Of a stretch of 62,048 bases of DNA, positions 1-62,048 are shown in pieces. Within the stretch, counting starts at the first letter, position 1; every line of letters begins with the position of its first letter. The notes under the pieces were generated by a model that saw nothing but the letters and a program-made list of their open reading frames with translations, had not been told where the DNA came from and did not search any database. The DNA is from Actinocatenispora rupis (lineage in GTDB: Bacteria; Actinomycetota; Actinomycetes; Mycobacteriales; Micromonosporaceae): contig NZ_BOMB01000034.1 of NCBI RefSeq assembly GCF_016861975.1, positions 1 through 62,048 on the forward strand, in the 5' to 3' direction. A program made the position numbers and the translations under genes.

Positions 1-7
1 AACCCCC

Positions 8-571
8 ATGTCGAACCGCGCGGTGCTCCACATCTGCGACGACATCGGCGCCAGTCGCCGGCTCTACGCCGCCTGGGCCAGCCCGCAGTTTCAGGTACCG
101 CTGGTCGCCGAGATGGTGCGTCACCTCGACCAGCACGGCCGGGACCTGACCGTCGCCAACGTCTTGGCGTGGGGCATCAGGCATCCCGGTCTGCCGGACG
201 AGGACATCACCCAGGCGGGCTGGTTCGCCTCCCCGGACGACTGGGGTGATCTCAGCTACCGGTACGAGCTGACGCTGTCGGCCGCCGAGCCGGGCGTCCG
301 CTACCTGATCCGCACGCGGCAGGACAACCCGCTGCTGCCCGCCGGCTTCGAGCTGATCGAGGGCCGCACCGAGCTGTACACACGGGCCGCCGAGTACAGC
401 GAACGCATGATCGGTCACCTGCGCCGCCGGGGCGGCCCGGAGCGGACCTACCTGCCGGAGTGGGAGTCGCGCCGATCGGCCTTCCGCTGGTGGATCCGCA
501 CACCCGCCCGCCGCCGCACCGCCCCGTCGCCCGACGACACGGCGCGTCAGGCGGCCGGCCTCGCCGACTGA
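8..571 (+). CDS. Hypothetical protein, possibly 5' incomplete
   Basis: I do not recognise this 187-residue soluble protein. It has no signal peptide or membrane segment. Codons have strong G/C third positions throughout, which supports real coding. Only seven bases precede the ATG and the frame is open to the window edge, so the true start could lie further left. The C-terminal 30 residues are Arg/Pro-rich and probably disordered. It is the first of a run of small plus-strand genes, about 110 bases ahead of the next, which has its own GAAAGGA-type ribosome site. Confidence 0.6.
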   Translation: MSNRAVLHICDDIGASRRLYAAWASPQFQVPLVAEMVRHLDQHGRDLTVANVLAWGIRHPGLPDEDITQAGWFASPDDWGDLSYRYELTLSAAEPGVRYLIRTRQDNPLLPAGFELIEGRTELYTRAAEYSERMIGHLRRRGGPERTYLPEWESRRSAFRWWIRTPARRRTAPSPDDTARQAAGLAD

Positions 572-684
572 GTCGCCGTGCACGGCCGCTGGCGGTGCCG
601 CGGTCCCCCGTCTGCCGCTGCACCACGTGCCTTCATCCCACCATCCGCGGCGCCCGCGCTGCACACAGTGAAAGGACATCGACC

Positions 685-1272
685 GTGACCGACTTCTCCC
701 TGCCCCAGCTGCGACTGCTGGCCGGGCACACCAGCCCCGACACCGCCCACAAGGTCGACGACTACCCGTACGGCCGCGTGGCCCGGTGCCAGATCCGGTA
801 CTGGGTCGAGACCCCGACACAGGGCGCGCACCGCGGCCGACAACGGTTCGTCTACCAGACCACCAACCCCAACCGCGGGCACCGGTGGAACACCCCGCAC
901 GCCGGGACCTACGGCGAACAGGTCCTGCTCTACCTCGACGCCAACACCCACGTGCAGCACGTGAAGCTCAGCGTCTACGACCCGCGACCGGCCACCGACG
1001 CGTGGCTTCAACTGACCGGTCTCTACGACCAGCTCGACGAGTCCGCCCGGTCCCAGTACGACGCGCTGCGGCGTATCGCGCAGAAGGCCGACGGCCGGAC
1101 CTGGCAGCGGTGGGCCGAAGCTGTTGTCCACATTGGACAGCTGATGCGCGACGGGCGGCGGCTCCCGGAACCGGTCAACGGCACCCTCGCCATCGACGAC
1201 CGGCTGCTGATGGTCAGCGACCGGGACTACGACACCCTGCTCGCCGACGCCGCCGCGCAGGGGTCGGCATGA
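685..1272 (+). CDS. Hypothetical protein, 195 aa
   Basis: The GTG start at 685 is preceded by a GAAAGGA ribosome site about ten bases upstream. An earlier in-frame start at 460 would overlap the preceding gene and add low-complexity sequence, so I rejected it. The product is a soluble, mixed-composition protein without a recognised domain. Its middle part (about residues 40-110) is rich in aromatic and Gln/Asn residues, and its C-terminal third is predicted helical. It ends just before a frameshifted small gene, and the same ribosome-site style recurs at 1651, which suggests a gene set of common origin. Confidence 0.6.
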   Translation: MTDFSLPQLRLLAGHTSPDTAHKVDDYPYGRVARCQIRYWVETPTQGAHRGRQRFVYQTTNPNRGHRWNTPHAGTYGEQVLLYLDANTHVQHVKLSVYDPRPATDAWLQLTGLYDQLDESARSQYDALRRIAQKADGRTWQRWAEAVVHIGQLMRDGRRLPEPVNGTLAIDDRLLMVSDRDYDTLLADAAAQGSA

Positions 1273-1281
1273 CACCGTCCG

Positions 1282-1583
1282 ATGCGTCGCCCGAATGCGG
1301 GTTTCGATGTGGCACCGCACGGCGAGGGCCTGGTCGCGCGCCGCGAACCCCGCGAGGTCGCGTGGCGGACCCGCGCGGTGGCCGGAGTGACGGTCACCGT
1401 GGTCGTGCTGCAGTGGCCGACGGCAGGGTCAGCGTCGACGTGTACGACGGTCCGCGGTGCCTGACCGACGACGAGTCCTTCGACGCGGATCCCACCGACG
1501 AGCAGATCGCGCTGCTGATCGCCACCGCCACTCCGCCGCTGCTCGACCGGAGCCCGGCATGGGGCACCGACTCGGCTGTCTGA
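1282..1583 (+). pseudogene. Small hypothetical gene broken by a one-base deletion
   Basis: Third-position G/C bias follows the frame starting at 1282 (valine-rich stretch ending near 1410) and then switches to the frame ending at 1583, which encodes an acidic tail containing DGRVSVDVYDG. Restoring one base near 1412, in the CTGCAGTGGCC context, joins both halves into one plausible protein of about 100 residues. The 5' part of the second frame and the 3' part of the first look non-coding. I do not recognise the family. An assembly or sequencing indel is as likely as true gene decay. Confidence 0.45.
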
Positions 1584-1665
1584 CCCGCGCCCGCATGTCC
1601 CTGCGCGGCCCGTGCCGCCGCCTCGGTGGCACGTGCCGCGCCCTGTTTGCGAAAGGACCACACTC

Positions 1666-2100
1666 ATGGGAACGTCCGCCCTGCTGGGCATGCACGCCGG
1701 GCACAACGCGCTGACAGCGACGTGTCTGCACTTCGACGGGGTCCCGGGCGCGGTCGTGCCGGCCCTACGCCAGATCTGGGCCCACACGTTCAGCCGAGAC
1801 CTCGACCGCATGCTGGAGGTTCTGTTCACCGGACCGGGATGGCTCTACCTCGATCCCGACACTCCGACACAGCTCGACCCGCCACGGCCCGAGGACATCC
1901 CCGTGTGCGGCGTCGGGGTCCGGATGCGGGAGGACAGCGGCCCGTTCACCCTCACCGTCGACAGGTTCCTCGACACCGTCGGCGGGTGGCTGATGGTCCT
2001 CGACCCTCAGCCCCTTCCGCGTGTGCTTGCCTACACCGCCGAGTTGCCCGGACCGGTGAGCCTGCCACTCGACGAGAAGGCCTCACCGGCAAGCGTCTGA
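1666..2100 (+). CDS. Hypothetical protein, 144 aa
   Basis: The ATG at 1666 follows a GAAAGGA ribosome site at 1651-1657. A longer frame starting at 1612 lacks such a site. The product is a soluble 144-residue protein with a hydrophobic core and no recognised motif. It is the third intact gene in the run that starts at the left edge, and it ends 24 bases before a perfect hairpin, so it is probably the last gene of that transcript. No function can be assigned. Confidence 0.6.
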   Translation: MGTSALLGMHAGHNALTATCLHFDGVPGAVVPALRQIWAHTFSRDLDRMLEVLFTGPGWLYLDPDTPTQLDPPRPEDIPVCGVGVRMREDSGPFTLTVDRFLDTVGGWLMVLDPQPLPRVLAYTAELPGPVSLPLDEKASPASV

Positions 2101-2124
2101 GCGTGCCCCGGTAGCCGGATTGGC

Positions 2125-2163
2125 CTGGGGTGGGTCTGCTGGGTTCCAGCAGACCCACCCCAG
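2125..2163 (+). terminator. Perfect 18-bp hairpin, probable terminator
   Basis: CTGGGGTGGGTCTGCTGG at 2125-2142 is followed by a three-base loop (GTT) and its exact reverse complement at 2146-2163. It lies 24 bases after the stop of the preceding plus-strand gene. No T-tract follows, which is common for actinomycete terminators. Confidence 0.75.
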
Positions 2164-2454
2164 CGCGACCGGCAACCGGCCGCCGCCGCCCGCGGCGTCG
2201 GTGCCCCCGATCGAAGTGTCATCGATCCTCGACTGCGCGCGACGAGTCCTTTTCTCGTGCCCGAATACGCCGCGGTCGCCGGCGCCGAGCCAGTGGCGTA
2301 CCGCGCTGGTCCCGATCCTCGGGCGTCTCGGGCCCATCCCTCGGGCCCGAGCTGGACCCGGGCTGGGGATCGGCGCGAGCATCGAGCCCCCGCACACGCC
2401 CGGGAGGGACGCGGTGCGGCCCCGATCGCTGTCGTCACACCGGAAGGGCATGCC

Positions 2455-3168
2455 ATGACCACAACGCTGACCGCGCCGATGCCCCGCCCGCGCCCGCGCA
2501 TGGATGCCACGATGAGCCCAGGCACGGTGCGCAGGCCGCCGTCGCCGCCGCCGGAGGTCAGCGACCGGCTGTTAGCCAATCTGGCGGCGGGGGTGTTGGC
2601 CGCGCACCAGCGCGACCGCACCGGCCGCTGCGGGAATCTGCAGTGCACCGGCGCACCCTGCTACTCGTGTCGGCCAGCTGCCCTGGCGATGCGCGCTCTG
2701 CGCCTGGCCCAGGCAACCGGACCCGCGCCACGACGCGCACCCCGCCAAACACCTACACCACCAGCGGCAGCAGCGGGTCGGCCGCCGTCGCCGTCGCGCC
2801 ACTCGACGACCGCGCGTCACACGCCGATGCCGAGCGTGCGGCGGCCGGTTCTGTCGGCGCCACAGCCGATCGGGGTGCCACGCACGAGCGGGGTGTCGGA
2901 ATGGTGCGGGTGGTTCGGGCAGCCGCCTGCACCGCCGAGCGGCCCGGGACCGGCGACACGAGCAGGCAGGATCCGACGGCTGCGGCGTCGAGCGTTCCCG
3001 TTGTCCCCGACCGCGGCAGGACACGACCCGGTCTGGCCGTCACCGGCGCAGTCCGGCCGCAGACTCTCGATGCGCCCGGCTGATCCCCAGCACGGCCGTC
3101 GGTCCGCGCGGCTTGTCGGCCCGCACCGCCACGCCGCGTCGACGGGGCCGCTGCCCCGTGCGGCGTGA
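2455..3168 (+). CDS. Hypothetical protein with a cysteine cluster
   Basis: The ATG at 2455 follows a GGAAGGG ribosome site. Residues 1-100 are the most protein-like part and hold a compact cysteine cluster (CGNLQC then CYSC, around residues 62-74) that could bind zinc. The remaining 130 residues are Pro/Ser/Arg-rich low complexity and may be disordered or partly spurious. It is separated from upstream genes by the hairpin at 2125-2163 and converges with the LysM-BTAD gene of the pilus operon 40 bases downstream. I do not recognise a family. Confidence 0.5.
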   Translation: MTTTLTAPMPRPRPRMDATMSPGTVRRPPSPPPEVSDRLLANLAAGVLAAHQRDRTGRCGNLQCTGAPCYSCRPAALAMRALRLAQATGPAPRRAPRQTPTPPAAAAGRPPSPSRHSTTARHTPMPSVRRPVLSAPQPIGVPRTSGVSEWCGWFGQPPAPPSGPGPATRAGRIRRLRRRAFPLSPTAAGHDPVWPSPAQSGRRLSMRPADPQHGRRSARLVGPHRHAASTGPLPRAA

Positions 3169-3208
3169 TCCCCCGGCCGCCCCGGGCGCCCCGCCGGCCA
3201 TCGTCGGG

Positions 3209-6200
3209 TCAGGGGCGGGTGGCCGGTTGCGGCGCCCGATCGGGATGCAGCAGATGCTCGACCAGGTGGCGGGTCTCGCGACTCGGCTGGGTGTTCAGCG
3301 AGGCGAGCTGGCGGGTCAGGGCCCGTTCGGCGGCGCGGACGGCGTCGGCGTCGCCGAGCGCGGCGTGGATACGCATCCGCCGCTGGTACAGGGCCTCGGT
3401 GAACGGCGCCCAGCCGATCGCATCAGCCAGCATCCGCAGCGCCCGCTGCGGATCGGTCTGCGCGTAGTGATCGGCCACGCTCATCGCCGCATCGAGCGCG
3501 GCGGTCAACACCGCCTCGCGCTGTTCCTGTGCCCACAGCTCGTCCATGCCGGTGAGTACCTGCCCGTCGAACCCGGCCAACGCCGTCTCCCACTGCCGGG
3601 CCCGTTCCCCCGGATCGGCGCAGCCCGCCGCGGCGTCCAACTCGTCCTGCAGGTGCCACAGGTCCACATCGACACAGGCGGTGTCGATCCGATACCGGCC
3701 GCTGGCCCGGTTCAGCACCACCCAGGCGCCTGCGACGCTGTCGGTGACCGCGGCCGAGGTCGCCAGCGCCTTGCGCAGGCTGGCCAGGTCGGTGGCGCGT
3801 TTCTGATCACCGCCGCCGCGGTGTTGGTCAGCGCCCATCGTGTGGGCCCGAATCTCATCGGAGGTGGAACCGGTCCGGCGACGCGTCGCCAACCACGCCA
3901 CGATCGTCAACGCCCGGGCCCGCTCCACCGCGACCACCCGGCCGTCCTGGCCGACGACCGCCGGGACACCCAGCAGCCGCACCCGGGCGTGACCCGCCCG
4001 CGGCGGAATCGCCAAGCTCAGCACATCATCCTGCTGCCCCTCGCTCCCCGGCGTGTCCGGGCTGTCCGCGGCCCCAACGGCCGGCAGGTCGACCGGAGGC
4101 TGCACCGGTGTGGCCGGGCCGGGCGCCGAGCTCGCAGCATCCGGTGTCGACAGGTCGGGGGCCGGCTGCCGCGATGCTCCTGGGTCCCTGGCCGCAGCTG
4201 GATCGGTGCCGGTGTCGATGCCGGGGCCGGGGCTGGTGTCGACGTCGGTGTCGGGGCCGGGGCCGGGGCCGACGTCGGTGTCGGTGCCTGTGATCGCCTC
4301 GGCGGCGAGGCCGGTGTGGGTGTCGCTGTCGGGCCGGGTGGTCGGTGACGCCGGCCCGTGTGCCGGTTTCGGGTTCTCGCGATCGGGCTGTTCCGGGCTC
4401 GTGGGTGCGGGGCCGGGTGGGACCACGTGGAGGCGCGGCCGGGCCACGCGCTCCGGACGGGTCGAGGCGCTGGCATCGGCGGATTCGTCGGGTGGGCTGT
4501 CCATGGGCTGGTCGGGGGCCATCGACAGCGCGGCGAGGATCGTGCGGGCGTCCTCGGCGCTCACCAACTCCGCGCAGTCGTCGGTGTCGTCGACCGTCCC
4601 GTCGACATCGATGTCGATCGCGCCGGCGGTGGTCGCGCCGTGCAGGCCGGTCACCGTGAACATGCCGGGCTGGGCGAGCAGCGCCACGCACCGCTGCCAG
4701 TGCTCGGCCGGGATCCGGTCGCAGAACAGCACACTGCGTGCCCCGACCGCCGGAAGCCCGCCAGCGTGATCGTCGTCGTCGTGCTCGGCCCGGCGCATCA
4801 GGTCGACATCGAGCACCGTCAACGCCTCGGCGACACCGTCCACCACGGTCAGATTCCGTGCCTCCGGCACCGTCTCGTCCGCTCCGGTCTGCAGCAGGTG
4901 ACGGAGATGGTCGGCGACCGCCACCACATGGGTACTGCCGGCATGCTCGACCAAGCGCCGCACCAACTCCCCCCGTGTCGCATCCGGTGCGCCGGGGCCG
5001 GCCAGGACCAGCAGCGGCCGGTCCCGCCAGCCTGCACCCGTCTCGCCGCTGTCCGGACCGGGTGGGCTGGTGGAGGGCTGGTCGAGCAGCTGCTCGCGGA
5101 GCTCGCCGACAATCTCCGGCACGACCGGCCCCTCCGGCGACGCCGATCGGGCATCGGCAAGGTCCCGGGACAGTTCACCGGGTTCGGCGCGCCACGGCCG
5201 GGGCCGGTAGCTGCGCCGCCAGCGCAGCACCGCCGCCGTGGTCACCGCAGCGACCAGCAGGCCCGCCAGCCCTATCGTGATCGTGCCACCACCCGGGAGA
5301 AACACCGGCTCATCCCGGCGCTGCGTACCGCGCTGGCCGTGCCCGGCGTGTGGAGTGGCCGTCGAGCCGCCCCCTTCCGGCGGTGTCGAGCGGTGCGCGG
5401 GGCCGGTCCTGTGGTCCCGCCGATGCGGCTCCGGCTGGGTGTGCTGCGGCGGTGTGCTGGTCTGGGCGACGGGCAGCTGCAGCCGCCAGCCCGGCATCAG
5501 CCGGTTCGCGTCGGTGAGCATGCCGCCGCCGGGTTGAATGGTGCCGCGGTTGGCCTGCCAGATCTGCCGCCAGTTCAGCGGGTCGCCAGTCATGCGCTCG
5601 GCGATGCCCCACAGCGTGTCGCCTTGGCGCACGACATACTCCCGTTCAGCGGCTTGGCTGTGGCGGGCACCGGTGGGGTCAGTGTGCACTGGCGCGCTGG
5701 CCGTGTACTGCACTGGCCGCAGGGTGAGCGGGCCGGTGTCGTCGAGCAGATCATGCGGGTTCGCCAACGCGACGGCCGCCGGGGCGGGGCTGGGCGGCCC
5801 GGCGGAGGCTTTCGCCGCGCCGCCGAGGCGGGTGGTGATCGCGAGGATGGTGCCGATCAGGAATGCCAGCAGGATGCGGGTGGCGGCGCGGGTGGGGCTG
5901 TCGGTGACCTCCAGCGGGATCCGGCGGACGGCGCCGACGATGACGGCGCCGATGGTCCACAGGGTGTCCAGAACGAGGATCGCCCAGGCGATCCAGCAGA
6001 CCACCGCGGAGATCTCCAGGAAGAAGTGCGGGTCGTTCCAGGCGCCGGAGGTGAAGTAGTACCGGACTTCGACCGTGTCGATGTGGTGCGGGATCGTCAC
6101 CGGCGGCCAGCTGGCCAGGTGCAGCATGAGGACCGGGATCCCGACCAGGAACGCGCCGAGCAGCAGCAGCGCGCCGATGTCGGCCAGCGCGTTGCGGACC

Positions 6201-6277
6201 CGCTCACCCATCGTGGGTGCCGGCTGGTAGAGCCACGGCTGGGTCTGCCGGGCGTGCCGGTAGGGGTCGAAGCTCAT
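3209..6277 (-). CDS. LysM and BTAD domain membrane protein of the Tad locus
   Basis: This 1,022-residue protein begins with three hydrophobic membrane segments (about 30-55, 88-117 and 130-150). A LysM domain follows (about 212-270, YVVRQGDTLWGIAERM), then another membrane segment (about 340-363) and a long variable region with Gly/Pro/Asp/Thr low-complexity repeats (about 660-710). A C-terminal bacterial transcriptional activator (BTAD) helical domain covers about 870-1010. This architecture is known next to actinomycete Tad/Flp pilus genes. LysM should contact peptidoglycan, while BTAD is otherwise found in SARP-type regulators. Here no DNA-binding winged helix is evident to me. It is the last gene of the pilus operon. 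A link to envelope sensing or pilus anchoring is inference. Confidence 0.85.
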   Translation of the reverse strand: MSFDPYRHARQTQPWLYQPAPTMGERVRNALADIGALLLLGAFLVGIPVLMLHLASWPPVTIPHHIDTVEVRYYFTSGAWNDPHFFLEISAVVCWIAWAILVLDTLWTIGAVIVGAVRRIPLEVTDSPTRAATRILLAFLIGTILAITTRLGGAAKASAGPPSPAPAAVALANPHDLLDDTGPLTLRPVQYTASAPVHTDPTGARHSQAAEREYVVRQGDTLWGIAERMTGDPLNWRQIWQANRGTIQPGGGMLTDANRLMPGWRLQLPVAQTSTPPQHTQPEPHRRDHRTGPAHRSTPPEGGGSTATPHAGHGQRGTQRRDEPVFLPGGGTITIGLAGLLVAAVTTAAVLRWRRSYRPRPWRAEPGELSRDLADARSASPEGPVVPEIVGELREQLLDQPSTSPPGPDSGETGAGWRDRPLLVLAGPGAPDATRGELVRRLVEHAGSTHVVAVADHLRHLLQTGADETVPEARNLTVVDGVAEALTVLDVDLMRRAEHDDDDHAGGLPAVGARSVLFCDRIPAEHWQRCVALLAQPGMFTVTGLHGATTAGAIDIDVDGTVDDTDDCAELVSAEDARTILAALSMAPDQPMDSPPDESADASASTRPERVARPRLHVVPPGPAPTSPEQPDRENPKPAHGPASPTTRPDSDTHTGLAAEAITGTDTDVGPGPGPDTDVDTSPGPGIDTGTDPAAARDPGASRQPAPDLSTPDAASSAPGPATPVQPPVDLPAVGAADSPDTPGSEGQQDDVLSLAIPPRAGHARVRLLGVPAVVGQDGRVVAVERARALTIVAWLATRRRTGSTSDEIRAHTMGADQHRGGGDQKRATDLASLRKALATSAAVTDSVAGAWVVLNRASGRYRIDTACVDVDLWHLQDELDAAAGCADPGERARQWETALAGFDGQVLTGMDELWAQEQREAVLTAALDAAMSVADHYAQTDPQRALRMLADAIGWAPFTEALYQRRMRIHAALGDADAVRAAERALTRQLASLNTQPSRETRHLVEHLLHPDRAPQPATRP

Positions 6278-6317
6278 CGCAATCCACCTCCGCGGTCAGG
6301 CTGCGTAGATGAGGACG

Positions 6318-6758
6318 TCAGGGTTGTTGTTGGGCGGTCGCGGCGCCGGCCGCGCGCACGGTGAAGGTGTCGATGCCGATGACGCCGAGCAGGCGGGTGT
6401 GGCCGGTGCCGGTCACCTGCACCCGCACCCGCGTGGGGGTCGCGGTCGCCGTGCCCGACAGCCCGTTGCTGCGGATGACCCGCAGCGCGGCGGCGCGGGC
6501 CGCGGCCGGGTCGATCGGAGCTCGGGTGGTGTCGTGGGCGCGTAGGGCGGTCAGGTCGAGTTGCTGGGCTCCGGTGCGGGCGGCGGACTGCGCGAGGTCG
6601 ACCGCGCGGGTGTGGGCGGTCAGGTAAGCGCCGCCGTCGAACACCAGCCCGCCGAAGACGAGCAGCAGCGGCAGTAGGGCCAGGACGAACACCGTCGCCT
6701 GACCGGAGTCATCACGCAGGCGGCGCCAACGCCTGCCGCGGATTGGACGGCCGGTCAT
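6318..6758 (-). CDS. TadG-like pilus assembly protein
   Basis: 146 residues with a basic N-terminus, the motif DDSGQATVFVLALLPLLLVFGG forming one membrane segment (about residues 16-40), and an exported mixed C-terminal part. The sequence after the glycine lacks the glutamate at +5 of processed type IVb pilins, so it resembles the TadG class and may not be cleaved. ATG at 6758 overlaps the stop of the upstream TadE-like gene (ATGA), so translation is coupled. A much longer frame reaching 7196 would overlap that gene and was rejected. Confidence 0.85.
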   Translation of the reverse strand: MTGRPIRGRRWRRLRDDSGQATVFVLALLPLLLVFGGLVFDGGAYLTAHTRAVDLAQSAARTGAQQLDLTALRAHDTTRAPIDPAAARAAALRVIRSNGLSGTATATPTRVRVQVTGTGHTRLLGVIGIDTFTVRAAGAATAQQQP

Positions 6759-7189
6759 GGGGAGACTCCGCGAAATCTGTCGACCGGGCTCGTGGATGAG
6801 GCGGTGATCGTTCCGGGAAGCGCTCGGGCGGCCGGCAGATCCGCCAGCCGGATGTGGCAGGTGAGAATGACGGTGACCTGACCGCCGGGCAGAAACCGGC
6901 TGGTGTCCACCGCGGTGTGCAGCCGAGGGCAGGCCGCGTGGCCCTGCCGCACCGATGCGGTGGCGCTGCGCTGCGCGTCGGCCCGGGCCGAACCGGGGCT
7001 GCGGGCCAGGCTCGCCGCGCGCGCCGCCTCGTGTGCGGCGCTGGTCAGCATGGTGGATGCTCCGGTGGCGCGGCCAAACGCGACGACGATGCCGAGCAGC
7101 ACCAAGAGGATGACCACGGCGTAGATGGCCTCGATCGTGGTCGCACCACTGTCGCCGCGCAGCCTCGCCCGAAGAGTCTTCGTTTTCAT
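6755..7189 (-). CDS. TadE-like pseudopilin
   Basis: 144 residues. The N-terminus holds the sequence DSGATTIEAIYAVVILLVLLG, a type IVb prepilin site: glycine, then +1 Ala and +5 Glu, then a hydrophobic helix. After cleavage by an A24 peptidase the protein would act as a minor pilin of the Tad apparatus. The exported part contains two cysteines. ATG at 7189 overlaps the stop of the next upstream TadE-like gene, and its own stop overlaps the TadG-like start, showing a tight operon. Confidence 0.87.
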   Translation of the reverse strand: MKTKTLRARLRGDSGATTIEAIYAVVILLVLLGIVVAFGRATGASTMLTSAAHEAARAASLARSPGSARADAQRSATASVRQGHAACPRLHTAVDTSRFLPGGQVTVILTCHIRLADLPAARALPGTITASSTSPVDRFRGVSP

Positions 7190-7614
7190 CGCGCACCGTC
7201 CGGCGTGTATCGCTCGACCGGGGCTGTGGCCCGGCGCGCGATGTGCAGGTCCAGTAGCGGCAGCAGCGTCGGGACGCGCCCCTCGACGGTCACGGTGACC
7301 GTGTCGGTGCCGCGCTGCACCTCCAACCGGGGGTCGCGGATCCGGCCCAGCCCGCCGCCCTGCAGCAACTGCTGGCCGGCCGCGCGGCCGGAGGCGGCGC
7401 TGCCGCCGTCCACACGTGCGGAGTCCAGCGCCGCGCTCGCGGCGGCCTGCGCGGTGTGCTGCGCCAGCAGCCACACCGACACCTGGGCGATCAGCACGAT
7501 CCCGAGCAGCAGCACCGGCATCCAGATCACCGTCTCCACCGTCGACGACCCGCGATCGCCGCCCAGCTGGCCCCGGTGGCAGCGTCGGATCAATCTCACG
7601 ACCACGGCACTCAC
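7186..7614 (-). CDS. TadE/TadF-like pseudopilin
   Basis: 142 residues with the prepilin-type motif RGSSTVETVIWMPVLLLGIV near residues 21-40: Gly, then Ser at +1 and Glu at +5, then a hydrophobic helix. The C-terminal part is a small exported beta/alpha region. It is the second minor pilin of the operon and lies 9 bases after the Flp pilin gene. Its stop overlaps the following TadE-like start (ATGA). The family assignment rests on the cleavage motif, length and position. Confidence 0.85.
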   Translation of the reverse strand: MSAVVVRLIRRCHRGQLGGDRGSSTVETVIWMPVLLLGIVLIAQVSVWLLAQHTAQAAASAALDSARVDGGSAASGRAAGQQLLQGGGLGRIRDPRLEVQRGTDTVTVTVEGRVPTLLPLLDLHIARRATAPVERYTPDGAR

Positions 7615-7623
7615 CTCCCCCGG

Positions 7624-7860
7624 TCAGAGGGCCGACAGGGCGGCGGAGGCGATCCGGTGTAGCTCCGGGCCGAGGAACTTCCACACCGCGATCGCCACGC
7701 CAGCCGCGAGGGCGATGCCGACGACGATCTCGGCGGTCTCCGCCCCTTGGTCCGGATGAGCACGCAGCCGAGCGATCCGGGCGGCCAGAGCGGCCGTCAG
7801 CGCCGCCCACATGCCGATCGCGATGCGAGTCGAGGCGCGGTGTGCTCGATGCTGTGCCAT
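7624..7860 (-). CDS. Flp-type major pilin
   Basis: A 78-residue protein with a long basic leader and then G-AETAE followed by a hydrophobic helix (IVVGIALAAGVAIAV). Glycine before the cut and Glu at +5 are the hallmarks of type IVb Flp prepilins. The mature peptide of about 39 residues is typical of Flp pilins. The leader (about 39 residues) is long and contains an extra hydrophobic patch. The gene sits between TadC and the pseudopilins, the usual place in actinomycete Tad loci. Confidence 0.82.
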   Translation of the reverse strand: MAQHRAHRASTRIAIGMWAALTAALAARIARLRAHPDQGAETAEIVVGIALAAGVAIAVWKFLGPELHRIASAALSAL

Positions 7861-7926
7861 GAGAACCCCCGTTGGTTGATGGCAACTGCCGATGGTGTCC
7901 CTACTCGATGTCGATGTCGGTCGCGA

Positions 7927-8832
7927 TCAGGGCAGCCCGGTGCCGATACCGGCGATGCCGGCCAAGGCGGGAAACGCGATCAGCAGCACGAATCCCGCGG
8001 CGAGCAGGAACATCGGCAGGGTCATGCGTTCGGTGGCCCGGTTGGCCACCTGCTCGGCGTCGGCAAGCTGCCGAGTGCGGAGTGCTGCGGCGCGGGCCGA
8101 CAGCGACGTCCGAACCCGCGCACCTTCCGTGCCCGCCAGCGCCGTCGTGGCGGCCAGCTCCACCAGTTCCGGCACCCCGACCCGCTGCCCCAGCTCGTGC
8201 AGCGCGCTCCACGGGCTCGTACGGGTCAGCCGGGCAGTGTTGAGCGCGGCGCGGATCTGGCCGGCGGCCCAGCCGCGACACACGTCCGCGGAGTCGGTGA
8301 GCGCCTGATCAACACCCGCCCCTCCATCCGCGGCCAACACCACCAGGTCCAGATACGCCGACAGGGTGCTGCGCAGCTCCCGCCGGCGGGAACCAGCCCG
8401 TTGCCGGGCCTGCCGGTCAACCAAAAGGAACCCGCCCGCTGCGCCGGCGACAGCGGCGATGACGCTGACGGTCACGCCCAGCCCGGCCAGGGTGGCGAGT
8501 AGCGGCGCCAGCACCAGTCCAGCGATCGTGAGGGTGGCCTGTTCGGCGAGGTGCGCGGCTACGTCGGCATTCAGCAGCGCCAGGTCGCGGCGCACGACCG
8601 GGCGCGGTAGGCCCAGCCGGGTCAGCAGCGACACGGCCGGTGTGCCGAGTCGCACCACCCACCGGGATCCGGCCGCTGCCAGCGGCCGGCCCGGCGCGGC
8701 GGCGGGTTGGGTGAGGGCTGCGAGGTCGTCGGCCAGTGACCGCGGGGCGGGCCGCAGCGTCAGGGCTGCCATCGCGACGCCGGCGCCGATCAGCCCACCG
8801 GCCACCATTCCCACACCCGCGACGGCAGTCAT
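7927..8832 (-). CDS. tadC: TadC-like pilus platform protein
   Basis: 301 residues with the type II secretion F (T2SSF) fold: an N-terminal membrane helix (about 5-25), a paired hydrophobic segment (about 115-150), a cytoplasmic helical domain, and a terminal membrane helix (about 272-295). With TadB it forms the inner-membrane platform on which the TadA ATPase acts. The ATG at 8832 overlaps the tadB stop. A longer 603-codon reading of this frame is an antisense-like extension through tadB and was rejected. Confidence 0.87.
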   Translation of the reverse strand: MTAVAGVGMVAGGLIGAGVAMAALTLRPAPRSLADDLAALTQPAAAPGRPLAAAGSRWVVRLGTPAVSLLTRLGLPRPVVRRDLALLNADVAAHLAEQATLTIAGLVLAPLLATLAGLGVTVSVIAAVAGAAGGFLLVDRQARQRAGSRRRELRSTLSAYLDLVVLAADGGAGVDQALTDSADVCRGWAAGQIRAALNTARLTRTSPWSALHELGQRVGVPELVELAATTALAGTEGARVRTSLSARAAALRTRQLADAEQVANRATERMTLPMFLLAAGFVLLIAFPALAGIAGIGTGLP

Positions 8833-9713
8833 GACACGGCCTCCGATTCGGCGACTGCGGGCGCCAGCACCCGCGGAGACGGGTCGGGGGTGGCGAGTCT
8901 GTTCAGCCACCACAAACCCAGGCCATAGACACCGCCGACAACCAGCAGCACGACCTGTCCGGCGGCGCTGTGGTACGGGGCGAGGAACGGCCGGTCGGTC
9001 AGGATCAGCCCGACCGTGGCGGCCAGCACCGTGGCGGTGATGATCCGTACCGTGGTGTGCGCATGCGCCCGGCTGGTCGCGACCCGTAGTCCGGCCGCGG
9101 CGCGGGCCCGTGCGGTGTCGGCCAGCCCGGACAGGACCTGGCTGAGGTGGCGTGCTTCGTTGTCGGCGGCGTGGATCAACGCCGCTGCGGCCAGATCGGC
9201 CACCGGGTCGTTGACCTCGGCCGCGAACGCGCGCAGCGCCTCCGACATACGCCGCCCGTCCCGCAGCCGGATAGCGAGAGTGGTCACCGGAGTCGCGATC
9301 GGGTCGGGTGCGGCAGGCGCGGTGGCTTGGATCGCCTGCCGCAGGCCGGCGGCGGCCGACAGGGTGTCGCGCAGCGACTCCACCCACGTCGCGACTGCCT
9401 CCGTGCGCTCCCGCGCCGCCACACCAGCCCGGTCCGGCCCCAGCAGGCGCGGCAGCCACCACACCCCCGCCCCGGCCAGCAACGCCGCGGCCGGCCACCC
9501 GGTCACCACCCACGCCAGCGCACCTGTGACGAACGCACCCGCGATCCGCCACCGGGCACGGCGGTCCTGCCGAATGCGCCCCCACCAGCCCATCACGCGA
9601 CTGCGCCTGACGTCGGCACCGGAGTCGGGTTGGGCCTGCCAGATCGGCAGAACCAGCACCACGCCAGCAGCAATCAGCCCACCCGCCAGACCCGCGACAG
9701 CAGGAGTGTTCAT
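8829..9713 (-). CDS. tadB: TadB-like pilus platform protein
   Basis: 294 residues of the T2SSF family: an N-terminal membrane helix, a second hydrophobic pair near residues 55-85, a central cytoplasmic helical domain (about 95-210) and a C-terminal pair of helices (about 220-265). I chose the ATG at 9713 because it shares its first base with the last base of the tadA stop (TGATG). A start four codons earlier is possible. It works with TadC as the inner-membrane core of the pilus machine. Confidence 0.87.
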   Translation of the reverse strand: MNTPAVAGLAGGLIAAGVVLVLPIWQAQPDSGADVRRSRVMGWWGRIRQDRRARWRIAGAFVTGALAWVVTGWPAAALLAGAGVWWLPRLLGPDRAGVAARERTEAVATWVESLRDTLSAAAGLRQAIQATAPAAPDPIATPVTTLAIRLRDGRRMSEALRAFAAEVNDPVADLAAAALIHAADNEARHLSQVLSGLADTARARAAAGLRVATSRAHAHTTVRIITATVLAATVGLILTDRPFLAPYHSAAGQVVLLVVGGVYGLGLWWLNRLATPDPSPRVLAPAVAESEAVS

Positions 9714-11086
9714 CACGTCCACCACCCGTCGGGGGCATCCAACGCGGCCGGATCGAACCCTGCGGCGGTCAACCGGTCTCGCAGGTCGTTCGACAGTGCG
9801 CCGCCGGCCGGCCGGGCGCGCCGGTCGGGGCCGGGGCGGTAGACCTCGTTGCTGATCACCTGCTGCCCGTCGGCGCCGACCACTTCCCGGATCGAGGACA
9901 CGACCCGGGTGGCCCGATCCGGCGCGAACTCCAGATGCACCACCAGGTGCACGGCGACTCCGATCAGCAGCGCGGAGGCGTCCAACGGCAACCGCTCCTG
10001 GCCCTGCGCCGCGTACGCGGCGAGCTTGAGCAGCGCGCCGGCGGAGGTGGAGGCGTGCACGGTGCCCATCGACCCGTCACAGCCCTGCGACATCGCGTTC
10101 AGCATCGGGATGACCTCGTCGCCGCGGACCTCACCGACGATCACCCGGTCCGGCGACATCCGCAGCGCCGCCCGCACCAACGCCGCCGCGGGTACTTCTC
10201 CCTGGCCCTCGATGTTGGGCTCCCGCGCCTGCAACGCCACCACATCCGCCCGAGTCCGGTCCAAGCCAAGCTCCAGAGCGTCCTCGACAGTGATCAGCCG
10301 CTCAGCGTCCGGGATCTCGGCGGCCAACGCCCGCAGCAGGGTCGTCTTGCCCAGCGCAGTGCCCCCGGAGATCAGAATGTTGCGGCGAGCCCGGACCGCC
10401 GCGGCCAGGAACGCCCGCAACCCCGCATCCACCGTCCCCAACTCCTGCAGCGACGCCAGCGAGGTCCGGGCGAGACGGAACCGGCGCAGGCTCACGCACA
10501 CCCGCCTGCTCAGTGCCATCACGGCGAACAGCCGTGAGCCGTCCGGCAACTGCGCGCTGACCGTCGGCGAGCCGCGGTCGAAACGCCGTTCCTCCCCGCC
10601 CGCCGAGGCGACCGTCTGCCGCACCCAATCCACCAACTCCTGATCGGATGCCGCCACGGGCGCGACCTGGGCGCTGGTCCCGTCGGCGTAGCGGACGTGC
10701 ACGTTGTCGCAGCCGTTGACGTTGATCGACTCGATCCGTTCATCCGCCAACAACGCATGCATCGGCCCCAGCCCGGTCAACCGCGCCCGCACCGCCTCGA
10801 CCAGCCGACCCCGCGTGTCCTGGTCCAGAGGGCGGCTGCCGGCGGCCAGCTGGCGACCGGACTGCGCGTCCACCGCCGCCTCGATCGCCTGCCGGACCGC
10901 GGTGTCGTGCTCGGCGGGTCCTGTCGCCTCGCCTGTCCGGAGTTGGTCGGTCAGCAGGGCTGTGGCCTCGGCGTGTACTCGCGCGACCAGATCCGGATCC
11001 AGGACCGCGGCCAGGGCCGGAGTCGCCGCGATCGCCGCGCCGTTGACACGGCCACGGTGGATGTTCGGAGTGCTCGGGGTGTTCAT
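9713..11086 (-). CDS. tadA: TadA/CpaF-type pilus assembly ATPase
   Basis: 457 residues, the usual length for TadA. An N-terminal helical region is followed by the conserved ATPase: a Walker A at about 241-249 (GGTALGKTT), an aspartate/glutamate box (TVEDALEL, about 267-274), Walker B at about 313-324 (DRVIVGEVRGDE) and the HAST-type histidine (about 344). It hydrolyses ATP in the cytoplasm to drive Flp pilus assembly. Walker A has Ala-Leu where most homologues have Gly-Ser, but the lysine and threonine are intact. Its ATG overlaps the tadZ stop. Confidence 0.95.
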   Translation of the reverse strand: MNTPSTPNIHRGRVNGAAIAATPALAAVLDPDLVARVHAEATALLTDQLRTGEATGPAEHDTAVRQAIEAAVDAQSGRQLAAGSRPLDQDTRGRLVEAVRARLTGLGPMHALLADERIESINVNGCDNVHVRYADGTSAQVAPVAASDQELVDWVRQTVASAGGEERRFDRGSPTVSAQLPDGSRLFAVMALSRRVCVSLRRFRLARTSLASLQELGTVDAGLRAFLAAAVRARRNILISGGTALGKTTLLRALAAEIPDAERLITVEDALELGLDRTRADVVALQAREPNIEGQGEVPAAALVRAALRMSPDRVIVGEVRGDEVIPMLNAMSQGCDGSMGTVHASTSAGALLKLAAYAAQGQERLPLDASALLIGVAVHLVVHLEFAPDRATRVVSSIREVVGADGQQVISNEVYRPGPDRRARPAGGALSNDLRDRLTAAGFDPAALDAPDGWWT

Positions 11087-11967
11087 GCCCGACCTCCCTG
11101 TCGGTGGCCGTGTCCGTTGCTCGACAACGCCCCCTCGTCGGGCGGGTCATACATCTCCAGATAGGCCGGCGCGGCGGGCCGCGACCCGCCCGACGACACC
11201 GCGGACCGGGCGAGTACCGATGTCGTCGTGGTCTGGGCGTCGGGGCGCGCCGAGGGCATGGGCAGTTCCCGGGCCAGATGCTCGGCTATCTGACGGACGC
11301 CGCGTGTCAGAGCGCTTCGTGGGGGAAGGCCCGCGCCGGTGGCCAGCACCCGCACCGCACGCAGCTCGAACGGGACGTGTCCGATCACCGGGACCGGGTC
11401 GACGGTCTGCTGCACATCCCGCAGCCGATACGGCCCCTCCCCGCACACGACCAGCCAGCGCCGTGACACCCCAGCCGCGTCCCGCAGCTCGTCCAGCAAC
11501 CCGATCCCGGCCGCCAGCCCGTCCAGTGTCGGCGGAGCACACACCAGCACCCCGGCCGCAGCCGCAGCCAACGGCCACGCCACCGAACCGGGCGCCAGGT
11601 GCCCCACATCCAACAGCGCGAGCCCAGCTGCGGCGTCGACCCGCTGCGGCGCGGCGGCCACCGCTGTCACCGCCGCGCTCGCCTGCCGAGGCGACACCGG
11701 CGCCGCCACCACGTCCACCCCGCAGCCGGGCACCCGCCGCACACACGACCGCAACACCGCCGCGTCGGCGGTACCGGATCCGGCCGAGGCGGCCAACTCG
11801 ACCAGTCCGGGCCCTGCCGGCAGCCGGAACCGGGCCGCCAGCGACCCGCCCGACGGGTCAGCCTCGACGACCGGTGTCCAGCGTGGGTCCGGCCAACAGG
11901 CCGCCACCGCGACCGCGGTCGTTGTTGTCCATCCGCCGGTCTTCGCCCGGCACACCACGATGTTCAT
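11083..11967 (-). CDS. TadZ/CpaE-like localisation ATPase with degenerate P-loop
   Basis: 294 residues with a MinD/ParA-like N-terminal fold starting MNIVVCRAKTGGWTTTTAV. At the place of the deviant Walker A (normally KGGVGKT) this protein has KTGGWTTTT: the glycine-lysine pair that contacts phosphates is missing. VVEADPSGG (about 33-41) corresponds to the switch I region and ALLDVGHL to Walker B. TadZ homologues place the pilus machine at cell poles. The operon position before tadA supports the call. Loss of ATP binding is inferred from the motif. The C-terminal 50 residues are disordered. Confidence 0.72.
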   Translation of the reverse strand: MNIVVCRAKTGGWTTTTAVAVAACWPDPRWTPVVEADPSGGSLAARFRLPAGPGLVELAASAGSGTADAAVLRSCVRRVPGCGVDVVAAPVSPRQASAAVTAVAAAPQRVDAAAGLALLDVGHLAPGSVAWPLAAAAAGVLVCAPPTLDGLAAGIGLLDELRDAAGVSRRWLVVCGEGPYRLRDVQQTVDPVPVIGHVPFELRAVRVLATGAGLPPRSALTRGVRQIAEHLARELPMPSARPDAQTTTTSVLARSAVSSGGSRPAAPAYLEMYDPPDEGALSSNGHGHRQGGRA

Positions 11968-11999
11968 CGCACCCCCCGTGCGGTTGATCGAGGCCGCTG

Positions 12000-12677
12000 T
12001 CAGTGCGTGGCGAGTAGCGTCACCGCGGGTGCGGAGGCGATCGCCTGTGCCCCGGCCAGCGGGACCACCAGCTCCACGACCGTGGACCCGTCGCCCGCAC
12101 CCGACGATCGCAGCGACAGGACCACTCCGGCCACGTCCGGTGCGGTGCCCGAGTCACGGGCGCCGCTGCCGGTGTTCGGACCCGGCACGAATAGCACGTC
12201 GACCGGGGAGCCGGCCGCGATGGACGGCGGGAACTGGCCAGGCTTGAGCGTCACCGCCGCCACCGCCTGACCCGGGCCTGGCCAGCGCTGCGGCCCGACC
12301 ATCCACTCGGCGAACACCGCGCCCGCTGCCAGCGGCACCGACGCCCGTTGACCGATCACGGTGTCGCGCTGATCCCACGACACCGTCGGCACCGAGTCAT
12401 CCACCGCAACCTTCGCCGACCGTAGGTCCGCCGCGGACACCGTCCGGCCGCTGACGATCGGGCGAGACACGACCACCACATCGGTGCGCGGGTTGGTCGC
12501 TGCCGCGACACCGGCCGCGATCCCGGCACCGGCGCCGATCGCCAACACCGCACCTGCCAGCCGCAGACCGTGGCGGCGCAGCCACCGCCGCGGCGCACTC
12601 GCTCGCTGCATCGCCGGGCCGGCGGGCGACGCGTCGTTGAGCTGTTTTTGGGTAGCAGGTACCGCCGTGGTAGCCAT
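12000..12677 (-). CDS. CpaB/RcpC-like SAF-domain pilus protein
   Basis: 225 residues. One N-terminal membrane helix (about 37-60, LRLAGAVLAIGAGAGIAAGVA) is followed by a SAF domain (about 65-130, VVVVSRPIVSGRTVSAADL) and a beta-rich extracytoplasmic region. RcpC/CpaB proteins bridge the pilus to the envelope. It precedes tadZ by 32 bases. The start at 12677 has an AGGAG-like site upstream. Actinomycete versions are shorter than those of Gram-negative bacteria, as here. Confidence 0.82.
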   Translation of the reverse strand: MATTAVPATQKQLNDASPAGPAMQRASAPRRWLRRHGLRLAGAVLAIGAGAGIAAGVAAATNPRTDVVVVSRPIVSGRTVSAADLRSAKVAVDDSVPTVSWDQRDTVIGQRASVPLAAGAVFAEWMVGPQRWPGPGQAVAAVTLKPGQFPPSIAAGSPVDVLFVPGPNTGSGARDSGTAPDVAGVVLSLRSSGAGDGSTVVELVVPLAGAQAIASAPAVTLLATH

Positions 12678-12716
12678 CGCCCCACTCCTTTGACTCGTTA
12701 TCGGCTTCTCAGACCA

Positions 12717-12736
12717 GACAGGCCAACCAGCCTGTC
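12717..12736 (-). terminator. Small hairpin between the secreted-protein gene and cpaB
   Basis: GACAGGC at 12717-12723 and GCCTGTC at 12730-12736 form a 7-bp stem with a 6-base loop in the 74-base gap after the upstream minus-strand gene. It could be an attenuator that lowers expression of the downstream pilus genes. The stem is short. Confidence 0.4.
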
Positions 12737-12751
12737 CACAATGGAGCTACG

Positions 12752-13669
12752 TCACGAGGTGTTGATCGCTTGAGATTCCAGAACTCGTATCCGCGTACTG
12801 TCCGATGTGGACAGATCGTTGACGGTTCCCGAGTGTCCGGCGCCGCGCCAACGCACCTGCCACACCATCGTCGCGGTCACCGTGAACCGCCGGCCCGGCT
12901 GGGTTGCCGACGAGCGGGTGAACGTGTGCCCGCAGTCCGGACTCGCGGCGGTTGGATCGGTGCCGGCGCGCCACGGTGTTCCCGGTCCGGTACAGGTGAT
13001 CTGGGCGCCGTCGCTCGACGACCACACCACCCGCACCGGCGACGCCGTCGCCGTCACACGCACCCCACCCGCCGACGCCGTCTTTGACACCGGCGCCCAC
13101 GCCGTGACCCACCACCACACCGGCACACCCACCAACGTCACCGCCCGCGGATTCATCACCACCCGCGGCGCCGGAATCGCCAGCTGCTCCACCGCGATCG
13201 CCGCCAACTCCTGCGGCGACAGTTCAATCTTCTTCGGCGGATTGCCCGGGATCCATTGCGGGCCACCGAACTGCGTGTTCCAGCCGTTGCCGGAGTTCGT
13301 GCACACCCGCTCGTACCAGCCACCCCGGCCCTTCGGCTGCTTCCTGCCCGCCGGACGCTTCGTCGGCTTGTAGTAGCAGCCATCGCCACCCACCGAACCC
13401 AAGCTCGGGTCATCGCAAGGGATCACTCGTCCTGATGGGTTGCGACACGCCCGCGGGGTGGCGCCGTGACCCGACGCCTGCTGCCGTGGCCCTTGTCTGC
13501 CCCTTGACCCCGACTTGCCAGCAGTACCCGCCGAGACCCGACACGCTGCTGGGTGGCGATCGCAGTCAACGCCACCGATGCGGTCGTGGGCAGCGACCGG
13601 ACCTGCGGCCACTATGGCGACGACCGCAGCCAGAGCCGCACCGATGAGTGTCCGTCGTGTCAGGTGCAT
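12752..13669 (-). CDS. Secreted protein of the Tad locus, function unknown
   Basis: 305 residues with a clear signal peptide (basic start, hydrophobic stretch to about residue 25, VAAH cleavage region). A low-complexity Gly/Arg/Gln region with several cysteines (residues 35-110) follows, then a WY/GN-rich segment, and a C-terminal beta-rich region (about 150-300) with two more cysteines. Similar exported proteins occur beside Tad operons in actinomycetes; I do not recognise a named domain. It overlaps the end of the upstream lipoprotein gene by 10 bases, so it belongs to the pilus operon. It may be a surface or pilus accessory protein. Confidence 0.7.
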   Translation of the reverse strand: MHLTRRTLIGAALAAVVAIVAAGPVAAHDRIGGVDCDRHPAACRVSAGTAGKSGSRGRQGPRQQASGHGATPRACRNPSGRVIPCDDPSLGSVGGDGCYYKPTKRPAGRKQPKGRGGWYERVCTNSGNGWNTQFGGPQWIPGNPPKKIELSPQELAAIAVEQLAIPAPRVVMNPRAVTLVGVPVWWWVTAWAPVSKTASAGGVRVTATASPVRVVWSSSDGAQITCTGPGTPWRAGTDPTAASPDCGHTFTRSSATQPGRRFTVTATMVWQVRWRGAGHSGTVNDLSTSDSTRIRVLESQAINTS

Positions 13670-14265
13670 GACCCCACCTCATGGGCTGCAAAGTCCGTGA
13701 CGCGCCAGCCCAGCCCAGGCACGTTCTCGACGACCGCGACGACGAGGTGCTTTCCACCGGGCTCATCGTCGATCAATCCACCCTCCGCGTGGTACACGAG
13801 CCAGTGGGAGGCATCAGCGCAGTCCTGAACGTCCACCTCGGCAGGCGTCATGGCCGGCTTGGCACCGGTCACGGTGGGCTTCAGGACGACATTGCCCTTA
13901 CTCACCTGCATCGCTGCCTTATCCCGCGCCAGCGAGTCGGTGATGGTCTTGCGCGCCTTACCCGCCGTGTACCGGGCGATCAAGGGATCGCGGACATCCG
14001 ACGTCCTGCTCGCGTGCACGAACGCGTTCCACATGCCGCGGTAGGCAACGAGCGCTTCCCGCTCCGCCTTCGCTCGTGCAGTCACCGACTGCGTGGGCGA
14101 GGGCCGACTGGCAGACGGTGTCGGGTCGGCAGCATGCCCACGGTCGGGGCTGCTGCAGGCGGTCAGACCTGTGCACAGCATCCCCGCGGCGAGGACGACG
14201 TGGCCGAGGGCGGCCAGGTTCGGGTATCGGCCGGCCCCGGTGCGGTGGGGGTGCTGGTGGGCCAT
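13660..14265 (-). CDS. Putative lipoprotein at the head of the pilus operon
   Basis: 201 residues. The hydrophobic N-terminal segment ends in a lipobox (LTAC, cysteine near residue 32), so it should be a lipid-anchored exported protein. A Ser/Pro/Thr linker follows, then a compact domain of about 140 residues of the kind found in actinomycete lipoproteins (NTF2-like is possible). ATG at 14265 has a perfect AAGGAGAT site; the longer frame start at 14304 lacks one. It is the first gene of the operon, so its promoter should lie in the 62-base gap before the permease gene or further upstream. Confidence 0.75.
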   Translation of the reverse strand: MAHQHPHRTGAGRYPNLAALGHVVLAAGMLCTGLTACSSPDRGHAADPTPSASRPSPTQSVTARAKAEREALVAYRGMWNAFVHASRTSDVRDPLIARYTAGKARKTITDSLARDKAAMQVSKGNVVLKPTVTGAKPAMTPAEVDVQDCADASHWLVYHAEGGLIDDEPGGKHLVVAVVENVPGLGWRVTDFAAHEVGSCT

Positions 14266-14327
14266 CGTGATCTCCTTGCCCGCGGGTGGTCGGTGGTGGG
14301 TCAACGAGTGGGTGGGTGTGTCGGTGT

Positions 14328-15365
14328 TTACGGGGATTGGTCTACCGCGGTGAGCGTGGCGAGTCGAGCCCGCTCAGTCACCGGCTGAGCCGCTGACCCC
14401 GCGCCGCCAGGGTCAAGGTGGTGTTGCCTCCTCGCGTGGTGGCGGGCGGAGAAGGCGGTGAGGGCCGGTGCGGCGAGGGTGGTGACGATCAGGGCGACGC
14501 CGGCTTGGGCGGTGGCGGCGGGGACGTAGGGGGTCCAGGTGGGGTCGGTGGTGGCGGCGATCGCGGGGAGCAGGGGTGCGGTGATGGTGCAGGCGGTGGC
14601 CGCCCAGCCGACCGTGCCCGGCTGATGCAGGAACAGCCGCCAGCCGGTAACCACCAGACCGCCCGAGACCAGGCCGGCAACCACACCGAGCACGAGGCCG
14701 GTTGGCGTCTGCCGGGCGATGAAGTGTAGGTCGAGGCGGCAGCCGAGGCTGAACGCGACGAGTACGACCAGTACCGGTATCGGTGCCCGCAGCATGGTCC
14801 GGCATCCGGGGGCCAGGTGGCCGGCGGCTGCACCGATGGCGAGCGGGAGCGTCGCATCGAGCACAGACCGCCAGGCGACGGTGCCGGTGTGGTGGCTGAT
14901 TGCCAGCAGCAGCAGGATCGGCACGACGGGGGCGGAGTTGAGGGTGGAGGCGACCGATCCGGCCCAGCCGTCCGGTGCAGTGCCGTGGCGGCGGGCGATG
15001 GCCAGCCACATGGCCGGTGAGGTCGATACCGCGACCGCGGCGACCGCGAGCGGAGACACGTGCGCGATGCCGTCCGGCCCGGCGGCCACGCCGTAGGCGA
15101 GCACGGCGGCGCCGGTGACGACGGTGGCGCCGGTGAGGATGATCCCGACGCGGCCGGCGACCGGTCGCAGGCTGGCGGGGGTGATCTGGGCGCCGACACA
15201 GATCAGCAGGATGGTGATGTAGGCGTAGGCGCCGCCGGTGACCGCCCCGGTGAACGGACCCATCCCGCCGCCCGCGGGTCGCCATGTGCCGACGACTGCT
15301 CCTGCGGCCAGCGGCAGCAGCACGGGGGCGCCGGGAAGACGAGCCGCAACACTTAGGACACGCAT
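14328..15365 (-). CDS. KdgT-type (2-keto-3-deoxygluconate permease family) transporter
   Basis: 345 residues, nearly all hydrophobic, with about ten membrane helices and the conserved glycine/proline pattern of the 2-keto-3-deoxygluconate permease family (segments such as YAYITILLICVGAQI and STSPAMWLAIARRHG). ATG at 15365 lies inside the end of the DAHP synthase gene (13-base overlap), so the two are co-translated. No sugar-acid catabolic gene is nearby. In this context it may move a precursor or product of the neighbouring biosynthetic genes. That role is inference. Confidence 0.8.
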   Translation of the reverse strand: MRVLSVAARLPGAPVLLPLAAGAVVGTWRPAGGGMGPFTGAVTGGAYAYITILLICVGAQITPASLRPVAGRVGIILTGATVVTGAAVLAYGVAAGPDGIAHVSPLAVAAVAVSTSPAMWLAIARRHGTAPDGWAGSVASTLNSAPVVPILLLLAISHHTGTVAWRSVLDATLPLAIGAAAGHLAPGCRTMLRAPIPVLVVLVAFSLGCRLDLHFIARQTPTGLVLGVVAGLVSGGLVVTGWRLFLHQPGTVGWAATACTITAPLLPAIAATTDPTWTPYVPAATAQAGVALIVTTLAAPALTAFSARHHARRQHHLDPGGAGSAAQPVTERARLATLTAVDQSP

Positions 15366-16525
15366 GTCGACGACCCTTCGGTGCTCGTGGCACGCGGTGC
15401 GGAGTGCACGGGGCGGGGCGGGGTGCGGCGGGTACGGATGCGGTGGCGTCGGACGCTGGCTGCGAACGCGAGGCTGGTGAGTGCCTTGCGGGTGTCGTCC
15501 CAGCCGATGCACGCGTCGGTGATCGACTGCCCGTAGGTCAGCTGGTGCGGGTGTTGCGGGTCGAGGTTCTGGCGGCCGGACAGTAGGTGCGATTCGATCA
15601 TCACGCCGCGAACATGGTAGGTCGGGTCGCGGAGTTCGTCGGCGATCTGGGCGATGACGCGGTTCTGCTCATGGTGGTCCTTGCCGGAGTTGCCGTGCGC
15701 GGCGTCGACCACGACCGTGTCGGGCAATCCCCTAGCGCGCAGCAGATCCGCGGCAGCTACGACATGGTCATGGTCGTAGTTGGGGCCGCGTTCGCCGCCG
15801 CGCAGGATCAGGTGGGTGTAAGTGTTGCCGGAGGTCATCACCTGCACCAGATCCCCCGCAGCGTCGACACCGAGGGTGGACTGGGTGGCCGTCGCGCAGG
15901 CGATGGCGTTGACCGCGGGCAGGATCGCCCCGTCCAGCCTGTTCTTCATGCCGATCGGCATGGGCAGCGTGGCGGCGAGTTGCCGCAGGATCGGGGTCTC
16001 CACGGTGCGGGCGCCGATCGTGGCGTCGGAGACGAGGTCCTGCAGGTAGGCGGCGATCAGCGGATCGCACCACTCGACCGCGACCGGCATCCCCGCCGAC
16101 AGCAGCGATCGCAGCGTCGAACGCGCCAGCAGCAGCCCGCTGGCCACATCCGCCGTGCCGGTCAGGCCGGGATCACGCACCATTCCCGCCCACCCCAACG
16201 CCGTCCGCGGCTTGTCGACGAACGCCCGCATCACCACCAGCAGGTCGCCGGACAGCTGGTCGGCCAGGGCGGCGAGCCGGTGGGCGTACTCCAGCGCGGC
16301 GGCCGGGTCGTGCAGCGAGCACGGTCCGACGACCACCAGCAGCCGGTCGTCAGCCCCGGTGAGGGCCTCGATGGTCTGCAGCCGGCCGGCGCGCACGGTG
16401 CGGGCCTGGCGAGGGTCGAGCGGCAGGGCGCGGGTCAGATCGCCGGGGGTGGGCAGGCGCCGCCCTGGTCCCCGCTGGGGGTGATCGTCGGGGACCAAAC
16501 GGAGTGGCCGGGCTGTGGTGGTCAT
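15353..16525 (-). CDS. aroF: 3-deoxy-7-phosphoheptulonate (DAHP) synthase, type I
   Basis: 390 residues. Makes DAHP from phosphoenolpyruvate and erythrose 4-phosphate, the first step to aromatic amino acids. Family landmarks are present: VVGPCSLHDP (about 66-75), MRAFVDKPRT (about 99-108), the IGMKNRLDG segment, RGGERGPNY and DAAHGNSGKDH near the metal and substrate site. The length is slightly above the usual 350-360, with a 30-residue Arg/Pro-rich tail. ATG at 16525 follows GGGGAAAC. It sits between a permease and a prenyltransferase with a repeat-filled promoter region upstream. It looks like a pathway-dedicated copy that boosts aromatic precursors. Confidence 0.95.
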   Translation of the reverse strand: MTTTARPLRLVPDDHPQRGPGRRLPTPGDLTRALPLDPRQARTVRAGRLQTIEALTGADDRLLVVVGPCSLHDPAAALEYAHRLAALADQLSGDLLVVMRAFVDKPRTALGWAGMVRDPGLTGTADVASGLLLARSTLRSLLSAGMPVAVEWCDPLIAAYLQDLVSDATIGARTVETPILRQLAATLPMPIGMKNRLDGAILPAVNAIACATATQSTLGVDAAGDLVQVMTSGNTYTHLILRGGERGPNYDHDHVVAAADLLRARGLPDTVVVDAAHGNSGKDHHEQNRVIAQIADELRDPTYHVRGVMIESHLLSGRQNLDPQHPHQLTYGQSITDACIGWDDTRKALTSLAFAASVRRHRIRTRRTPPRPVHSAPRATSTEGSSTCVS

Positions 16526-16637
16526 CGAGGTTTCCCCTTTCCGCGGTGCCGGTCGGCGTGTCCGTGCGGGCCGCGAAGGTGTGTCCGAACGGCTGATGCC
16601 TGCCTGCTGAGCGTCACCGACGATGACCGTGAGCACA

Positions 16638-16761
16638 TCCGTAGAGGTACGGACAGTGCCCGGTCTCCGTACCGTGCCGCGAGGGTTCCGGTATCGATCG
16701 GGTCCGTACCGGTGTCGCGAGTCGCGCGTAACCTCCGTACACTCCGCCCCAAACTCCGTAC
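16638..16761. promoter_or_regulatory. Cluster of TCCGTAC/GTACGGA heptamers upstream of aroF
   Basis: TCCGTAC occurs at 16666, 16703, 16734 and 16755, and its reverse GTACGGA at 16647. A TCCGTA at 16638 pairs with TACGGA at 16648 as a 6-bp inverted repeat with a 4-base gap. Two copies are 21 bases apart. The 367-base gap between the DAHP synthase start and the prenyltransferase stop holds no gene I can support. The same heptamer fills the divergent promoter at 18.8 kb, so a shared regulator is likely. Confidence 0.7.
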
Positions 16762-16892
16762 TGCATCGACGCAGCGTGACCGAAGCTGGCGGGATATCAC
16801 CGGCTGTGACGAGGGCGGGCGTCGGCGACGAGGTGTCGCACGTTCGGATGACACCTCACCCGCTCGGCCGGCCGATCGAGGTCCGGGGCTGG

Positions 16893-17966
16893 TCAGGCCG
16901 TGGTGAAGCCCGGACGCGGTGCTGTGGCGTGGTACGCCTCCGAGGACAGATACACCGTCAGTCCTGGGGGATGCGCGCCGAGCCGCAGCGACACGTGCGG
17001 GATCAGTCCGACCCCGTCTGCCAGGTCGCGGCGGGCCACGCCGGCGATGGCGCGGTCAATCAGGCCGGCGTCGTGCCCGTAGCGGTGGGCCAGGGTGAGG
17101 GCCCGGTCGCGGGCCTGTGCGTCGTCGGTGACGTGGCAGCGGATCGGCACGTACAGGCTGTATCCGCTGGGCTGGTCGGTGTCGCTCTGGACGAAGGTGA
17201 AGCCCGACACGAGTGGGCGGGCGCCGTGGCCGATGCTGTCGCCGGCGGCGAGGCGGCAGAACTGCGCCACCTCGTCGAGGTCGATGCCCGGCACCGCTAC
17301 GGCTGCGGCGACGGCGTCTTCGGCGGTGGCGGTGGGGGTGTGCGAGAGGTAGATCTTGATCCGGGACCGGGCGCCGTGGTGCAGGTCGAGTGCGACGAAG
17401 CTGAATCCGGCTCCCGGGCGGCGCGCGGCAGAGGCCAGGGTTCGGTGGGCGGCGCCGAGGCCGAGTCGTTGCATCGCCTCGGCGACCAGGTGCCAACTGT
17501 GGTGGGCGTCGCGGCACTGCGGGTTGAGGTAGACCTTGATCTGTGGCGGGTGCTGGTGTCGGAACACCAGGGAGAACCAGAGCGCGAAGGGGCTGACCGG
17601 GGGTGTGCTGAGGAACAGGTCGGCGATCTTCTCATAGCGCGACAGGTCCAGGTTGTAGCGGCGGGACCACCGCTGCAGGAGTCGTTGCGCGGCAGCAAGG
17701 TTGGCCTCACAGCCGGGGTCGTCTGCCACGGCCTCGCCGAGAATCCGGACTGTGGGGCGCTGGCCGTGGTCGAGCGCGACGGAGAACTCGACCGGGGAAT
17801 GGTCGTCAGAGATGTCCGAGGGCCAGGGCGGCGTCGTCGCATCGCACGCTGCGCCGGTGGCGAGCAGATCGGCGAGTATGTCGTTCACGGCAGTCGTGTC
17901 GTCGTAGCCGGCCACGGTCATCAGCGCTGCCGCTTGGGACCTGACGTGGGCGGACAGCGACGCCAT
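16893..17966 (-). CDS. DMATS-type aromatic prenyltransferase
   Basis: 357 residues, matching bacterial members of the tryptophan dimethylallyltransferase (ABBA-fold) family. Visible landmarks: the acidic residue of VEFSVALD near 60, RPTVRIL (about 70-75), IKVYLNPQ (about 143-150), RIKIYLSH (about 202-209), and VSLRLG..LTVYLSSEAYH near the end. The Lys/Arg and Tyr residues in these strands bind and shield the prenyl diphosphate. The family attaches a C5 or longer prenyl group to indole or other aromatic rings, in the cytoplasm without metal dependence. It lies 12 bases after the HDO gene, so the two are co-transcribed. The substrate cannot be read from sequence; tryptophan-like compounds are the default guess. 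Confidence 0.88.
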   Translation of the reverse strand: MASLSAHVRSQAAALMTVAGYDDTTAVNDILADLLATGAACDATTPPWPSDISDDHSPVEFSVALDHGQRPTVRILGEAVADDPGCEANLAAAQRLLQRWSRRYNLDLSRYEKIADLFLSTPPVSPFALWFSLVFRHQHPPQIKVYLNPQCRDAHHSWHLVAEAMQRLGLGAAHRTLASAARRPGAGFSFVALDLHHGARSRIKIYLSHTPTATAEDAVAAAVAVPGIDLDEVAQFCRLAAGDSIGHGARPLVSGFTFVQSDTDQPSGYSLYVPIRCHVTDDAQARDRALTLAHRYGHDAGLIDRAIAGVARRDLADGVGLIPHVSLRLGAHPPGLTVYLSSEAYHATAPRPGFTTA

Positions 17967-17978
17967 CCGCCGATCCCT

Positions 17979-18677
17979 TCAGCGCCGATGGCGTGCTGGC
18001 GCGAGCGCGGCAGACGTGCCCCCAGCGGCATCGGCGACGGCGCGCTCGGCGATCCGGTCGGCCACGATCGTCATCACCTGCCAGGCGTGGTCGAGAAGGG
18101 TGACGACCTCGTCTTCGGTCCAGTCGGTGCGCTCGCGCAGCACCTGGTAGCCCATCTCGACGTGCTCGGCGTCGACGTCGTTGTGGTGCTGGAAGTAGAT
18201 GTCGTCGGGGAAGGTGCTTGCGACGCGGGTGAAGAAGGTCAGTGCGGCGGACTCCACGGCCAGGTGTGCCAGCACCGCGCGCAGCACGCCGGGCAGGGTC
18301 CGGAGGGCGTCCACGATCCAGGCGGCACCCATCTCGATGACCGGGTCCCAGACCACAGGCGCATCGACACCGTGGTGGGCTCGGCTGGCGGCCAGGAGCT
18401 TGTTGTGGCCGGTCTCGTCGTCGCGATGGTCGATGGCCAGCGCCCGTAGCGACGGGTCCGTCTCGTGCTCGACCCGCACGGTGATCATGCGTTGGAACGC
18501 ATCCGACCACGGCTGCAGGTAGGTCGTGACCGCCGCCTTGGTTGCCGGATCGGTGGTGTCGTCGGCCAGCAGCCGGCACAGCCGCGACCCGGCGAACGCC
18601 TCCTGCTGGCGCCGGTTGTGCTCAGCGACCCGCTCAACCCGCGAGGTACCCGTCAGGTCGTCGACGTTCGTGCTCAT
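17979..18677 (-). CDS. Haem-oxygenase-like di-iron oxidase (HDO) family protein
   Basis: 232 residues, all helical. Candidate metal ligands sit in patterns typical of the haem-oxygenase-like di-iron oxidase superfamily: HRDDETGH (H84, E88, H91), E142 in a hydrophobic helix, and HHNDVDAEHVEMG (H165, D169, H172). Members cleave or oxidise amino-acid and fatty-acid derived substrates (for example UndA, BesC, SznF, AetD). It is the first gene of the prenyltransferase transcript and faces the regulator gene across a repeat-rich promoter. An oxidative step on a prenylated aromatic amino acid is plausible but inferred. TenA/PqqC-like proteins share the fold and are the main alternative. Confidence 0.78.
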   Translation of the reverse strand: MSTNVDDLTGTSRVERVAEHNRRQQEAFAGSRLCRLLADDTTDPATKAAVTTYLQPWSDAFQRMITVRVEHETDPSLRALAIDHRDDETGHNKLLAASRAHHGVDAPVVWDPVIEMGAAWIVDALRTLPGVLRAVLAHLAVESAALTFFTRVASTFPDDIYFQHHNDVDAEHVEMGYQVLRERTDWTEDEVVTLLDHAWQVMTIVADRIAERAVADAAGGTSAALAPARHRR

Positions 18678-18806
18678 CGTGCTCGCCTCATCCCCAGCTC
18701 GGACGACATTGCACGGCCACCGCTTGCCCTGTTCATTGCCTCGATGGCCACGGTGCTCCGATATGAGACTCGCGTCGGTTGTACCGGGCGCACGTGGATC
18801 GGCGCA

Positions 18807-18899
18807 TCCGTACAGGCGGCTCTCCGTACCGCCTCCGTACCGCCGCAGTACGGAGAGCTGAGGGGCTTGTACGGAGAGAACGACGAATCAGGTCCGTAC
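18807..18899. promoter_or_regulatory. Divergent promoter with six TCCGTAC/GTACGGA heptamers
   Basis: TCCGTAC occurs at 18807, 18823, 18834 and 18893, and GTACGGA at 18848 and 18869. CTCCGTAC (18833-18840) and GTACGGAG (18848-18855) form a perfect 8-bp palindrome with a 7-base gap. The copies at 18823 and 18834 are direct repeats 11 bases apart, and those at 18848 and 18869 are 21 apart (both read GTACGGAGAG). The region lies between the HDO gene (minus) and the LuxR-type regulator gene (plus). Confidence 0.78.
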
Positions 18900-18966
18900 C
18901 CGCCGACAGAACCCCGACCTCCACGACCCGATTTACCCGCTTTGAACCATATCGAGATCGCACAAA

Positions 18967-21399
18967 GTGACGATAGGGTGGTTTATAGTCAACTCTGTGT
19001 CTGATATTGGCCGTTCGGTTGGCCTACCGCTGGACTACGGCCCGCTGATCGGCCGGACACAGGAGGAGCAGCGGGCCGTCAGCATGCTGTCCCGGAGCCG
19101 GCTGGTCACGCTGACCGGCACCGGTGGGGTCGGCAAAACGCGGCTGGCGATACGGATTGCCAGCCGGGTCGCGGAGTCGATGCCGGGCGGGGCGTGGATG
19201 GTGGAACTGGCGGGCCTGCCACCGCAGACGGCCCTTGAGCAGCTGTGGACCACCATCGCCCGCAGCGTGCACCTGTACTCCCACCAGTCGGGGCTTGATG
19301 TCGTCGCGCGACACCTGCGCGATCATCCCTCGCTGCTGGTGCTGGACAACTGCGAGCACCTCCTCGCACCGGTGCGCGAGGCGGTCACCGCGCTGCTCGC
19401 CGCCGTGCCAACGCTGCGGGTCCTTGCCACTAGTCGCCAGCCTCTGCACCTGCCCGAGGCTGGTGAACACGTCCTCGATCTGGCTCCGTTGAGCACGGAC
19501 GATGCGGTGGCCGCGTTCCTCGCCTACGCCCACGCCGGAGGCGCCACGCAGCACCTGGTCCCAGACGCTCGTCAACCTGGGCAGGAGTCCACCGCATCGA
19601 ACGGGCTGGACCGCCGCCAGATCGCGATGCTGGTGAATGCTGTCGATGGACTGCCACTGGCGGTGGAGATCATCAGCCGGTGGGCGGCCACCCTGCCGCT
19701 GGACGAACTGACCGACTCCGTCACGGACAACCCGTGGGTGGTCGTCGACATCGATCCCAGCAGCGACGGCCGCCACAGCACTTTGCGCCGCATCTACGAC
19801 TGGTCCTGGCGGCTGTGCAGTGACGAAGAGAGAATCCTGTGGCAGTGGATCAGCCTGTTCCCGAAAGCGACTGATCAGTCGACGATTGTCGAGGTGTGCG
19901 CGGCCAGCCAAGTCGATCGGCTCGCCATCGCCCGGGCCGTCGCGGGCCTGCGCGACAAGCGGATCCTCGCCGCCGACCTCGACCACACCGGCACCCCGCG
20001 GCTCGGCCTTCTGGCCACCGCACGCGCCTACGGCGCCGAGCAACTCCTCGCCTCCGGCCACGACGTGACCGCACGCGCCGCTTACTGCAGCCACTACCGC
20101 GCCCTGCTCGCCCACGCCGCAGCCACCTACGCCGCACCTGACGAGATCGCCATCCTGCGCGACGTCAACGAAAAGCTCGACCACATCAGGACCGCGATCG
20201 ACTACGCCATCACCGACGCGGACCTGACTACAGCGCGCGACATGGTCACCAACATCACCCGCACCAGGGCGCCGTTCCTGCACGGGTGGCTCGGCGACGC
20301 GCGGAGCCTGACCGACCGCGTGCTCGACGCCGGCGGACTCGACACCGTCACCACCGCCGACGAGGCGCTGCAACTCGGCGCAGTCATGGCCGCCGATGCC
20401 TGGATCACCCTCACACAGGGATACCCGGGCCGGGCACGTGCGCTGATCGCCGACTGCCACCACCTGCACAAGCAGTGGCAGCTGTCTCCCTCCCCACCGC
20501 TGCTGTTCGCCGAAGGAGCCGTACTCGCGCTCGGCGTGCCGGATCCCGATCCGCGCGCCGTGGAGCTTCTCACCGCTGCCCGCAATGCATTCGGCGGCGA
20601 CCCGATGCTGCGCGGTGACCGTCTCATGGTCACCATGATCTGGTCGATGTCGGTCAGCGCCAACGGTTCCCCCGACGCGGAGGACGCCGCGGCGGCGTTC
20701 CTCGACGACGCGCACGCGGGCGGCGCTCCGTGGACCGAAGCGTGGGCCGACTGGGACGGCGCGTACGCGGCACTCGTCGGCGGACACTACGACGATGCCA
20801 ACGACCGGTGCCGGCGTGCCCTCGCTCTGATGGCGAGTATCGGCGACCAGTGGGGACTGACCTGGGCGCTGCTGATGTCCGCCGCGATCAGCGCAGACAG
20901 CCTCGACCCGGCCAACCCCAACAAACGCCAAGCCAAACGGGCAGCCTGGCTCGCCGCCGCCGCCGAACAACGCCGCGACACGATCGGTGTCCGCATCGAA
21001 GGACTCGCGCCCATGGCCGCGCTCCACCACCGGATCCTGACCCGCGTCGCCGGCATCCTCGACCCAGCCACCTTCGACCGGGCACTGACCGACGGACGAC
21101 GCCGACACACCGACGCCGTCGAGTACGCCCTCGACGACCGGCTCTCCCGCAGACCATCCCCCACAGACACCCTGACCCGCCGCCAACGCGACGTCGCCAC
21201 CCTCATGCTGCCCACCGCCGACGGCCACCGCCGCAGCGACCGCGACATCGCCACCGAACTCGGCATCGGTGTCCGCACCGTCGAAACCCACGTCGCGAAC
21301 ATCCTGCGCCAACTCGGCCTACAGAACCGCACCGAGCTGCAACCCCACCACCTCAACCAACCCACCGCTAACGCGGACTCGCCCCCGACCGAACCCTGA
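18967..21399 (+). CDS. NB-ARC ATPase with LuxR-type HTH (LAL-like regulator)
   Basis: 810 residues if started at the GTG at 18967; a GTG at 18997 is an equally good start. An NB-ARC/AAA domain begins with Walker A GTGGVGKT (about 51-58) and Walker B LLVLDNCEHL (about 121-130), and includes the GLPLAVEI motif. A TPR-like helical middle follows. The C-terminus is a LuxR-family helix-turn-helix (about 735-795: LTRRQRDVATLM ... GVRTVETHVANILRQLGL). Such ATP-dependent activators often control neighbouring secondary-metabolite genes. It is divergent from the HDO/prenyltransferase operon across the heptamer array, so it is the prime candidate to act there. Confidence 0.9.
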   Translation: MTIGWFIVNSVSDIGRSVGLPLDYGPLIGRTQEEQRAVSMLSRSRLVTLTGTGGVGKTRLAIRIASRVAESMPGGAWMVELAGLPPQTALEQLWTTIARSVHLYSHQSGLDVVARHLRDHPSLLVLDNCEHLLAPVREAVTALLAAVPTLRVLATSRQPLHLPEAGEHVLDLAPLSTDDAVAAFLAYAHAGGATQHLVPDARQPGQESTASNGLDRRQIAMLVNAVDGLPLAVEIISRWAATLPLDELTDSVTDNPWVVVDIDPSSDGRHSTLRRIYDWSWRLCSDEERILWQWISLFPKATDQSTIVEVCAASQVDRLAIARAVAGLRDKRILAADLDHTGTPRLGLLATARAYGAEQLLASGHDVTARAAYCSHYRALLAHAAATYAAPDEIAILRDVNEKLDHIRTAIDYAITDADLTTARDMVTNITRTRAPFLHGWLGDARSLTDRVLDAGGLDTVTTADEALQLGAVMAADAWITLTQGYPGRARALIADCHHLHKQWQLSPSPPLLFAEGAVLALGVPDPDPRAVELLTAARNAFGGDPMLRGDRLMVTMIWSMSVSANGSPDAEDAAAAFLDDAHAGGAPWTEAWADWDGAYAALVGGHYDDANDRCRRALALMASIGDQWGLTWALLMSAAISADSLDPANPNKRQAKRAAWLAAAAEQRRDTIGVRIEGLAPMAALHHRILTRVAGILDPATFDRALTDGRRRHTDAVEYALDDRLSRRPSPTDTLTRRQRDVATLMLPTADGHRRSDRDIATELGIGVRTVETHVANILRQLGLQNRTELQPHHLNQPTANADSPPTEP
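18984..18997 (+). promoter_or_regulatory. Possible -10 element for a leaderless regulator mRNA
   Basis: TATAGT at 18984-18989 is in an AT-rich island and lies 7 bases before a GTG (18997) that is in frame with the regulator gene. That spacing would give a leaderless transcript, a common arrangement in actinomycetes. No clear ribosome site precedes either candidate start. Confidence 0.35.
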
Positions 21400-21723
21400 T
21401 CCGAGCCAGCACTCCGAGCCAGCACACTGCAGGACCAGAGACCGCGCCGTTGGGCGGAACGGTCACGACTCACGCGGAGCGATGAGCGCGCAGGCTTCCG
21501 CCCGCGTCGGCGGGGCGATCGGGTATCAGCACTCATGGTGCCCGGCCGCTGTCGCCTCCCGCATCGTCGGACCTCCGTCACCGCCCCGCTTCCCGGCGGC
21601 ACCACGCCCATCGCGGGGCGACGGCGCTAGCGTGTCCGCGGCGCCCGCTGGCGGTAAGCATCGCCTCGGAAGCCGGAGCCGGCAGATACCGGGTACGGTG
21701 CGGCTCGTTGGTAGGTTGCGGAC
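21400..21723. other. Intergenic region without a supported gene
   Basis: 324 bases between the regulator stop and an Hsp70-like fragment. A short direct repeat CCGAGCCAGCAC occurs twice at about 21401-21425. I see no convincing coding frame or strong hairpin. Confidence 0.4.
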
Positions 21724-22029
21724 GTGACGGACGCGGCGCTGGCGATCGACCTGGGTACGTCGAACACGGTCGCGGCGTTGCGTCGGCCGGACGGGCGTAC
21801 CGAGCAGGTGTCCTCTGCGGTTCAGATCGAGTGCTTGCGCTTGGCGCGCAACGCATCCGGGTGGTCACGGGACGAGACAGGCGGTGCCCATCAAGCACGC
21901 CGGGTGCCGGGGCCGGATACAGGACCGTACGGGATCGATGATGAGACGCCGATGTCCAGCGTCGGCGAGATGCTGCGGCGGTGCTGGCGCAGGGATCGCG
22001 GTTCGGGAACGGCTGTCGGTGTTAGGTGA
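21724..22029 (+). pseudogene. N-terminal remnant of an Hsp70-like protein
   Basis: The first 30 codons encode the phosphate-1 motif of Hsp70 ATPases (AIDLGTSNTVAALRRPDGR), very like residues 6-26 of the intact Hsp70-like protein at 53.5 kb (VDFGTSNTAAVLTHPTGR). After that the similarity breaks down and the frame ends after 101 codons, against several hundred needed for an ATPase domain. GTG at 21724. Coding bias fades in the second half. It is best read as a truncated or internally deleted copy. Confidence 0.6.
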
Positions 22030-22270
22030 TGTGGGTTCCGGTGTAGATGCCGATCACGCCGGCCACGACGGCGCAGCCCAGCGCGGCGATCGCCAGTTTC
22101 TTCACCGACCGCACGCGGGCGGCCCAGGCGGCTTTGACGCCGGCTTTCGCACCGGCGTGGTCGCGGGCTGCGCGTTGAGCCACGGCGAACGCGTAGGCGA
22201 CGGGTGATGCCGCCGCAGCGCCGACCACGGTCCCGAGAGCGAAGGCAGCATGGTCGAGTGCTCTGCTCAT
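22022..22270 (-). CDS. Small membrane protein, unknown
   Basis: 82 residues with an N-terminal hydrophobic stretch (about 8-30) and a C-terminal membrane helix (about 58-78) separated by a basic amphipathic segment. It has good third-position G/C bias. I do not recognise the family. It lies opposite the Hsp70 remnant, overlapping its end by 8 bases. Confidence 0.5.
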   Translation of the reverse strand: MSRALDHAAFALGTVVGAAAASPVAYAFAVAQRAARDHAGAKAGVKAAWAARVRSVKKLAIAALGCAVVAGVIGIYTGTHIT

Positions 22271-22349
22271 CGTCTGCCTCGTCTCGACAGCGCGGTCCGG
22301 GCGGTGGGCTCTCCGCGGCGATACTCGAATCGTCGGAGTGGCATCGCTG

Positions 22350-22976
22350 TCACAGCCTTTCCGGAGTAGTGGTGTAGGCGGGTCCGGCGGGTTGGATCAG
22401 CCAGACCAGGTCGGTGTCGGGCCCGTCAGGGCCGCTGGCGTGGCCATGGACGCCCAGGACGTGGTCGAAGGAGTCCCAGAGGGTCAGGCTCCACGCTGCC
22501 GGCGTGCTGGCGGCTTCGGCGGCGGCCGGGCGCCAGCAGGTGAAGGTGTCGCCGTTCGGCCGTTCCGGCAGCACGAAGCCCACCGCAACGACCCCGGTGC
22601 CGGACTGTGCCTTGCCGTCCTGGTGTCGGTAGAGGACGAACATGCCCGGCATCGTGTCGATGCGCAGCGGCGGCTGATGCCCGGCGGTGTCGAGTGCGGC
22701 GAAGGGGATCGGCCAGTCGGCGGCCAGCATCCGGTCGTAGGCGTGCCGGTAGCGTTCGACGGCCGTCACCACGGTGGTGTTCGCGATGGCGAACGCCGCA
22801 CCGACCTCCTCGTCGAGACGGACGCCCGGCCGTGCGCAGGTCCTGACGAACTGGGCCTGTGCGAGGGTCACGGTCGCGTGGGCTTCCAGCGCATCGGCCA
22901 ACGCACGTCGCGCCGCCGCTAGTTCGGCGGCAGCCTGGGTCCGTGTCCGGACCGTCGACGGCGCCCTCGGACTCAC
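22350..22976 (-). CDS. Hypothetical protein, 208 aa
   Basis: A soluble 208-residue protein. Residues 10-80 form a helical, Ala-rich segment and residues 95-205 a beta-rich part with many Trp/Phe/Tyr residues (LVWLIQPAGPAYTT near the end). I do not recognise a domain. It stands alone: about 80 bases separate it from both minus-strand neighbours, and its start at 22976 has only a weak ribosome site. A C-terminal ligand- or protein-binding domain is possible but unproven. Confidence 0.55.
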   Translation of the reverse strand: MSPRAPSTVRTRTQAAAELAAARRALADALEAHATVTLAQAQFVRTCARPGVRLDEEVGAAFAIANTTVVTAVERYRHAYDRMLAADWPIPFAALDTAGHQPPLRIDTMPGMFVLYRHQDGKAQSGTGVVAVGFVLPERPNGDTFTCWRPAAAEAASTPAAWSLTLWDSFDHVLGVHGHASGPDGPDTDLVWLIQPAGPAYTTTPERL

Positions 22977-23060
22977 CCGGTCACCGCCCAGGCGCCGGGG
23001 CGGGCGTGAGCCCCCGCCGCGGGTCGTCGCGTCATCGGATCGTGTCCTGCGTGTAAGCCT

Positions 23061-23504
23061 TCATGCACGGCCCGGCGCCGCGGACCTCGTGCGGCACAGG
23101 CGCTGCTTGTCGGTGGCGGACAGGGCGAAGCGGGGCGCGATGGGTGGGATGCCGGTCCATTGCGCTGCTGGGATGGATGCCAGGGGCAGGTAGTCGACCG
23201 TCCACTTGTGGTGGGTGGCCTGCCCGGTGGCGTACCAGGTTTCCCAGGCCGTCCAGGCGGTTCCGAAGTCGGGGAAGGTCGCGACCGGCGCCGGACTGAG
23301 CTGGCGGGTGTGTAGGTGGGGTTGGGCGAGGCAGTCGAACATGGAGGATGGCTGTTCGGGGCCGCCCCAGAACCCGCCGGGCCGTAGCAGGACCACGTAG
23401 CGGCGGCTGCCGCGCATGGTCATGGACAGCGGCGCCCAGTCTCGGGTTGCCGACAGGTTGGTCTCTGGCAGGTGGCTTCGGTGGTGTGGGATAGTCGCGG
23501 TCAC
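23061..23504 (-). CDS. Hypothetical protein, 147 aa
   Basis: The GTG at 23504 follows AAGGAG with suitable spacing. Longer readings of this frame run through the terminator and the acetyltransferase gene and were rejected. The middle (WAPLSMTMRGSRRYVVLLRPGGFWGG through to a WTAWETWYATG motif) is aromatic-rich and well coded, but I do not recognise the family. It is separated from the acetyltransferase gene by a 10-bp-stem hairpin, so it probably has its own promoter. Confidence 0.55.
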   Translation of the reverse strand: MTATIPHHRSHLPETNLSATRDWAPLSMTMRGSRRYVVLLRPGGFWGGPEQPSSMFDCLAQPHLHTRQLSPAPVATFPDFGTAWTAWETWYATGQATHHKWTVDYLPLASIPAAQWTGIPPIAPRFALSATDKQRLCRTRSAAPGRA

Positions 23505-23528
23505 GGGAAGCGTGCTCCTTCCTGGTTG

Positions 23529-23561
23529 GGCCGGACCCGCGATTGCAGCGTGGGTCCGGCC
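23529..23561 (-). terminator. Hairpin terminator after the acetyltransferase gene
   Basis: GGCCGGACCC (23529-23538) and GGGTCCGGCC (23552-23561) form a perfect 10-bp stem with a 13-base loop, 8 bases after the acetyltransferase stop on the minus strand. Confidence 0.7.
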
Positions 23562-23569
23562 GTTCATGT

Positions 23570-24187
23570 CTACGGCCGGGCGGGCCGGAGCATCGGATAC
23601 ATCAGGACGCCGCGTCCGGCGCGGATCGGGTCGCCGTGGTCGAGGTAGCCGTGCCGCGCATACAGGCGGCGGGATCGGCCGGTGGAGGCGATCAGGAAGC
23701 CCGGTGTTCGGGTGGCGTCGAGCCGCTGGTGATGCGATTCGAGCAGTGCAGCGCCACGGCCTTCGCTTTGTGCGGTGGGGTGGGTGGCGAGGAATCCGAG
23801 GTAGGCCCAGTCGGTGTGGAGGATCGGCAACGCCTGATGCATCACGTGGTCGAGCTCGACGAAGCGCTCCAGGTAGGGGCCGGTCGCGGCGGCGAGCCGG
23901 GTGTCGTAGTCGACTGGGGCGAGGTCGGGGAGCTGCCCGGCCAGTGTTGGGTACCAGATCGCTGCGGCGTGGCCGTCGTCGGTGACCTCGACCAGTGCGC
24001 TGGTGTCGGGGTCCAGTGCGTGCGCGACGATGATCGACCAGTAGGCCGGGTAGATCCGTTGCCGGTGCGGGAGACTCGGCACGAGATGATCGGCGAGCTG
24101 CCCGGCCAGGAACGCATCCGTCAGCAGCCGGGTCAGGTCCCGCGCGTCGTCGGAGGTGGCGGCGCGGATGGTCGCGGAGGCGGTCAT
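23570..24187 (-). CDS. GNAT-family N-acetyltransferase
   Basis: 205 residues with the GNAT fold: N-terminal IRAATSDDARDLTRLLTDAF, central strand AAIWYPTL, the acetyl-CoA strand YLGFLATHP followed by the pyrophosphate loop SEGRGAALL (Q/R-x-x-G-x-G/A), and the C-terminal strand with RRLYARHGY. It moves an acetyl group from acetyl-CoA to an amine; the substrate is unknown. ATG at 24187 overlaps the permease stop (ATGA), so it is co-translated with an amino-acid permease. That hints at an amino acid or amine substrate. Confidence 0.88.
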   Translation of the reverse strand: MTASATIRAATSDDARDLTRLLTDAFLAGQLADHLVPSLPHRQRIYPAYWSIIVAHALDPDTSALVEVTDDGHAAAIWYPTLAGQLPDLAPVDYDTRLAAATGPYLERFVELDHVMHQALPILHTDWAYLGFLATHPTAQSEGRGAALLESHHQRLDATRTPGFLIASTGRSRRLYARHGYLDHGDPIRAGRGVLMYPMLRPARP

Positions 24188-25704
24188 ACTTCACCGCCGA
24201 GCACGATCGGGTCCGGTGTTCCGGTGCGGCCGGCGGTGCCGGTGCGGCCGGTTGCGGCGAGGTAGACGTCGTCGCCGGTGCGGCCGATCAGGTCGTAGGC
24301 GTCCGGAGCGAGGCGACGGCGTACCAGTGCCCAGAACACGGCGGCGGCGATGATGGCCGCGAACGCGGCGAGCATCAGCCGCGCCTGCAGCGAGTCGTCC
24401 GGGACGCCCATCAGTGTTCCGAAGGAGGTTGCCGACACGACGACCACCACGGCCAGGCCCAGCCCCGCCAGGCTCGGGCAGATGACCCGCTGCCAGATGG
24501 TGGCGCCGCCGTGGCGGGCGAAGTACCGCAGTTGCGCAACACAGCATGCGGTGAGTAGGAGCAGAACCCCGAACCCGGCCCACACGGTGCCGTCGAAGAA
24601 CAACACGACCTGCGGGTCCGCACCCGAGACAGCGACGGCGATCAGCACCAGCGCGGCGATCGTCGACTGGGTCAGCGAGGCGTACGCGGGTGAGCGGGTG
24701 CGGCCCCAGGTGCGAGACAGGCGAGCGGGCAGCACACGGTCACGGCCCATCGCGAACGCGTACCGGTTGAACGTTCCGTGGAAGGCCAGTCCGGCGGCGA
24801 ACAGGCTCGTGACGAACAGCAGACGCCCCACATCGATCAGGATGTGCGGCACGTACGGGCCGGCCAGATGGAACAGGAACTCGGTGCCGTAGGTTGTGCT
24901 GCCGGCGATCACGTTGCCCGGCCCGGCCGCCACCGTCATCGCGAACGACGACACGCTGTAGAGCACGGCGGTGATCGCCAGCGATACGAACACCGCCTTG
25001 GTCGTGGCGCCTGCCTTGGCTTCTTCGGCGTAGTTGGGGGCGTCCTCGAAACCGACGAAGCCGGTCAGGGCAATGACGACGGCGACCAGTCCACTCGCCC
25101 CGCCGGAGGTCAGCGTCGACGGGTTCATTGCTGCGGCTGACACCGCACCGGCATGCGGATGCGCCAGCTGGACGACGTCGAAGACCAGCACCACAGCGAT
25201 CTCGACCACCAGCAGCACGAGCAGGACCAGGCCGTTGAAGTCGACCTTCAACACGCCGCAGATCGCGATCACCGCCCAGCCGGCCGCCGCCACCGCGTAC
25301 CACGGGACCTGCACGCCAAGTACCTGAGCCATCGCATCGGAGCCGACCACGCCCAGCCCGCCGTAGAGGCCGATCTGCATCGCGCAGTACGACGCCAACG
25401 CCACCCAGCCCGCGGCGACCCCGGCAGGCCGGCCCAACCCGGCGGTCTGCAGCGTGTAGAACGCGCCCGCGTTCGGCAGCCGGGAAGCCATCGTGGTGTA
25501 GCCCACCGCGAACAACGTCAACAGCGCTGCACCGAGCACGTACGCCGCCGGGATGCCCAGCAGCCCGGTCACCGCCCACCCGGTCGTGACCCCGCCGCCG
25601 ACCACGGTGAGCGGTGCGGCCGAGGCCAGCATCAGCCCACCGAGCAGAAGCCAACCGAGGCGGTTGCGGGCCAGGGATCTACTCACCGCGCTCTGATCGT
25701 CCAT
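24184..25704 (-). CDS. Amino-acid/polyamine (APC family) permease
   Basis: About 506 residues with 12 to 13 membrane helices. The N-terminal APC signature is clear: LGWLLLGGLMLASAAPLTVVGGG, then LPNAGAFYTL and GFEDAPNYAEEA later. I placed the start at the ATG at 25704, after AAAGGG; GTG codons just upstream are alternatives. It is a cytoplasmic-membrane uptake protein for amino acids or amines, coupled to the following acetyltransferase by an ATGA overlap. Confidence 0.9.
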   Translation of the reverse strand: MDDQSAVSRSLARNRLGWLLLGGLMLASAAPLTVVGGGVTTGWAVTGLLGIPAAYVLGAALLTLFAVGYTTMASRLPNAGAFYTLQTAGLGRPAGVAAGWVALASYCAMQIGLYGGLGVVGSDAMAQVLGVQVPWYAVAAAGWAVIAICGVLKVDFNGLVLLVLLVVEIAVVLVFDVVQLAHPHAGAVSAAAMNPSTLTSGGASGLVAVVIALTGFVGFEDAPNYAEEAKAGATTKAVFVSLAITAVLYSVSSFAMTVAAGPGNVIAGSTTYGTEFLFHLAGPYVPHILIDVGRLLFVTSLFAAGLAFHGTFNRYAFAMGRDRVLPARLSRTWGRTRSPAYASLTQSTIAALVLIAVAVSGADPQVVLFFDGTVWAGFGVLLLLTACCVAQLRYFARHGGATIWQRVICPSLAGLGLAVVVVVSATSFGTLMGVPDDSLQARLMLAAFAAIIAAAVFWALVRRRLAPDAYDLIGRTGDDVYLAATGRTGTAGRTGTPDPIVLGGEV

Positions 25705-25748
25705 CACCACGAACCCTTTCGTCAGAGGGTCAACACCTTCGGGTCGTG

Positions 25749-26684
25749 CTAGCGGCCGTAGCCGCGGGCAGCGGCTGCACGCACGTGATCGACGGCCAGC
25801 ACCACCGCCTCCTCAGCCGGGGGGAGCCGCAGATCCGCCAAGGTCGGCCACGACCAACCACTGCCAACGCCGGGCTGCCGGCGCCGCCCACGGCGGGCGC
25901 GGGGCTTGTCTCCGTACTCGTGCAGCACGCGGTCGGTCAGATCGATCGCGTCGATCAGGCCGAGCAGGAACCGGTCGGTCAGTGTCGCGGCCTGTGCGTC
26001 GTGTACGACCCGCGGCAGCCGCATCATCAGGTTGATGGACGCGGTGCGGTCGTTCGACTGCGCGACCACCCACACCTGTTCGGCACGGCCCAACGGCCAC
26101 GGCCGGCGAGAACCCTCGACCATCGTGCGCTTGGTGACCAGCCGATCCGCCACCCGCGCATAGGCGTCCTTGGCCAGCCACTCCACGACCTCGTGCACCG
26201 TCCGGTGTCGCGGCCCGACTGGCCGGGCTGCGTCGTGCGTGTCGTCGACGAGTTGCGCCAGCAGCTGATGCAGCAGCGGATCATCGGGCGGCTTGTCACG
26301 CAACGCCCGGGCGTCGGGAAAGGCCCGCATCCGGCCGTCCTGCCCCGCCGCCACCACCAGAAGCGAGCGCTCCCGACCATCGACGTGCGCCGCGGTATGC
26401 AGAAGCTCAAACAGCAACGCCCCTGCGCAGCCGATCGACGTCGCCTGACGCGACTTGTAGGTACGACCGTCGTAGGGATCGGTCGCCAGCCGGAAGAACT
26501 GATCGCCTGCAGGCCCCAGCTGATACACGGCCTGCTGCGACAGGAACTCTGAGAGCCCGTCAGACCACCGCATCGCGTCGCCCGGATCGACGCGCTCGCG
26601 ATGACGGTGGTGCGGCGACGGGGGCAGATGGGCAGCCTCGGGCTGCTGATGCTGACCGCTGGATCCGCTGCGATATTCAGCCAT
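25749..26684 (-). CDS. GPP34 (GOLPH3-like) family protein
   Basis: About 311 residues. Residues 50-270 match the GPP34 pattern: an FRLATDPYDGR segment, then GCAGALLFELLHTAAHV, LLHQLLAQLVDD, and VHEVVEWLAKDAYARVADRLV. In eukaryotes this fold binds phosphoinositide; in actinomycetes it is common with unknown role. The first 40 residues and the C-terminal 40 are low complexity. I chose the ATG at 26684; one further downstream at the MRWSDGL segment is also possible. It follows a cluster of small helical genes on the same strand. Confidence 0.72.
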   Translation of the reverse strand: MAEYRSGSSGQHQQPEAAHLPPSPHHRHRERVDPGDAMRWSDGLSEFLSQQAVYQLGPAGDQFFRLATDPYDGRTYKSRQATSIGCAGALLFELLHTAAHVDGRERSLLVVAAGQDGRMRAFPDARALRDKPPDDPLLHQLLAQLVDDTHDAARPVGPRHRTVHEVVEWLAKDAYARVADRLVTKRTMVEGSRRPWPLGRAEQVWVVAQSNDRTASINLMMRLPRVVHDAQAATLTDRFLLGLIDAIDLTDRVLHEYGDKPRARRGRRRQPGVGSGWSWPTLADLRLPPAEEAVVLAVDHVRAAAARGYGR

Positions 26685-27033
26685 CGTGGCTACCACCTGC
26701 TGAGACTCTGGTGGGTAGTCCGCCAGGAACAGGCGACTCACCGTCGGCACGCTCCGGCGTGTCCAGTGCGGTTGGCCGGCCGCGTTCGGTCAGTGGGTAT
26801 CCGACCGGTGAGCGGTCTTGGCCGCTCGGCGGAATCTGATGGCGGTCCCGCCGCCGTTGTGGCCGGCGGCGGACGGGGCGGCCGACAGCCTGTCGACCGT
26901 CCCGAATCTGCCTTCGGTGTGCGGTCCCCATCCCCTTACGCCACTCGCCATCTCGGGCTTCGATCAAGACTTCCGCGACGGCCCACGGGGTGAGCGTCCC
27001 GTTGCTCAGCTCGTGCTTCGCCAGCAGAGCCAT
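26677..27033 (-). CDS. Hypothetical protein, 118 aa
   Basis: ATG at 27033 follows AGGAG and begins two bases after the stop of the winged-helix gene, so they are co-translated. The first 45 residues (KHELSNGTLTPWAVAEVLIEAR region) are well coded. The remainder is Arg/Pro-rich with weaker bias, so the true 3' end may differ. I do not recognise it. Confidence 0.4.
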   Translation of the reverse strand: MALLAKHELSNGTLTPWAVAEVLIEARDGEWRKGMGTAHRRQIRDGRQAVGRPVRRRPQRRRDRHQIPPSGQDRSPVGYPLTERGRPTALDTPERADGESPVPGGLPTRVSAGGSHDG

Positions 27034-27035
27034 GG

Positions 27036-27401
27036 TCACCACTCCTGGCATCGACGGAATCGACGCCAGGAGGGCAGGCGTCGCGAGATACCGGGAGGCG
27101 GAATGGGCGGAGCCCCAAACTGTGCGCGCACGGCCGCCCGGCCGGCGGCGGTCAGCGCGACCTCGTCGAGATCATTGCGAGGTGCGGGCCCGACCGGCAG
27201 TCGCCGCGCTATCCAGCCACGACTCGCGAACCCGTCGAGCAGCCATGCCGCGGTTGCTGGGGGAACCTCAGCGGCCCGAGCGAGCAAGGGGAACGGGACC
27301 GGCGAGGCGTTCCTGAGTAGCTCCCACGCCAGTGCCTCGCGATGGTTCTCGACATGGACCGACCGTGGGTCTTGTGATGCGAGTTCAGCCGAACCTGTCA
27401 T
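27036..27401 (-). CDS. Winged-helix DNA-binding protein
   Basis: 121 residues with a compact winged-helix pattern: a helix (HREALAWELLRNASPVPFPLLARAAEV), then the recognition helix PPATAAWLLDGFASRGWIAR, and a wing with VALTAAGRAAV, the MarR/PadR style of closing helix. The perfect AGGAGG site five bases before the ATG at 27401 fixes the start. It probably represses nearby genes. Small unrecognised genes lie on either side on the same strand. Confidence 0.68.
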   Translation of the reverse strand: MTGSAELASQDPRSVHVENHREALAWELLRNASPVPFPLLARAAEVPPATAAWLLDGFASRGWIARRLPVGPAPRNDLDEVALTAAGRAAVRAQFGAPPIPPPGISRRLPSWRRFRRCQEW

Positions 27402-27630
27402 GCCGCCCTCCTGCTACGTGTGGTGGATCCGGCGAGGTGGGATCTGCGGGCCAGGCGTGGCCGATCCACCAAACCAACTCCTGTGCGGCGCCCAGCCCGG
27501 CGAGCTGGGCGCCGGAGTCGGTCAGCGCCGGATCCAGGTCGCCACCGCCACAGCACGGGGGATTTGCCCTCCACATGCCGACATGCCGGAGGTAACGACC
27601 ATGGACGGAGTGAACCATATGATCGTCCAC
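27385..27630 (-). CDS. Small hypothetical protein, 81 aa
   Basis: The 3' two thirds are well coded (for example AAQELVWWIGHAWPADP). The start is unclear: GTG at 27630 or ATG at 27576, neither with a strong ribosome site. It overlaps the winged-helix gene by 17 bases. Family unknown. Confidence 0.42.
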   Translation of the reverse strand: MDDHMVHSVHGRYLRHVGMWRANPPCCGGGDLDPALTDSGAQLAGLGAAQELVWWIGHAWPADPTSPDPPHVAGGRHDRFG

Positions 27631-27762
27631 CTGACAACGTTACGGAGTGGACCACTCATGATGGTCGTACCGATGCGGACGTCCGATCGCGTTTGCCCAC
27701 TCCGGAGCGGTGTTATCTAATGGACGCGATTGCGTCCGTTTCCGAACATCTGGAGGTGAGCG

Positions 27763-28653
27763 GTGCCGGCCAAGCCCAGGGAGCACGCTGGTTCGACGTT
27801 CTGGCTTCGACGCCTCGGCGCGGAGCTGAGGAAGTTGCGCGAGCAGAGCGGCATGACGGCCGATCAAGCGGGCGCAGAGATGGAATGGAACCGCCAGAAG
27901 ATCTGGCGCATCGAAAAGGGCACACAGGAGGTCCTGCGCACCTGGGACGTCCAGAACATGTGCAAGGTCTACGGCGCAGCCGACTCGCTCACCGAGGCGC
28001 TCATTGGCCTGTGCGAAAAGGCAAAGACTGGAGACTGGTGGCAGTCCTTCAGCGAAGTGATCCCTCGATGGTTCAACGTCTACCTCAGCCTCGAAGAAGC
28101 AGCGACAAGTATCGACTGGTACACCGCCGAGCTTGTCCCTGGCCTACTCCAGACCGACAACTACGCGAGGGTGGTCTTCAATACCGCTGGCGGAGCCGAG
28201 GATTCGAACGAGCTCACCCGGCGCGCCAAGGTGCGGGTCCAACGCCAGGCGGCACTCACACGCCTCGCACCAGACCCGCCCGCGCTCCATGTCGTCCTCA
28301 ACGAAGCCGTGATCCGACGGCCTGTCGGCGGAGCGAGCGTGATGGCGGAGCAACTGAGGGCCTTGCTCCAGTTCGGAGCCCTACCCAACGTCACCATGCG
28401 AATCTTCCCATTCTCCGCCGGTCAACACGGCGGCATGAATGGCGGAGAGTGGGTTCTTCTTCGCTTCCCGCAAGAGTCTTCCGAACCCGAAACAGTATTC
28501 CACGAGGCACTGAACGGCGCGGCGTATCTCACCAAGGAGCAGGACGTCATGCAGTACAAGACCGTTCAAGATGATCTCGTCAAGCGTTCCTTGGACGAAG
28601 AAACAACCAAGGAATTAATCGCCCGAGCAGTAAAGGAGTTCGAGGAGACATGA
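27763..28653 (+). CDS. XRE-family HTH protein with DUF5753
   Basis: 296 residues. An N-terminal XRE helix-turn-helix (about 12-70, LGAELRKLREQSGMTADQAGAEM ... WRIEKG) is followed by a C-terminal DUF5753 region (about 105-285), containing IDWYTAELVPGLLQTDNYAR and ALHVVLNEAVIRR. The GTG at 27763 follows GGAGGTGAG. This pair architecture with a downstream DUF397 gene is one of the most common regulatory cassettes of actinomycetes, where many act in development or in toxin-antitoxin-like pairs. The ATGA overlap couples it to the DUF397 gene. Codon use is slightly less GC-biased than its neighbours, which hints at transfer. Confidence 0.92.
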   Translation: MPAKPREHAGSTFWLRRLGAELRKLREQSGMTADQAGAEMEWNRQKIWRIEKGTQEVLRTWDVQNMCKVYGAADSLTEALIGLCEKAKTGDWWQSFSEVIPRWFNVYLSLEEAATSIDWYTAELVPGLLQTDNYARVVFNTAGGAEDSNELTRRAKVRVQRQAALTRLAPDPPALHVVLNEAVIRRPVGGASVMAEQLRALLQFGALPNVTMRIFPFSAGQHGGMNGGEWVLLRFPQESSEPETVFHEALNGAAYLTKEQDVMQYKTVQDDLVKRSLDEETTKELIARAVKEFEET

Positions 28654-28859
28654 GCAACCTCGCTGAGGCTATCTGGATCAAGTCGTCTCGCAGCGGCAAC
28701 CAGGGCAACTGCATCGAGTACGCACCGAACCTCATGGCGACCGAGGGCGTCGTCGGAGTACGCGACTCGAAGGACCCCGAGGGCCCGAAGATGACCTTCG
28801 CACCCGAGTCCTGGACTGCGTTCGTCCGACAGGTGAAGGCAGGCTCACTGAACTCATGA
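28650..28859 (+). CDS. DUF397 protein
   Basis: 69 residues with the DUF397 pattern: IWIKSSRSGNQGNCIEYA, VVGVRDSKDPEGP and a closing FAPESWTAFVRQVKAG. DUF397 proteins are encoded next to XRE/DUF5753 regulators and are thought to bind or counter them. Its ATG overlaps the stop of the regulator gene. Confidence 0.92.
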   Translation: MSNLAEAIWIKSSRSGNQGNCIEYAPNLMATEGVVGVRDSKDPEGPKMTFAPESWTAFVRQVKAGSLNS

Positions 28860-28863
28860 CCCC

Positions 28864-28893
28864 GGATCCGGCCTGTGGAAGGAGGCCGGATCC
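28864..28893 (+). terminator. Terminator after the XRE/DUF397 pair
   Basis: GGATCCGGCC (28864-28873) and GGCCGGATCC (28884-28893) form a perfect 10-bp stem with a 10-base loop, five bases after the DUF397 stop. Confidence 0.8.
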
Positions 28894-28967
28894 AGGGCCA
28901 CAAGGTTCCTAACCCACCAGACATCATGACCGAGGGCGGTCACTACCCGCTAGACCGACCCACGGTA

Positions 28968-29000
28968 AGTAGCCAACTCTGCACGTCGGAGTTGGCTACT
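28968..29000. terminator. Second hairpin, 12-bp stem
   Basis: AGTAGCCAACTC (28968-28979) pairs with GAGTTGGCTACT (28989-29000) around a 9-base loop. It is less GC-rich than the first. It may be a second terminator or the end of an unannotated small RNA. Confidence 0.5.
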
Positions 29001-29742
29001 GCCGCTTCTGAGACCAGATGCCCGTTACGCAACAAGGCTGCTGACCACCACGCGCCGTCCCTCACTCACCCCGACATGACGCTTCCGACCCAGCATGGTT
29101 AGATGTGCGCCGCGGGCCAGGCACTCGCCCCAGGGGAAGGGTCACTCCCATGCGCCGATCAGCAGCAGCGTCGCAACTGCCGACCACTGCGCCGTCCCGC
29201 CGATCAGGAACTCCCGCTGACCGTGGTCCGGGTAGTCCGGCCCGCCCGCTACGTCGCCTCGCGTCTCACCTCGGCGGCCCGTGGCGTCTCAACGCGCAAT
29301 GCGTGAGGGAAAGCGGCTTAAGACCGGTCGCCTGATCTAGCACGCCACCGACCTCGCTGAGACGGGCGAACACAGAGCCCCTCGACGGGATCGGCTGGCG
29401 GAGCGGCGATCCCGACTGCCCGCCGCGGCTTGACGGGTGCGAGCCCTGGCACGGTGTCGGAGATCGCGAATGCCGCCCGTACTCCAGCTGGCGAGGGCCT
29501 TCGAGCTCGGCGTGGCACCCGTCGAACTCGCCGTGCCCGACCGGAAACGCGTCGGTGCTCCTGGCTCGTGCCATGACCGCACGCCGCCGCGGCCCCTGCC
29601 GCACGTTCATCGATTTCTCCGCTGCCATCGCGTAGTTCCCTGTGCTGGAAAGGATCCCGCCCATGCCTGTGCCGCAGTTCTCCGGAACACCCTCTCCCGG
29701 CGCTGCCCGTGCGCAGGCGTCTTGGGCACAGGGAGGCTGGTG
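29001..29742. other. Long non-coding or decayed region
   Basis: About 740 bases between the hairpins and the TPR gene. Short frames on both strands (for example from 29150 and near 29461 on the plus strand) have uneven third-position bias and no recognised motif. I cannot support a gene here; gene remnants are possible. Confidence 0.4.
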
Positions 29743-30168
29743 ATGGACGAGGGCATCGCCATGCCGCACTTTCACTGGGAGAGTGCCTACAGGCACGGTG
29801 TCCATGCTCTGGCCCGCGGTCGGAAGCAGCGCGCGATCGAGGATCTGGAGCGGGCGCGGGATCTTGCCGAGCGTGCCGCCCGCCCGGTCTTGTGTGCGCG
29901 TGCCGGTCGGGCGTTGGGCGACGCGTACCGGGTGGCTGGCAGAGAACGCGAGGCGGTGACCGCCTACAAGCTGGCCGCGGCGATGGCTCAGACTGCGCAC
30001 AATCGGCTCGAAATCGGCCTGGCTCACCGGGACTTGGGCGATGTGGCTGCGGCGCGCGGCGATACCGGCACGCCCGTCGCGCTGTGGCGTTGCGCCCTGA
30101 ACGCGCTGAGTCCGCTGCGGGTGGTGGAGGTCGTCGAGGTGGCGGCGCGGCTGGCGGTGGCCGAGTGA
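29743..30168 (+). CDS. TPR-like helical protein
   Basis: 141 residues made of Ala-rich helix pairs resembling tetratricopeptide repeats (AYRHGVHALARGRKQRAIEDLERARDLA, then RAGRALGDAYRVAGREREAVTAYKLA, and GLAHRDLGDVAAARGDTGTPVALW). The ATG at 29743 follows GGGAGG; a GTG one codon earlier is possible. TPR proteins mediate protein contacts. Its stop overlaps the next start (TGATG), so it heads a small operon with the two downstream genes. Confidence 0.68.
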   Translation: MDEGIAMPHFHWESAYRHGVHALARGRKQRAIEDLERARDLAERAARPVLCARAGRALGDAYRVAGREREAVTAYKLAAAMAQTAHNRLEIGLAHRDLGDVAAARGDTGTPVALWRCALNALSPLRVVEVVEVAARLAVAE

Positions 30169-30515
30169 TGGCGGCCGAGACGGCCGAACGGCCTCGGCAC
30201 GCGCTGGATCTGCCCGATGTCAACGGATTGGCGGCGGCGCTGCTGACCGAGGAAGCGGCTTCGGCTGCGTCGTTGGTGCCGCACACGGCGCCTCCGGCAT
30301 TCGCGGCGGCCTCGTGGGGTTGTCCGGCCGGCTGTGGCCCGGGTGGTCGGGGTGCATCCGATCCCCCGGGATCGGCTCATCGCTCGACAACCGGGCGCCG
30401 TTCGCGAGGCGGGGCCACGCATCGGGCCCCGGTGCCGCTCGTGGCGGTACTCGGCCGCGACATGGGCCTGGCGATGCTGCGACACGGCGACACCGGGCGG
30501 GAACCGGTCCGATGA
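30168..30515 (+). CDS. Hypothetical protein, possibly with compensating frameshifts
   Basis: Read straight, it has 115 residues. The N-terminal 45 (LDLPDVNGLAAALLTEEAASAASL) and the C-terminal 30 (LVAVLGRDMGLAMLRHGDTG) are well coded. The middle, from about 30315 to 30430, is Gly/Ser/Arg-rich. There third-position bias instead favours another frame, which reads ARVVGVHPIPRDRLIARQPG. A pair of opposite single-base indels would explain this. Its ends overlap both neighbours, as expected for a real operon gene. Confidence 0.45.
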   Translation: MAAETAERPRHALDLPDVNGLAAALLTEEAASAASLVPHTAPPAFAAASWGCPAGCGPGGRGASDPPGSAHRSTTGRRSRGGATHRAPVPLVAVLGRDMGLAMLRHGDTGREPVR

Positions 30516-31186
30516 GCGAACACCACACCACCAACAGCCCGCCCGCAGGTGTCGCGGCGTCCGCGTCGCGTCATGGCCCGCCGCCTATCACTCTGCGGTC
30601 GCGTCACATCATGGCGCTCGTCCTGGCGCTCGGCCGAGTAGCCGTAGGCGGGGCTCCGGGCCTCGTCGCGTGGTTCGCGTTCGCCGCGTTCGGATCGGTC
30701 GTGCAGTGGGTAGCGGCGATCGCGGTCAGTGTTCCTGTCGTCGTCTTCCTCGCGCTGGTGACCGTGGTGGATCGCCACAACGAGAAGCAGCAACGCGCAC
30801 TGTTTCGGCAGATCGAGTCAGCAATGGACGCCGTGCCCGGTGGGCATCATGTCCACTGCGGCAGCGTTCTGATCGGCGTCCGCCGCAACTGGATCGCCCC
30901 GCGGGTGCTGCGATGCGATCTGGCCGACGGGGTCACACACGACAGCGACGAGCGCATCGTTGTGCAGCCGGCCGCGGAGTACTGGCTTCCCCCGCTCGGC
31001 CGGGTCCTCCGCATCCCGGTGGTCATCCCGACCGAGACGTGCGCCGCCGCGCCGCCCCGACCGACCTTCCGCTCGACGTTGCGCGATGTGCGGCACGGCC
31101 TGCTGACCCCAGAACCCGAGCAACTGCACGGGCTGCTGACCGAACTGCGCACCGGAGACGCCTGCTGCAGCAGCCATCCCACGTGA
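30512..31186 (+). CDS. Membrane protein, unknown
   Basis: 224 residues. Two membrane helices lie close together (about 33-60 and 66-92), followed by a cytoplasmic domain that includes NEKQQRALFRQIESAMDAVPGGHHVHCG and a beta-rich tail. The ATG overlaps the upstream stop (ATGA). Small double-helix membrane proteins of this kind are frequent cargo of actinomycete mobile elements, but I cannot name the family. It ends about 180 bases before a secreted protease gene that has its own ribosome site and probably its own promoter. Confidence 0.6.
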   Translation: MSEHHTTNSPPAGVAASASRHGPPPITLRSRHIMALVLALGRVAVGGAPGLVAWFAFAAFGSVVQWVAAIAVSVPVVVFLALVTVVDRHNEKQQRALFRQIESAMDAVPGGHHVHCGSVLIGVRRNWIAPRVLRCDLADGVTHDSDERIVVQPAAEYWLPPLGRVLRIPVVIPTETCAAAPPRPTFRSTLRDVRHGLLTPEPEQLHGLLTELRTGDACCSSHPT

Positions 31187-31363
31187 CGTCGACCCCGGCA
31201 AGCATCGTCTGTGTCCACAGTGGACCTGGCGTTCCCTCGCCCGGTTCACCTCTCACACTCCTCGGCACGTGACCGTCTGAGGACGCGGCAACGCCAACGT
31301 TCGCCGCATCGGCGCCACCCGGCGCCGACATCCGCACACCCACACCACCTGGAGGTTTCGTAC

Positions 31364-32296
31364 GTGAAACACCGTCACACGCTGGCCGGCATCGCTGCCG
31401 CGATCACCGCCGCGGCGGCCCTGATCGCCACACCCGCGTCGGCCAGCAACGCCGTGGCACCGCAGATCATCGGCGGTGCCCCCGCCACCGGGTACGGGTT
31501 CTCCACGTCGCTGCAGATCCTGAACCGGGATGACCCCAACTGGCACACCTGCGGTGGAACCCTGGTCGCGGCAAGGTTTGTCGCGACGAACGCCCACTGC
31601 GTGGACAACATGCCGGCCGGTACCGAAGCCGCCACGAGCACCCGGTTCGCCGCGTGGGCCAACGCGGCTCCGCACGCCATCGATCTGTCGGACCCGTCGA
31701 TCTACCATCTCCGGCTCGGCTCAACCGACCGGCTGCACGGCGGCGTGGTACGACACGTCACCCGCATCGTCACCTACCCCAGCTGGGCATGGGGCCAGCC
31801 CGGGCCGTGGGGCGAGATCGGCGACCTGGCCCTGCTCCAGCTCGACCGTCCGGTCACCACGGTGCGGCCCGCACCGATCCTGCCCGCCCGCACCACCATG
31901 CCGGCGCGGGAGATCGGCTGGGGCATCACCACTCAACCCGACCAGTGGGACGAGAACACGCCGTCGCCGGCCACGCTGTCGCAGATCGACGCCCCGCTCG
32001 CCCCGGCCTCGGCGTGCGCGGAAGCCGGGATCGGCGCCGGGGAACTGTGCCTCGGCGTCCCGGCAAGTGATGGCGGTGTCTGCCTGGGCGACTCCGGATC
32101 CCCTGCACTGCAGAGGATCGGCCGCTCCTGGGGTGTGATCGGATCGACCAGCCGGTTGGGCGGCGAACGCTGCGGCGTGCCCAACGTCTACACCGACCTG
32201 TCGAACCCGCGCTACCTCGCATGGATGATCCGCACCATCTATCACCTGCCGGCCGGCGCACCCACCGCCGGTAAGTCACTCGCCACCGCGCCCTGA
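31364..32296 (+). CDS. Secreted trypsin-like serine protease
   Basis: 310 residues. The signal peptide (about 1-28) ends near PASASNA. IIGG at 35-38 fits the activation N-terminus of S1 proteases. The catalytic triad is complete: H78 in VATNAHC, D154 in GDLALLQL and S244 in GVCLGDSGSP. Cysteine pairs support disulfides. The GTG at 31364 lies 7 bases after GGAGGT, which decides the start over an upstream in-frame one. It is exported by the Sec or Tat route to cleave proteins outside the cell. Confidence 0.93.
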   Translation: MKHRHTLAGIAAAITAAAALIATPASASNAVAPQIIGGAPATGYGFSTSLQILNRDDPNWHTCGGTLVAARFVATNAHCVDNMPAGTEAATSTRFAAWANAAPHAIDLSDPSIYHLRLGSTDRLHGGVVRHVTRIVTYPSWAWGQPGPWGEIGDLALLQLDRPVTTVRPAPILPARTTMPAREIGWGITTQPDQWDENTPSPATLSQIDAPLAPASACAEAGIGAGELCLGVPASDGGVCLGDSGSPALQRIGRSWGVIGSTSRLGGERCGVPNVYTDLSNPRYLAWMIRTIYHLPAGAPTAGKSLATAP

Positions 32297-32364
32297 CCCG
32301 TGCACATGGCCGGTGGCGCGCGCGACGCGCCACCGGCACCCAACAACCCCTCGGAGACCAACGC

Positions 32365-32448
32365 ATGCATCGCATCCCCGCGCAGGCACCGCGGATCGGT
32401 GGAGCCATGGTGACCGATCCTCAGCCGTCAGGGTTCCACGCCGGATGA
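32365..32448 (+). CDS. Tiny reading frame upstream of a broken gene
   Basis: 27 codons (MHRIPAQAPRIGG...) preceded by a weak GGAG. Its stop overlaps the ATG of the next frame (ATGA), so it could be a leader peptide for translational coupling. There is no recognised homology. Confidence 0.25.
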   Translation: MHRIPAQAPRIGGAMVTDPQPSGFHAG

Positions 32449-32685
32449 GTGACCGCCATGTCGAGGCGCCCGGCATGCACCTCACCGCAACAGCCGCCGC
32501 GTTGACGATCCTGTTGGCAGCGATCGAATCCGTGGCCCGCGACCTCCCCATCTCCCAACCGCTGAAGGTTGCCGCGCAACACGCCCAGACGGTCGTCATC
32601 CCCCAAAGCCACCGCCGCGGTCACCACCGCCAAGGCCCTCCTCGCCAGGGTCACCACCCTCGCACCGACCACACCGCGCCACTGA
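32445..32685 (+). pseudogene. Small helical protein gene with an extra C in a homopolymer
   Basis: The frame from ATG 32445 is well coded for about 50 residues (ATAAALTILLAAIESVARDL). After a run of five C (32600-32604) the bias moves to another frame, encoding KATAAVTTAKALLARVTTLAPTTPRH and ending at 32685. Removing one C gives an intact, Ala/Thr-rich protein of about 79 residues. This may be real decay or a sequencing error. The family is unknown. Confidence 0.45.
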
Positions 32686-32781
32686 GCCCCAACATCACCC
32701 ACCACGGAAGGAGATCCCGCCCGTGACACCTCGGACATCACACCGCCAGCACACACCGGCGCAACACAGAAGGAGCGAGGG

Positions 32782-32961
32782 GTGAAGGCAGCCCTCGTTG
32801 TCGTGGCCCTGCTGCTGCTGGCGGCATCGCTCTGGGCCGGCATGCAGTGGATCACCGCCGAACGGACCGGTCGACGGCGCACCGTGCTGGGAGCGCTCGG
32901 CACCGCCCTGCTCGTGGCAGCACTGGCTGTCGGCACCGTGGCGTTCGCCGCACCGTTCTGA
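32782..32961 (+). CDS. Small membrane protein, 59 aa
   Basis: The GTG at 32782 follows AAGGAG. The product has two hydrophobic segments (about 4-22 and 34-55) separated by a short charged loop. It is too short for a named family. A 20-codon frame (32723-32785) with its own GGAG site overlaps the start and may be a coupling leader. Confidence 0.6.
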   Translation: MKAALVVVALLLLAASLWAGMQWITAERTGRRRTVLGALGTALLVAALAVGTVAFAAPF

Positions 32962-33015
32962 TCGCCGATGCCGACACAGCCCACCACCCACACCGCCCGT
33001 GGCGTCAGGAGTCCC

Positions 33016-33618
33016 ATGCCCGACACACCGCACACCGCTCACCGCCGGCGGCCGGCGCCGCTGCTCACCGCCCAGCAGCGCGACACCCTGGCCGCCGCAC
33101 TACCCGTCCTGCATCACCAATGCCGCTGGTCAGTGGACAAGATCGCCAACGAGACCGGCTGGGATCCCCGCACCGTTCGCCGTTTCCTACGGGAACAGAC
33201 CACCACACCAGTACGCGGCGCCATGGCCTCCGGCCTCCGGCTGACCGTCAAGCAACGGCGCGAGCTGGCCCGCCGGTACGAGAACGGCGCCACCGTCAAC
33301 ACGCTCGCCGCCGAGTACGACTGCACCTGGATGCGGATGTGGGACACGCTGATCGCGGCCGGTGTCACCCCGCGCGCCAAACGCGGCACCGGCCTCGGCC
33401 GCTACACCGGCACCGACCGGGTCCTGCTCCGCGCGAACGTGGTGATCCTCTCCCACGAAGGAGCCACCCCGCAGACCATCGCGGAACGATGCGAGATCGC
33501 CGCAACAACCGTGACCAATCTGCTCGACGAAGCCGGCTACCCCCGGCGCGGCGCGCAGCAGGCGCAGCGGCAGGCCCTAGACGTCGCCCAGCACGCCCCG
33601 TGCGACACGTCGCCGTGA
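33016..33618 (+). CDS. Putative DNA-binding protein with two or three HTH motifs
   Basis: About 200 residues. Segments SVDKIANETGWDPRTVRRFLRE, GATVNTLAAEYDCTWMRMWDTLIAAGV and TPQTIAERCEIAATTVTNLLDEAGYP each look like a helix-turn-helix of the resolvase/AsnC style, arranged as repeats. I chose the ATG at 33016 because of the AGGAG just upstream; an earlier ATG at 32968 has none. It may be a transcription factor or a recombination directionality-type protein. The neighbouring small genes are unrecognised. Confidence 0.6.
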   Translation: MPDTPHTAHRRRPAPLLTAQQRDTLAAALPVLHHQCRWSVDKIANETGWDPRTVRRFLREQTTTPVRGAMASGLRLTVKQRRELARRYENGATVNTLAAEYDCTWMRMWDTLIAAGVTPRAKRGTGLGRYTGTDRVLLRANVVILSHEGATPQTIAERCEIAATTVTNLLDEAGYPRRGAQQAQRQALDVAQHAPCDTSP

Positions 33619-33862
33619 TTACGACCGAACCGGTCGGAGACGATTAGCCGGCACGGACATCCCGTTCCTGGTAGCCGAAACAATCCACGACACGCTACGC
33701 CCTCGTCGGCGGTCCCCCGTACGTGCAGAAGACGCGCTGACGGCGCGCGGAGGCACCGACGTCGACTGGTCCCACCGGAACACCCGACGCCGAGTAACCG
33801 TCAAGCACCCACCAACCGCCGCAGAGCCTCTAGCCCCACCGCCCCAACGAGAGGGATCAGCT

Positions 33863-34453
33863 ATGAGACACCAGATCCTGCCCGGACTGAGCCTCGACCA
33901 CACCATGTACGAAGCCGCCGCCGCCGGCCTCACCGCTCACGCCCCTGGCCATGCCTTGACCTGGGCGCAGTTCCTCGACCCCACCGACTGGCGCCTGATC
34001 CCCGATCCCGGACCACAGCCCCGCGCGTACAAGGCCGAACGACGACTCGCCATCCGCCCCGACGGACAGATGATCACCCTCCACGCATGGTTGCTACCCG
34101 ACCGGCGCTCCAACACCGCAACGCCCCACAGCCACCCCTGGCAGTTCCAGTCCCACATCCTGCTCGGCGGCTACACCGAACAGCGCTACCAGCGCATCAA
34201 CGACCACATCACCGTTGAAGACGCCACCCACCGATACCGCGACACCAACACCGTCGACCTGGCCACCTTCCACGAAGTCGTCGACCTGGAACCCGGACCC
34301 ACCATCACCCTGATGATCACCGGACCCGCGATCGAACGTGGCCGATGGGGCTACCTCGACCCCGAGACCGGCGAGTTCACCCCCAACCGCCCAGCCCCCG
34401 ACTTCACCAAACGCCTCGCCGCCCTCAACCCGCACATGCCGCGCACGCAATGA
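33863..34453 (+). CDS. Cupin-like protein
   Basis: 196 residues. A beta-rich core includes ATPHSHPWQFQSHILLGGYTEQRY, with a histidine pair before a PW turn and a glycine turn typical of single-domain cupins. The ATG at 33863 follows a GAGAGGGAT ribosome site. Cupins bind metal or small ligands, and several act as isomerases or dioxygenases. The function here is unknown. It stands alone, with 240 bases of unexplained sequence before it and a convergent gene after it. Confidence 0.6.
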   Translation: MRHQILPGLSLDHTMYEAAAAGLTAHAPGHALTWAQFLDPTDWRLIPDPGPQPRAYKAERRLAIRPDGQMITLHAWLLPDRRSNTATPHSHPWQFQSHILLGGYTEQRYQRINDHITVEDATHRYRDTNTVDLATFHEVVDLEPGPTITLMITGPAIERGRWGYLDPETGEFTPNRPAPDFTKRLAALNPHMPRTQ

Positions 34454-34544
34454 CAGAGCAACCCCCGCAGATAGGCATCGCGGCGACCTCTGCAGCGGCA
34501 GGCCGGCATCGGGTTGGCGCGTCGAGCTGGACCACCAGCCTGGG

Positions 34545-34967
34545 CTACTCTGCCGGCTGCTCCCACACGAGACTCGCCGGGTCCTTGTGGTTGAGGCCAT
34601 GCAGGTCAGCCGGCTGAGAATTGGCCAGCAGCGATGCCATGGAGTCGAGGACGTTGTCGGCGTCGTCGAACCGCGGTTGCTCATTCACCGCGTCGATCAC
34701 CCGGTTCTCCAGATCACGCAGCGACCGGATGCTGTGATGAACCGCGACCAGCAACCTGCCAAGGTCGTGGAGTGGGCGACGCTCCAGGTCGGCATCCTGC
34801 CAAGCACGAGCGATCCCGGGCATCTGGAGGAGCAGGTCCACAACGCCGGGATCACTGTCGGTACGCACGGCGATCGTCACCTCATGCGGCTGCGTGTCGG
34901 GCGGAAGCTGAGCCGCAGTGGTCTTGAAGTCCTCCGCAGACCAAGATGCGATGCTGGAGTCGGTCAT
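34545..34967 (-). CDS. Hypothetical protein near the toxin module
   Basis: 140 residues, acidic, mostly helical (LHDLGRLLVAVHHSIRSLRDLENRVIDAV region). No named domain. Start at 34967. It lies about 210 bases downstream of the immunity-like genes on the same strand and could be part of their transcript or a separate acidic binding protein. Confidence 0.55.
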   Translation of the reverse strand: MTDSSIASWSAEDFKTTAAQLPPDTQPHEVTIAVRTDSDPGVVDLLLQMPGIARAWQDADLERRPLHDLGRLLVAVHHSIRSLRDLENRVIDAVNEQPRFDDADNVLDSMASLLANSQPADLHGLNHKDPASLVWEQPAE

Positions 34968-35178
34968 GACACCTCATGTCCAGTGGGCGACCTGGTGACC
35001 GCGACCGTAGCGGCGTCACGCACCTGCAGCAACGGAACTGTCAGATAGTCGCTGCGTCATGGCTCTCGGCGTGTCTCCGCGTGTTCGACCAGACCGAGCT
35101 CATGCATCGACTTCCGCGCTGGCGCCAACGAGCAGCGGCAAGTCCCGCGCCTGGTCACCGGCACCCGCGATGTTGCTC

Positions 35179-35297
35179 CTACTCCGAACTCCCCATCGTG
35201 AGGCGGCCGAGGTGAGCTGTGATGTCGAGGACCCAAGGCTCTTCGAACAGCAGGTCGGCGAATCCCGGTGGGTCGGTAACACCGTGGCGTCGGCCAT
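35179..35297 (-). pseudogene. Frameshifted third copy of the immunity-like gene
   Basis: On the minus strand, after a start reading MADATV, a shifted frame encodes TDPPGFADLLFEEPWVLDITAHLGRLT. This aligns with TDLPGLADLLLEESWVLDIAAHPGRIT of the copy at 36.1-36.5 kb. A frameshift separates the start codon from this segment, and a TAG at 35179-35181 ends it after about 35 codons. Its ATG overlaps the stop of the DUF4926 gene, as for a once-functional operon gene. Confidence 0.7.
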
Positions 35298-35533
35298 CAG
35301 AGCCCGGTCCGGCAACTGCCCGCTTGGGTGTTGCCTGCTTCGCCACCAGTACTGGGCGTCAGCTGATGCGGATGCAAGGTGACTTGGATATCGTCCCCAC
35401 GCTCGTCGGTGAACTCCACCTCGTACGCCGTGTCAGGCGCGTGGAAGACGTGCACGATGGTGCCCTCGCTACCAGCACTCAGCCGATCTTCGGGCAGATC
35501 CTCTGTCAGAAGAACAACATCGAGCTCGTTCAC
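35297..35533 (-). CDS. DUF4926 protein
   Basis: 78 residues matching the DUF4926 pattern from memory: an N-terminal LDVVLLTEDLPEDRL, SEGTIVHVFHAPDTAYEVEF and a DERGDD tail. The GTG start at 35533 has GAGGTGGAG upstream. Such small acidic proteins occur in toxin/immunity neighbourhoods. Here it lies between the second and third immunity-like genes. Confidence 0.7.
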   Translation of the reverse strand: MNELDVVLLTEDLPEDRLSAGSEGTIVHVFHAPDTAYEVEFTDERGDDIQVTLHPHQLTPSTGGEAGNTQAGSCRTGL

Positions 35534-35566
35534 TTCTCCACCTCTTCGCCGACGGGAGTGGCGCGG

Positions 35567-35968
35567 TCAACCCTCGGAGGGCGCGGGACCGGGATCGAGT
35601 TGCACCTGGGGCTCGGAACCCTCGACGGTGATGGTGCCGAAGTCGCCCTCGATCCGTGTCGTTTCGCCGGTGCGCACGAGTTCGTCGATGTTGCCGTAGT
35701 CGATCGTGCCGCTTGCGTCAGTGGAGGGCGGCGTGCCTTGGCCGGTCCACGTCAGCGCAGATACACCCGGCAGAGTGATCGTGCCCCTGCGCCAGCAATA
35801 CGGCTCTTGGTCTGCCGGTGACCGGTACTCAGGATGCTCGGCAGTGAGCACAAGGTCGGCCCGGATCGTGACCACGGCAGGGTGGGCCACAACGTCGAGG
35901 ACGTAGGACTCTTCGAGCAGCAGATCGCCGAATCCCGGCAGCTCCGTGTACGGCGTGGCGTCAGTCAT
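35567..35968 (-). CDS. Immunity-like paralogue 2
   Basis: 133 residues, strongly acidic. It is clearly paralogous to the next gene upstream (36073-36480): both share LPGxxDLLLEES, VLTxEHPEY, LTWTGQG and DYGNID. Acidic small proteins that are tandemly duplicated directly downstream of a toxin-like gene are typical immunity proteins. I do not recognise the family name. The start at 35968 (MTDATPYTEL) matches the paralogue start. 104 bases separate the two copies. Confidence 0.7.
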   Translation of the reverse strand: MTDATPYTELPGFGDLLLEESYVLDVVAHPAVVTIRADLVLTAEHPEYRSPADQEPYCWRRGTITLPGVSALTWTGQGTPPSTDASGTIDYGNIDELVRTGETTRIEGDFGTITVEGSEPQVQLDPGPAPSEG

Positions 35969-36072
35969 GGCAGGTCCCAGTGGATCGGCGTGCGGTTCAA
36001 ATCTCGGCGCCACACCCAGCGGCAGGTCAGCGGCTGAGTGACCGGGTTCCCCGGGTTGCTCCCCTGTCGACG

Positions 36073-36480
36073 CTAGTTCCCTGGGCTCGCGGGAAGGGGA
36101 TCGAGCTCCACCTTCGGTGCATCGGACTCGACGAGGAGCGAGCCGAACTCGCCGTCGATTCGCGTCGTGCGCCCGGACCGCACGAACACGTCGATGTTGC
36201 CGTAGTCAATGGATCCGTCGGGGTCCACGATTGGCCGTGCTCCTTGGCCCGTCCAGGTCAAGGTCACAACCTCGGGCAGGGTGAGGGTGCCGAACCGTGT
36301 GCAGAACTGCTCCTGCGGCCCGGGTGGTGCGTACTCCGGATGCTCAGGCGTAAGGACAAGCTCCGCCCGCAGAGTGATGCGACCGGGGTGTGCTGCGATG
36401 TCCAGCACCCAGGATTCCTCAAGCAGCAGGTCGGCGAGTCCAGGCAAGTCGGTGTATGGCGTTGGCGTTGCATCGGTCAT
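36073..36480 (-). CDS. Immunity-like paralogue 1
   Basis: 135 residues, acidic, with conserved blocks ITLRAELVLTPEHPEY, LTWTGQG and DYGNIDVFVRSGR. Its ATG overlaps the stop of the toxin-like tail (ATGA), which is the usual arrangement of a cognate immunity gene. It should bind and block the neighbouring toxin in the cytoplasm. That is inferred from context and composition, not from a named domain. Confidence 0.72.
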   Translation of the reverse strand: MTDATPTPYTDLPGLADLLLEESWVLDIAAHPGRITLRAELVLTPEHPEYAPPGPQEQFCTRFGTLTLPEVVTLTWTGQGARPIVDPDGSIDYGNIDVFVRSGRTTRIDGEFGSLLVESDAPKVELDPLPASPGN

Positions 36481-36896
36481 GGCAAGTCCCAATGGATCGG
36501 TGTGTGGTTGCCGGGGCTCCTGCGTGATACGAGGTTCCCGGATGCGTCGATCCGCCTCCCGGCGGCATTACGCAGCTCGACATGTGGGTGCTCGCTTCCC
36601 GGTGTGCGAGCACTTCCCTTTTTGATCGTCATCCGGGCCTCACCATTCTTGTCTATGAACCTCGGCGGCCCGCCCTCGGCCTGCTCACGGGTCCATCCCT
36701 GTGCCAGTGCCCACTTCTCAAGCTCGGAGGCCCGCCCGTTCCCTCCGGCCAGCATCGCAGCTAGCTCAGGCTCGATGAGAGGTGGACCTTTTGACTCAGG
36801 CTCGATGGGAGGTGGACCTTCTGACCTGGCAGCCGCCGGCAGGGTGCCAGGGGACGTTCCGGGCGGCGGCGTGGATCTGCCGCCGCCCGCGGTCAA
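36477..36896 (-). CDS. Toxin-like C-terminal domain
   Basis: 139 residues as a separate frame with a TTG start. A Pro/Glu linker (residues 1-45) is followed by a compact domain with RASELEKWALAQGW and RMTIKKGSARTPGSEHPH, then RIDASGNLV and NHTPIHWDLP at the end. Similar tails end many polymorphic toxins and small secreted actinobacterial proteins; several basic and His residues could be catalytic. There is no ribosome site at the TTG. The frame joins the upstream gene at a slippery heptamer, so it is probably the C-terminal part of that protein. Confidence 0.6.
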   Translation of the reverse strand: MTAGGGRSTPPPGTSPGTLPAAARSEGPPPIEPESKGPPLIEPELAAMLAGGNGRASELEKWALAQGWTREQAEGGPPRFIDKNGEARMTIKKGSARTPGSEHPHVELRNAAGRRIDASGNLVSRRSPGNHTPIHWDLP

Positions 36897-37423
36897 AAAT
36901 TTCCTGTCTGGCGGGTCTGCGTGATCGTCTCATCGACCTTCTGGGTCGCCTGCCCGATCAACCCCAGCACGGTCGGCAAGTGCGAGGAGGCGGTGTTGAT
37001 CGCAGCAGCCAGCGGCCCAGGGCTAGCGTTGCGCAGCACCCGTTGGACCACGGCCGGCAGCGGCTTCAGCTCCGCGTGCACCGCAGCGACCGTCGTGCTT
37101 GCCCGCTCGGCATGGGACTTCGCCTGAACAAGGTGCTGCTGGATGCCGTCGGTGTTGTCGGCGGCTGCCGCCGCGCTGGCTTTGCCCGCCGCGGACTGCA
37201 GCGTCGTATTCGCCGCGTCCAGCTTGCTGTACGCGGCCTTCAACTGGCCATGGATCTGACTGGCCTGCGCGAAGACCTGAGCATTACCCAACCTTTGAGC
37301 CTGCAGACTGATCTGCTCAGCACCGCCCACCGCGGCCTGCAGCGCCACACGCGCGTCGGCCAGCGGCCTGACCGGTGCAACCAACGACTGCTGCGCCGCG
37401 CCGATCACATCGGAACCCGCCAC
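36893..37423 (-). CDS. Helical N-terminal (LXG/WXG-like) protein of the toxin module
   Basis: 176 residues of Ala/Gln-rich helix with heptad character (AQQSLVAPVRPLADARVAL, LKAAYSKLDAANTTL). It has no signal peptide; proteins of this type are exported by specialised (type VII-like) systems. The GTG at 37423 follows GGAGGGG. It ends at TGA 36893-36895 within A AAT TTT TGA. A -1 shift there would fuse it to the toxin-like tail, giving a protein of about 315 residues. The family name is not certain. Confidence 0.62.
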   Translation of the reverse strand: MAGSDVIGAAQQSLVAPVRPLADARVALQAAVGGAEQISLQAQRLGNAQVFAQASQIHGQLKAAYSKLDAANTTLQSAAGKASAAAAADNTDGIQQHLVQAKSHAERASTTVAAVHAELKPLPAVVQRVLRNASPGPLAAAINTASSHLPTVLGLIGQATQKVDETITQTRQTGNF

Positions 37424-37634
37424 TACCCCTCCAACACGGAAAAGTTACACACGCCGCACGAGCATAGGACCCTGGTCAAGACCCGAATCCAGCCACCAAC
37501 AGCAACTCAACGATCCGGCGTACGCGGCGACGCCGATCCAGCCGATCCTCTGCGCCAGCCACCTTCGGTGTGGGCGCCTGGCGGTGCGCGGACACGGTCG
37601 GCAGGGCAGCTGGGCCGGGCGCCGGCGCGTGCGA

Positions 37635-38117
37635 TCAGCCTGTCTGCGCCGTGCGCAACGCGGCCCGGACAGCCTGATCTGCGGTGTCGACATGCTCCAA
37701 GCCGGCGATCTCGTCACCATCTGCGTCCTGCACTCGCCATCCACCAAGACAGATGACCGGCACCCCTCCGCGCCGCTTGGCGAGAGCCACCTCGCTGAGC
37801 GTGCCCCACGAGCCGCCGACGACGATCACCGCGTCGGCGCTCCAGATCAGGATCGCGTTGCGGGCCTCGCCCATGTTGGTGACGATTACTGCCGACAGGT
37901 CCGGCGAGGCGCCGCTGCGGTCGGCGTTCGGCCGCACCCCGATGACAAGTCCGTTGGCGGAGCGTGCGCCGGATGCTGCTGAGGCCATGACGCCGGTGCC
38001 GCCACCGCACAGCACCACAGACCCGGCCTCAGCGAGGAGCCTCCCAACACGCTCAGCGTTGACATGGTCGTCGGGCGTGGCATCGCGGGGTCCGCACACG
38101 GCAACCTGAAACGGCAC
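37635..38117 (-). CDS. SLOG-fold protein (TIGR00725/LOG-like)
   Basis: 160 residues with a Rossmann-like core: FQVAVCGPRDA, VVLCGGGTGVMASAASGA, IGVRPNAD and the VVGGSWGTLSEVALAKRRG motif that binds a nucleotide phosphate. Related LOG proteins release cytokinin-type bases; TIGR00725 members are of unknown role, and SLOG proteins also sense nucleotide ligands. The GTG at 38117 after GAGGAG is preferred to longer starts, which add unrelated sequence. It stands about 220 bases from the phosphatase gene on the same strand. Confidence 0.82.
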   Translation of the reverse strand: MPFQVAVCGPRDATPDDHVNAERVGRLLAEAGSVVLCGGGTGVMASAASGARSANGLVIGVRPNADRSGASPDLSAVIVTNMGEARNAILIWSADAVIVVGGSWGTLSEVALAKRRGGVPVICLGGWRVQDADGDEIAGLEHVDTADQAVRAALRTAQTG

Positions 38118-38337
38118 TCGGATCTCCTCATCGTCTGGCGGTCGCAGAAGCCGGGCAGTGATGCAGTGGGCACTCTGAGGCCATCGAATGGCTGTCTGGA
38201 CGGATGGCGGTCGTGGTTGCGCAAGGTGCTGGGGGTCCGTGGTTCCGGAAGGCAGTCCTCGCCCTCTCGGTCTGAATGATGTGTTGGGCAAGCCTCGTTG
38301 GTGATCGACGAACGCGGCGATGGTCCTCCGGGAAGGG

Positions 38338-39267
38338 CTACAGGAGGTCAAGCACGTTCAGGATGCTGCGTGCCAGTTCGGGAGTCGAGGCGGCGATGAA
38401 TGTCTGTCGGCGGTTCATGGCCTCGGCGATGTCTGCCATCGAGTTGAGCTGGTGGTCGAGTGGGAGTGGTATGCCGTCGAGGTCGATGACGGTGCCGCCG
38501 GCGGCGTGCAGGATGTAGTGGCCGGGGGCGAGGTCCCAGAGGGCGAAGCCTTTCGCGAACTCGATGGTGGCGTCGGTGGCCCCGGTGGCGACGTGACACA
38601 GGCTCACCGATCCGAAGTCGACGCCAACGCGCCCGCGGCTCTTCGCACCCGGTGGTCGTGTGCCGAGTGCCTCGATAAGCCGAGTCTGGTTGGCGAGTGG
38701 AAGCAGGCGCTCGGTCGGGCGCATCAGGTAGTTCGTGACGAGCGCATCCGATAGTGCCGTGCCGTGGTGCACGGCAACGCCTTGCGGCTGGCCGCCGTCT
38801 GTCGCGACGTAGGCGTGGTCGTCGCCGTGGGCGTCGCGCGCGGCGATGTAGAGCTGGATGTGGTGGAACAGGTCGCCGACGACGGCCGCGACCGGTCGGG
38901 CCAGGAACCGCGAGTACGCCATGACGTGGGTGTAGCCGAGGATCCCGCGGACTGCGAGTTCGCTGGTGTCCAACGGATCGACCAACACGACCAGGTCGGG
39001 ATCCGGGTCGCTGCCGACGATCTCCGGGTCCGCCTCCTCCGAGGCGTAGACGAACCCGGGCAGCTGCGCGCGCAGTAGCTCCTTGTATCGGTCGTGGAGC
39101 CAGAGATCGTGCGAGGACAAGAAGTTGTCCTCGTGGCGCTGGTTCTCGCGTTCGCCGTGGCTGCCGGACAACGCCGAAGAGATCAGCCGGGGCCGGATCT
39201 CAGGGATGATGGTGCGGACCACGCCGACGAGAGTGGTCGCGACATCGGGCAGGCTGCCGGTACTCAC
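38338..39267 (-). CDS. Inositol-monophosphatase-like phosphatase
   Basis: 309 residues. The metal-binding residues of the family are visible: EE in YASEEADPE (about 77-78), DPLDTSE (D97, D100) and WDLAPG near 250 followed by HAAGG. Members remove phosphate from inositol, 3'-phosphoadenosine or sugar phosphates with magnesium. The GTG at 39267 after AAAGGAAC is preferred over an upstream start that adds an Arg-rich leader. It precedes the graspetide operon by 245 bases on the same strand; a link to it is not evident. Confidence 0.85.
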   Translation of the reverse strand: MSTGSLPDVATTLVGVVRTIIPEIRPRLISSALSGSHGERENQRHEDNFLSSHDLWLHDRYKELLRAQLPGFVYASEEADPEIVGSDPDPDLVVLVDPLDTSELAVRGILGYTHVMAYSRFLARPVAAVVGDLFHHIQLYIAARDAHGDDHAYVATDGGQPQGVAVHHGTALSDALVTNYLMRPTERLLPLANQTRLIEALGTRPPGAKSRGRVGVDFGSVSLCHVATGATDATIEFAKGFALWDLAPGHYILHAAGGTVIDLDGIPLPLDHQLNSMADIAEAMNRRQTFIAASTPELARSILNVLDLL

Positions 39268-39512
39268 AGAGGTTCCTTTCTGCGTGTCAGCTCGCGACCC
39301 CAGCCCGCGATCCATCTCGGCGGCGAACAGGCAGGCAAGCCTGCGCCCGTCCGCGCAGTCGGCCTCGGAGCAGGCGAGCTGGTATTGGCCCGGTCGAGGG
39401 CTGTGCGGTCGTAGAGATGTGCATGCTGGCCTCGGTCCGGAGCTGCGCGAGATGCTGGAGATGGTGGTCTGCCGACCCCGGCAGGCCCGTCAATGCTGAT
39501 CAACAACCCGCG

Positions 39513-40676
39513 TCATCGTGGTGACCGTGTCGTCGAATGTATGGGTTGGTGTGGGTGATCGAGCCAGAGGGCGTGGTTGCCGCTGGTGTCGACGGTGAGG
39601 CCGAGCCGGTCGCGGGTGGGTTGGCCGAGCCGGCGCCAGGTGCGGTGTGCGGCGGTGAGTTCGTCCGCGATGCGGCGCGTGCCCCGTTGCTCGGTGTCGC
39701 CGTTCGCATCGATCAGGGCCCATGAGCCGTCGGCGCCAACCAGCCAGAGCTGTTCGGGTGCGCCGTCGGGGGTGAAGGTGATCCATCCGACGTCGGGGAC
39801 AAGCAGCGCGGCGAGCATCGCGAAGTCGAGGTCGCCGAGCGTGCGGGAGGTCACGTCGACGTGGCCGCGGTCGCCGGCAGGGGCGTGGAGCGCGGCGTCG
39901 AACCGTTCTTGGGTGGTGCGGTCGGGTTGTTCGTCGCGGGTCGGCATGAAGTCGCCGTAGTCGGCGAGGAAGTGCCCGTGGGCGCGGTCGCCGTCAACGT
40001 CGAGCAGGGCCAGGGCGCCGCCGCCGAGTTCGGCGTAGAGGTTGAGCAGGATCCGGCCACCGGTGCGGGTCTGTCGGATCCACGCGGGCGGGACGGTAGG
40101 CGCGCTGACCGTGGCGATGATCCTGTCGTATCGCGCCCGGTCGGGCACGCCGTCGCGGCCGTCGCCGGTCACGATCGTCGGCGCGCGGCCGACCGCGGCG
40201 ACCGCGGCGCGGGCCTGGTCGGCGAGGACAGGGTCGACCTCGACGCTGGTCACCAGATCATCGCCGAGCCGCTCGGCCAGGAGAGCGGCGTTGTACCCCG
40301 TGCCTGCGCCGATCTCCAACACCCGCTGCCCGTCGTGGACGTCGAGAGCTTCGAGCATCGTAGCCATCAGACCCGGGTCGGAACTCGACGAGGTCGGCGT
40401 ACCCGGGCGCGGCGCGTGCCGGGCGTGGCCCCAGGCGGCAGGGTCGTTGTCGAGCTGCGTGACGACGCTGGTCACCGTGTACACCCGGTCGATCCACTCG
40501 GAATCGCTGGCGTCGACGGCGGCCCACTTCCCCGTCGGGGTCGGCCAGTAGAACCGGGGCAGGAACGGGTGCCGGGGCACCGTACGGAACGCGTGGATCC
40601 ATGGCGCGGTGCGGAGGTTGCCGGCGTCGATGAGCTGGTCGACCATCCGGGTGTGCGCGGCTGCCGGGTCAGTCAT
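39513..40676 (-). CDS. Graspetide-associated PIMT-like O-methyltransferase
   Basis: 387 residues. The N-terminal 210 residues resemble protein-L-isoaspartate methyltransferase (PCMT): the SSSSDPGLMATMLEA substrate-loop region (about 96-110), SAM motif I VLEIGAGTGYN (119-129) and a VEVDP motif II. The C-terminal part is an extension found in graspetide methyltransferases. Such enzymes methylate an Asp in the modified peptide, which then cyclises to an aspartimide. It overlaps the ATP-grasp gene by 8 bases. It is the third gene of the operon, and the precursor carries an Asp-Gly site. Confidence 0.88.
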   Translation of the reverse strand: MTDPAAAHTRMVDQLIDAGNLRTAPWIHAFRTVPRHPFLPRFYWPTPTGKWAAVDASDSEWIDRVYTVTSVVTQLDNDPAAWGHARHAPRPGTPTSSSSDPGLMATMLEALDVHDGQRVLEIGAGTGYNAALLAERLGDDLVTSVEVDPVLADQARAAVAAVGRAPTIVTGDGRDGVPDRARYDRIIATVSAPTVPPAWIRQTRTGGRILLNLYAELGGGALALLDVDGDRAHGHFLADYGDFMPTRDEQPDRTTQERFDAALHAPAGDRGHVDVTSRTLGDLDFAMLAALLVPDVGWITFTPDGAPEQLWLVGADGSWALIDANGDTEQRGTRRIADELTAAHRTWRRLGQPTRDRLGLTVDTSGNHALWLDHPHQPIHSTTRSPR

Positions 40677-41655
40677 GATGTCCTCGTTCTTGCTCGACGG
40701 TCAAGGCGTCCGCGATGGCCGCGGCGATCGGAAGGCCGGTGGCGTCTTCGATCCAACCCCACTGGCCGTTGGGGTTCACCTCCAAGAACACGTGCCGGCC
40801 GTCGGGGGTAACGACCAGGTCGAGCGCGCCGAACCGCAGGTTCAACGCGTCCATGAGACGGCACACCGCGGCGGCGACGGGCGGGGGCAGTTCGGTCACG
40901 CTGTAGGTGAGGTTCTCGTAGTCGGCGCGCCAGTCGGTACGGCCGGTGTCGCTCGTGGCATCGATTTGCGCGGTGTACATGCGGCCGTCGACGTAGGTGA
41001 CGCGCAGCTCGTGAGACTTCGACACGGGCTCCTGGAACAGGTGTGCGGCGAGCCGGACGCCGGCCGGGTCGAGCTGCTCGGCCGCGACGGGCGTGCTGTA
41101 CAGGATGCGGGGCGCGTCGCCGTCAGGGCCGCGGATGATGCTGGTGGACAGCGACTTGTACATCACCCGGCCGCCCAGTTCGGCAGCGAAGGTCGCAGCT
41201 CGCTTGTGGTCGTTGGTGATCAGCGTTCGCGGCACGTCGAGTCCAACCCGGCGCGCGGTGTCGAGCTGGATCGGCTTGTACTCGGCGCGGCCGATCGCGG
41301 CTGGGTGATTCAGCCACCGCGGGATCAGGTGCAGCACACCACCAAGCCCGCGCAGGCTTTCACGACTGGCCCATCGCTGGTCTGCGTCGGTGAGCCCTGC
41401 CGGGTACCGGAACCGGGCCGGCCGCCGGTAGTACGCACAGCTCACTTCGGCCAAGTCGAGCGTGCGGCCGGTGTCGAGGCGAAGATTGCCGGCCCAGCCC
41501 ATGCCAAGCTCCGCGTTCAGTGTGAGCCGTTGGGGGAGGTCTCCCGGGTCGCAGCGGAAGACCGGTACGCCGCGCCGGTTCAGCTCGTCGACCACCATGT
41601 CGGCGGTCGGGTCGAACCACTGGGTGAGCACCAGAACCGTCCCGGGAGACCCCAT
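40669..41655 (-). CDS. ATP-grasp RiPP maturase (graspetide ligase)
   Basis: 328 residues of the ATP-grasp family that forms side-chain ester or amide rings in graspetides. Ligand-site residues visible: K127 (AEYKPIQ), K167 (YKSLSTS), E209 (FQEPVSK), E216/R218 (HELRV) and the metal motif LEVNPNGQW (291-299). The precursor gene ends two bases upstream, so the two are co-translated. The N-terminal half (about 1-115) should bind the precursor. It joins Asp/Glu side chains of the core to Thr or Ser hydroxyls using ATP. Confidence 0.92.
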   Translation of the reverse strand: MGSPGTVLVLTQWFDPTADMVVDELNRRGVPVFRCDPGDLPQRLTLNAELGMGWAGNLRLDTGRTLDLAEVSCAYYRRPARFRYPAGLTDADQRWASRESLRGLGGVLHLIPRWLNHPAAIGRAEYKPIQLDTARRVGLDVPRTLITNDHKRAATFAAELGGRVMYKSLSTSIIRGPDGDAPRILYSTPVAAEQLDPAGVRLAAHLFQEPVSKSHELRVTYVDGRMYTAQIDATSDTGRTDWRADYENLTYSVTELPPPVAAAVCRLMDALNLRFGALDLVVTPDGRHVFLEVNPNGQWGWIEDATGLPIAAAIADALTVEQERGHHD

Positions 41656-41657
41656 CG

Positions 41658-41981
41658 TCAGTCCTCCCGCGTGTCTTCGTCGCCGTCCTGTGGCGTGCCG
41701 TCCCGGCTGGCCGTCGTGGTACTCGTCCGGCCGTCCGTATGCCGCGCCAGCGGCACCAGCTCCTCACCGTCACGGATCATCCCGACCTGCCGGTGGGTGT
41801 CGTAGCTCAGCGCGTTGACGTCAATCGGTTCGACCGTCGTCGGCTCGACGGCCAGCGTGACACCGAACGGCCGGGCAGCCGTTGGCATCTCGTTGTCGCC
41901 AAGCGGCAGCGCCGGGCGACCGAGCGGGAACTCATCGGTGACCGTGGACAGCGGGTCGCAGGTGGGGGTCAGTACGTGCAC
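41658..41981 (-). CDS. Graspetide precursor peptide
   Basis: A precursor of about 107 residues. The leader has RPFGVTLAVEP and the YDTHRQVGMIRDG block typical of ATP-grasp-modified RiPP precursors. The core is the Thr- and acid-rich end (RHTDGRTSTTTASRDGTP then QDGDEDTRED), offering Thr hydroxyls and Asp/Glu acceptors for ester rings. It also holds RDG, an Asp-Gly suitable for aspartimide formation. The GTG at 41981 with CGGAG upstream is my choice; an ATG at 41888 (76 residues) lacks a ribosome site. It heads the operon. Confidence 0.85.
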   Translation of the reverse strand: MHVLTPTCDPLSTVTDEFPLGRPALPLGDNEMPTAARPFGVTLAVEPTTVEPIDVNALSYDTHRQVGMIRDGEELVPLARHTDGRTSTTTASRDGTPQDGDEDTRED

Positions 41982-42302
41982 GTCGTACTCCGATCGTGGG
42001 GAACCGGGATGGGCACAACGGCCTTCCTTCTGGAAGAGCCAGTCCGGCCGGAACACCGGCGCGGACGCGGTGGGCGTGGCTGGCACCGCTGGACGTGGCA
42101 GCGTTCGGCAGCGGCGCGGATCGCCCGCACCACGCGGTCAGGGGCAAACCGTGGGGCAGCCCGCCGCGTAGGGTTCATCCGACGGGCATCTCTGGGCCCT
42201 GCCGACGCCGATGTGCCGCGGAGGTGCTCAACGCGACGGCGGTGAGGAGGGCAGCGCGGTTGGCCGCGGGCGCTGGGACGTGTACCGCGCCCCGCCTCGT
42301 CG
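41982..42302. other. Leader and promoter region of the graspetide operon
   Basis: 321 bases between the precursor and the upstream acetyltransferase stop. No coding frame has even bias. Open frames on both strands are Arg/Pro-rich and look spurious. It probably holds the operon promoter and an untranslated leader; I could not find a clear -10 element. Confidence 0.45.
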
Positions 42303-42866
42303 CTACCCCTCAACACCGGACGATGCAGCCTGGGTTTCTCGCCACTCGGGGGCAATGAGTGAGTAGAGCAAGCTGTCACGCCATGCGCCGTTGGTGAAGA
42401 CGTGGTCGCGGAGGCGGCCCTCGTAGGTGAAGCCCAGGTGTTTGACGACCGCGACCGACGCGCGGTTGTCCGGTCCGATGGCGGCGCTGATGCGTCGTAG
42501 GTTCAGGTGACCAAAGCCGAACCGGATCGCAGTTCGGGCTGCGTCGGTGGCGTAGCCACAGCCCCAGTACTTGGCGCCGATCGCGTAGCCCAGCTTCGCA
42601 GCACGCACGCCGGCCAGGCCGAGCCGCACAAATCCGACCAGCTCATTGGCGACGTCCACGGCGAAGTAGTACTCGACTCGATCCGGGCTCTGCGCCCGGT
42701 CGAGGGCGCCACGGATCATGGCCTCGGCCTGGGCACGGTTTCTGCTGTCGAACGACAGCCAGGTCGTCACCCGGTGGTCGCCGATGATGCGGTGCACAGC
42801 GTCAACATCGGTGAGGGCAAACTCTCGCAGAATGACGGATTCGCCGACAAGCCTGATCGGGTCCAC
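42303..42866 (-). CDS. RimJ/RimL-type GNAT acetyltransferase
   Basis: 187 residues. The family features are the early ILREFALTDVDAVHRI, LGYAIGAKYWGCGYATDAARTAI (acetyl-CoA loop within YWGCGYA) and the closing LNLRRISAAIGPDNRASVAVVKHLGFTYEG. The RimJ/L subgroup acetylates N-termini or small amines. The GTG at 42866 after TAGGAG is preferred to a longer frame that runs through the XRE gene. It follows the XRE/TPR regulator by 8 bases, so both are co-transcribed. Confidence 0.88.
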   Translation of the reverse strand: MDPIRLVGESVILREFALTDVDAVHRIIGDHRVTTWLSFDSRNRAQAEAMIRGALDRAQSPDRVEYYFAVDVANELVGFVRLGLAGVRAAKLGYAIGAKYWGCGYATDAARTAIRFGFGHLNLRRISAAIGPDNRASVAVVKHLGFTYEGRLRDHVFTNGAWRDSLLYSLIAPEWRETQAASSGVEG

Positions 42867-42874
42867 GGCGTCTC

Positions 42875-44233
42875 CTATCGGCTGTGGCTGGAGGCGGCGA
42901 CCACACGAGTGAACGTTTCGATTTGCTCTTGCAGTTGCTGGGCGAGTGGATCGGCCGCATGGGGGGAACGGGACAAGGCATCGTGGACGCGGTACACGGA
43001 GCGCACGATCCCGTTGATCCGCTGGGCTGGGGGCAGTTCCAGCACGGGGGCAAGCGCGTCTGCCGCGCCCTCCAGATCGGGTCGTGCGCCCTGGATCCGC
43101 GCAACAGCAAGGTCGGTGGCGCTTCCCGCCGAGTCGCCGAACGCCCATTCCTGCGGGTGCTCGCGGTACGCCGCGACCGCCTCGGTGCCGTAGTGCTCGG
43201 CGGATGCCTCTTCGGCCGGTAGCCATGCGTAGGCGTCGGCGGTGTAGTACAGCTGCCGCGCCCGGCCAAAGGTGCAGATGCCCCCCAGCTCGTCCAGCTC
43301 GTCGGCCTGCACGCGGTTGGCTGCTTCCTCAGCACGTTGGATCGCGCCCTTGGCGGCCTCGGCGTTTCCGAGCGCAGCCCAGCTTCGCGCTTCACTGACC
43401 GGCAGCCACACCGAGGCGGAACCGCGGCTGAGTGCAGCATTCTGTTGGCCGTGCTGGGCGTAGCGGATCGCTTCGTGGTGCCGGCCCGCCCAATAGGCGA
43501 TCAATGCCTGCATGCCGCGCAGCCACGCCCGCAATCCATGGTGGTCAGCGCTGTCTGCGCACACGTAGGCCGTACGGGCCTGGGTCGCTGCGGCGTGCGG
43601 TTCGGCCACATCGTGTGACGCCTTGGCCAGCAGCCCACCGACGACGCCGCCAGCCAGAAACAGTTGCCGGGCGTCCTGCGGTCGCTGCCGCTGTTCGAGC
43701 AGCGTGAAGATGGTGTCCTGAAGATCGACCAGATCACCGAGGATCACATGGAGGGGCTGGACCTGGTAGTCGAGGGCGAGACGGCGTAGATCGTCGAGGA
43801 TCTGTTCCATCGTCTCCGCCGGCAGCGCGCCGTTGTTCAGGGTCGAGAACTTCCGTGCGCGTTGGGCCGCCATGCTGACCATCGCTTTCTCTGCTCCGGC
43901 GCCAGCTATGGCAGGGCCTGGGGCAGGGTTGGTCTGGGGGAGGGTAGTCAGAGCGCCGTGAACGATCTCGTCGGTGTAGGGCTGAAGCAGCTGATCGACT
44001 GACACACCGAACATGCGCTGCAGAACCCGCCGGGTCGGCGCCGACACGGTGCGACGCTGCCCAGACGCGAGCCGGCTCAGATGCCGGGCACCAAGCGTGA
44101 CGTCGGTGTTCAGCTCCCGGGCAGTGGCCTCGAAGCTACGAACGATGTCGTCGTAGGTGTCCTCCTGCCGCTGCCACAGCAGATACTCCAGCACCGTCCG
44201 AGGCTTCCGGGTCCGGTTGCTGCGACCTGCCAC
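42875..44233 (-). CDS. XRE-like HTH regulator with TPR-type tail
   Basis: 452 residues. The N-terminal region (about 10-85) has a cro/C1-like HTH (RSFEATARELNTDVTLGARHLSRLASGQRR). The C-terminal 250 residues form repeated helix pairs resembling TPRs (RGMQALIAYWAGRHHEAIRYAQHG, SWAALGNAEAAKGAIQRAEEAA). This layout occurs in actinomycete regulators that sense peptides or other proteins. Start at 44233. It is divergent from the small HTH gene at 44.7 kb and co-directional with the acetyltransferase and graspetide genes. Confidence 0.8.
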   Translation of the reverse strand: MAGRSNRTRKPRTVLEYLLWQRQEDTYDDIVRSFEATARELNTDVTLGARHLSRLASGQRRTVSAPTRRVLQRMFGVSVDQLLQPYTDEIVHGALTTLPQTNPAPGPAIAGAGAEKAMVSMAAQRARKFSTLNNGALPAETMEQILDDLRRLALDYQVQPLHVILGDLVDLQDTIFTLLEQRQRPQDARQLFLAGGVVGGLLAKASHDVAEPHAAATQARTAYVCADSADHHGLRAWLRGMQALIAYWAGRHHEAIRYAQHGQQNAALSRGSASVWLPVSEARSWAALGNAEAAKGAIQRAEEAANRVQADELDELGGICTFGRARQLYYTADAYAWLPAEEASAEHYGTEAVAAYREHPQEWAFGDSAGSATDLAVARIQGARPDLEGAADALAPVLELPPAQRINGIVRSVYRVHDALSRSPHAADPLAQQLQEQIETFTRVVAASSHSR

Positions 44234-44721
44234 ATCGGCCCCCTTCCTCCACGGTCACGACCGACTGTCGCGCCCCAGACCCCCCGAAGCAACAGAGGTC
44301 CGCCTTTGGTCCGGTAGCGGTCGCAAAAGGGACCGAACCAAACCGTCGCATGGCCCAGGGCACCTCACACACCCTTCATGGTGACTCAACACATCTCGCC
44401 CGTCACAGTGGGGAGCCCGGCATGACCACCCGAACTGCACAAACACCCGAGAGTCGCCTGATAGGCGGCGCGGAGCCGCTGACAAACACCCGGCCCGGTA
44501 ACCGGCCCGACGCCGTCATCGGCGTCAGCGCATGCCGCCGCACGGCCGCCCGCGGCCGATCCACCAACCAGGCGGGCGCCGTCCCCGGCTTCGAGCCTGC
44601 CCCGCCATGGCCAACACCGAGCCTCCGGACCAGTGCCTCCATGAACAGCGAGTCGGTCAGCACGCCGGCCCACCCAGCGCCATCGCCTTCCACAACCACA
44701 GAGAGGCAGGCATCAGCGCCC
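44234..44721. other. Intergenic region with poor coding potential
   Basis: About 490 bases between divergent regulator genes. In-frame codons run upstream from the small HTH gene to 44350, and an ATG at 44422 has a GGGAG site, but bias is uneven and the sequence is low complexity. The region probably holds both promoters. Confidence 0.4.
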
Positions 44722-45030
44722 ATGATCAAGCTTGTCGATGTCCCGACCGAAGACACCGCTCGCGCCGACGTCGCCCCATCCGAGGAAGACCGGGCCTACT
44801 GGCAACGACGCCTTGAGTGCCTGACCGAGGCATGGCTGGGCGTGCGCTGCGAGCGTGACCTTGCCATCTACCGGCTGCACCAGCACGGCATGCCGGTGCG
44901 TGAGATCGCCCGACTGGCAGACGAGTCTTCCCACGTTGTCGCAGACACCATCGCCGCCGCGGCGGGCGATCCCAACATGGCCGACTACCAGCCCGGCCCG
45001 CTCTGGCACGAGTTCTGGCCGAAGTACTGA
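44722..45030 (+). CDS. Small HTH protein, copy 1
   Basis: 102 residues from the ATG at 44722; starts at 44641 or 44422 are possible. A helical core (EEDRAYWQRRLECLTEAWLG) leads to a sigma-like helix-turn-helix, YRLHQHGMPVREIARLADESSHVVADTI, and the tail ends LWHEFWPKY. It is a close paralogue of the gene at 48618-49016, and the DNA similarity continues past both stops. It lies 100 bases before the ATP-grasp remnant. Confidence 0.7.
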   Translation: MIKLVDVPTEDTARADVAPSEEDRAYWQRRLECLTEAWLGVRCERDLAIYRLHQHGMPVREIARLADESSHVVADTIAAAAGDPNMADYQPGPLWHEFWPKY

Positions 45031-45135
45031 CGACCGCCGATCCACGACGGCGACCAGGACCCGACAGCTGGCAGCTACCCGGCGCGACGATCTGCCACGA
45101 TCTATCAGGTCTGCTGACGATCCTGCGACGCACCG

Positions 45136-45276
45136 GACTTCCTGGTCCGGCCCGACGGACAGTGGGTGTGCCTCGAACTGGACCCCAACGGCCAATGGGC
45201 CTGGACCGAACAGTCCGCCGGACTATCGATCAGCAGCGCGCTGGCCGACCTGCTGGAAAGGGGCAGCATCACGTGA
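45136..45276 (+). pseudogene. C-terminal remnant of a second graspetide ATP-grasp ligase
   Basis: The frame starting at 45136 encodes DFLVRPDGQWVCLELDPNGQ, then WAWTEQSAGLSISSALADLL and ends at TGA 45274-45276. It matches the last 46 residues of the intact ligase (DLVVTPDGRHVFLEVNPNGQW onward), including the Asn-Pro-Asn-Gly-Gln-Trp-like metal motif as DPNGQW. No start codon or upstream part of a ligase is present. Its stop overlaps the methyltransferase GTG (GTGA), as in an intact operon. Confidence 0.82.
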
Positions 45277-46388
45277 CCACCACCGACGCCAACCACATGC
45301 CTGTGGAACAGCGTGCCTCACAACTTCGGCGCCGGATGGTGGACGCCCTGCTCGCCTCCGGTGACCTGGTCAGCCCCGAGTGGCAGGCGGCGTTCACCGT
45401 CGTGCCCCGCCACGTGTTTGTGCCCGAGTTCTGGCAGCAGGGCCCAGGCGGCCAGCAGCATGTCGGCGCGCACACAGCAGACGCCTGGCTGACCGGCGTC
45501 TACGACGACCGGGTCCTGATGATCCGGCCCGACGGCGGCTCGTCGTCTACCGTGCCGAGTCTCATGGCCGTGATGCTGGAGGCCCTGGACGTCACCGACG
45601 GGCAGCGGGTCTTGGAGATCGGTACCGGGTCCGGGTACAACGCCGCCCTGCTGTGTCACCGGCTCGGCGGCCAGAACGTCACCACCGTCGACATCAACCC
45701 CGAACTGGTCACCGACGTTCGCGTTCGGCTCTCCGAGGCCGGATACCGTCCGACCGTCGCGGTCGGCGACGGCGCGGCGGGCTGGGCCGACGGCGCCCCC
45801 TATGACCGGCTGATCGCAACCTGCGCGGTCGACACCATCCCACCGGCCTGGCTGGAACAGGTCCGCTCCGGCGGCCGGATCATCGTCCCGATCGCCACCG
45901 GAATCGCCGCACTCACCGTTACCCGGCCCGGCGGAGCGGACGGACCGTTCCTCGCGATCTCGGCGTACTTCATGCCGCTCCGCGGCGCCGACGAACCCGC
46001 CGCGGTCGACACGATCCTGGCCGTCGCAGCCGACCCCACCCTCCCGGCACGCGCAACGACACTCGGCGCCGATGTGTGGTTCGACAACGCATTCCGGTTC
46101 CTGCTCGCCGCTACCCTTCCCGGGCTACGACTGCTCACCAGCGACCCCGCACAACAGACCGCGATCGTCACCCACCCCGACGGATCCTGGGCTCGTCTGG
46201 CCGACGGGAAAGTCACCCAGGGCGGCCCGCGCGACATCTGGGCCATCGTCGAACGCACGCGTCGCCAATGGGATCGGCTCGGTCACCCCAACCGCGAACG
46301 CTTCACCCTCACGGCCACCGGCAACCACCAACACATCCGCCTCGCCAACACCGCCCTGGCCTGGCGCCTGCCGACCACAGCGCCGTAA
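45273..46388 (+). CDS. Second graspetide-type PIMT-like methyltransferase
   Basis: 371 residues, paralogous to the methyltransferase at 39.5-40.7 kb: SLMAVMLEALDVTDGQRVLEIGTGSGYNAALL carries SAM motif I, then VDINPELV, and YDRLIATCAVDTIPPAWLEQV. The C-terminal extension ends HIRLANTALAWRLP. The GTG at 45273 overlaps the end of a broken ATP-grasp gene, and there is no precursor gene nearby that I can find. It is therefore an orphan or acts on a peptide encoded elsewhere. Intact motifs suggest it is still functional. Confidence 0.85.
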   Translation: MTTTDANHMPVEQRASQLRRRMVDALLASGDLVSPEWQAAFTVVPRHVFVPEFWQQGPGGQQHVGAHTADAWLTGVYDDRVLMIRPDGGSSSTVPSLMAVMLEALDVTDGQRVLEIGTGSGYNAALLCHRLGGQNVTTVDINPELVTDVRVRLSEAGYRPTVAVGDGAAGWADGAPYDRLIATCAVDTIPPAWLEQVRSGGRIIVPIATGIAALTVTRPGGADGPFLAISAYFMPLRGADEPAAVDTILAVAADPTLPARATTLGADVWFDNAFRFLLAATLPGLRLLTSDPAQQTAIVTHPDGSWARLADGKVTQGGPRDIWAIVERTRRQWDRLGHPNRERFTLTATGNHQHIRLANTALAWRLPTTAP

Positions 46389-46487
46389 CGACTCGTCGAC
46401 CAGACCGGATCGAGCGGTCACCGCCTGCCCATCCAGCCGCAGTTCGCCGATCCGCATCTATCACGCACCCACGCTCCCCGGGGGGTC

Positions 46488-46515
46488 GGGGACGCTTGAG
46501 ACGCGTAGGCGTCCC
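46488..46515. terminator. Weak hairpin after the second methyltransferase gene
   Basis: GGGACGC (46488-46494) and GCGTCCC (46509-46515) form a 7-bp stem in the gap before the HD-domain gene. It is a possible terminator. Confidence 0.35.
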
Positions 46516-46563
46516 GCGGGTGTGGTACCGCCGTCCGGCGTGGTCTGCCTACGGTGACCTGCC

Positions 46564-47130
46564 ATGGACGACCTTGTGGGCTGGGCGGCGGGAATCGCGC
46601 GTCGGTATCTCACGACGCCGGAGTTCACCGAGCGGCGGTGGCGGCATGTGCAGGCAGTAGCGGCAAAGGGTGAACGGCTGCGGCCGGTGGCCGGCGGCTC
46701 GGCGGACCTGTTGCACGCGGCGTGTTGGGTGCACGACATCGGCTACGCGCCGCAGCTGCACGACACCGGCTTCCATCCCGTTGACGGTGCGCGCGCGTTG
46801 CGCCGGTGGGGTGCCAGCGAGCAGTTGTGTGGCCTGGTGGCGCATCACTCGGGTGCCCGGCATGAGGCGCAGCTGCGTGGCCTGGGAGCAGAGCTTGCCG
46901 AGTTTCGTGACGAGCCCGGGCAGGCCCGCGACGGGTTGTGGTTCTGCGACATGACCACCGGCCCTGCCGGGGCGGAGCTGAGTTTCGAGGCGCGGCTTTG
47001 TGAGATCCGGCAACGCTACGGCGCCGATCACACCGTGCCGCGGGCGATCGCGGCGGCGGCGCCGGAGATCCGAGCCGCGATCCACGCGGTGCAGCAGCGC
47101 GCCGCGCAGGTGGGCGTGCGGCTGGGTTAG
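46564..47130 (+). CDS. HD-domain phosphohydrolase
   Basis: 188 residues. The HD motif is at 57-58 (ACWVHDIGYA), with H28 (RRWRHV) upstream and LVAHHSGAR and FCDMTTGPAG downstream, completing the metal ligands of the HD fold. Such proteins hydrolyse nucleotides or phosphate esters. The start at 46564 is the first ATG after a TGACCTGCC context. It converges with the NUDIX gene, overlapping it by four bases. The substrate is unknown. Confidence 0.88.
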   Translation: MDDLVGWAAGIARRYLTTPEFTERRWRHVQAVAAKGERLRPVAGGSADLLHAACWVHDIGYAPQLHDTGFHPVDGARALRRWGASEQLCGLVAHHSGARHEAQLRGLGAELAEFRDEPGQARDGLWFCDMTTGPAGAELSFEARLCEIRQRYGADHTVPRAIAAAAPEIRAAIHAVQQRAAQVGVRLG

Positions 47131-47594
47131 CGCAGCGCGGCGGTGACGCCGGCGAGGTAGTCGTCGATGCGGGCCCGGATGCGGGGGTGCATGGCCAGCG
47201 ATCCGATCTGCTCGGGGCTGAACCAGCCGACCTCGTGCGATTCGCTGCTGACCTGCAGGCTGCCGCCGACCGGGCGGGCGGCGACACAGACGGAGAACTC
47301 CTGCCGGACCTCCCCGTCGCTATAGGCGAACACGTGGCCGGGGTCGGTGTAGACGCCGATCACGTAGCGGGGCGTGACCTGCAGGCCGGTCTCCTCGCGG
47401 ACTTCCCGCATCACGGTCTGCGCGATCGACTCACCGAGTTCCATGCCGCCGCCGGGCAGCGCCCACAGGTCGTTGTCGACCCTGCGCTGCAGCAGGATGC
47501 GGCCGTCTTCGCCGGCGACCACCGCGGAGGCCGCCGGGACCAGCGAGTTCGCGGCCGGCGCCGCCGGGTCGTTGTAGTAGTCGATCCGGCTCAC
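47127..47594 (-). CDS. NUDIX hydrolase
   Basis: 155 residues. The Nudix box is complete: G49-x5-E55-x7-R63-E64-x2-E67-E68-x-G70, in GGMELGESIAQTVMREVREE. It hydrolyses a nucleoside diphosphate linked to another moiety. The start at 47594 overlaps the stop of the XRE/PLD gene (ATGA), so they form a two-gene operon. The small dibasic C-terminus is typical. Confidence 0.92.
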   Translation of the reverse strand: MSRIDYYNDPAAPAANSLVPAASAVVAGEDGRILLQRRVDNDLWALPGGGMELGESIAQTVMREVREETGLQVTPRYVIGVYTDPGHVFAYSDGEVRQEFSVCVAARPVGGSLQVSSESHEVGWFSPEQIGSLAMHPRIRARIDDYLAGVTAALR

Positions 47595-48370
47595 GCGCTG
47601 TCCCGATCCTGCGGTCGCGACTGGTCGACCGACGCCGGAGTGGCGTGCTGCCAGATGCTGTCGAAGTGACCGGCGAACTGGCCGAACAACCCTCCGGGCC
47701 GCACCTTGCGCAGATGCAGCAGCGGGGCTTTCGCGCCGGTCGTCGCGTACAGGTGCGGGGTGACGAGCATCTGATCATCGAACCGGAAGATCGAGTTGTA
47801 CAGCGGGGTGTCCTGGAACCGCAACTCGAAGCCAGGGCAGCCGAACAGGCCATCGAGCATGCTCAGCGTGGTGTTGATCCGCACCACCAATGTCAGCGGC
47901 GTGCCCTCCTCGGCATCCCGGTACCGGACATGCTCAGAGTCCGGGTCGGCGATCACCGCACGGATCCGGCACCCGTCCTCGCACTTCGACCGCAGCGTCT
48001 CAACCAGCTCCGGGTGTTGCAGAGCAAGGAAGTAGAGGGTGTAGCCGAGCAGATCGATCCGGTCGCTGGCGCGACTGATCAGATCCCACCATCGCTGGGT
48101 CGGCAGATCGGAGCGGTAGGTGTAGGCGGCGACGATCTCGGCATCGACCGGCGCCGCGGCAGGGGCCCGGCCGATCGTCGGCCACAACCAGCTGTCGTCT
48201 TGCTGCAGGAGTCCCGCCACCAGCCGCCTGGTCTCTGGCCTCTTCGGTGGCCGTCCACGCGACAGCCATCGATACACGGTCTTGGGATCGACCTCGGCAG
48301 CCTGCGCCAGACGTTCGACGCCGATACCGGCCTGATTCATGGCGGCACGTAGACGTTCGTTGGCTGCCAC
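47591..48370 (-). CDS. XRE-type regulator with phospholipase-D-like (DUF5919-like) domain
   Basis: 259 residues. An N-terminal HTH (about 5-50: AAMNQAGIGVERLAQAAEVDPKTVYRWLSRGRPPKRPETRR) is followed by a domain of about 180 residues (RASDRIDLLGYTLYFLALQ, GCRIRAVIADPD, NSIFRFDDQMLVTPHLYA) resembling the PLD-like part of DUF5919 proteins. No intact HKD motif is visible, so the domain may be non-catalytic and ligand-sensing. The GTG at 48370 with GGAGG upstream is the likely start. It is co-translated with the NUDIX gene. Confidence 0.75.
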   Translation of the reverse strand: MAANERLRAAMNQAGIGVERLAQAAEVDPKTVYRWLSRGRPPKRPETRRLVAGLLQQDDSWLWPTIGRAPAAAPVDAEIVAAYTYRSDLPTQRWWDLISRASDRIDLLGYTLYFLALQHPELVETLRSKCEDGCRIRAVIADPDSEHVRYRDAEEGTPLTLVVRINTTLSMLDGLFGCPGFELRFQDTPLYNSIFRFDDQMLVTPHLYATTGAKAPLLHLRKVRPGGLFGQFAGHFDSIWQHATPASVDQSRPQDRDSA

Positions 48371-48617
48371 CACTCCTCCATGCGGCGAGGACGGCTGGGA
48401 CGCCACGAAGACTACGGCAAGCGTCCCAACCGTCACCGCAACGCGGTCGCCGTGTCGGGCCCGGCACGATCCACTGTTCTCACCACGGCCGACGCCGACC
48501 CGCGCCGCACGCACGGGCCCCCACGGCGTCGGCCGTGACCGACCCGCCGCGGCACGCTCCGCGGCCTGCCGGATCACCGCTGACCGTTCCCACCACCGCA
48601 GCGAAAGGACCGCCGCC

Positions 48618-49016
48618 GTGACCGTCACCCTTCCCGACACCACCCTCACCAGCTCACCGCTCGACGCCGGCCACGCCTCGGCCGACCCGGAACAGCAGCC
48701 CTCGGTTCCGTGTCGCACCACCGATGTCCCGGCCGAGGGCACTGCGTCCGCCGCGGCCGTCGGCACCGAGGAGGAGCGGGCCTACTGGCAGCGACGCCTG
48801 GAGCGTCTGACCGAGGCATGGCAGGGCGTGCGCTGCGAGCGCGACGTCGCCATCTACCGGCTGCATCAGCAGGGCGTGCCGGTCCGCGAGATCGCCCGCG
48901 TGGCCGACGAGTCGCCCCACGTTGTCGCGGACATGATCGCCACCGCGGCGGGCGATCCGAACATGGCCGACTACCCGCCCGGCCCGCTCTGGCACGAGTT
49001 CTGGCCGAAGTACTGA
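48618..49016 (+). CDS. Small HTH protein, copy 2
   Basis: 132 residues from the GTG at 48618, which follows GAAAGGA. It shares with the 44.7 kb gene the blocks AYWQRRLERLTEAWQGVRCERD, the HTH (YRLHQQGVPVREIARVADESPHVVAD) and the tail LWHEFWPKY. The N-terminal 55 residues differ. The start context resembles that of the small plus-strand genes at the left edge. Confidence 0.75.
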   Translation: MTVTLPDTTLTSSPLDAGHASADPEQQPSVPCRTTDVPAEGTASAAAVGTEEERAYWQRRLERLTEAWQGVRCERDVAIYRLHQQGVPVREIARVADESPHVVADMIATAAGDPNMADYPPGPLWHEFWPKY

Positions 49017-49111
49017 CCACCGCCGATCCACGACCGTCCACACAGGACTGGAGGGAACTGCCTTGTGCGGTGGGTGTGGTACCTCCTTGTGGTGGCGTCG
49101 ATCGCCGGGAC

Positions 49112-49930
49112 TCAGCGTGCGACAGCGATCGGCGGCAGCGCCTCGCGCGGCGCGTACCGCAGCTGGGCCAGTGGTTCGCCGCTCGCCCAGGCGTTGAACG
49201 CCTTCACATACAACGCCACGTGTTCCCGCGTGTCACGTCGGCGTTGGACCTGACCGGCCTGCTTGCGGGCCATCGTCAACATCAGGTTCCGGAACCTCAA
49301 CCGCGGATCGGCACGCGCCAGCCCGGCACCGTCAATAATCCCGTCGAACCACGGCTCCAGCCGCTTCGGCTTGTTCACCCGCCCCAGCAGGTAACTCGCC
49401 GCCCCGGCCGCGCTCTTGATCATGCCGGTTGCCGCCGCGATCTGATCCCCCACCGCGACCGCATCCCGCAGCCCCGGATTCGCGGCGAGGGTTTCCAGGA
49501 TCTGATGGTTCGTGACCGCAGCGCTACCACCCGACCAGGCACCGTCGGGACGGTTGTCGTACAGCCACACGGTGCGCACCATCGACGCCAACTGGACGGT
49601 CGACTTCTCCCCCTCGATCGCCAACACGTCTGCGGCGTTACGGCGCCGGCCGGTGTCCAGCACGTCGAACGTGTCAGCGTCCACGTCGGTGAACACCAGC
49701 ATCTCCACCGGCACACCGGCCTCCACCACCGCGGCAAGCCGATGCTGCCCGTCGACCAGACGGCCGTCGGCGCCGACCGCGATGCCCTGATGCGTCACCT
49801 GCCAGTCCCCACGCCGCATCGCCTCCGCGAACGTGCGCACCAGCGACGCCGACAACGGCCGGTTGCTCGTGTTGGCCTTCAACAGCGTTGCGGCCTTCTC
49901 CGGGGTGATCTTCTGAACCCTGCTACGCAT
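49112..49930 (-). CDS. ParB-like N-terminal-domain protein
   Basis: 272 residues. The ParB/Srx-type motif GRLVDGQHRLAAVVEAGVPVEM is at about 57-78, preceded by RRGDWQVTHQGIAV. The rest is helical (TNHQILETLAANPGLRDAV, IKSAAGAASYLLGRV) and ends with many basic residues. Such proteins occur on plasmids and mobile elements and may bind DNA or act as CTP/ATP switches. ATG at 49930 was chosen because further upstream the frame is low complexity. It stands alone on the minus strand. Confidence 0.78.
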   Translation of the reverse strand: MRSRVQKITPEKAATLLKANTSNRPLSASLVRTFAEAMRRGDWQVTHQGIAVGADGRLVDGQHRLAAVVEAGVPVEMLVFTDVDADTFDVLDTGRRRNAADVLAIEGEKSTVQLASMVRTVWLYDNRPDGAWSGGSAAVTNHQILETLAANPGLRDAVAVGDQIAAATGMIKSAAGAASYLLGRVNKPKRLEPWFDGIIDGAGLARADPRLRFRNLMLTMARKQAGQVQRRRDTREHVALYVKAFNAWASGEPLAQLRYAPREALPPIAVAR

Positions 49931-50129
49931 CGAGCAGTACTCCTGTCTCCCGCTCACCGCCGTACCACGGGGCCGGGGATCGATAACCCGACCATTATCC
50001 CCACCGACCTCAGCACCCACGACATCCGTCACCAGAACAAAGCACACCGGCCCGCCGACGACAGGCCGGACGCAATGGTGCTGCCGACTCTGCGGTGCAC
50101 CAAGTCACTCCGGGACGGAGCCAGGGTGG

Positions 50130-50210
50130 TTTCCAGCGGTCATCGCGACCCCGGGTGGTTCGGCGAGGTTAACAGCGCGGTGAAGAGTGCGGCTGGTGGG
50201 CGGTGTCCGA
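50130..50210 (+). repeat. 80-bp repeat, copy A
   Basis: TTTCCAGCGGTCATCGCGAC onward is about 85 per cent identical by eye to 53006-53088, in the same orientation. Conserved cores are GTGGTTCGGCGAGGTT and ACAGCGCGGTGAAGAG. The two copies flank the Sel1-repeat gene. Confidence 0.7.
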
Positions 50211-50263
50211 ATAGCTCGGGGCCGGTGGCGGTGGACGGCCCGCAGAACTCGAAAGCGGCCATG

Positions 50264-50542
50264 TCAGCGCGCCTTCCCGCCGAGCAGATCCGCTTCCTGG
50301 AGTGTCCGGAGCAGCCGCTCCGCGGCAGTCCGTGCCGCGTCGTGCTCGCCCGGATGGGTGAGCGGCCCGGTCTGCTCGATCGTCCATTCGAAGATGGTGT
50401 CCAGCGGGTCCGTGCCGCCTGTGAGGCGGGCCGCCAGATCGGCGGCTTGCGCGTCGACAGCACCGCCCCGGTAGTCACCGACGGTCTGTGCGATGACTGC
50501 TCCGATGACCTCGGCGCGCTGCATCTCCAACGACTGGTTCAC
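50264..50542 (-). CDS. Small helical hypothetical protein
   Basis: 92 residues from the GTG at 50542, which follows AAGGAG. It is a single helical domain (EMQRAEVIGAVIAQTVGDYRG). GTGA overlap with the stop of a 32-residue frame upstream shows coupling. I do not recognise the family. Confidence 0.55.
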   Translation of the reverse strand: MNQSLEMQRAEVIGAVIAQTVGDYRGGAVDAQAADLAARLTGGTDPLDTIFEWTIEQTGPLTHPGEHDAARTAAERLLRTLQEADLLGGKAR

Positions 50543-50637
50543 GTCAGCTCCTTGCTGGTGCGCATCGATTCGGCCCGGGCAGTGAGTCGCCACCGTACGC
50601 GGAGGGCGCGTTGGAAGGCGTCCGGTGTCTCGGCCAT
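50539..50637 (-). CDS. Very small protein, 32 aa
   Basis: ATG at 50637 after GGAGAACTG gives MAETPDAFQRALRVRWRL and a helical end, with a stop that overlaps the next start by two bases. It is too short for homology searching by eye. The good ribosome site and coupling support it. Confidence 0.5.
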   Translation of the reverse strand: MAETPDAFQRALRVRWRLTARAESMRTSKELT

Positions 50638-51323
50638 GGTTCAGTTCTCCTGCTCCTGGTCTGGGGTGCCCGGCGGCGCGGCGCTGGTCGTCGCGGACGG
50701 CGGCGCCGTACGTGCGGGTCATGTTCTTCGGGTCGACGCCGGAGTTTGTCGGCGAGCCGGGTCCAGGGGTAGCCAACCAGACAGGTGGGCGACCTTCCGG
50801 GAGGTGAAGGCCGTGCGCGGCAGCATCTCGCTCCGACCCCGCGAGCATCGCGCCGTCGCACAGGTGGCCTTGGATCCTGCATGATGAGGCCGTGACGCAG
50901 ACGATGGGCGGTCCGGCACCCCGGCCCTGCGAGTCCTGACCGTACCGCCAGGACGTCCCGTCAGGCATCTGGGCACACGATGAGTACGAGCGGCTCCGCG
51001 CCTACGACGCCGAGACTGCTGTCCTACCCGTGGGCCTCTTCCAGTGCCACCAGCGACAGTCCGCAGACCCCAGGGCTCAGCTCTGTGCCGGATGGGTCGG
51101 CTGTCATGGCGACAAGCTCCTCAGTTCCGCATCGCCGTCGGCTCCGGGCGACTTAAGTGACCCGGGTCGTTGCCCGGATCAGGGCCGTCCGCTGCTGAAC
51201 AGGTGAAACGGCTGGTCGTCGTTGGCGATCTGTCGTGGTCCGATGTCGTATGACGAGCATGTCGGGCGATGATGTCGTAGGCGGCTCATAGGGTGTTCCT
51301 TTCGTTGTGATCGGAGGCCCCCG
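50638..51323. other. Non-coding or decayed region
   Basis: About 690 bases. On the minus strand between 50640 and 50880, frames with uneven bias read short plausible stretches (for example GYPWTRLADKLRRRPEEHD) and may be gene remnants. The remainder, to the Sel1 gene ribosome site near 51298, shows nothing I can support. Confidence 0.4.
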
Positions 51324-52922
51324 ATGTCGTCGACAGAGCCCGCCCGCACCGACACGGACCTGCGTACCGCGGCCGAGACCGGTGACCTGGATGCCATGTG
51401 CGGATTGGGGATCCTGACCGAGGAGCAGGGTGATTCCGACGAGGCCGAGCGCTGGTTCCGGCGCGCCGCGGTGGCCGGGCATGGGCAGGCCATGTGCCGA
51501 CTGGCTTCACTGCTGGATGACCGCGACGAGTTTCGGGCGGCCGAGCCGTGGTACCGGCGCGCGATCGACACCGGCCACACGCACGCGGCGCTCGCGCTGG
51601 CCGTCAGCTACGAGAATGCCGGCCGTACGGACGAGGCCGAGCGGTGCTTCCGGCGCGCCGCCGACACGGGTGATCTGCCCGCGGAGACGATGTACCTGCT
51701 GGGGTTGCGCCGTGAAGGGCACGGCTTGGACGGTGAAGCCGAGCGCTGGTACCGGGCCGCGGCCGAGGGCGGTGACCTGGACGCCATGCACCGCTTGGCG
51801 GTCCTGTTGGACATCCGGGGCGACAGGTCAGAGGCTCTCCAGTGGTACCAGCGCCGCTTCCGGCGGGATGCCGACGCCGGTGGCGTGAGCGCGATGGTCC
51901 GTCTGGGAGACACGCTGTGCAGGGCCGACGAACCGCAGGAGGCCCAGCAGTGGTACCGGCGCGCGGCCGACGTCGGCGACGTCGACGCGATGCGGAAGCT
52001 GGGAGACCTGCTCCGCAGGGCCGACGACACGCACGGGGCTGAGCGGTGGTACCGGCGTGCGATCGAGGCCGGTGCGACGGAAGCGATGCCGGAACTGGCC
52101 GACCTGCTGGCCCGGCGCAGTGTTGCCGAGGGAGCCGAGTGGTGGTACCGCTGCGCGATCGGCGCCCGCGAGGAGGACGCGATGTTCCGGCTGGGGTCGA
52201 TGCTTGCCGACGACTCGATTGCCTTCGCCTGGGACAAGGAGAAGGACGACGACCCAGTCGACGAGATCAGGGCCGCGCTCGACAGGCTGCCGCTGGCGCA
52301 GGTCATGCCCTTGGTGCACGCCGCCCGGGAGCGCGATCCGGAGGCGGGACGCACGCTGGGGTCGCTGCTGATCGCGCGGGGCTACCGCAAGGAGGGCACG
52401 CGGTGCTACTGGACCGCTGCCCGGCATGGTTACCTGCCAGCCGTGTCCGAGCTGGCGGAGCTGCTGCGTGCGGAGGCCCCGCGGGAGACCGAGTCGGACG
52501 ACGACGATGCGGACGACGAGCTGGACGAGACCGACCGTGCGTGCCGGCTGGAGCAGGTCCTTGCCGCATGGGACGACCGCGACGCGGGTGAGCCGCGGTA
52601 CCGGCGCGCGGCCGCCAGCGGTCGCCCGGTCGCGATGAACTGGCTGGGCGTTCTGCTGGTCCATTGGGGCGACACCGGCGAGGCCGAGCAGTGGTTCCGA
52701 CGCGCCGGCGCTCAGGACCGCTGCGTCGGGCCGCGCCTCAACCTGGCGGTCCTGCTGGACGACCAGGGCCGGCAGGAAGAGGCGCGCCAGTGGCGCCAGC
52801 GCGTCGCGGACCGCTTCGCTCAGGAAGTGGCCGAGAGCGAGGCCGAGGCCCTGGAGGATCGAGGGCTCACCCGTTACGACGACAGGACCTACCGGGAGCG
52901 GGCCCGGAAAGCGGTGCAGTGA
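51324..52922 (+). CDS. Sel1-like repeat protein
   Basis: 532 residues built from about twelve Sel1-type repeats of 33-36 residues, each with GDxxAM...LG/A...L and a following EAERWFRRAA or EAQQWYRRAA helix. The ATG at 51324 follows a GATCGGAGG site. An acidic insert lies near residues 380-415 (EAPRETESDDDDADDELDE). These helical solenoids scaffold protein complexes, often in signalling or stress. The repeats are very regular, so misassembly within them is possible. The gene is flanked by two copies of an 80-bp repeat. Confidence 0.9.
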   Translation: MSSTEPARTDTDLRTAAETGDLDAMCGLGILTEEQGDSDEAERWFRRAAVAGHGQAMCRLASLLDDRDEFRAAEPWYRRAIDTGHTHAALALAVSYENAGRTDEAERCFRRAADTGDLPAETMYLLGLRREGHGLDGEAERWYRAAAEGGDLDAMHRLAVLLDIRGDRSEALQWYQRRFRRDADAGGVSAMVRLGDTLCRADEPQEAQQWYRRAADVGDVDAMRKLGDLLRRADDTHGAERWYRRAIEAGATEAMPELADLLARRSVAEGAEWWYRCAIGAREEDAMFRLGSMLADDSIAFAWDKEKDDDPVDEIRAALDRLPLAQVMPLVHAARERDPEAGRTLGSLLIARGYRKEGTRCYWTAARHGYLPAVSELAELLRAEAPRETESDDDDADDELDETDRACRLEQVLAAWDDRDAGEPRYRRAAASGRPVAMNWLGVLLVHWGDTGEAEQWFRRAGAQDRCVGPRLNLAVLLDDQGRQEEARQWRQRVADRFAQEVAESEAEALEDRGLTRYDDRTYRERARKAVQ

Positions 52923-53005
52923 CAGGGGACGGCGAGCCTGGGCGACTCGTTGTCGCCCCTGGCTGCTGTACCTCGCGGCTGGCTGTTCGCCTGTGGCGCG
53001 GCTAG

Positions 53006-53088
53006 TTTCCGGCGGTTATCGCAACACCGAGTGGTTCGGCGAGGTTACAGCGCGGTGAAGAGCGCGGCCGGTCTCGGCGGTGTCCAGA
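53006..53088 (+). repeat. 80-bp repeat, copy B
   Basis: TTTCCGGCGGTTATCGCAAC onward; the counterpart is copy A at 50130-50210. The copies differ mainly by single substitutions and one missing A. The block ends next to a broken kinase gene. Confidence 0.7.
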
Positions 53089-53111
53089 CGGTCGATGTGG
53101 ATACTGGCCCA

Positions 53112-53497
53112 GTGCCACCTCGTGCTGTCTTGCTGATCGGGATGACAGGATCCGGAAGACGGTCCTCTCCCAAGCCCTCACCCGGCGCGGCTTCGTGCGC
53201 CTCTCCGCGGATGAGGACCTCCACAGGCTGCACAGCAGATACGGCGTCGACTGCCCCGAGCACGAGTACGTCCAACGTCAACGACCAGTCGTCGATCAGG
53301 TACGCGGGCAGCTGGCCGCCCAGCTTGCCGGCCGGAGTGACGTGGTCCTGGACTACGGCCTCTGGCTACGCTCGGAACGAGAATCGTGGAAGGCCACCGT
53401 TCGGGAAGCGGCCTCCCACCCCGGATCGCCACCGCGCTTGTTCTCGGCGTCGACCGCCACCACGCGACGCCATCCGGCCCGGCGCGGCGGACCCTAG
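53112..53497 (+). pseudogene. P-loop kinase-like gene broken in its Walker A
   Basis: From the GTG at 53112 the frame reads PRAVLLIGMTGSG, then turns to nonsense. In the next frame KTVLSQALTRRGFVRLSADEDLHRL and a well-coded RPVVDQVRGQLAAQLAGRSD follow. Restoring one base in GGATCCGGAAGACG yields GMTGSGKTVLS, a complete Walker A. The family looks like the small AAA_33/zeta-like kinases. The C-terminal end is also degraded. One-base deletion or sequencing error cannot be separated. Confidence 0.68.
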
Positions 53498-53506
53498 ACT
53501 CGCGGC

Positions 53507-55540
53507 ATGCACTCCCCCCGCCTCACCGTCGACTTCGGCACGTCCAACACCGCCGCCGTCCTGACGCACCCGACGGGGCGTACGCCGCTGCTGTTCGAGG
53601 GCTCACCGTTGCTGCCGTCCGCGGTGTACCTGCCGGACGACGGGGAACTGTTGGTGGGTCGGGACGCCGAGCGTTCGGCGGGCGTGGCGCCGGAGCGCCT
53701 GGAACCCAACCCGAAGCGGCGGATCGACGACGGTACGTTGTGGCTCGGTGACCGAGAACTGCCCGTCGCTGACGCCATCGCGGCGGTGGTGCGGCGCGCG
53801 GTCGACGAGGCGGGCCGGGTGGCCGGCGCCTCGGTCACCGAGGCGATCCTCACCCACCCCGCGCAGTGGTCGCGCCCGCGGCTGGCGGTGCTCACCGAGG
53901 CCGCCCACACGGCCGGCCTGCCCGACGTACGACTGGTCCCCGAGCCGGTCGCCGCCGCCGCGTACTTCGTGACCGTGCTCGGTCACCAGGTGCCCGTCGG
54001 TCGCTGCATCATCGTGTACGACCTCGGCGGCGGAACGTTCGACGCCGCGGTCGTACGCCGCGGCGACACCGGTTTCGAGGTGCTGGCCGCTGCCGGCCTG
54101 CCGGACGTCGGCGGTCTGGACCTCGACGCGGCGATCGTCGGCCACCTGCGGTCGGTCGTCGGCACGGACAGCTGGAGCCGCCTCGACTGGCCCGACTCCC
54201 CCGCCGACCGCCGTGCGCGTCGGCTGCTCTGGCAGGACGCGCGCGCGGCGAAGGAGCAGCTCACCCGCCACTCACGCGCCGAGCTGCACGTCCCGCTCGC
54301 CGAAACGGACGTGCACCTGACCCGCGACGAGTTCGAGACGCTCGCCCGGCCGCTGCTCGACCGTACGGTCGAGCAGACCATGGCGACGCTGCGCGCCGCG
54401 CGCATCGGCCGCGAGTCGGTCGCCGGTGTGTTCCTCGTCGGTGGCGCCAGCCGCGTCCCACTCGCGGCAAGCCTGCTGCACCGCACGCTCGGGATCGCAC
54501 CGACGGTGCTCGACCAACCGGAACTGGTCGTCGCCACCGGCGCCCACACCGTCCCGTCCGCGGCCGGTGTTCCGATGCCGCCGCTCACCCCGCCCGCCGC
54601 TCTGACGGCCACCGCACCGGCGTCCTCCTCCCGTCCCACCGCTGCCGCGTCGGCTACCGGCGCAGCCGGATTCGGTTCCGGCCCGGAGGCGGGAGCGCAC
54701 GCCATACCGCCGCGGGCGATCGACCTGGTCGAGTCGACGCGCACGTCCGGCGCCGCGCCGGACGATACTCCGCTGCCGGCAGATCCGGTGTCCCACAACA
54801 GATCCGAGGCACCTATCGGCGTGTCGTACGGGCCGCCGGCGACCGCCACCGGAACGCCGGTGGCCGATCCGCGCACCGGACGCACCGAGCGACGGCTCGC
54901 CACCGCCGCGGGCTGGACGGCGATCGCCGCCGGCATCGCGTACGACGGCTGGCGGCTGGCCCTCATGCCGACGGTGCCGCTGGCACTGGTGTTGGCGCTG
55001 TACCTCGCGGCCGGGATCCTCGCGCTGAGTCGCCGTCGCTGGGCGGGCCTCGGCCTGCTCGTCGGATACGCGGGGTTCGATCTGCTCGCCACACTTCCGA
55101 CCGGGGCAGCGGCCTTTCAGATCCCGCCGTGGATGCTCGTCTGTCACATCGCGCTGTACGCGGCCGGAGTCATCGCGGCGGTCGCCATCGTCCGGCAGGT
55201 CCGGGCGACGGGGCTGCACCGCCCCGCCCACCCGCGGCTGGCGGCGGCGGTGACGGTGACGGGGCTGGCCATGGCCGTGGCGTACCTGCCGCTCGGCTAC
55301 TGGCCGTACGACCTGCCGGTGGTGGTGGGTGCCGCCGCGCTGGTTGTCCTCGCGCCCCGGGTGCGGCCCGTCGGGCTCGCGGTCGGGCTCGGTGCGAGCT
55401 GGGCGGCGGTCGGCGTCGGCGTGCTTCTCCAGATGGCGGCCGGGGAGATCGGGCTCGGCATCCATCTCCTCTTCGCCGCGCTGTCCGTGGTGTTCCTGGC
55501 GCTCGCCGGCACGTACGCCGGCCGACTCCGCCACCCCTGA
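53507..55540 (+). CDS. Hsp70-like protein with C-terminal membrane segments
   Basis: 677 residues. The N-terminal actin-like ATPase (about 1-360) has the phosphate-1 motif TVDFGTSNTAAVL, connect-1 region VPEPVAAAAYF, phosphate-2 VYDLGGGTFDAAV (about 170-182) and adenosine motif GVFLVGGASRVPL (about 307-319). Instead of the usual substrate-binding domain it has a Pro/Ser/Ala linker (about 365-460) and then seven or so membrane helices. Actinomycete Hsp70-like proteins of this type are of unknown role. Adjacent genes do not suggest partners. Confidence 0.87.
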   Translation: MHSPRLTVDFGTSNTAAVLTHPTGRTPLLFEGSPLLPSAVYLPDDGELLVGRDAERSAGVAPERLEPNPKRRIDDGTLWLGDRELPVADAIAAVVRRAVDEAGRVAGASVTEAILTHPAQWSRPRLAVLTEAAHTAGLPDVRLVPEPVAAAAYFVTVLGHQVPVGRCIIVYDLGGGTFDAAVVRRGDTGFEVLAAAGLPDVGGLDLDAAIVGHLRSVVGTDSWSRLDWPDSPADRRARRLLWQDARAAKEQLTRHSRAELHVPLAETDVHLTRDEFETLARPLLDRTVEQTMATLRAARIGRESVAGVFLVGGASRVPLAASLLHRTLGIAPTVLDQPELVVATGAHTVPSAAGVPMPPLTPPAALTATAPASSSRPTAAASATGAAGFGSGPEAGAHAIPPRAIDLVESTRTSGAAPDDTPLPADPVSHNRSEAPIGVSYGPPATATGTPVADPRTGRTERRLATAAGWTAIAAGIAYDGWRLALMPTVPLALVLALYLAAGILALSRRRWAGLGLLVGYAGFDLLATLPTGAAAFQIPPWMLVCHIALYAAGVIAAVAIVRQVRATGLHRPAHPRLAAAVTVTGLAMAVAYLPLGYWPYDLPVVVGAAALVVLAPRVRPVGLAVGLGASWAAVGVGVLLQMAAGEIGLGIHLLFAALSVVFLALAGTYAGRLRHP

Positions 55541-55928
55541 CCGTCGAGCCCTCCGGACGGCGGCACGCGTCGCGTCCACAACCAGCCCTATGGCAAGCGG
55601 CCGGTGTGCGGGCAGCGGCGGAGATGCGCCGAAGGAGCCGGGGACACGAACGGCGCCGGAGCGTCGAACCGACTCGAACACAGTGCGCCTCGGCGAGCGT
55701 CCAGCAGCCGCCATCATCTGCGGCTGCGAACTCGGCCGACGCTCGGCCACACAATCGGAGCAGCGCAACAGAGAACGCAAGACCCTCACGCATCAGCAGC
55801 GCAAGCCGGCCCGCGACGCCTCGTACCTCGGGCGCTTCCTCGGTGATCATCGAACAGCCAGAGGCCAAGAAGATGATCTCCGAACAAGCAAGAGACCAGG
55901 TCAGACGCGGTGCCTAACCTGGTCTTGA
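55541..55928. other. Non-coding region before the tRNA fragment
   Basis: 388 bases after the Hsp70-like gene with no frame showing consistent bias. It is bounded by a tRNA-Lys 3' fragment and may be the outer flank of an old insertion. Confidence 0.4.
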
Positions 55929-55969
55929 TGGTGCGCCGCCAGGGACTCGAACCCCGAACCCGCTGATTA
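55929..55969 (-). tRNA. 3' fragment of a tRNA-Lys gene (attachment-site scar)
   Basis: The reverse strand reads TAATCAGCGGGTTCGGGGTTCGAGTCCCTGGCGGCGCACCA, 41 bases that match the anticodon-stem 3' strand, T arm, acceptor strand and CCA of actinomycete tRNA-Lys. The 5' half is absent: the upstream bases do not fold into D or anticodon arms. Such 3' halves remain when integrases insert elements into tRNA genes. Confidence 0.72.
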
Positions 55970-56568
55970 GGAGAACTCAATCTCCTGATCGGAAATGCCA
56001 GCAGCTACCCCCCACTACAGCACCTTCCGGTCCTCCACCCGTGGCCAGCCACACCCACCCGACCGACGCCACGGCATCGACAGCAATGGCTCGATACGTT
56101 CCCACAACTGGCCGGAGACGATCCACCGCGGCTGTTGACCCCTGCGCGCATGCCTGTCGTACCGACCAAGATCAACAACACAGTCCAGAACCCAAGATCA
56201 ATTTTGTTAGAACCTCTTACTCCAGAGACCTACCGCAATGCCCTCGACTACACCTCACCCATCCCTCTGTTTGCTACCGGCACAGCTGCCGCGGACCACG
56301 GCCAAGCCGCCATCACCACGCCGAGCCCTGCCGCGGTGCGCTCCATCGACAAGATCCTCCGCGCCCGCGGTGACATCGCTGACTCGTCGCCCGGCCACAA
56401 CCCGGCTGAGGGCTCCGATAGCACGACGGTGACGACGGTGGCGACGCCCGCGACGACGTCCGCCTGGTTGAGGCCAGCTACGACGAACGACCGGCAGCGG
56501 ACCGATCCCCGTGACCTCGCCCGGCCCTGTACGGCTGACCTGGTTGCTGCGGCACGTTCTGCGGCCGG
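55970..56568. other. Unassigned region right of the tRNA fragment
   Basis: About 600 bases up to the prepilin peptidase stop. It contains an AT-richer patch near 56160-56230, unlike its surroundings. No integrase, excisionase or other gene is supported. Confidence 0.4.
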
Positions 56569-57237
56569 TCAGATGAGCATGGCGACGAGCGCACCCGCCA
56601 GCAGAGCAGGCCCAATCCCGATACCCGTGCTCCGCCTTGCTCGACCGGCCAGGACCAGCCCGACAGCGGCGGCGGCAGCGATGCCGTATGCGAGCAGCAG
56701 CCCAAGGATGACGCGATCCCAGCTGAACCAGGCGCTCAGCCCTCCGGTCACCGCAAGCAGCTTCACATCGCCGTACCCAGTCGTGCCGGTGGCGAGCACC
56801 AGCACCGTTCCTGCGACGAGGATCGCGCCCGCGGCGATCAGGAGCCGCGCTATGCCCGCTCGGGCGCCCGGTGTTCCCGCCGCCCACGCGATCCCCGCAC
56901 ACACCAGCACAGCCCCCGCCAGCGTCACAACGAATACGTCGGGCAGCCGATGCCGCCGCAGGTCACTGATCGCCAACGGCCCAGCCAGCACCGCCAGCAC
57001 CCAACAGGCAGCGACGATGGCGGTCCCGCCGACAACGATCGCGACCGCGAGGGCGAGCCCCGCACCCACACCGCACACCAGCACGCGGACCAGTAACGGT
57101 GCGGGCGCCCCGGCCCACCAGCGGGCAGACAGCCGGATCCGGCCGCTGGGCGGCACCGACCAGGCCACGCCCGCCAGCGGCACCCCGGCCGCAGCGCCCG
57201 CTCCGGCCGCAACACCGATCAACCAACCGGCCGCCAT
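56569..57237 (-). CDS. A24 prepilin peptidase
   Basis: 222 residues with six or so membrane segments and both active-site aspartate motifs: ISDLRRHRLPDVF (first Asp) and TTGYGDVKLLAV (second Asp). It cleaves type IV prepilins after the glycine of the leader. ATG at 57237 after GGTGGG is the chosen start. The Tad operon at 3-14 kb encodes Flp and TadE-like substrates with fitting G-xxxx-E sites but no peptidase, so this is its probable partner. It lies 42 kb away beside an NmrA-like gene. Confidence 0.87.
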   Translation of the reverse strand: MAAGWLIGVAAGAGAAAGVPLAGVAWSVPPSGRIRLSARWWAGAPAPLLVRVLVCGVGAGLALAVAIVVGGTAIVAACWVLAVLAGPLAISDLRRHRLPDVFVVTLAGAVLVCAGIAWAAGTPGARAGIARLLIAAGAILVAGTVLVLATGTTGYGDVKLLAVTGGLSAWFSWDRVILGLLLAYGIAAAAAVGLVLAGRARRSTGIGIGPALLAGALVAMLI

Positions 57238-57245
57238 GCTCCCAC

Positions 57246-58097
57246 CTACGCAGCCAGGCAACTCACGGCCTCGGCAAGTGGTGTCGCCGGCCGGCCGGTC
57301 AGGCGGGCGACATGATCGGTGACCGCGGCCATCTCACCGGCGGCGATCGCCCGGTAGGTGGACACCCACGCCTCGACCTGCCGAGCCGGACCCGCACCGT
57401 CCCGCGCCCGGTACGCCTGCCGGAGCGTCTCCGGCCGGTAGCTCACGCGTCGGCCGCAGGCGGTGGAGGCGGCGTCGGCAACCTCGTCGAGCCCCACCGC
57501 GGCCGGGCCGGTCAGTGTGTAGGTTGCGCCGGCCTGTCCGCTGACGCCGGTGAGGATGTTGGTGGCCGCCTCAGCGATGTCGTCCAACGCGACGGCCGCC
57601 ACCCTCCCGTCCTCCGCGGGGCCGCGGATGGCGGCGCGGCCGTCGGTCAGGTCGCGCCCGACGAACTCGGCGTAGAAGTTGTTGCGCAGGATGATGTGCG
57701 GGATGCCGGAGCCGGCGAGGTGCTGCTCGGTCCACCAGTGATCCCGCCCGTGCACGAACGTCGCCTCGGGCCACGGCGTGCAGAACGACACGTACACCAC
57801 CAGTCCGACGCCGGCATCCTGTGCGGCGCGCAGGAACTCGCCTTGCTGGGCAACACGATCCGGGGTGGCGGTTGCCGACACCAGCAGCACCCGCTCGACA
57901 CCGGTCAGCGCACGGCGCATCGCCGTCCGATCCCCGTAGTTGCCGGGCATCACCCGGGCGCGAGGCAGCCGCGGCGCGCGGCGTGGGTGGCGGGCGATCA
58001 TCGTCTGCGTGATGCCGGCTGCGGCCAGCCGGCGGGCGACGCGGCCACCGAGCTGGCCGGTCACCCCGGTCACGGCAACAGATCCGTTGGCAGACAT
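57246..58097 (-). CDS. NmrA-like NAD(P)-binding protein
   Basis: 283 residues. The N-terminal Rossmann motif is GVTGQLGGRVARRL (about 10-23), followed by RHPRRA for phosphate binding and VVYVSFCTP and ILRNNFYAEF in the core, as in NmrA/SDR-type quinone reductases. The ATG at 58097 follows GAGGGG. It may be an NADPH-dependent oxidoreductase or a redox sensor. It sits just upstream of the prepilin peptidase on the same strand, 8 bases apart, so the peptidase may depend on its promoter. Confidence 0.85.
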   Translation of the reverse strand: MSANGSVAVTGVTGQLGGRVARRLAAAGITQTMIARHPRRAPRLPRARVMPGNYGDRTAMRRALTGVERVLLVSATATPDRVAQQGEFLRAAQDAGVGLVVYVSFCTPWPEATFVHGRDHWWTEQHLAGSGIPHIILRNNFYAEFVGRDLTDGRAAIRGPAEDGRVAAVALDDIAEAATNILTGVSGQAGATYTLTGPAAVGLDEVADAASTACGRRVSYRPETLRQAYRARDGAGPARQVEAWVSTYRAIAAGEMAAVTDHVARLTGRPATPLAEAVSCLAA

Positions 58098-58361
58098 GAC
58101 AATCCCCTCTCGCCACGGTGATGGGCGTTGGGGGGCCGCCGTGTGCCGGAACCGTAGCCAGCACGGGGTGGCGGTCGGAACTGTCGACGGCTGAGGTTCG
58201 CTCAGACGGCGTAACGACTCCCAGCGTCCCGTGACCTGCACGGTCGGGGGTGGACGCAGGACCGGTAGCCTGGCAGTCGCATCGTCGCCCACTCAAGCGT
58301 GATGCATCGAGCGGCCCGCACCGAGTCTTCTGTGGTGCGGGCCGCTCTCCGTCCCTCAGCG

Positions 58362-58703
58362 CTACTGGTCGGGTCCGGTGTGGCGTGGGGACAGTGCGGC
58401 GGCCGGCACGAGTTGGTGCAGGTCCAGGCGCAGCCGTCCGTTGCGCGAGCGGACGGTGAAATCGCACAGGCCCCACCAGGACCCGCTCGCCATCCGGTGC
58501 CACCCCCGCAGTGACCCCGGCACGGTGCCCGACAGATCGATCCCGAGCGACCGGACCCGCAACGGCACCCCCTGGAACGTTCGCACCGACGCCGCCCGAT
58601 CGGGGAAGACGACGGCGAGCTGCACGGTCACGGGGACCGGTTCGGTGAAACGGCGGTGCGTCCGCGCCTCCCACCCGCCTGGATCGTCGCCCACCCGGCT
58701 CAC
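58362..58703 (-). CDS. Hypothetical protein downstream of ImuA'-like gene
   Basis: 113 residues from the GTG at 58703, which overlaps the stop of the ImuA'-like gene (GTGA). It is beta-rich (VTVQLAVVFPDRAASVRTFQ, WWGLCDFTVRSRNGRLRL) and resembles no family I can name. In many actinomycetes an ImuB/DinB-type polymerase gene follows ImuA'; this short protein is not that. Confidence 0.62.
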   Translation of the reverse strand: MSRVGDDPGGWEARTHRRFTEPVPVTVQLAVVFPDRAASVRTFQGVPLRVRSLGIDLSGTVPGSLRGWHRMASGSWWGLCDFTVRSRNGRLRLDLHQLVPAAALSPRHTGPDQ

Positions 58704-59413
58704 CCGGTCAGTTCGACGACGGCAGCCGGCGCGGGCTGGCGGACGGTGTCTGTTGGCGCGGCGGCGATCCGGCCCGTCGGGTCGGGTAGCTGCACGGTGA
58801 TGCGACGCGGCCGGGGGTCGCCGTGCAGGCGGGACTCGATGACGACGGTGCGGGACCGGAGCCGGCCGCGGCCGGGGCCGGTGATGCCGTGCCAGGCGAT
58901 CGGCTCGGTGCGCAGCGCCGCGCTCGGCCGCGGCCAACCCTCGCCGTGGACCAGCAGAACGGCGTGATGGTCCCGCAACCGCTGCACCAGCCGCGCGGCG
59001 CGGGCAGCCGGTACCCGGCCCAGCCCCGCCGCGATCACCACCGGGACGCCTTCCGCCGCGACGGCCACGATCGCCAGCGGATCCGGGCCCGGGTGCGGGA
59101 TCAGCGGTAGATGCTCCGACGGAATACCCATCGCGACGGCTGCCAGCGTCAGGATCGGGGTGCCGATCGCTGCGACGTAGGCGCCGGTGCGGGCCGCGGC
59201 GGCGGCCAACGCGAGCAGCAGGGAAGTACCGCCGCCGGTGGTCGCCACGCTCACCACGTCACCGGGTACCAGCCCGGGGTGGCGCAGCAGCGGGGCGAGG
59301 AGCGGGTCGACGGGCAGCATCTGATCGATCGTGGCGGTACGACGCGTCGCGGAGGCCGGCCGGATCAGACCCCGCCGGGTCAGCTCCGCAAGATCAACCG
59401 GTCTACCACCCAT
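58700..59413 (-). CDS. ImuA'-like RecA-related protein
   Basis: 237 residues with a RecA-like core: the opening MGGRPVDLAELTRRGLIR, VVSVATTGGGTSLLLALAAAA in place of a P-loop, then the VVIAAGLGRVP strand and a closing RRITVQLPDPTGRIA. The P-loop lacks the usual lysine. ImuA' proteins support damage-induced mutagenesis with DnaE2 and ImuB, neither of which is in this window. The start at 59413 faces a divergent ATP-dependent DNA ligase gene, a common actinomycete DNA-repair pairing. Confidence 0.72.
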   Translation of the reverse strand: MGGRPVDLAELTRRGLIRPASATRRTATIDQMLPVDPLLAPLLRHPGLVPGDVVSVATTGGGTSLLLALAAAAARTGAYVAAIGTPILTLAAVAMGIPSEHLPLIPHPGPDPLAIVAVAAEGVPVVIAAGLGRVPAARAARLVQRLRDHHAVLLVHGEGWPRPSAALRTEPIAWHGITGPGRGRLRSRTVVIESRLHGDPRPRRITVQLPDPTGRIAAAPTDTVRQPAPAAVVELTG

Positions 59414-59550
59414 ACCCTGTGATTAGAACGTATGTTCGACATGATCGCCAGCGGTTGTGATCCACCGCCGAGGGTATGACCTGCAAAAACGCCCGCTCTC
59501 GACACTCCTGCCTGTTTCACTGGACGGTGCGGGGGTGCAGGGCGTTGGCG

Positions 59551-60561
59551 GTGCCGGTCGAGGTGGCGGTGGCCGTGCCGGTGAACGAGTTACCGGCCCC
59601 GACCTCGTGCGCCGGCCGGTGCGTGTACGAACCGAAGTGGGACGGCTGGCGCACCCGCGCGATCGTCGACGAGGGTCGGCTGACCGTGCGGTCCCGGGCC
59701 GGCCGCCGGCTGGAGCGCTACCTGCCAGACCTTGCACGCGTCGTGCAGCCGGCGCTCCCGGACGGCACGTGCCTGGACGGCGAAGTGGTCGCGTGGTCGG
59801 CCGAGCGGGAACGCACGGACTTCGGGGCGCTGCAACGGCGTCTGGTCGCCGGCCACAGCCTCAACAGCATCGCAGTCGAGTTCCCGGCCGTGCTCGTCGC
59901 GTTCGACCTGCTCACCCTCGCCGGCGACGATCTGCGCCCGCTGCCGCTGCGGGAGCGGCGCCGGCGGCTGGTCGACCTGCTCGACGGCGCACCCGACCGG
60001 CTGGTGCTGTGCCCGCAGACCACCAGTATCACCGAAGCACAGACCTGGGTCGACGCGATGGGCCCGCTCGGCATCGAAGGACTGGTCATCAAACCCGCCG
60101 GCAGTCCGTACCGGGCGGGACGCCGCTCCGGCTGGCGAAAATGGCGTGCTGTCACAACGTCCGAGGCGATCGTCGGCGGCCTCACCGGCAGCCGCGCCCG
60201 GCCGGACACGCTGCTGCTCGGCCGACTCGACCTCGACGGCCGCCTCCGCCTGGCCGGCCAGACCACCCACCTGCCCGCAGCGGTCGCCGCCGAGATCGCA
60301 CCGCTGCTGCACCCGCCATCCGTTGGCCGGCAACACATCCAGCACCCCTGGCCGCAGCCGCTGCCCGCTGGCTGGCTCGGCCGATGGGGCGGCCAAGCCG
60401 ACCCGCTGCCCTACCGACAAACCGACCCCACCCTCGTCGTCGAGGTCTCTGCCGACCGCGCATACGAACATGGCCGATGGCGCCACAACCCCCGAGCACT
60501 CCGCGCCCGGCTCGACCTCAGCCCCTTCGACGTGCCCCCGTTCCGCTGGGACGAACCGTGA
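59551..60561 (+). CDS. ATP-dependent DNA ligase (LigC-like)
   Basis: 336 residues from the GTG at 59551; the start is uncertain and could be 59527. Motif I with the adenylated lysine is YEPKWDGWR. Motif III-like FDLLTL, EGLVIKP (motif IV) and WRKWRAV (motif V) follow, and an OB-fold-like C-terminus completes it. These ligases repair nicks, often with NHEJ enzymes. The gene is divergent from the ImuA'-like gene. It is the last gene before a toxin/immunity module, with a 97-base gap. Confidence 0.87.
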   Translation: MPVEVAVAVPVNELPAPTSCAGRCVYEPKWDGWRTRAIVDEGRLTVRSRAGRRLERYLPDLARVVQPALPDGTCLDGEVVAWSAERERTDFGALQRRLVAGHSLNSIAVEFPAVLVAFDLLTLAGDDLRPLPLRERRRRLVDLLDGAPDRLVLCPQTTSITEAQTWVDAMGPLGIEGLVIKPAGSPYRAGRRSGWRKWRAVTTSEAIVGGLTGSRARPDTLLLGRLDLDGRLRLAGQTTHLPAAVAAEIAPLLHPPSVGRQHIQHPWPQPLPAGWLGRWGGQADPLPYRQTDPTLVVEVSADRAYEHGRWRHNPRALRARLDLSPFDVPPFRWDEP

Positions 60562-60658
60562 CAGAGCTAGAGAGGAACTGGCAGCGAACAGACCTTACGG
60601 CGAGTTGGTACATACGCCCTCGTGAGACCCATGGCAGGTCTTCCGGCATACCTTGACG

Positions 60659-61189
60659 TTAGTATCCGGTTCTCTTTACGAAGTTCGGCTCGCCCGCTAT
60701 GAAGCTCAGGGAATCAATTCCCGTGCTCCCACTTATGAGATCGATGAGCGTGGCGAGCATCCCCTTGGGATAGGACCAAACATCGTCGAAGTATGGAGTC
60801 GCAATGACGGAGTTCCACTGTTCAGGCGGACTAGCGGTTTCCCAGCAGAGGACCAGATCCTCACCGACGAAACCCCACGGTAGCAATCCGCCTTGGGTCG
60901 GCCTCATCCTGTAGGTGCCATTTACTTCAAGGGAGTCCTTGGTCTCTTCGATTTCACGGCAGAATTCGTTCATCTCGGTAACAAATGCTTCGGCCGAGGG
61001 TGACGCCGCGGGATGAGTGACAGTGATGAGCTCGTCTTGGAATGCACCTGGAGGAAAGGCGGCAAGGTAAGCCTTGTAATCGGACGGGAGACGTAGATCG
61101 AGGCCGTGTTCGATAACGTCCCAATCAATAGACTGGTGCGCTGGCCGCTGACGCCCGACGAGCTTCTCAAGCCGATCAAGGTCGCTCAC
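60659..61189 (-). CDS. SUKH-family (Smi1/Knr4-like) immunity protein
   Basis: 176 residues. The SUKH pattern starts with GLDLRLPSDYKAYLAAFPPGAF, then GLLPWGFVGEDLVLCWET and TPYFDDVWSYPKGMLATLI. SUKH proteins commonly protect against polymorphic-toxin nucleases. It lies 10 bases after the endonuclease toxin gene on the same strand and has lower G/C than its neighbours, a sign of transfer. Confidence 0.88.
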   Translation of the reverse strand: MSDLDRLEKLVGRQRPAHQSIDWDVIEHGLDLRLPSDYKAYLAAFPPGAFQDELITVTHPAASPSAEAFVTEMNEFCREIEETKDSLEVNGTYRMRPTQGGLLPWGFVGEDLVLCWETASPPEQWNSVIATPYFDDVWSYPKGMLATLIDLISGSTGIDSLSFIAGEPNFVKRTGY

Positions 61190-61199
61190 GCTCTACCCC

Positions 61200-62048
61200 T
61201 CACCGGTCGCAATCGACGTCCTTCGTTGTTGGACTGTTCTTGACGTAGCAGTGGTGCTCGCCGTCCGCGCTGCTGACGTAGAAGATATCGAGGCGCGTTG
61301 GCACGTCGCTATCCGGCCCGTAGATCGGTACGACGCGATAGTAGACGGTTTCGTGGTTCTTCAGAAGACGCTTTCGGACATCTGCCTCTATCCGGTCGTA
61401 CATCGGCTTGTTGGCTGTGACCTGATAAAGAGGCACAATGTTTTCATCCGCGTTCGAACCGCCGAGTGCTCGCCCGATGAGATGCCCACGCGCCATCCCG
61501 GACCCGGCCTGCCATCCAACAGGCGTCCGCTTGGATGCGTATTGGCCCTTCTGCGGGATGTGCCCATTTGCATAGCAGGCTTCGCCGAGAGTTGCCCGAC
61601 CACTTGAGTCGAGGGCGCCGTTGCGGATCCAGCTCTTTCCGCCTTCCAGACACTTCCTGGCGCTCTCGTCCTCTTCTGTGGGCGGCTTCTTCCCGCCGTT
61701 GGGGTCCGGCGCGGGCCAGGGGCGGCCCTTGTCGTCGTTCCCAGGGTCTTCATCGATCTTGGTGTTGCTGTCGGTGATGCGGCCGACGATGTCGTCGAAG
61801 GCGGAGTTGATGTCGACGTCGATGCCGTCGCCGAGCCGCTGGCTGCCGCCGCGCTGGTTTGCTGCCGTCGTGCTGAGCGCGGTTCGGGCGATGGTGCTGG
61901 CGGCGAATGCCGCGTGTAGTGCGGCGGTGAGGTCCTGTACGGGTGGGGGGCCGCCCGGCAGACCGCCGGTTGGTGGGGTGCCGCCACCGGGGCCTCCACC
62001 GCCGGGCGGGTCGGGCTGCGTGCACCATCGGATTCCGTAGGCGGGCGG
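61200..62048 (-). CDS. Polymorphic toxin with C-terminal DNA/RNA endonuclease, 5' end outside window
   Basis: The frame is open from TGA/TAG-type stop at 61200 to the right edge, 282 codons, with no start needed. The right part is Pro/Gly-rich, then helical (ALHAAFAASTIARTALSTTA), then NDDKGRPWPAPDPNGGK. The C-terminal domain has CYANGHIPQKG and RGHLIGRALGGSNADENIV, where His is the general base and the Asn residues bind metal in DNA/RNA non-specific endonucleases. The N-terminal delivery part lies beyond the window. The downstream SUKH gene is its immunity partner. Confidence 0.85.
   Translation of the reverse strand, partial: PPAYGIRWCTQPDPPGGGGPGGGTPPTGGLPGGPPPVQDLTAALHAAFAASTIARTALSTTAANQRGGSQRLGDGIDVDINSAFDDIVGRITDSNTKIDEDPGNDDKGRPWPAPDPNGGKKPPTEEDESARKCLEGGKSWIRNGALDSSGRATLGEACYANGHIPQKGQYASKRTPVGWQAGSGMARGHLIGRALGGSNADENIVPLYQVTANKPMYDRIEADVRKRLLKNHETVYYRVVPIYGPDSDVPTRLDIFYVSSADGEHHCYVKNSPTTKDVDCDR

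What the first reader, a model, noticed from the sequence alone, without database searches (positions are those of the whole stretch)
14328..21399. Compact DMATS prenyltransferase / HDO candidate biosynthetic locus
An aromatic prenyltransferase (16893-17966), a haem-oxygenase-like di-iron oxidase (17979-18677), a dedicated-looking DAHP synthase, a KdgT-type permease and a divergent NB-ARC/LuxR regulator sit together with no core polyketide or peptide synthase. The gene pair is 12 bases apart, so it is one transcript. HDO enzymes are known to cleave or oxidise amino acids (AetD acts on a tryptophan). A prenylated, oxidatively modified aromatic amino acid is my inference; I know of no described pathway with this exact set.
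Basis: partly seen in the sequence, partly recalled or inferred. Interest (0 to 1): 0.82.

Follow-up and report, generated by a model that had tools for sequence, protein, structure and literature searches.

The report
Prenyltransferase paired with AetD-like oxidase
A two-gene unit in a soil actinomycete pairs an enzyme that probably attaches a prenyl group to tryptophan with an iron enzyme resembling one known to turn tryptophan into a nitrile; the same pairing, sometimes fused into one protein, recurs in several actinomycete families, so it is probably a real pathway that can be tested.

The parts
17979..18677 (-). HDO: haem-oxygenase-like diiron oxidase, 232 aa; putative ligands E88, H91, E142, H165, D169, H172
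16893..17966 (-). DMATS-type aromatic (probably tryptophan) prenyltransferase, 357 aa
   Evidence: Pfam Trp_DMAT 57.7 bits, cut-off 25; PDB 6zrx E 7e-95 and 6-dimethylallyltryptophan synthase 7w8u E 1e-53; nested among tryptophanase-linked DMATS
18807..18899 (.). Array of six GTACGGA sites between HDO and regulator, putative operator
   Evidence: 0 of 1000 shuffles reach six; an array of five at the counterpart in Actinocatenispora comari, L011
16638..16761 (.). Array of six TACGGA sites (five of them GTACGGA) upstream of DAHP synthase
   Evidence: 0 of 1000 shuffles; spacings 10, 18 and 21 shared with the DAHPS/regulator gap of A. comari L062
18967..21399 (+). STAND/NB-ARC-like protein with C-terminal LuxR HTH, 810 aa; candidate binder of the arrays
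   Evidence: Pfam; GTACGG/CCGTAC enriched upstream of 5 of 5 in-genus copies (window included), 0 of 5 from other genera
15353..16636 (-). Class I (AroFGH-type) DAHP synthase; start GTG 16636 or ATG 16525. Possibly co-regulated, not part of the conserved pair
   Evidence: NCBIfam TIGR00034 349 bits, cut-off 173; found with KdgT and the regulator without DMATS/HDO in A. comari
14328..15368 (-). KdgT-family permease, likely start ATG 15368; linked to the Tad locus rather than to DMATS/HDO
   Evidence: Pfam KdgT; relatives in 3 of 250 family genomes, the window's included; near a Tad locus in another genus too (L075)

Best explanation
The DMATS prenylates the indole ring of L-tryptophan. The HDO, a 3-His/3-carboxylate diiron enzyme resembling AetD, then oxidatively trims the amino-acid side chain of that prenyl-tryptophan. 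The likeliest product is a dimethylallyl-indole-3-carbonitrile (AetD chemistry); a 3-methylindole (SktA chemistry) is next. The pair is thus a third version of the known actinomycete prenyl-tryptophan pathway, with an HDO where tryptophanase (Type A) or a flavin monooxygenase (Type B) stands elsewhere. In the window it may be controlled by the STAND/LuxR regulator through GTACGGA arrays, which also lie before a DAHP synthase that could raise aromatic precursor supply. Shown: gene pairing, fusion, invariant ligand columns, fold class, DMATS clade, arrays. Inferred: substrate, order of steps, prenyl position, product, regulator binding.
Confidence: 0.6

Rival explanations
1. The HDO acts on prenyl-tryptophan but with another HDO reaction: side-chain cleavage to a prenyl-skatole (SktA-like), N-oxygenation to an oxime or nitro compound, desaturation, or oxidation of the prenyl group itself.
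For: HDOs with like substrates and ligand sets give different products; AetD and SktA are the review's example (PMC13108848 passages). The HDO family pairs with two distant DMATS groups, so a prenylated indole may be the shared substrate rather than one particular side chain.
Against: AetD is the best VIA-align match of both models. Positions E142-1 and E142+2 are V/L and A/G, nearer to AetD (M, A) than to SktA (T, T), by offset only.
Confidence: 0.3
2. The five genes are one dedicated biosynthetic cluster with DAHP synthase as precursor supply and KdgT as exporter.
For: Shared operator-like arrays before DAHPS and HDO; all five contiguous.
Against: DAHPS, KdgT and the regulator stand together next to a Tad locus without DMATS/HDO in A. 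comari; no DAHPS or KdgT in the DNA read for the 36 other HDO-DMATS rows; in A. comari C151 none in the 0.8 kb left after DMATS.
Confidence: 0.2
3. The HDO is not a diiron oxygenase but a TenA/PqqC-like or regulatory protein.
Confidence: 0.05

Closest known systems
Type A and Type B conservon-linked indole prenyltransferase clusters (Ozaki et al. 2013, PMC3617294; passages seen)
   Same: DMATS of the kind paired with tryptophanase; a partner enzyme that would act on the prenyl-Trp side chain; conservon present in 28 of 32 HDO loci
   Different: The partner is an HDO instead of tryptophanase or flavin monooxygenase; fused to DMATS in 8 loci; extra nucleotidyltransferase-like gene in 30 of 32; the window copy has no conservon and a STAND/LuxR regulator
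AetD, tryptophan nitrile synthase (PMC10654658, PMC11611611; passages seen)
   Same: Haem-oxygenase-like fold; 3H/3C ligand pattern with equal in-helix spacing; best VIA-align match of two models; expected Trp-derived substrate
   Different: 13-15% identity; D/E exchanged at two ligand positions; paired with a prenyltransferase; reaction unknown
SktA, 5-bromo-Trp to 5-bromoskatole (PMC13108848; passages seen)
   Same: HDO on a ring-substituted tryptophan (expected here)
   Different: Neither its sequence nor a structure was compared here
SznF, an HDO with an extra domain (PMC13108848; passages seen)
   Same: HDO domain in a multidomain protein, for the fused relatives
   Different: C-terminal cupin in SznF, N-terminal DMATS here

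Membership tests
HDO (haem-oxygenase-like dimetal oxidase/oxygenase) superfamily | Haem-oxygenase-like helical fold | tested here: met
HDO superfamily | Three His and three carboxylate ligands on core helices | tested here: met
HDO superfamily | Bound dimetal cluster that reacts with O2 | not testable with these tools
   needs purified protein
AetD-type tryptophan nitrile synthase | AetD as closest solved structure | tested here: inconclusive
   ranks 1-11 in VIA for two models, but mixed order in Foldseek
AetD-type tryptophan nitrile synthase | Detectable sequence homology to AetD | tested here: not met
   no AetD hit with one sequence at E up to 1 or two profiles at E up to 10
AetD-type tryptophan nitrile synthase | Converts a tryptophan to indole-3-carbonitrile | not testable with these tools
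   needs assay
Bacterial DMATS tryptophan prenyltransferases | DMATS sequence family | tested here: met
   PF11991 57.7 bits, cut-off 25; but TIGR03429 101.5 bits is under its cut-off 163.85; PDB 6zrx, 7w8u
Bacterial DMATS tryptophan prenyltransferases | Prenylates the ring of L-Trp | not testable with these tools
   inferred from relatives
Ozaki Type A/B cluster | Conservon next to the prenyltransferase | tested here: not met
   window: no cvnA-D hit in 62 kb; relatives: 28 of 32 distinct loci
Ozaki Type A/B cluster | Tryptophanase or flavin monooxygenase as partner | tested here: not met
   no tryptophanase hit in the window or in the 37 HDO rows; a monooxygenase was not searched as such, but the five genes of the interval are all accounted for

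The most novel reading that the evidence does not exclude
A third, undescribed class of actinomycete prenyl-tryptophan pathway ('Type C'), mostly travelling with conservon signalling cassettes, in which an AetD-like diiron oxidase, in some genera physically fused to the prenyltransferase, makes a prenylated indole-3-carbonitrile in one step from prenyl-tryptophan; one HDO family serves two distant DMATS lineages and in the window has taken the place of tryptophanase.
Probability: 0.35. Interest if true: 0.8.

Novelty: new variant of a known kind. Interest (0 to 1): 0.7.

Why it matters
About a dozen HDOs have a validated reaction, and the review passages I saw describe two that act on tryptophans (PMC13108848). 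This gives a coherent HDO family of 32 distinct loci with a predicted substrate supplied by its own gene partner, natural fusions that tie the two steps together, and a natural comparison series (tryptophanase, monooxygenase, HDO) on one prenyl-tryptophan scaffold. It also adds to the conservon puzzle: why these G-protein-like cassettes keep travelling with prenyl-indole enzymes.

Tried and rejected
Sequence searches of the PDB with the HDO, alone or as profiles of 9 and 28 sequences, found no HDO, so fold comparison was needed. The match in G175 (E 9.8e-4, 42% over 50 residues) was dropped from the counts as chance: neither its 3 kb locus L009 nor its 18 kb surroundings L019 showed a DMATS or HDO relative. 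The HDO profile in 394 genomes of the class found only the window and one other, so the family is rare there; the 27-locus scan depends on two conserved peptides and will miss diverged members. PF11991 does not report the conservon-type DMATS of G012, so one search is no census of DMATS, and only 30 of its 55 match rows came with DNA. The idea that the regulator is dedicated to prenyl-indoles was weakened by A. comari C6, where it stands with DAHPS-KdgT-Tad alone. KdgT as product exporter was set aside for lack of linkage. The promoter scan found no sigma-70-type site, and its five terminator-like sites lie inside the regulator gene. Paper searches bearing on a DMATS-HDO combination: 0 papers with three of the four terms; 20 of 173 listed; 1 paper; 15 of 17 listed; 3; 15 of 40,284 listed; 6 of 8 listed; 15 of 892 listed. 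I saw only these listings, so absence is claimed for them and not for print as a whole; the library is open-licence PMC, and most subscription papers are missing. Searches looked up single terms; no paper held names 6zrx.

Full report
What is there. HDO (17979-18677) and DMATS (16893-17966) are on the minus strand, 12 bases apart, with AGGGA in the gap. DAHP synthase and a KdgT-family permease follow on the same strand after 256-367 bases, depending on the DAHPS start; the regulator (18967-21399) is divergent. The window's genus is Actinocatenispora: a same-genus genome, G070, has contigs of the same lengths as records of A. comari and matching loci; naming the genus is my inference from this.

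The pair is real. In 250 genomes of the family, 8 further HDO loci in 7 genomes turned up, plus one chance-level match that I dropped. A scan of genome contigs (84,980 species by its description) with an HDO alignment gave 27 loci in Actinocatenispora, Amycolatopsis, Plantactinospora, Kibdelosporangium, Rhodococcus, Pseudonocardia, Streptacidiphilus and Actinoplanes. A scan of 394 genomes of the class added one. With the window this is 37 rows. DMATS is next to the HDO on the same strand in 37 of 37 rows. In 10 rows (8 distinct: G119, G078, G103, G058 of one genus, two of which are Plantactinospora records; Rhodococcus rhodnii; three Kibdelosporangium) both are one open reading frame, DMATS first. 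So the pairing is not chance.

What else travels with it. In 28 of 32 distinct loci the DNA read holds cvn genes (27 with A-D, one with A, B, D); one search shows them beside the pair in the named loci. [quoted passage not shown] The four without are the window, its A. comari counterpart, L044, and L085, of which only 3.6 kb was read. In 30 of 32 a gene with the GS...SDIDL pattern of Pol-beta-type nucleotidyltransferases is present (Pfam NTP_transf_2 E 6e-4 and NCBIfam ANT(9) E 6e-6, both under cut-off; the motif reading is from memory). The window and A. comari C151 lack both and have the STAND/LuxR regulator; A. comari C151 adds a SAM methyltransferase.

DAHPS and KdgT. In A. comari contig C6 the order is Tad-pilus genes, KdgT, DAHPS, regulator (73% identical), prepilin peptidase, then a carbon-nitrogen hydrolase and a conservon, with no DMATS or HDO in that stretch. 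In contig C84 DAHPS-KdgT lies by another Tad locus with no regulator relative in the 20 kb read. In the window DMATS-HDO sits exactly between DAHPS and the regulator. No other HDO row has DAHPS or KdgT in the DNA read (for the A. comari counterpart only 0.8 kb remain beyond DMATS). These two genes are therefore not part of the conserved pair.

A shared operator. TACGGA sites form an array of six before DAHPS (16638-16761) and six between HDO and the regulator (18807-18899). None of 1000 resamplings of either region reaches this. Of 34 places in the 7.8 Mb genome with two GTACGGA words 2-40 bases apart, 6 fall in these two regions. In A. comari the DAHPS/regulator gap (L062) has five sites, sharing spacings 10, 18 and 21 with the window's DAHPS array; the regulator/methyltransferase gap (L011) has five, with one pair 21 apart as in the window's HDO array. 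DAHPS of contig C84, without a regulator nearby, has a single site. Upstream of 5 of 5 in-genus regulators (window included; 53-100% identical) GTACGG/CCGTAC words are enriched (at most 10 of 1000 resamplings reach the count in each); of five from other genera (36-41%) none is. The resamplings are first-order Markov. Binding by the regulator is inference.

What the DMATS is. The window DMATS matches 6zrx (E 7e-95) and a 6-dimethylallyltryptophan synthase (1e-53). The tree carries a long-branch warning for the deep split and for one row (L109). In the family, 26 of 30 DMATS loci read, of 55 match rows, have a tryptophanase relative beside DMATS; two of these lyases, L060 and L061, were scored and pass NCBIfam's tryptophanase subfamily cut-off but not its equivalog cut-offs. 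L060 is in the window's own genome, contig C12. HDO-linked DMATS of the conservon type are far away; the one tested is nearest the indolactam prenyltransferase MpnD (4yl7, E 7e-28). The HDO tree instead groups the window HDO with in-genus conservon-type HDOs, with modest support (90/83). Discordant histories suggest a partner swap: one HDO family serves two DMATS lineages.

How it works. Ozaki et al. (PMC3617294, passages) described conservon-linked prenyl-Trp clusters with tryptophanase (Type A, to 6-dimethylallylindole-3-carbaldehyde) or a flavin monooxygenase (Type B, to 5-dimethylallylindole-3-acetonitrile). Here an HDO holds that place. AetD turns 5,7-dibromo-Trp into an indole-3-carbonitrile and SktA turns 5-bromo-Trp into a bromoskatole (PMC13108848, passages). 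A prenyl group on the ring in place of bromine gives the prediction: prenyl-Trp to prenyl-indole-3-carbonitrile, or else the skatole. I put 0.6 on side-chain oxidation of prenyl-Trp and about 0.35 on the nitrile.

Novelty. None of the papers listed to me combined HDO and DMATS (long results were cut to 15-20 rows, and the library is open-licence only). I rate it a new variant of a known kind: new partner enzyme, fusion and HDO family in a known pathway class.

Noticed in passing
window 3209-14304 and L062, L063, L075: A Tad-pilus locus (LysM protein, Tad and TadE domains, T2SSF protein, TadA-type ATPase, SAF domain) is linked to a KdgT permease and, in the genus, to a class I DAHP synthase whose end overlaps the KdgT start; why a pilus locus carries these two genes is unexplained.
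   Followed up: partly
L062:14760-15707 and 16119-20000: In A. comari contig C6 a carbon-nitrogen hydrolase (nitrilase superfamily) lies between the regulator/prepilin peptidase and a conservon.
   Followed up: no
L021-L046, just after the HDO: A Pol-beta-type nucleotidyltransferase-like gene follows DMATS-HDO in 26 of the 27 named loci; its substrate is unknown.
   Followed up: partly
L060 (own genome contig C12) and L061 (G050): The window's genome also has a DMATS-tryptophanase (Type A-like) pair; the sister genome G050 has one with a conservon and a methyltransferase 63% identical to that of A. comari C151.
   Followed up: yes
L125 and L119, 350 bases upstream of the regulator: More distant in-genus regulators keep GTAC-rich upstream regions with few exact TACGGA words, as if operator and regulator co-evolve.
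   Followed up: partly
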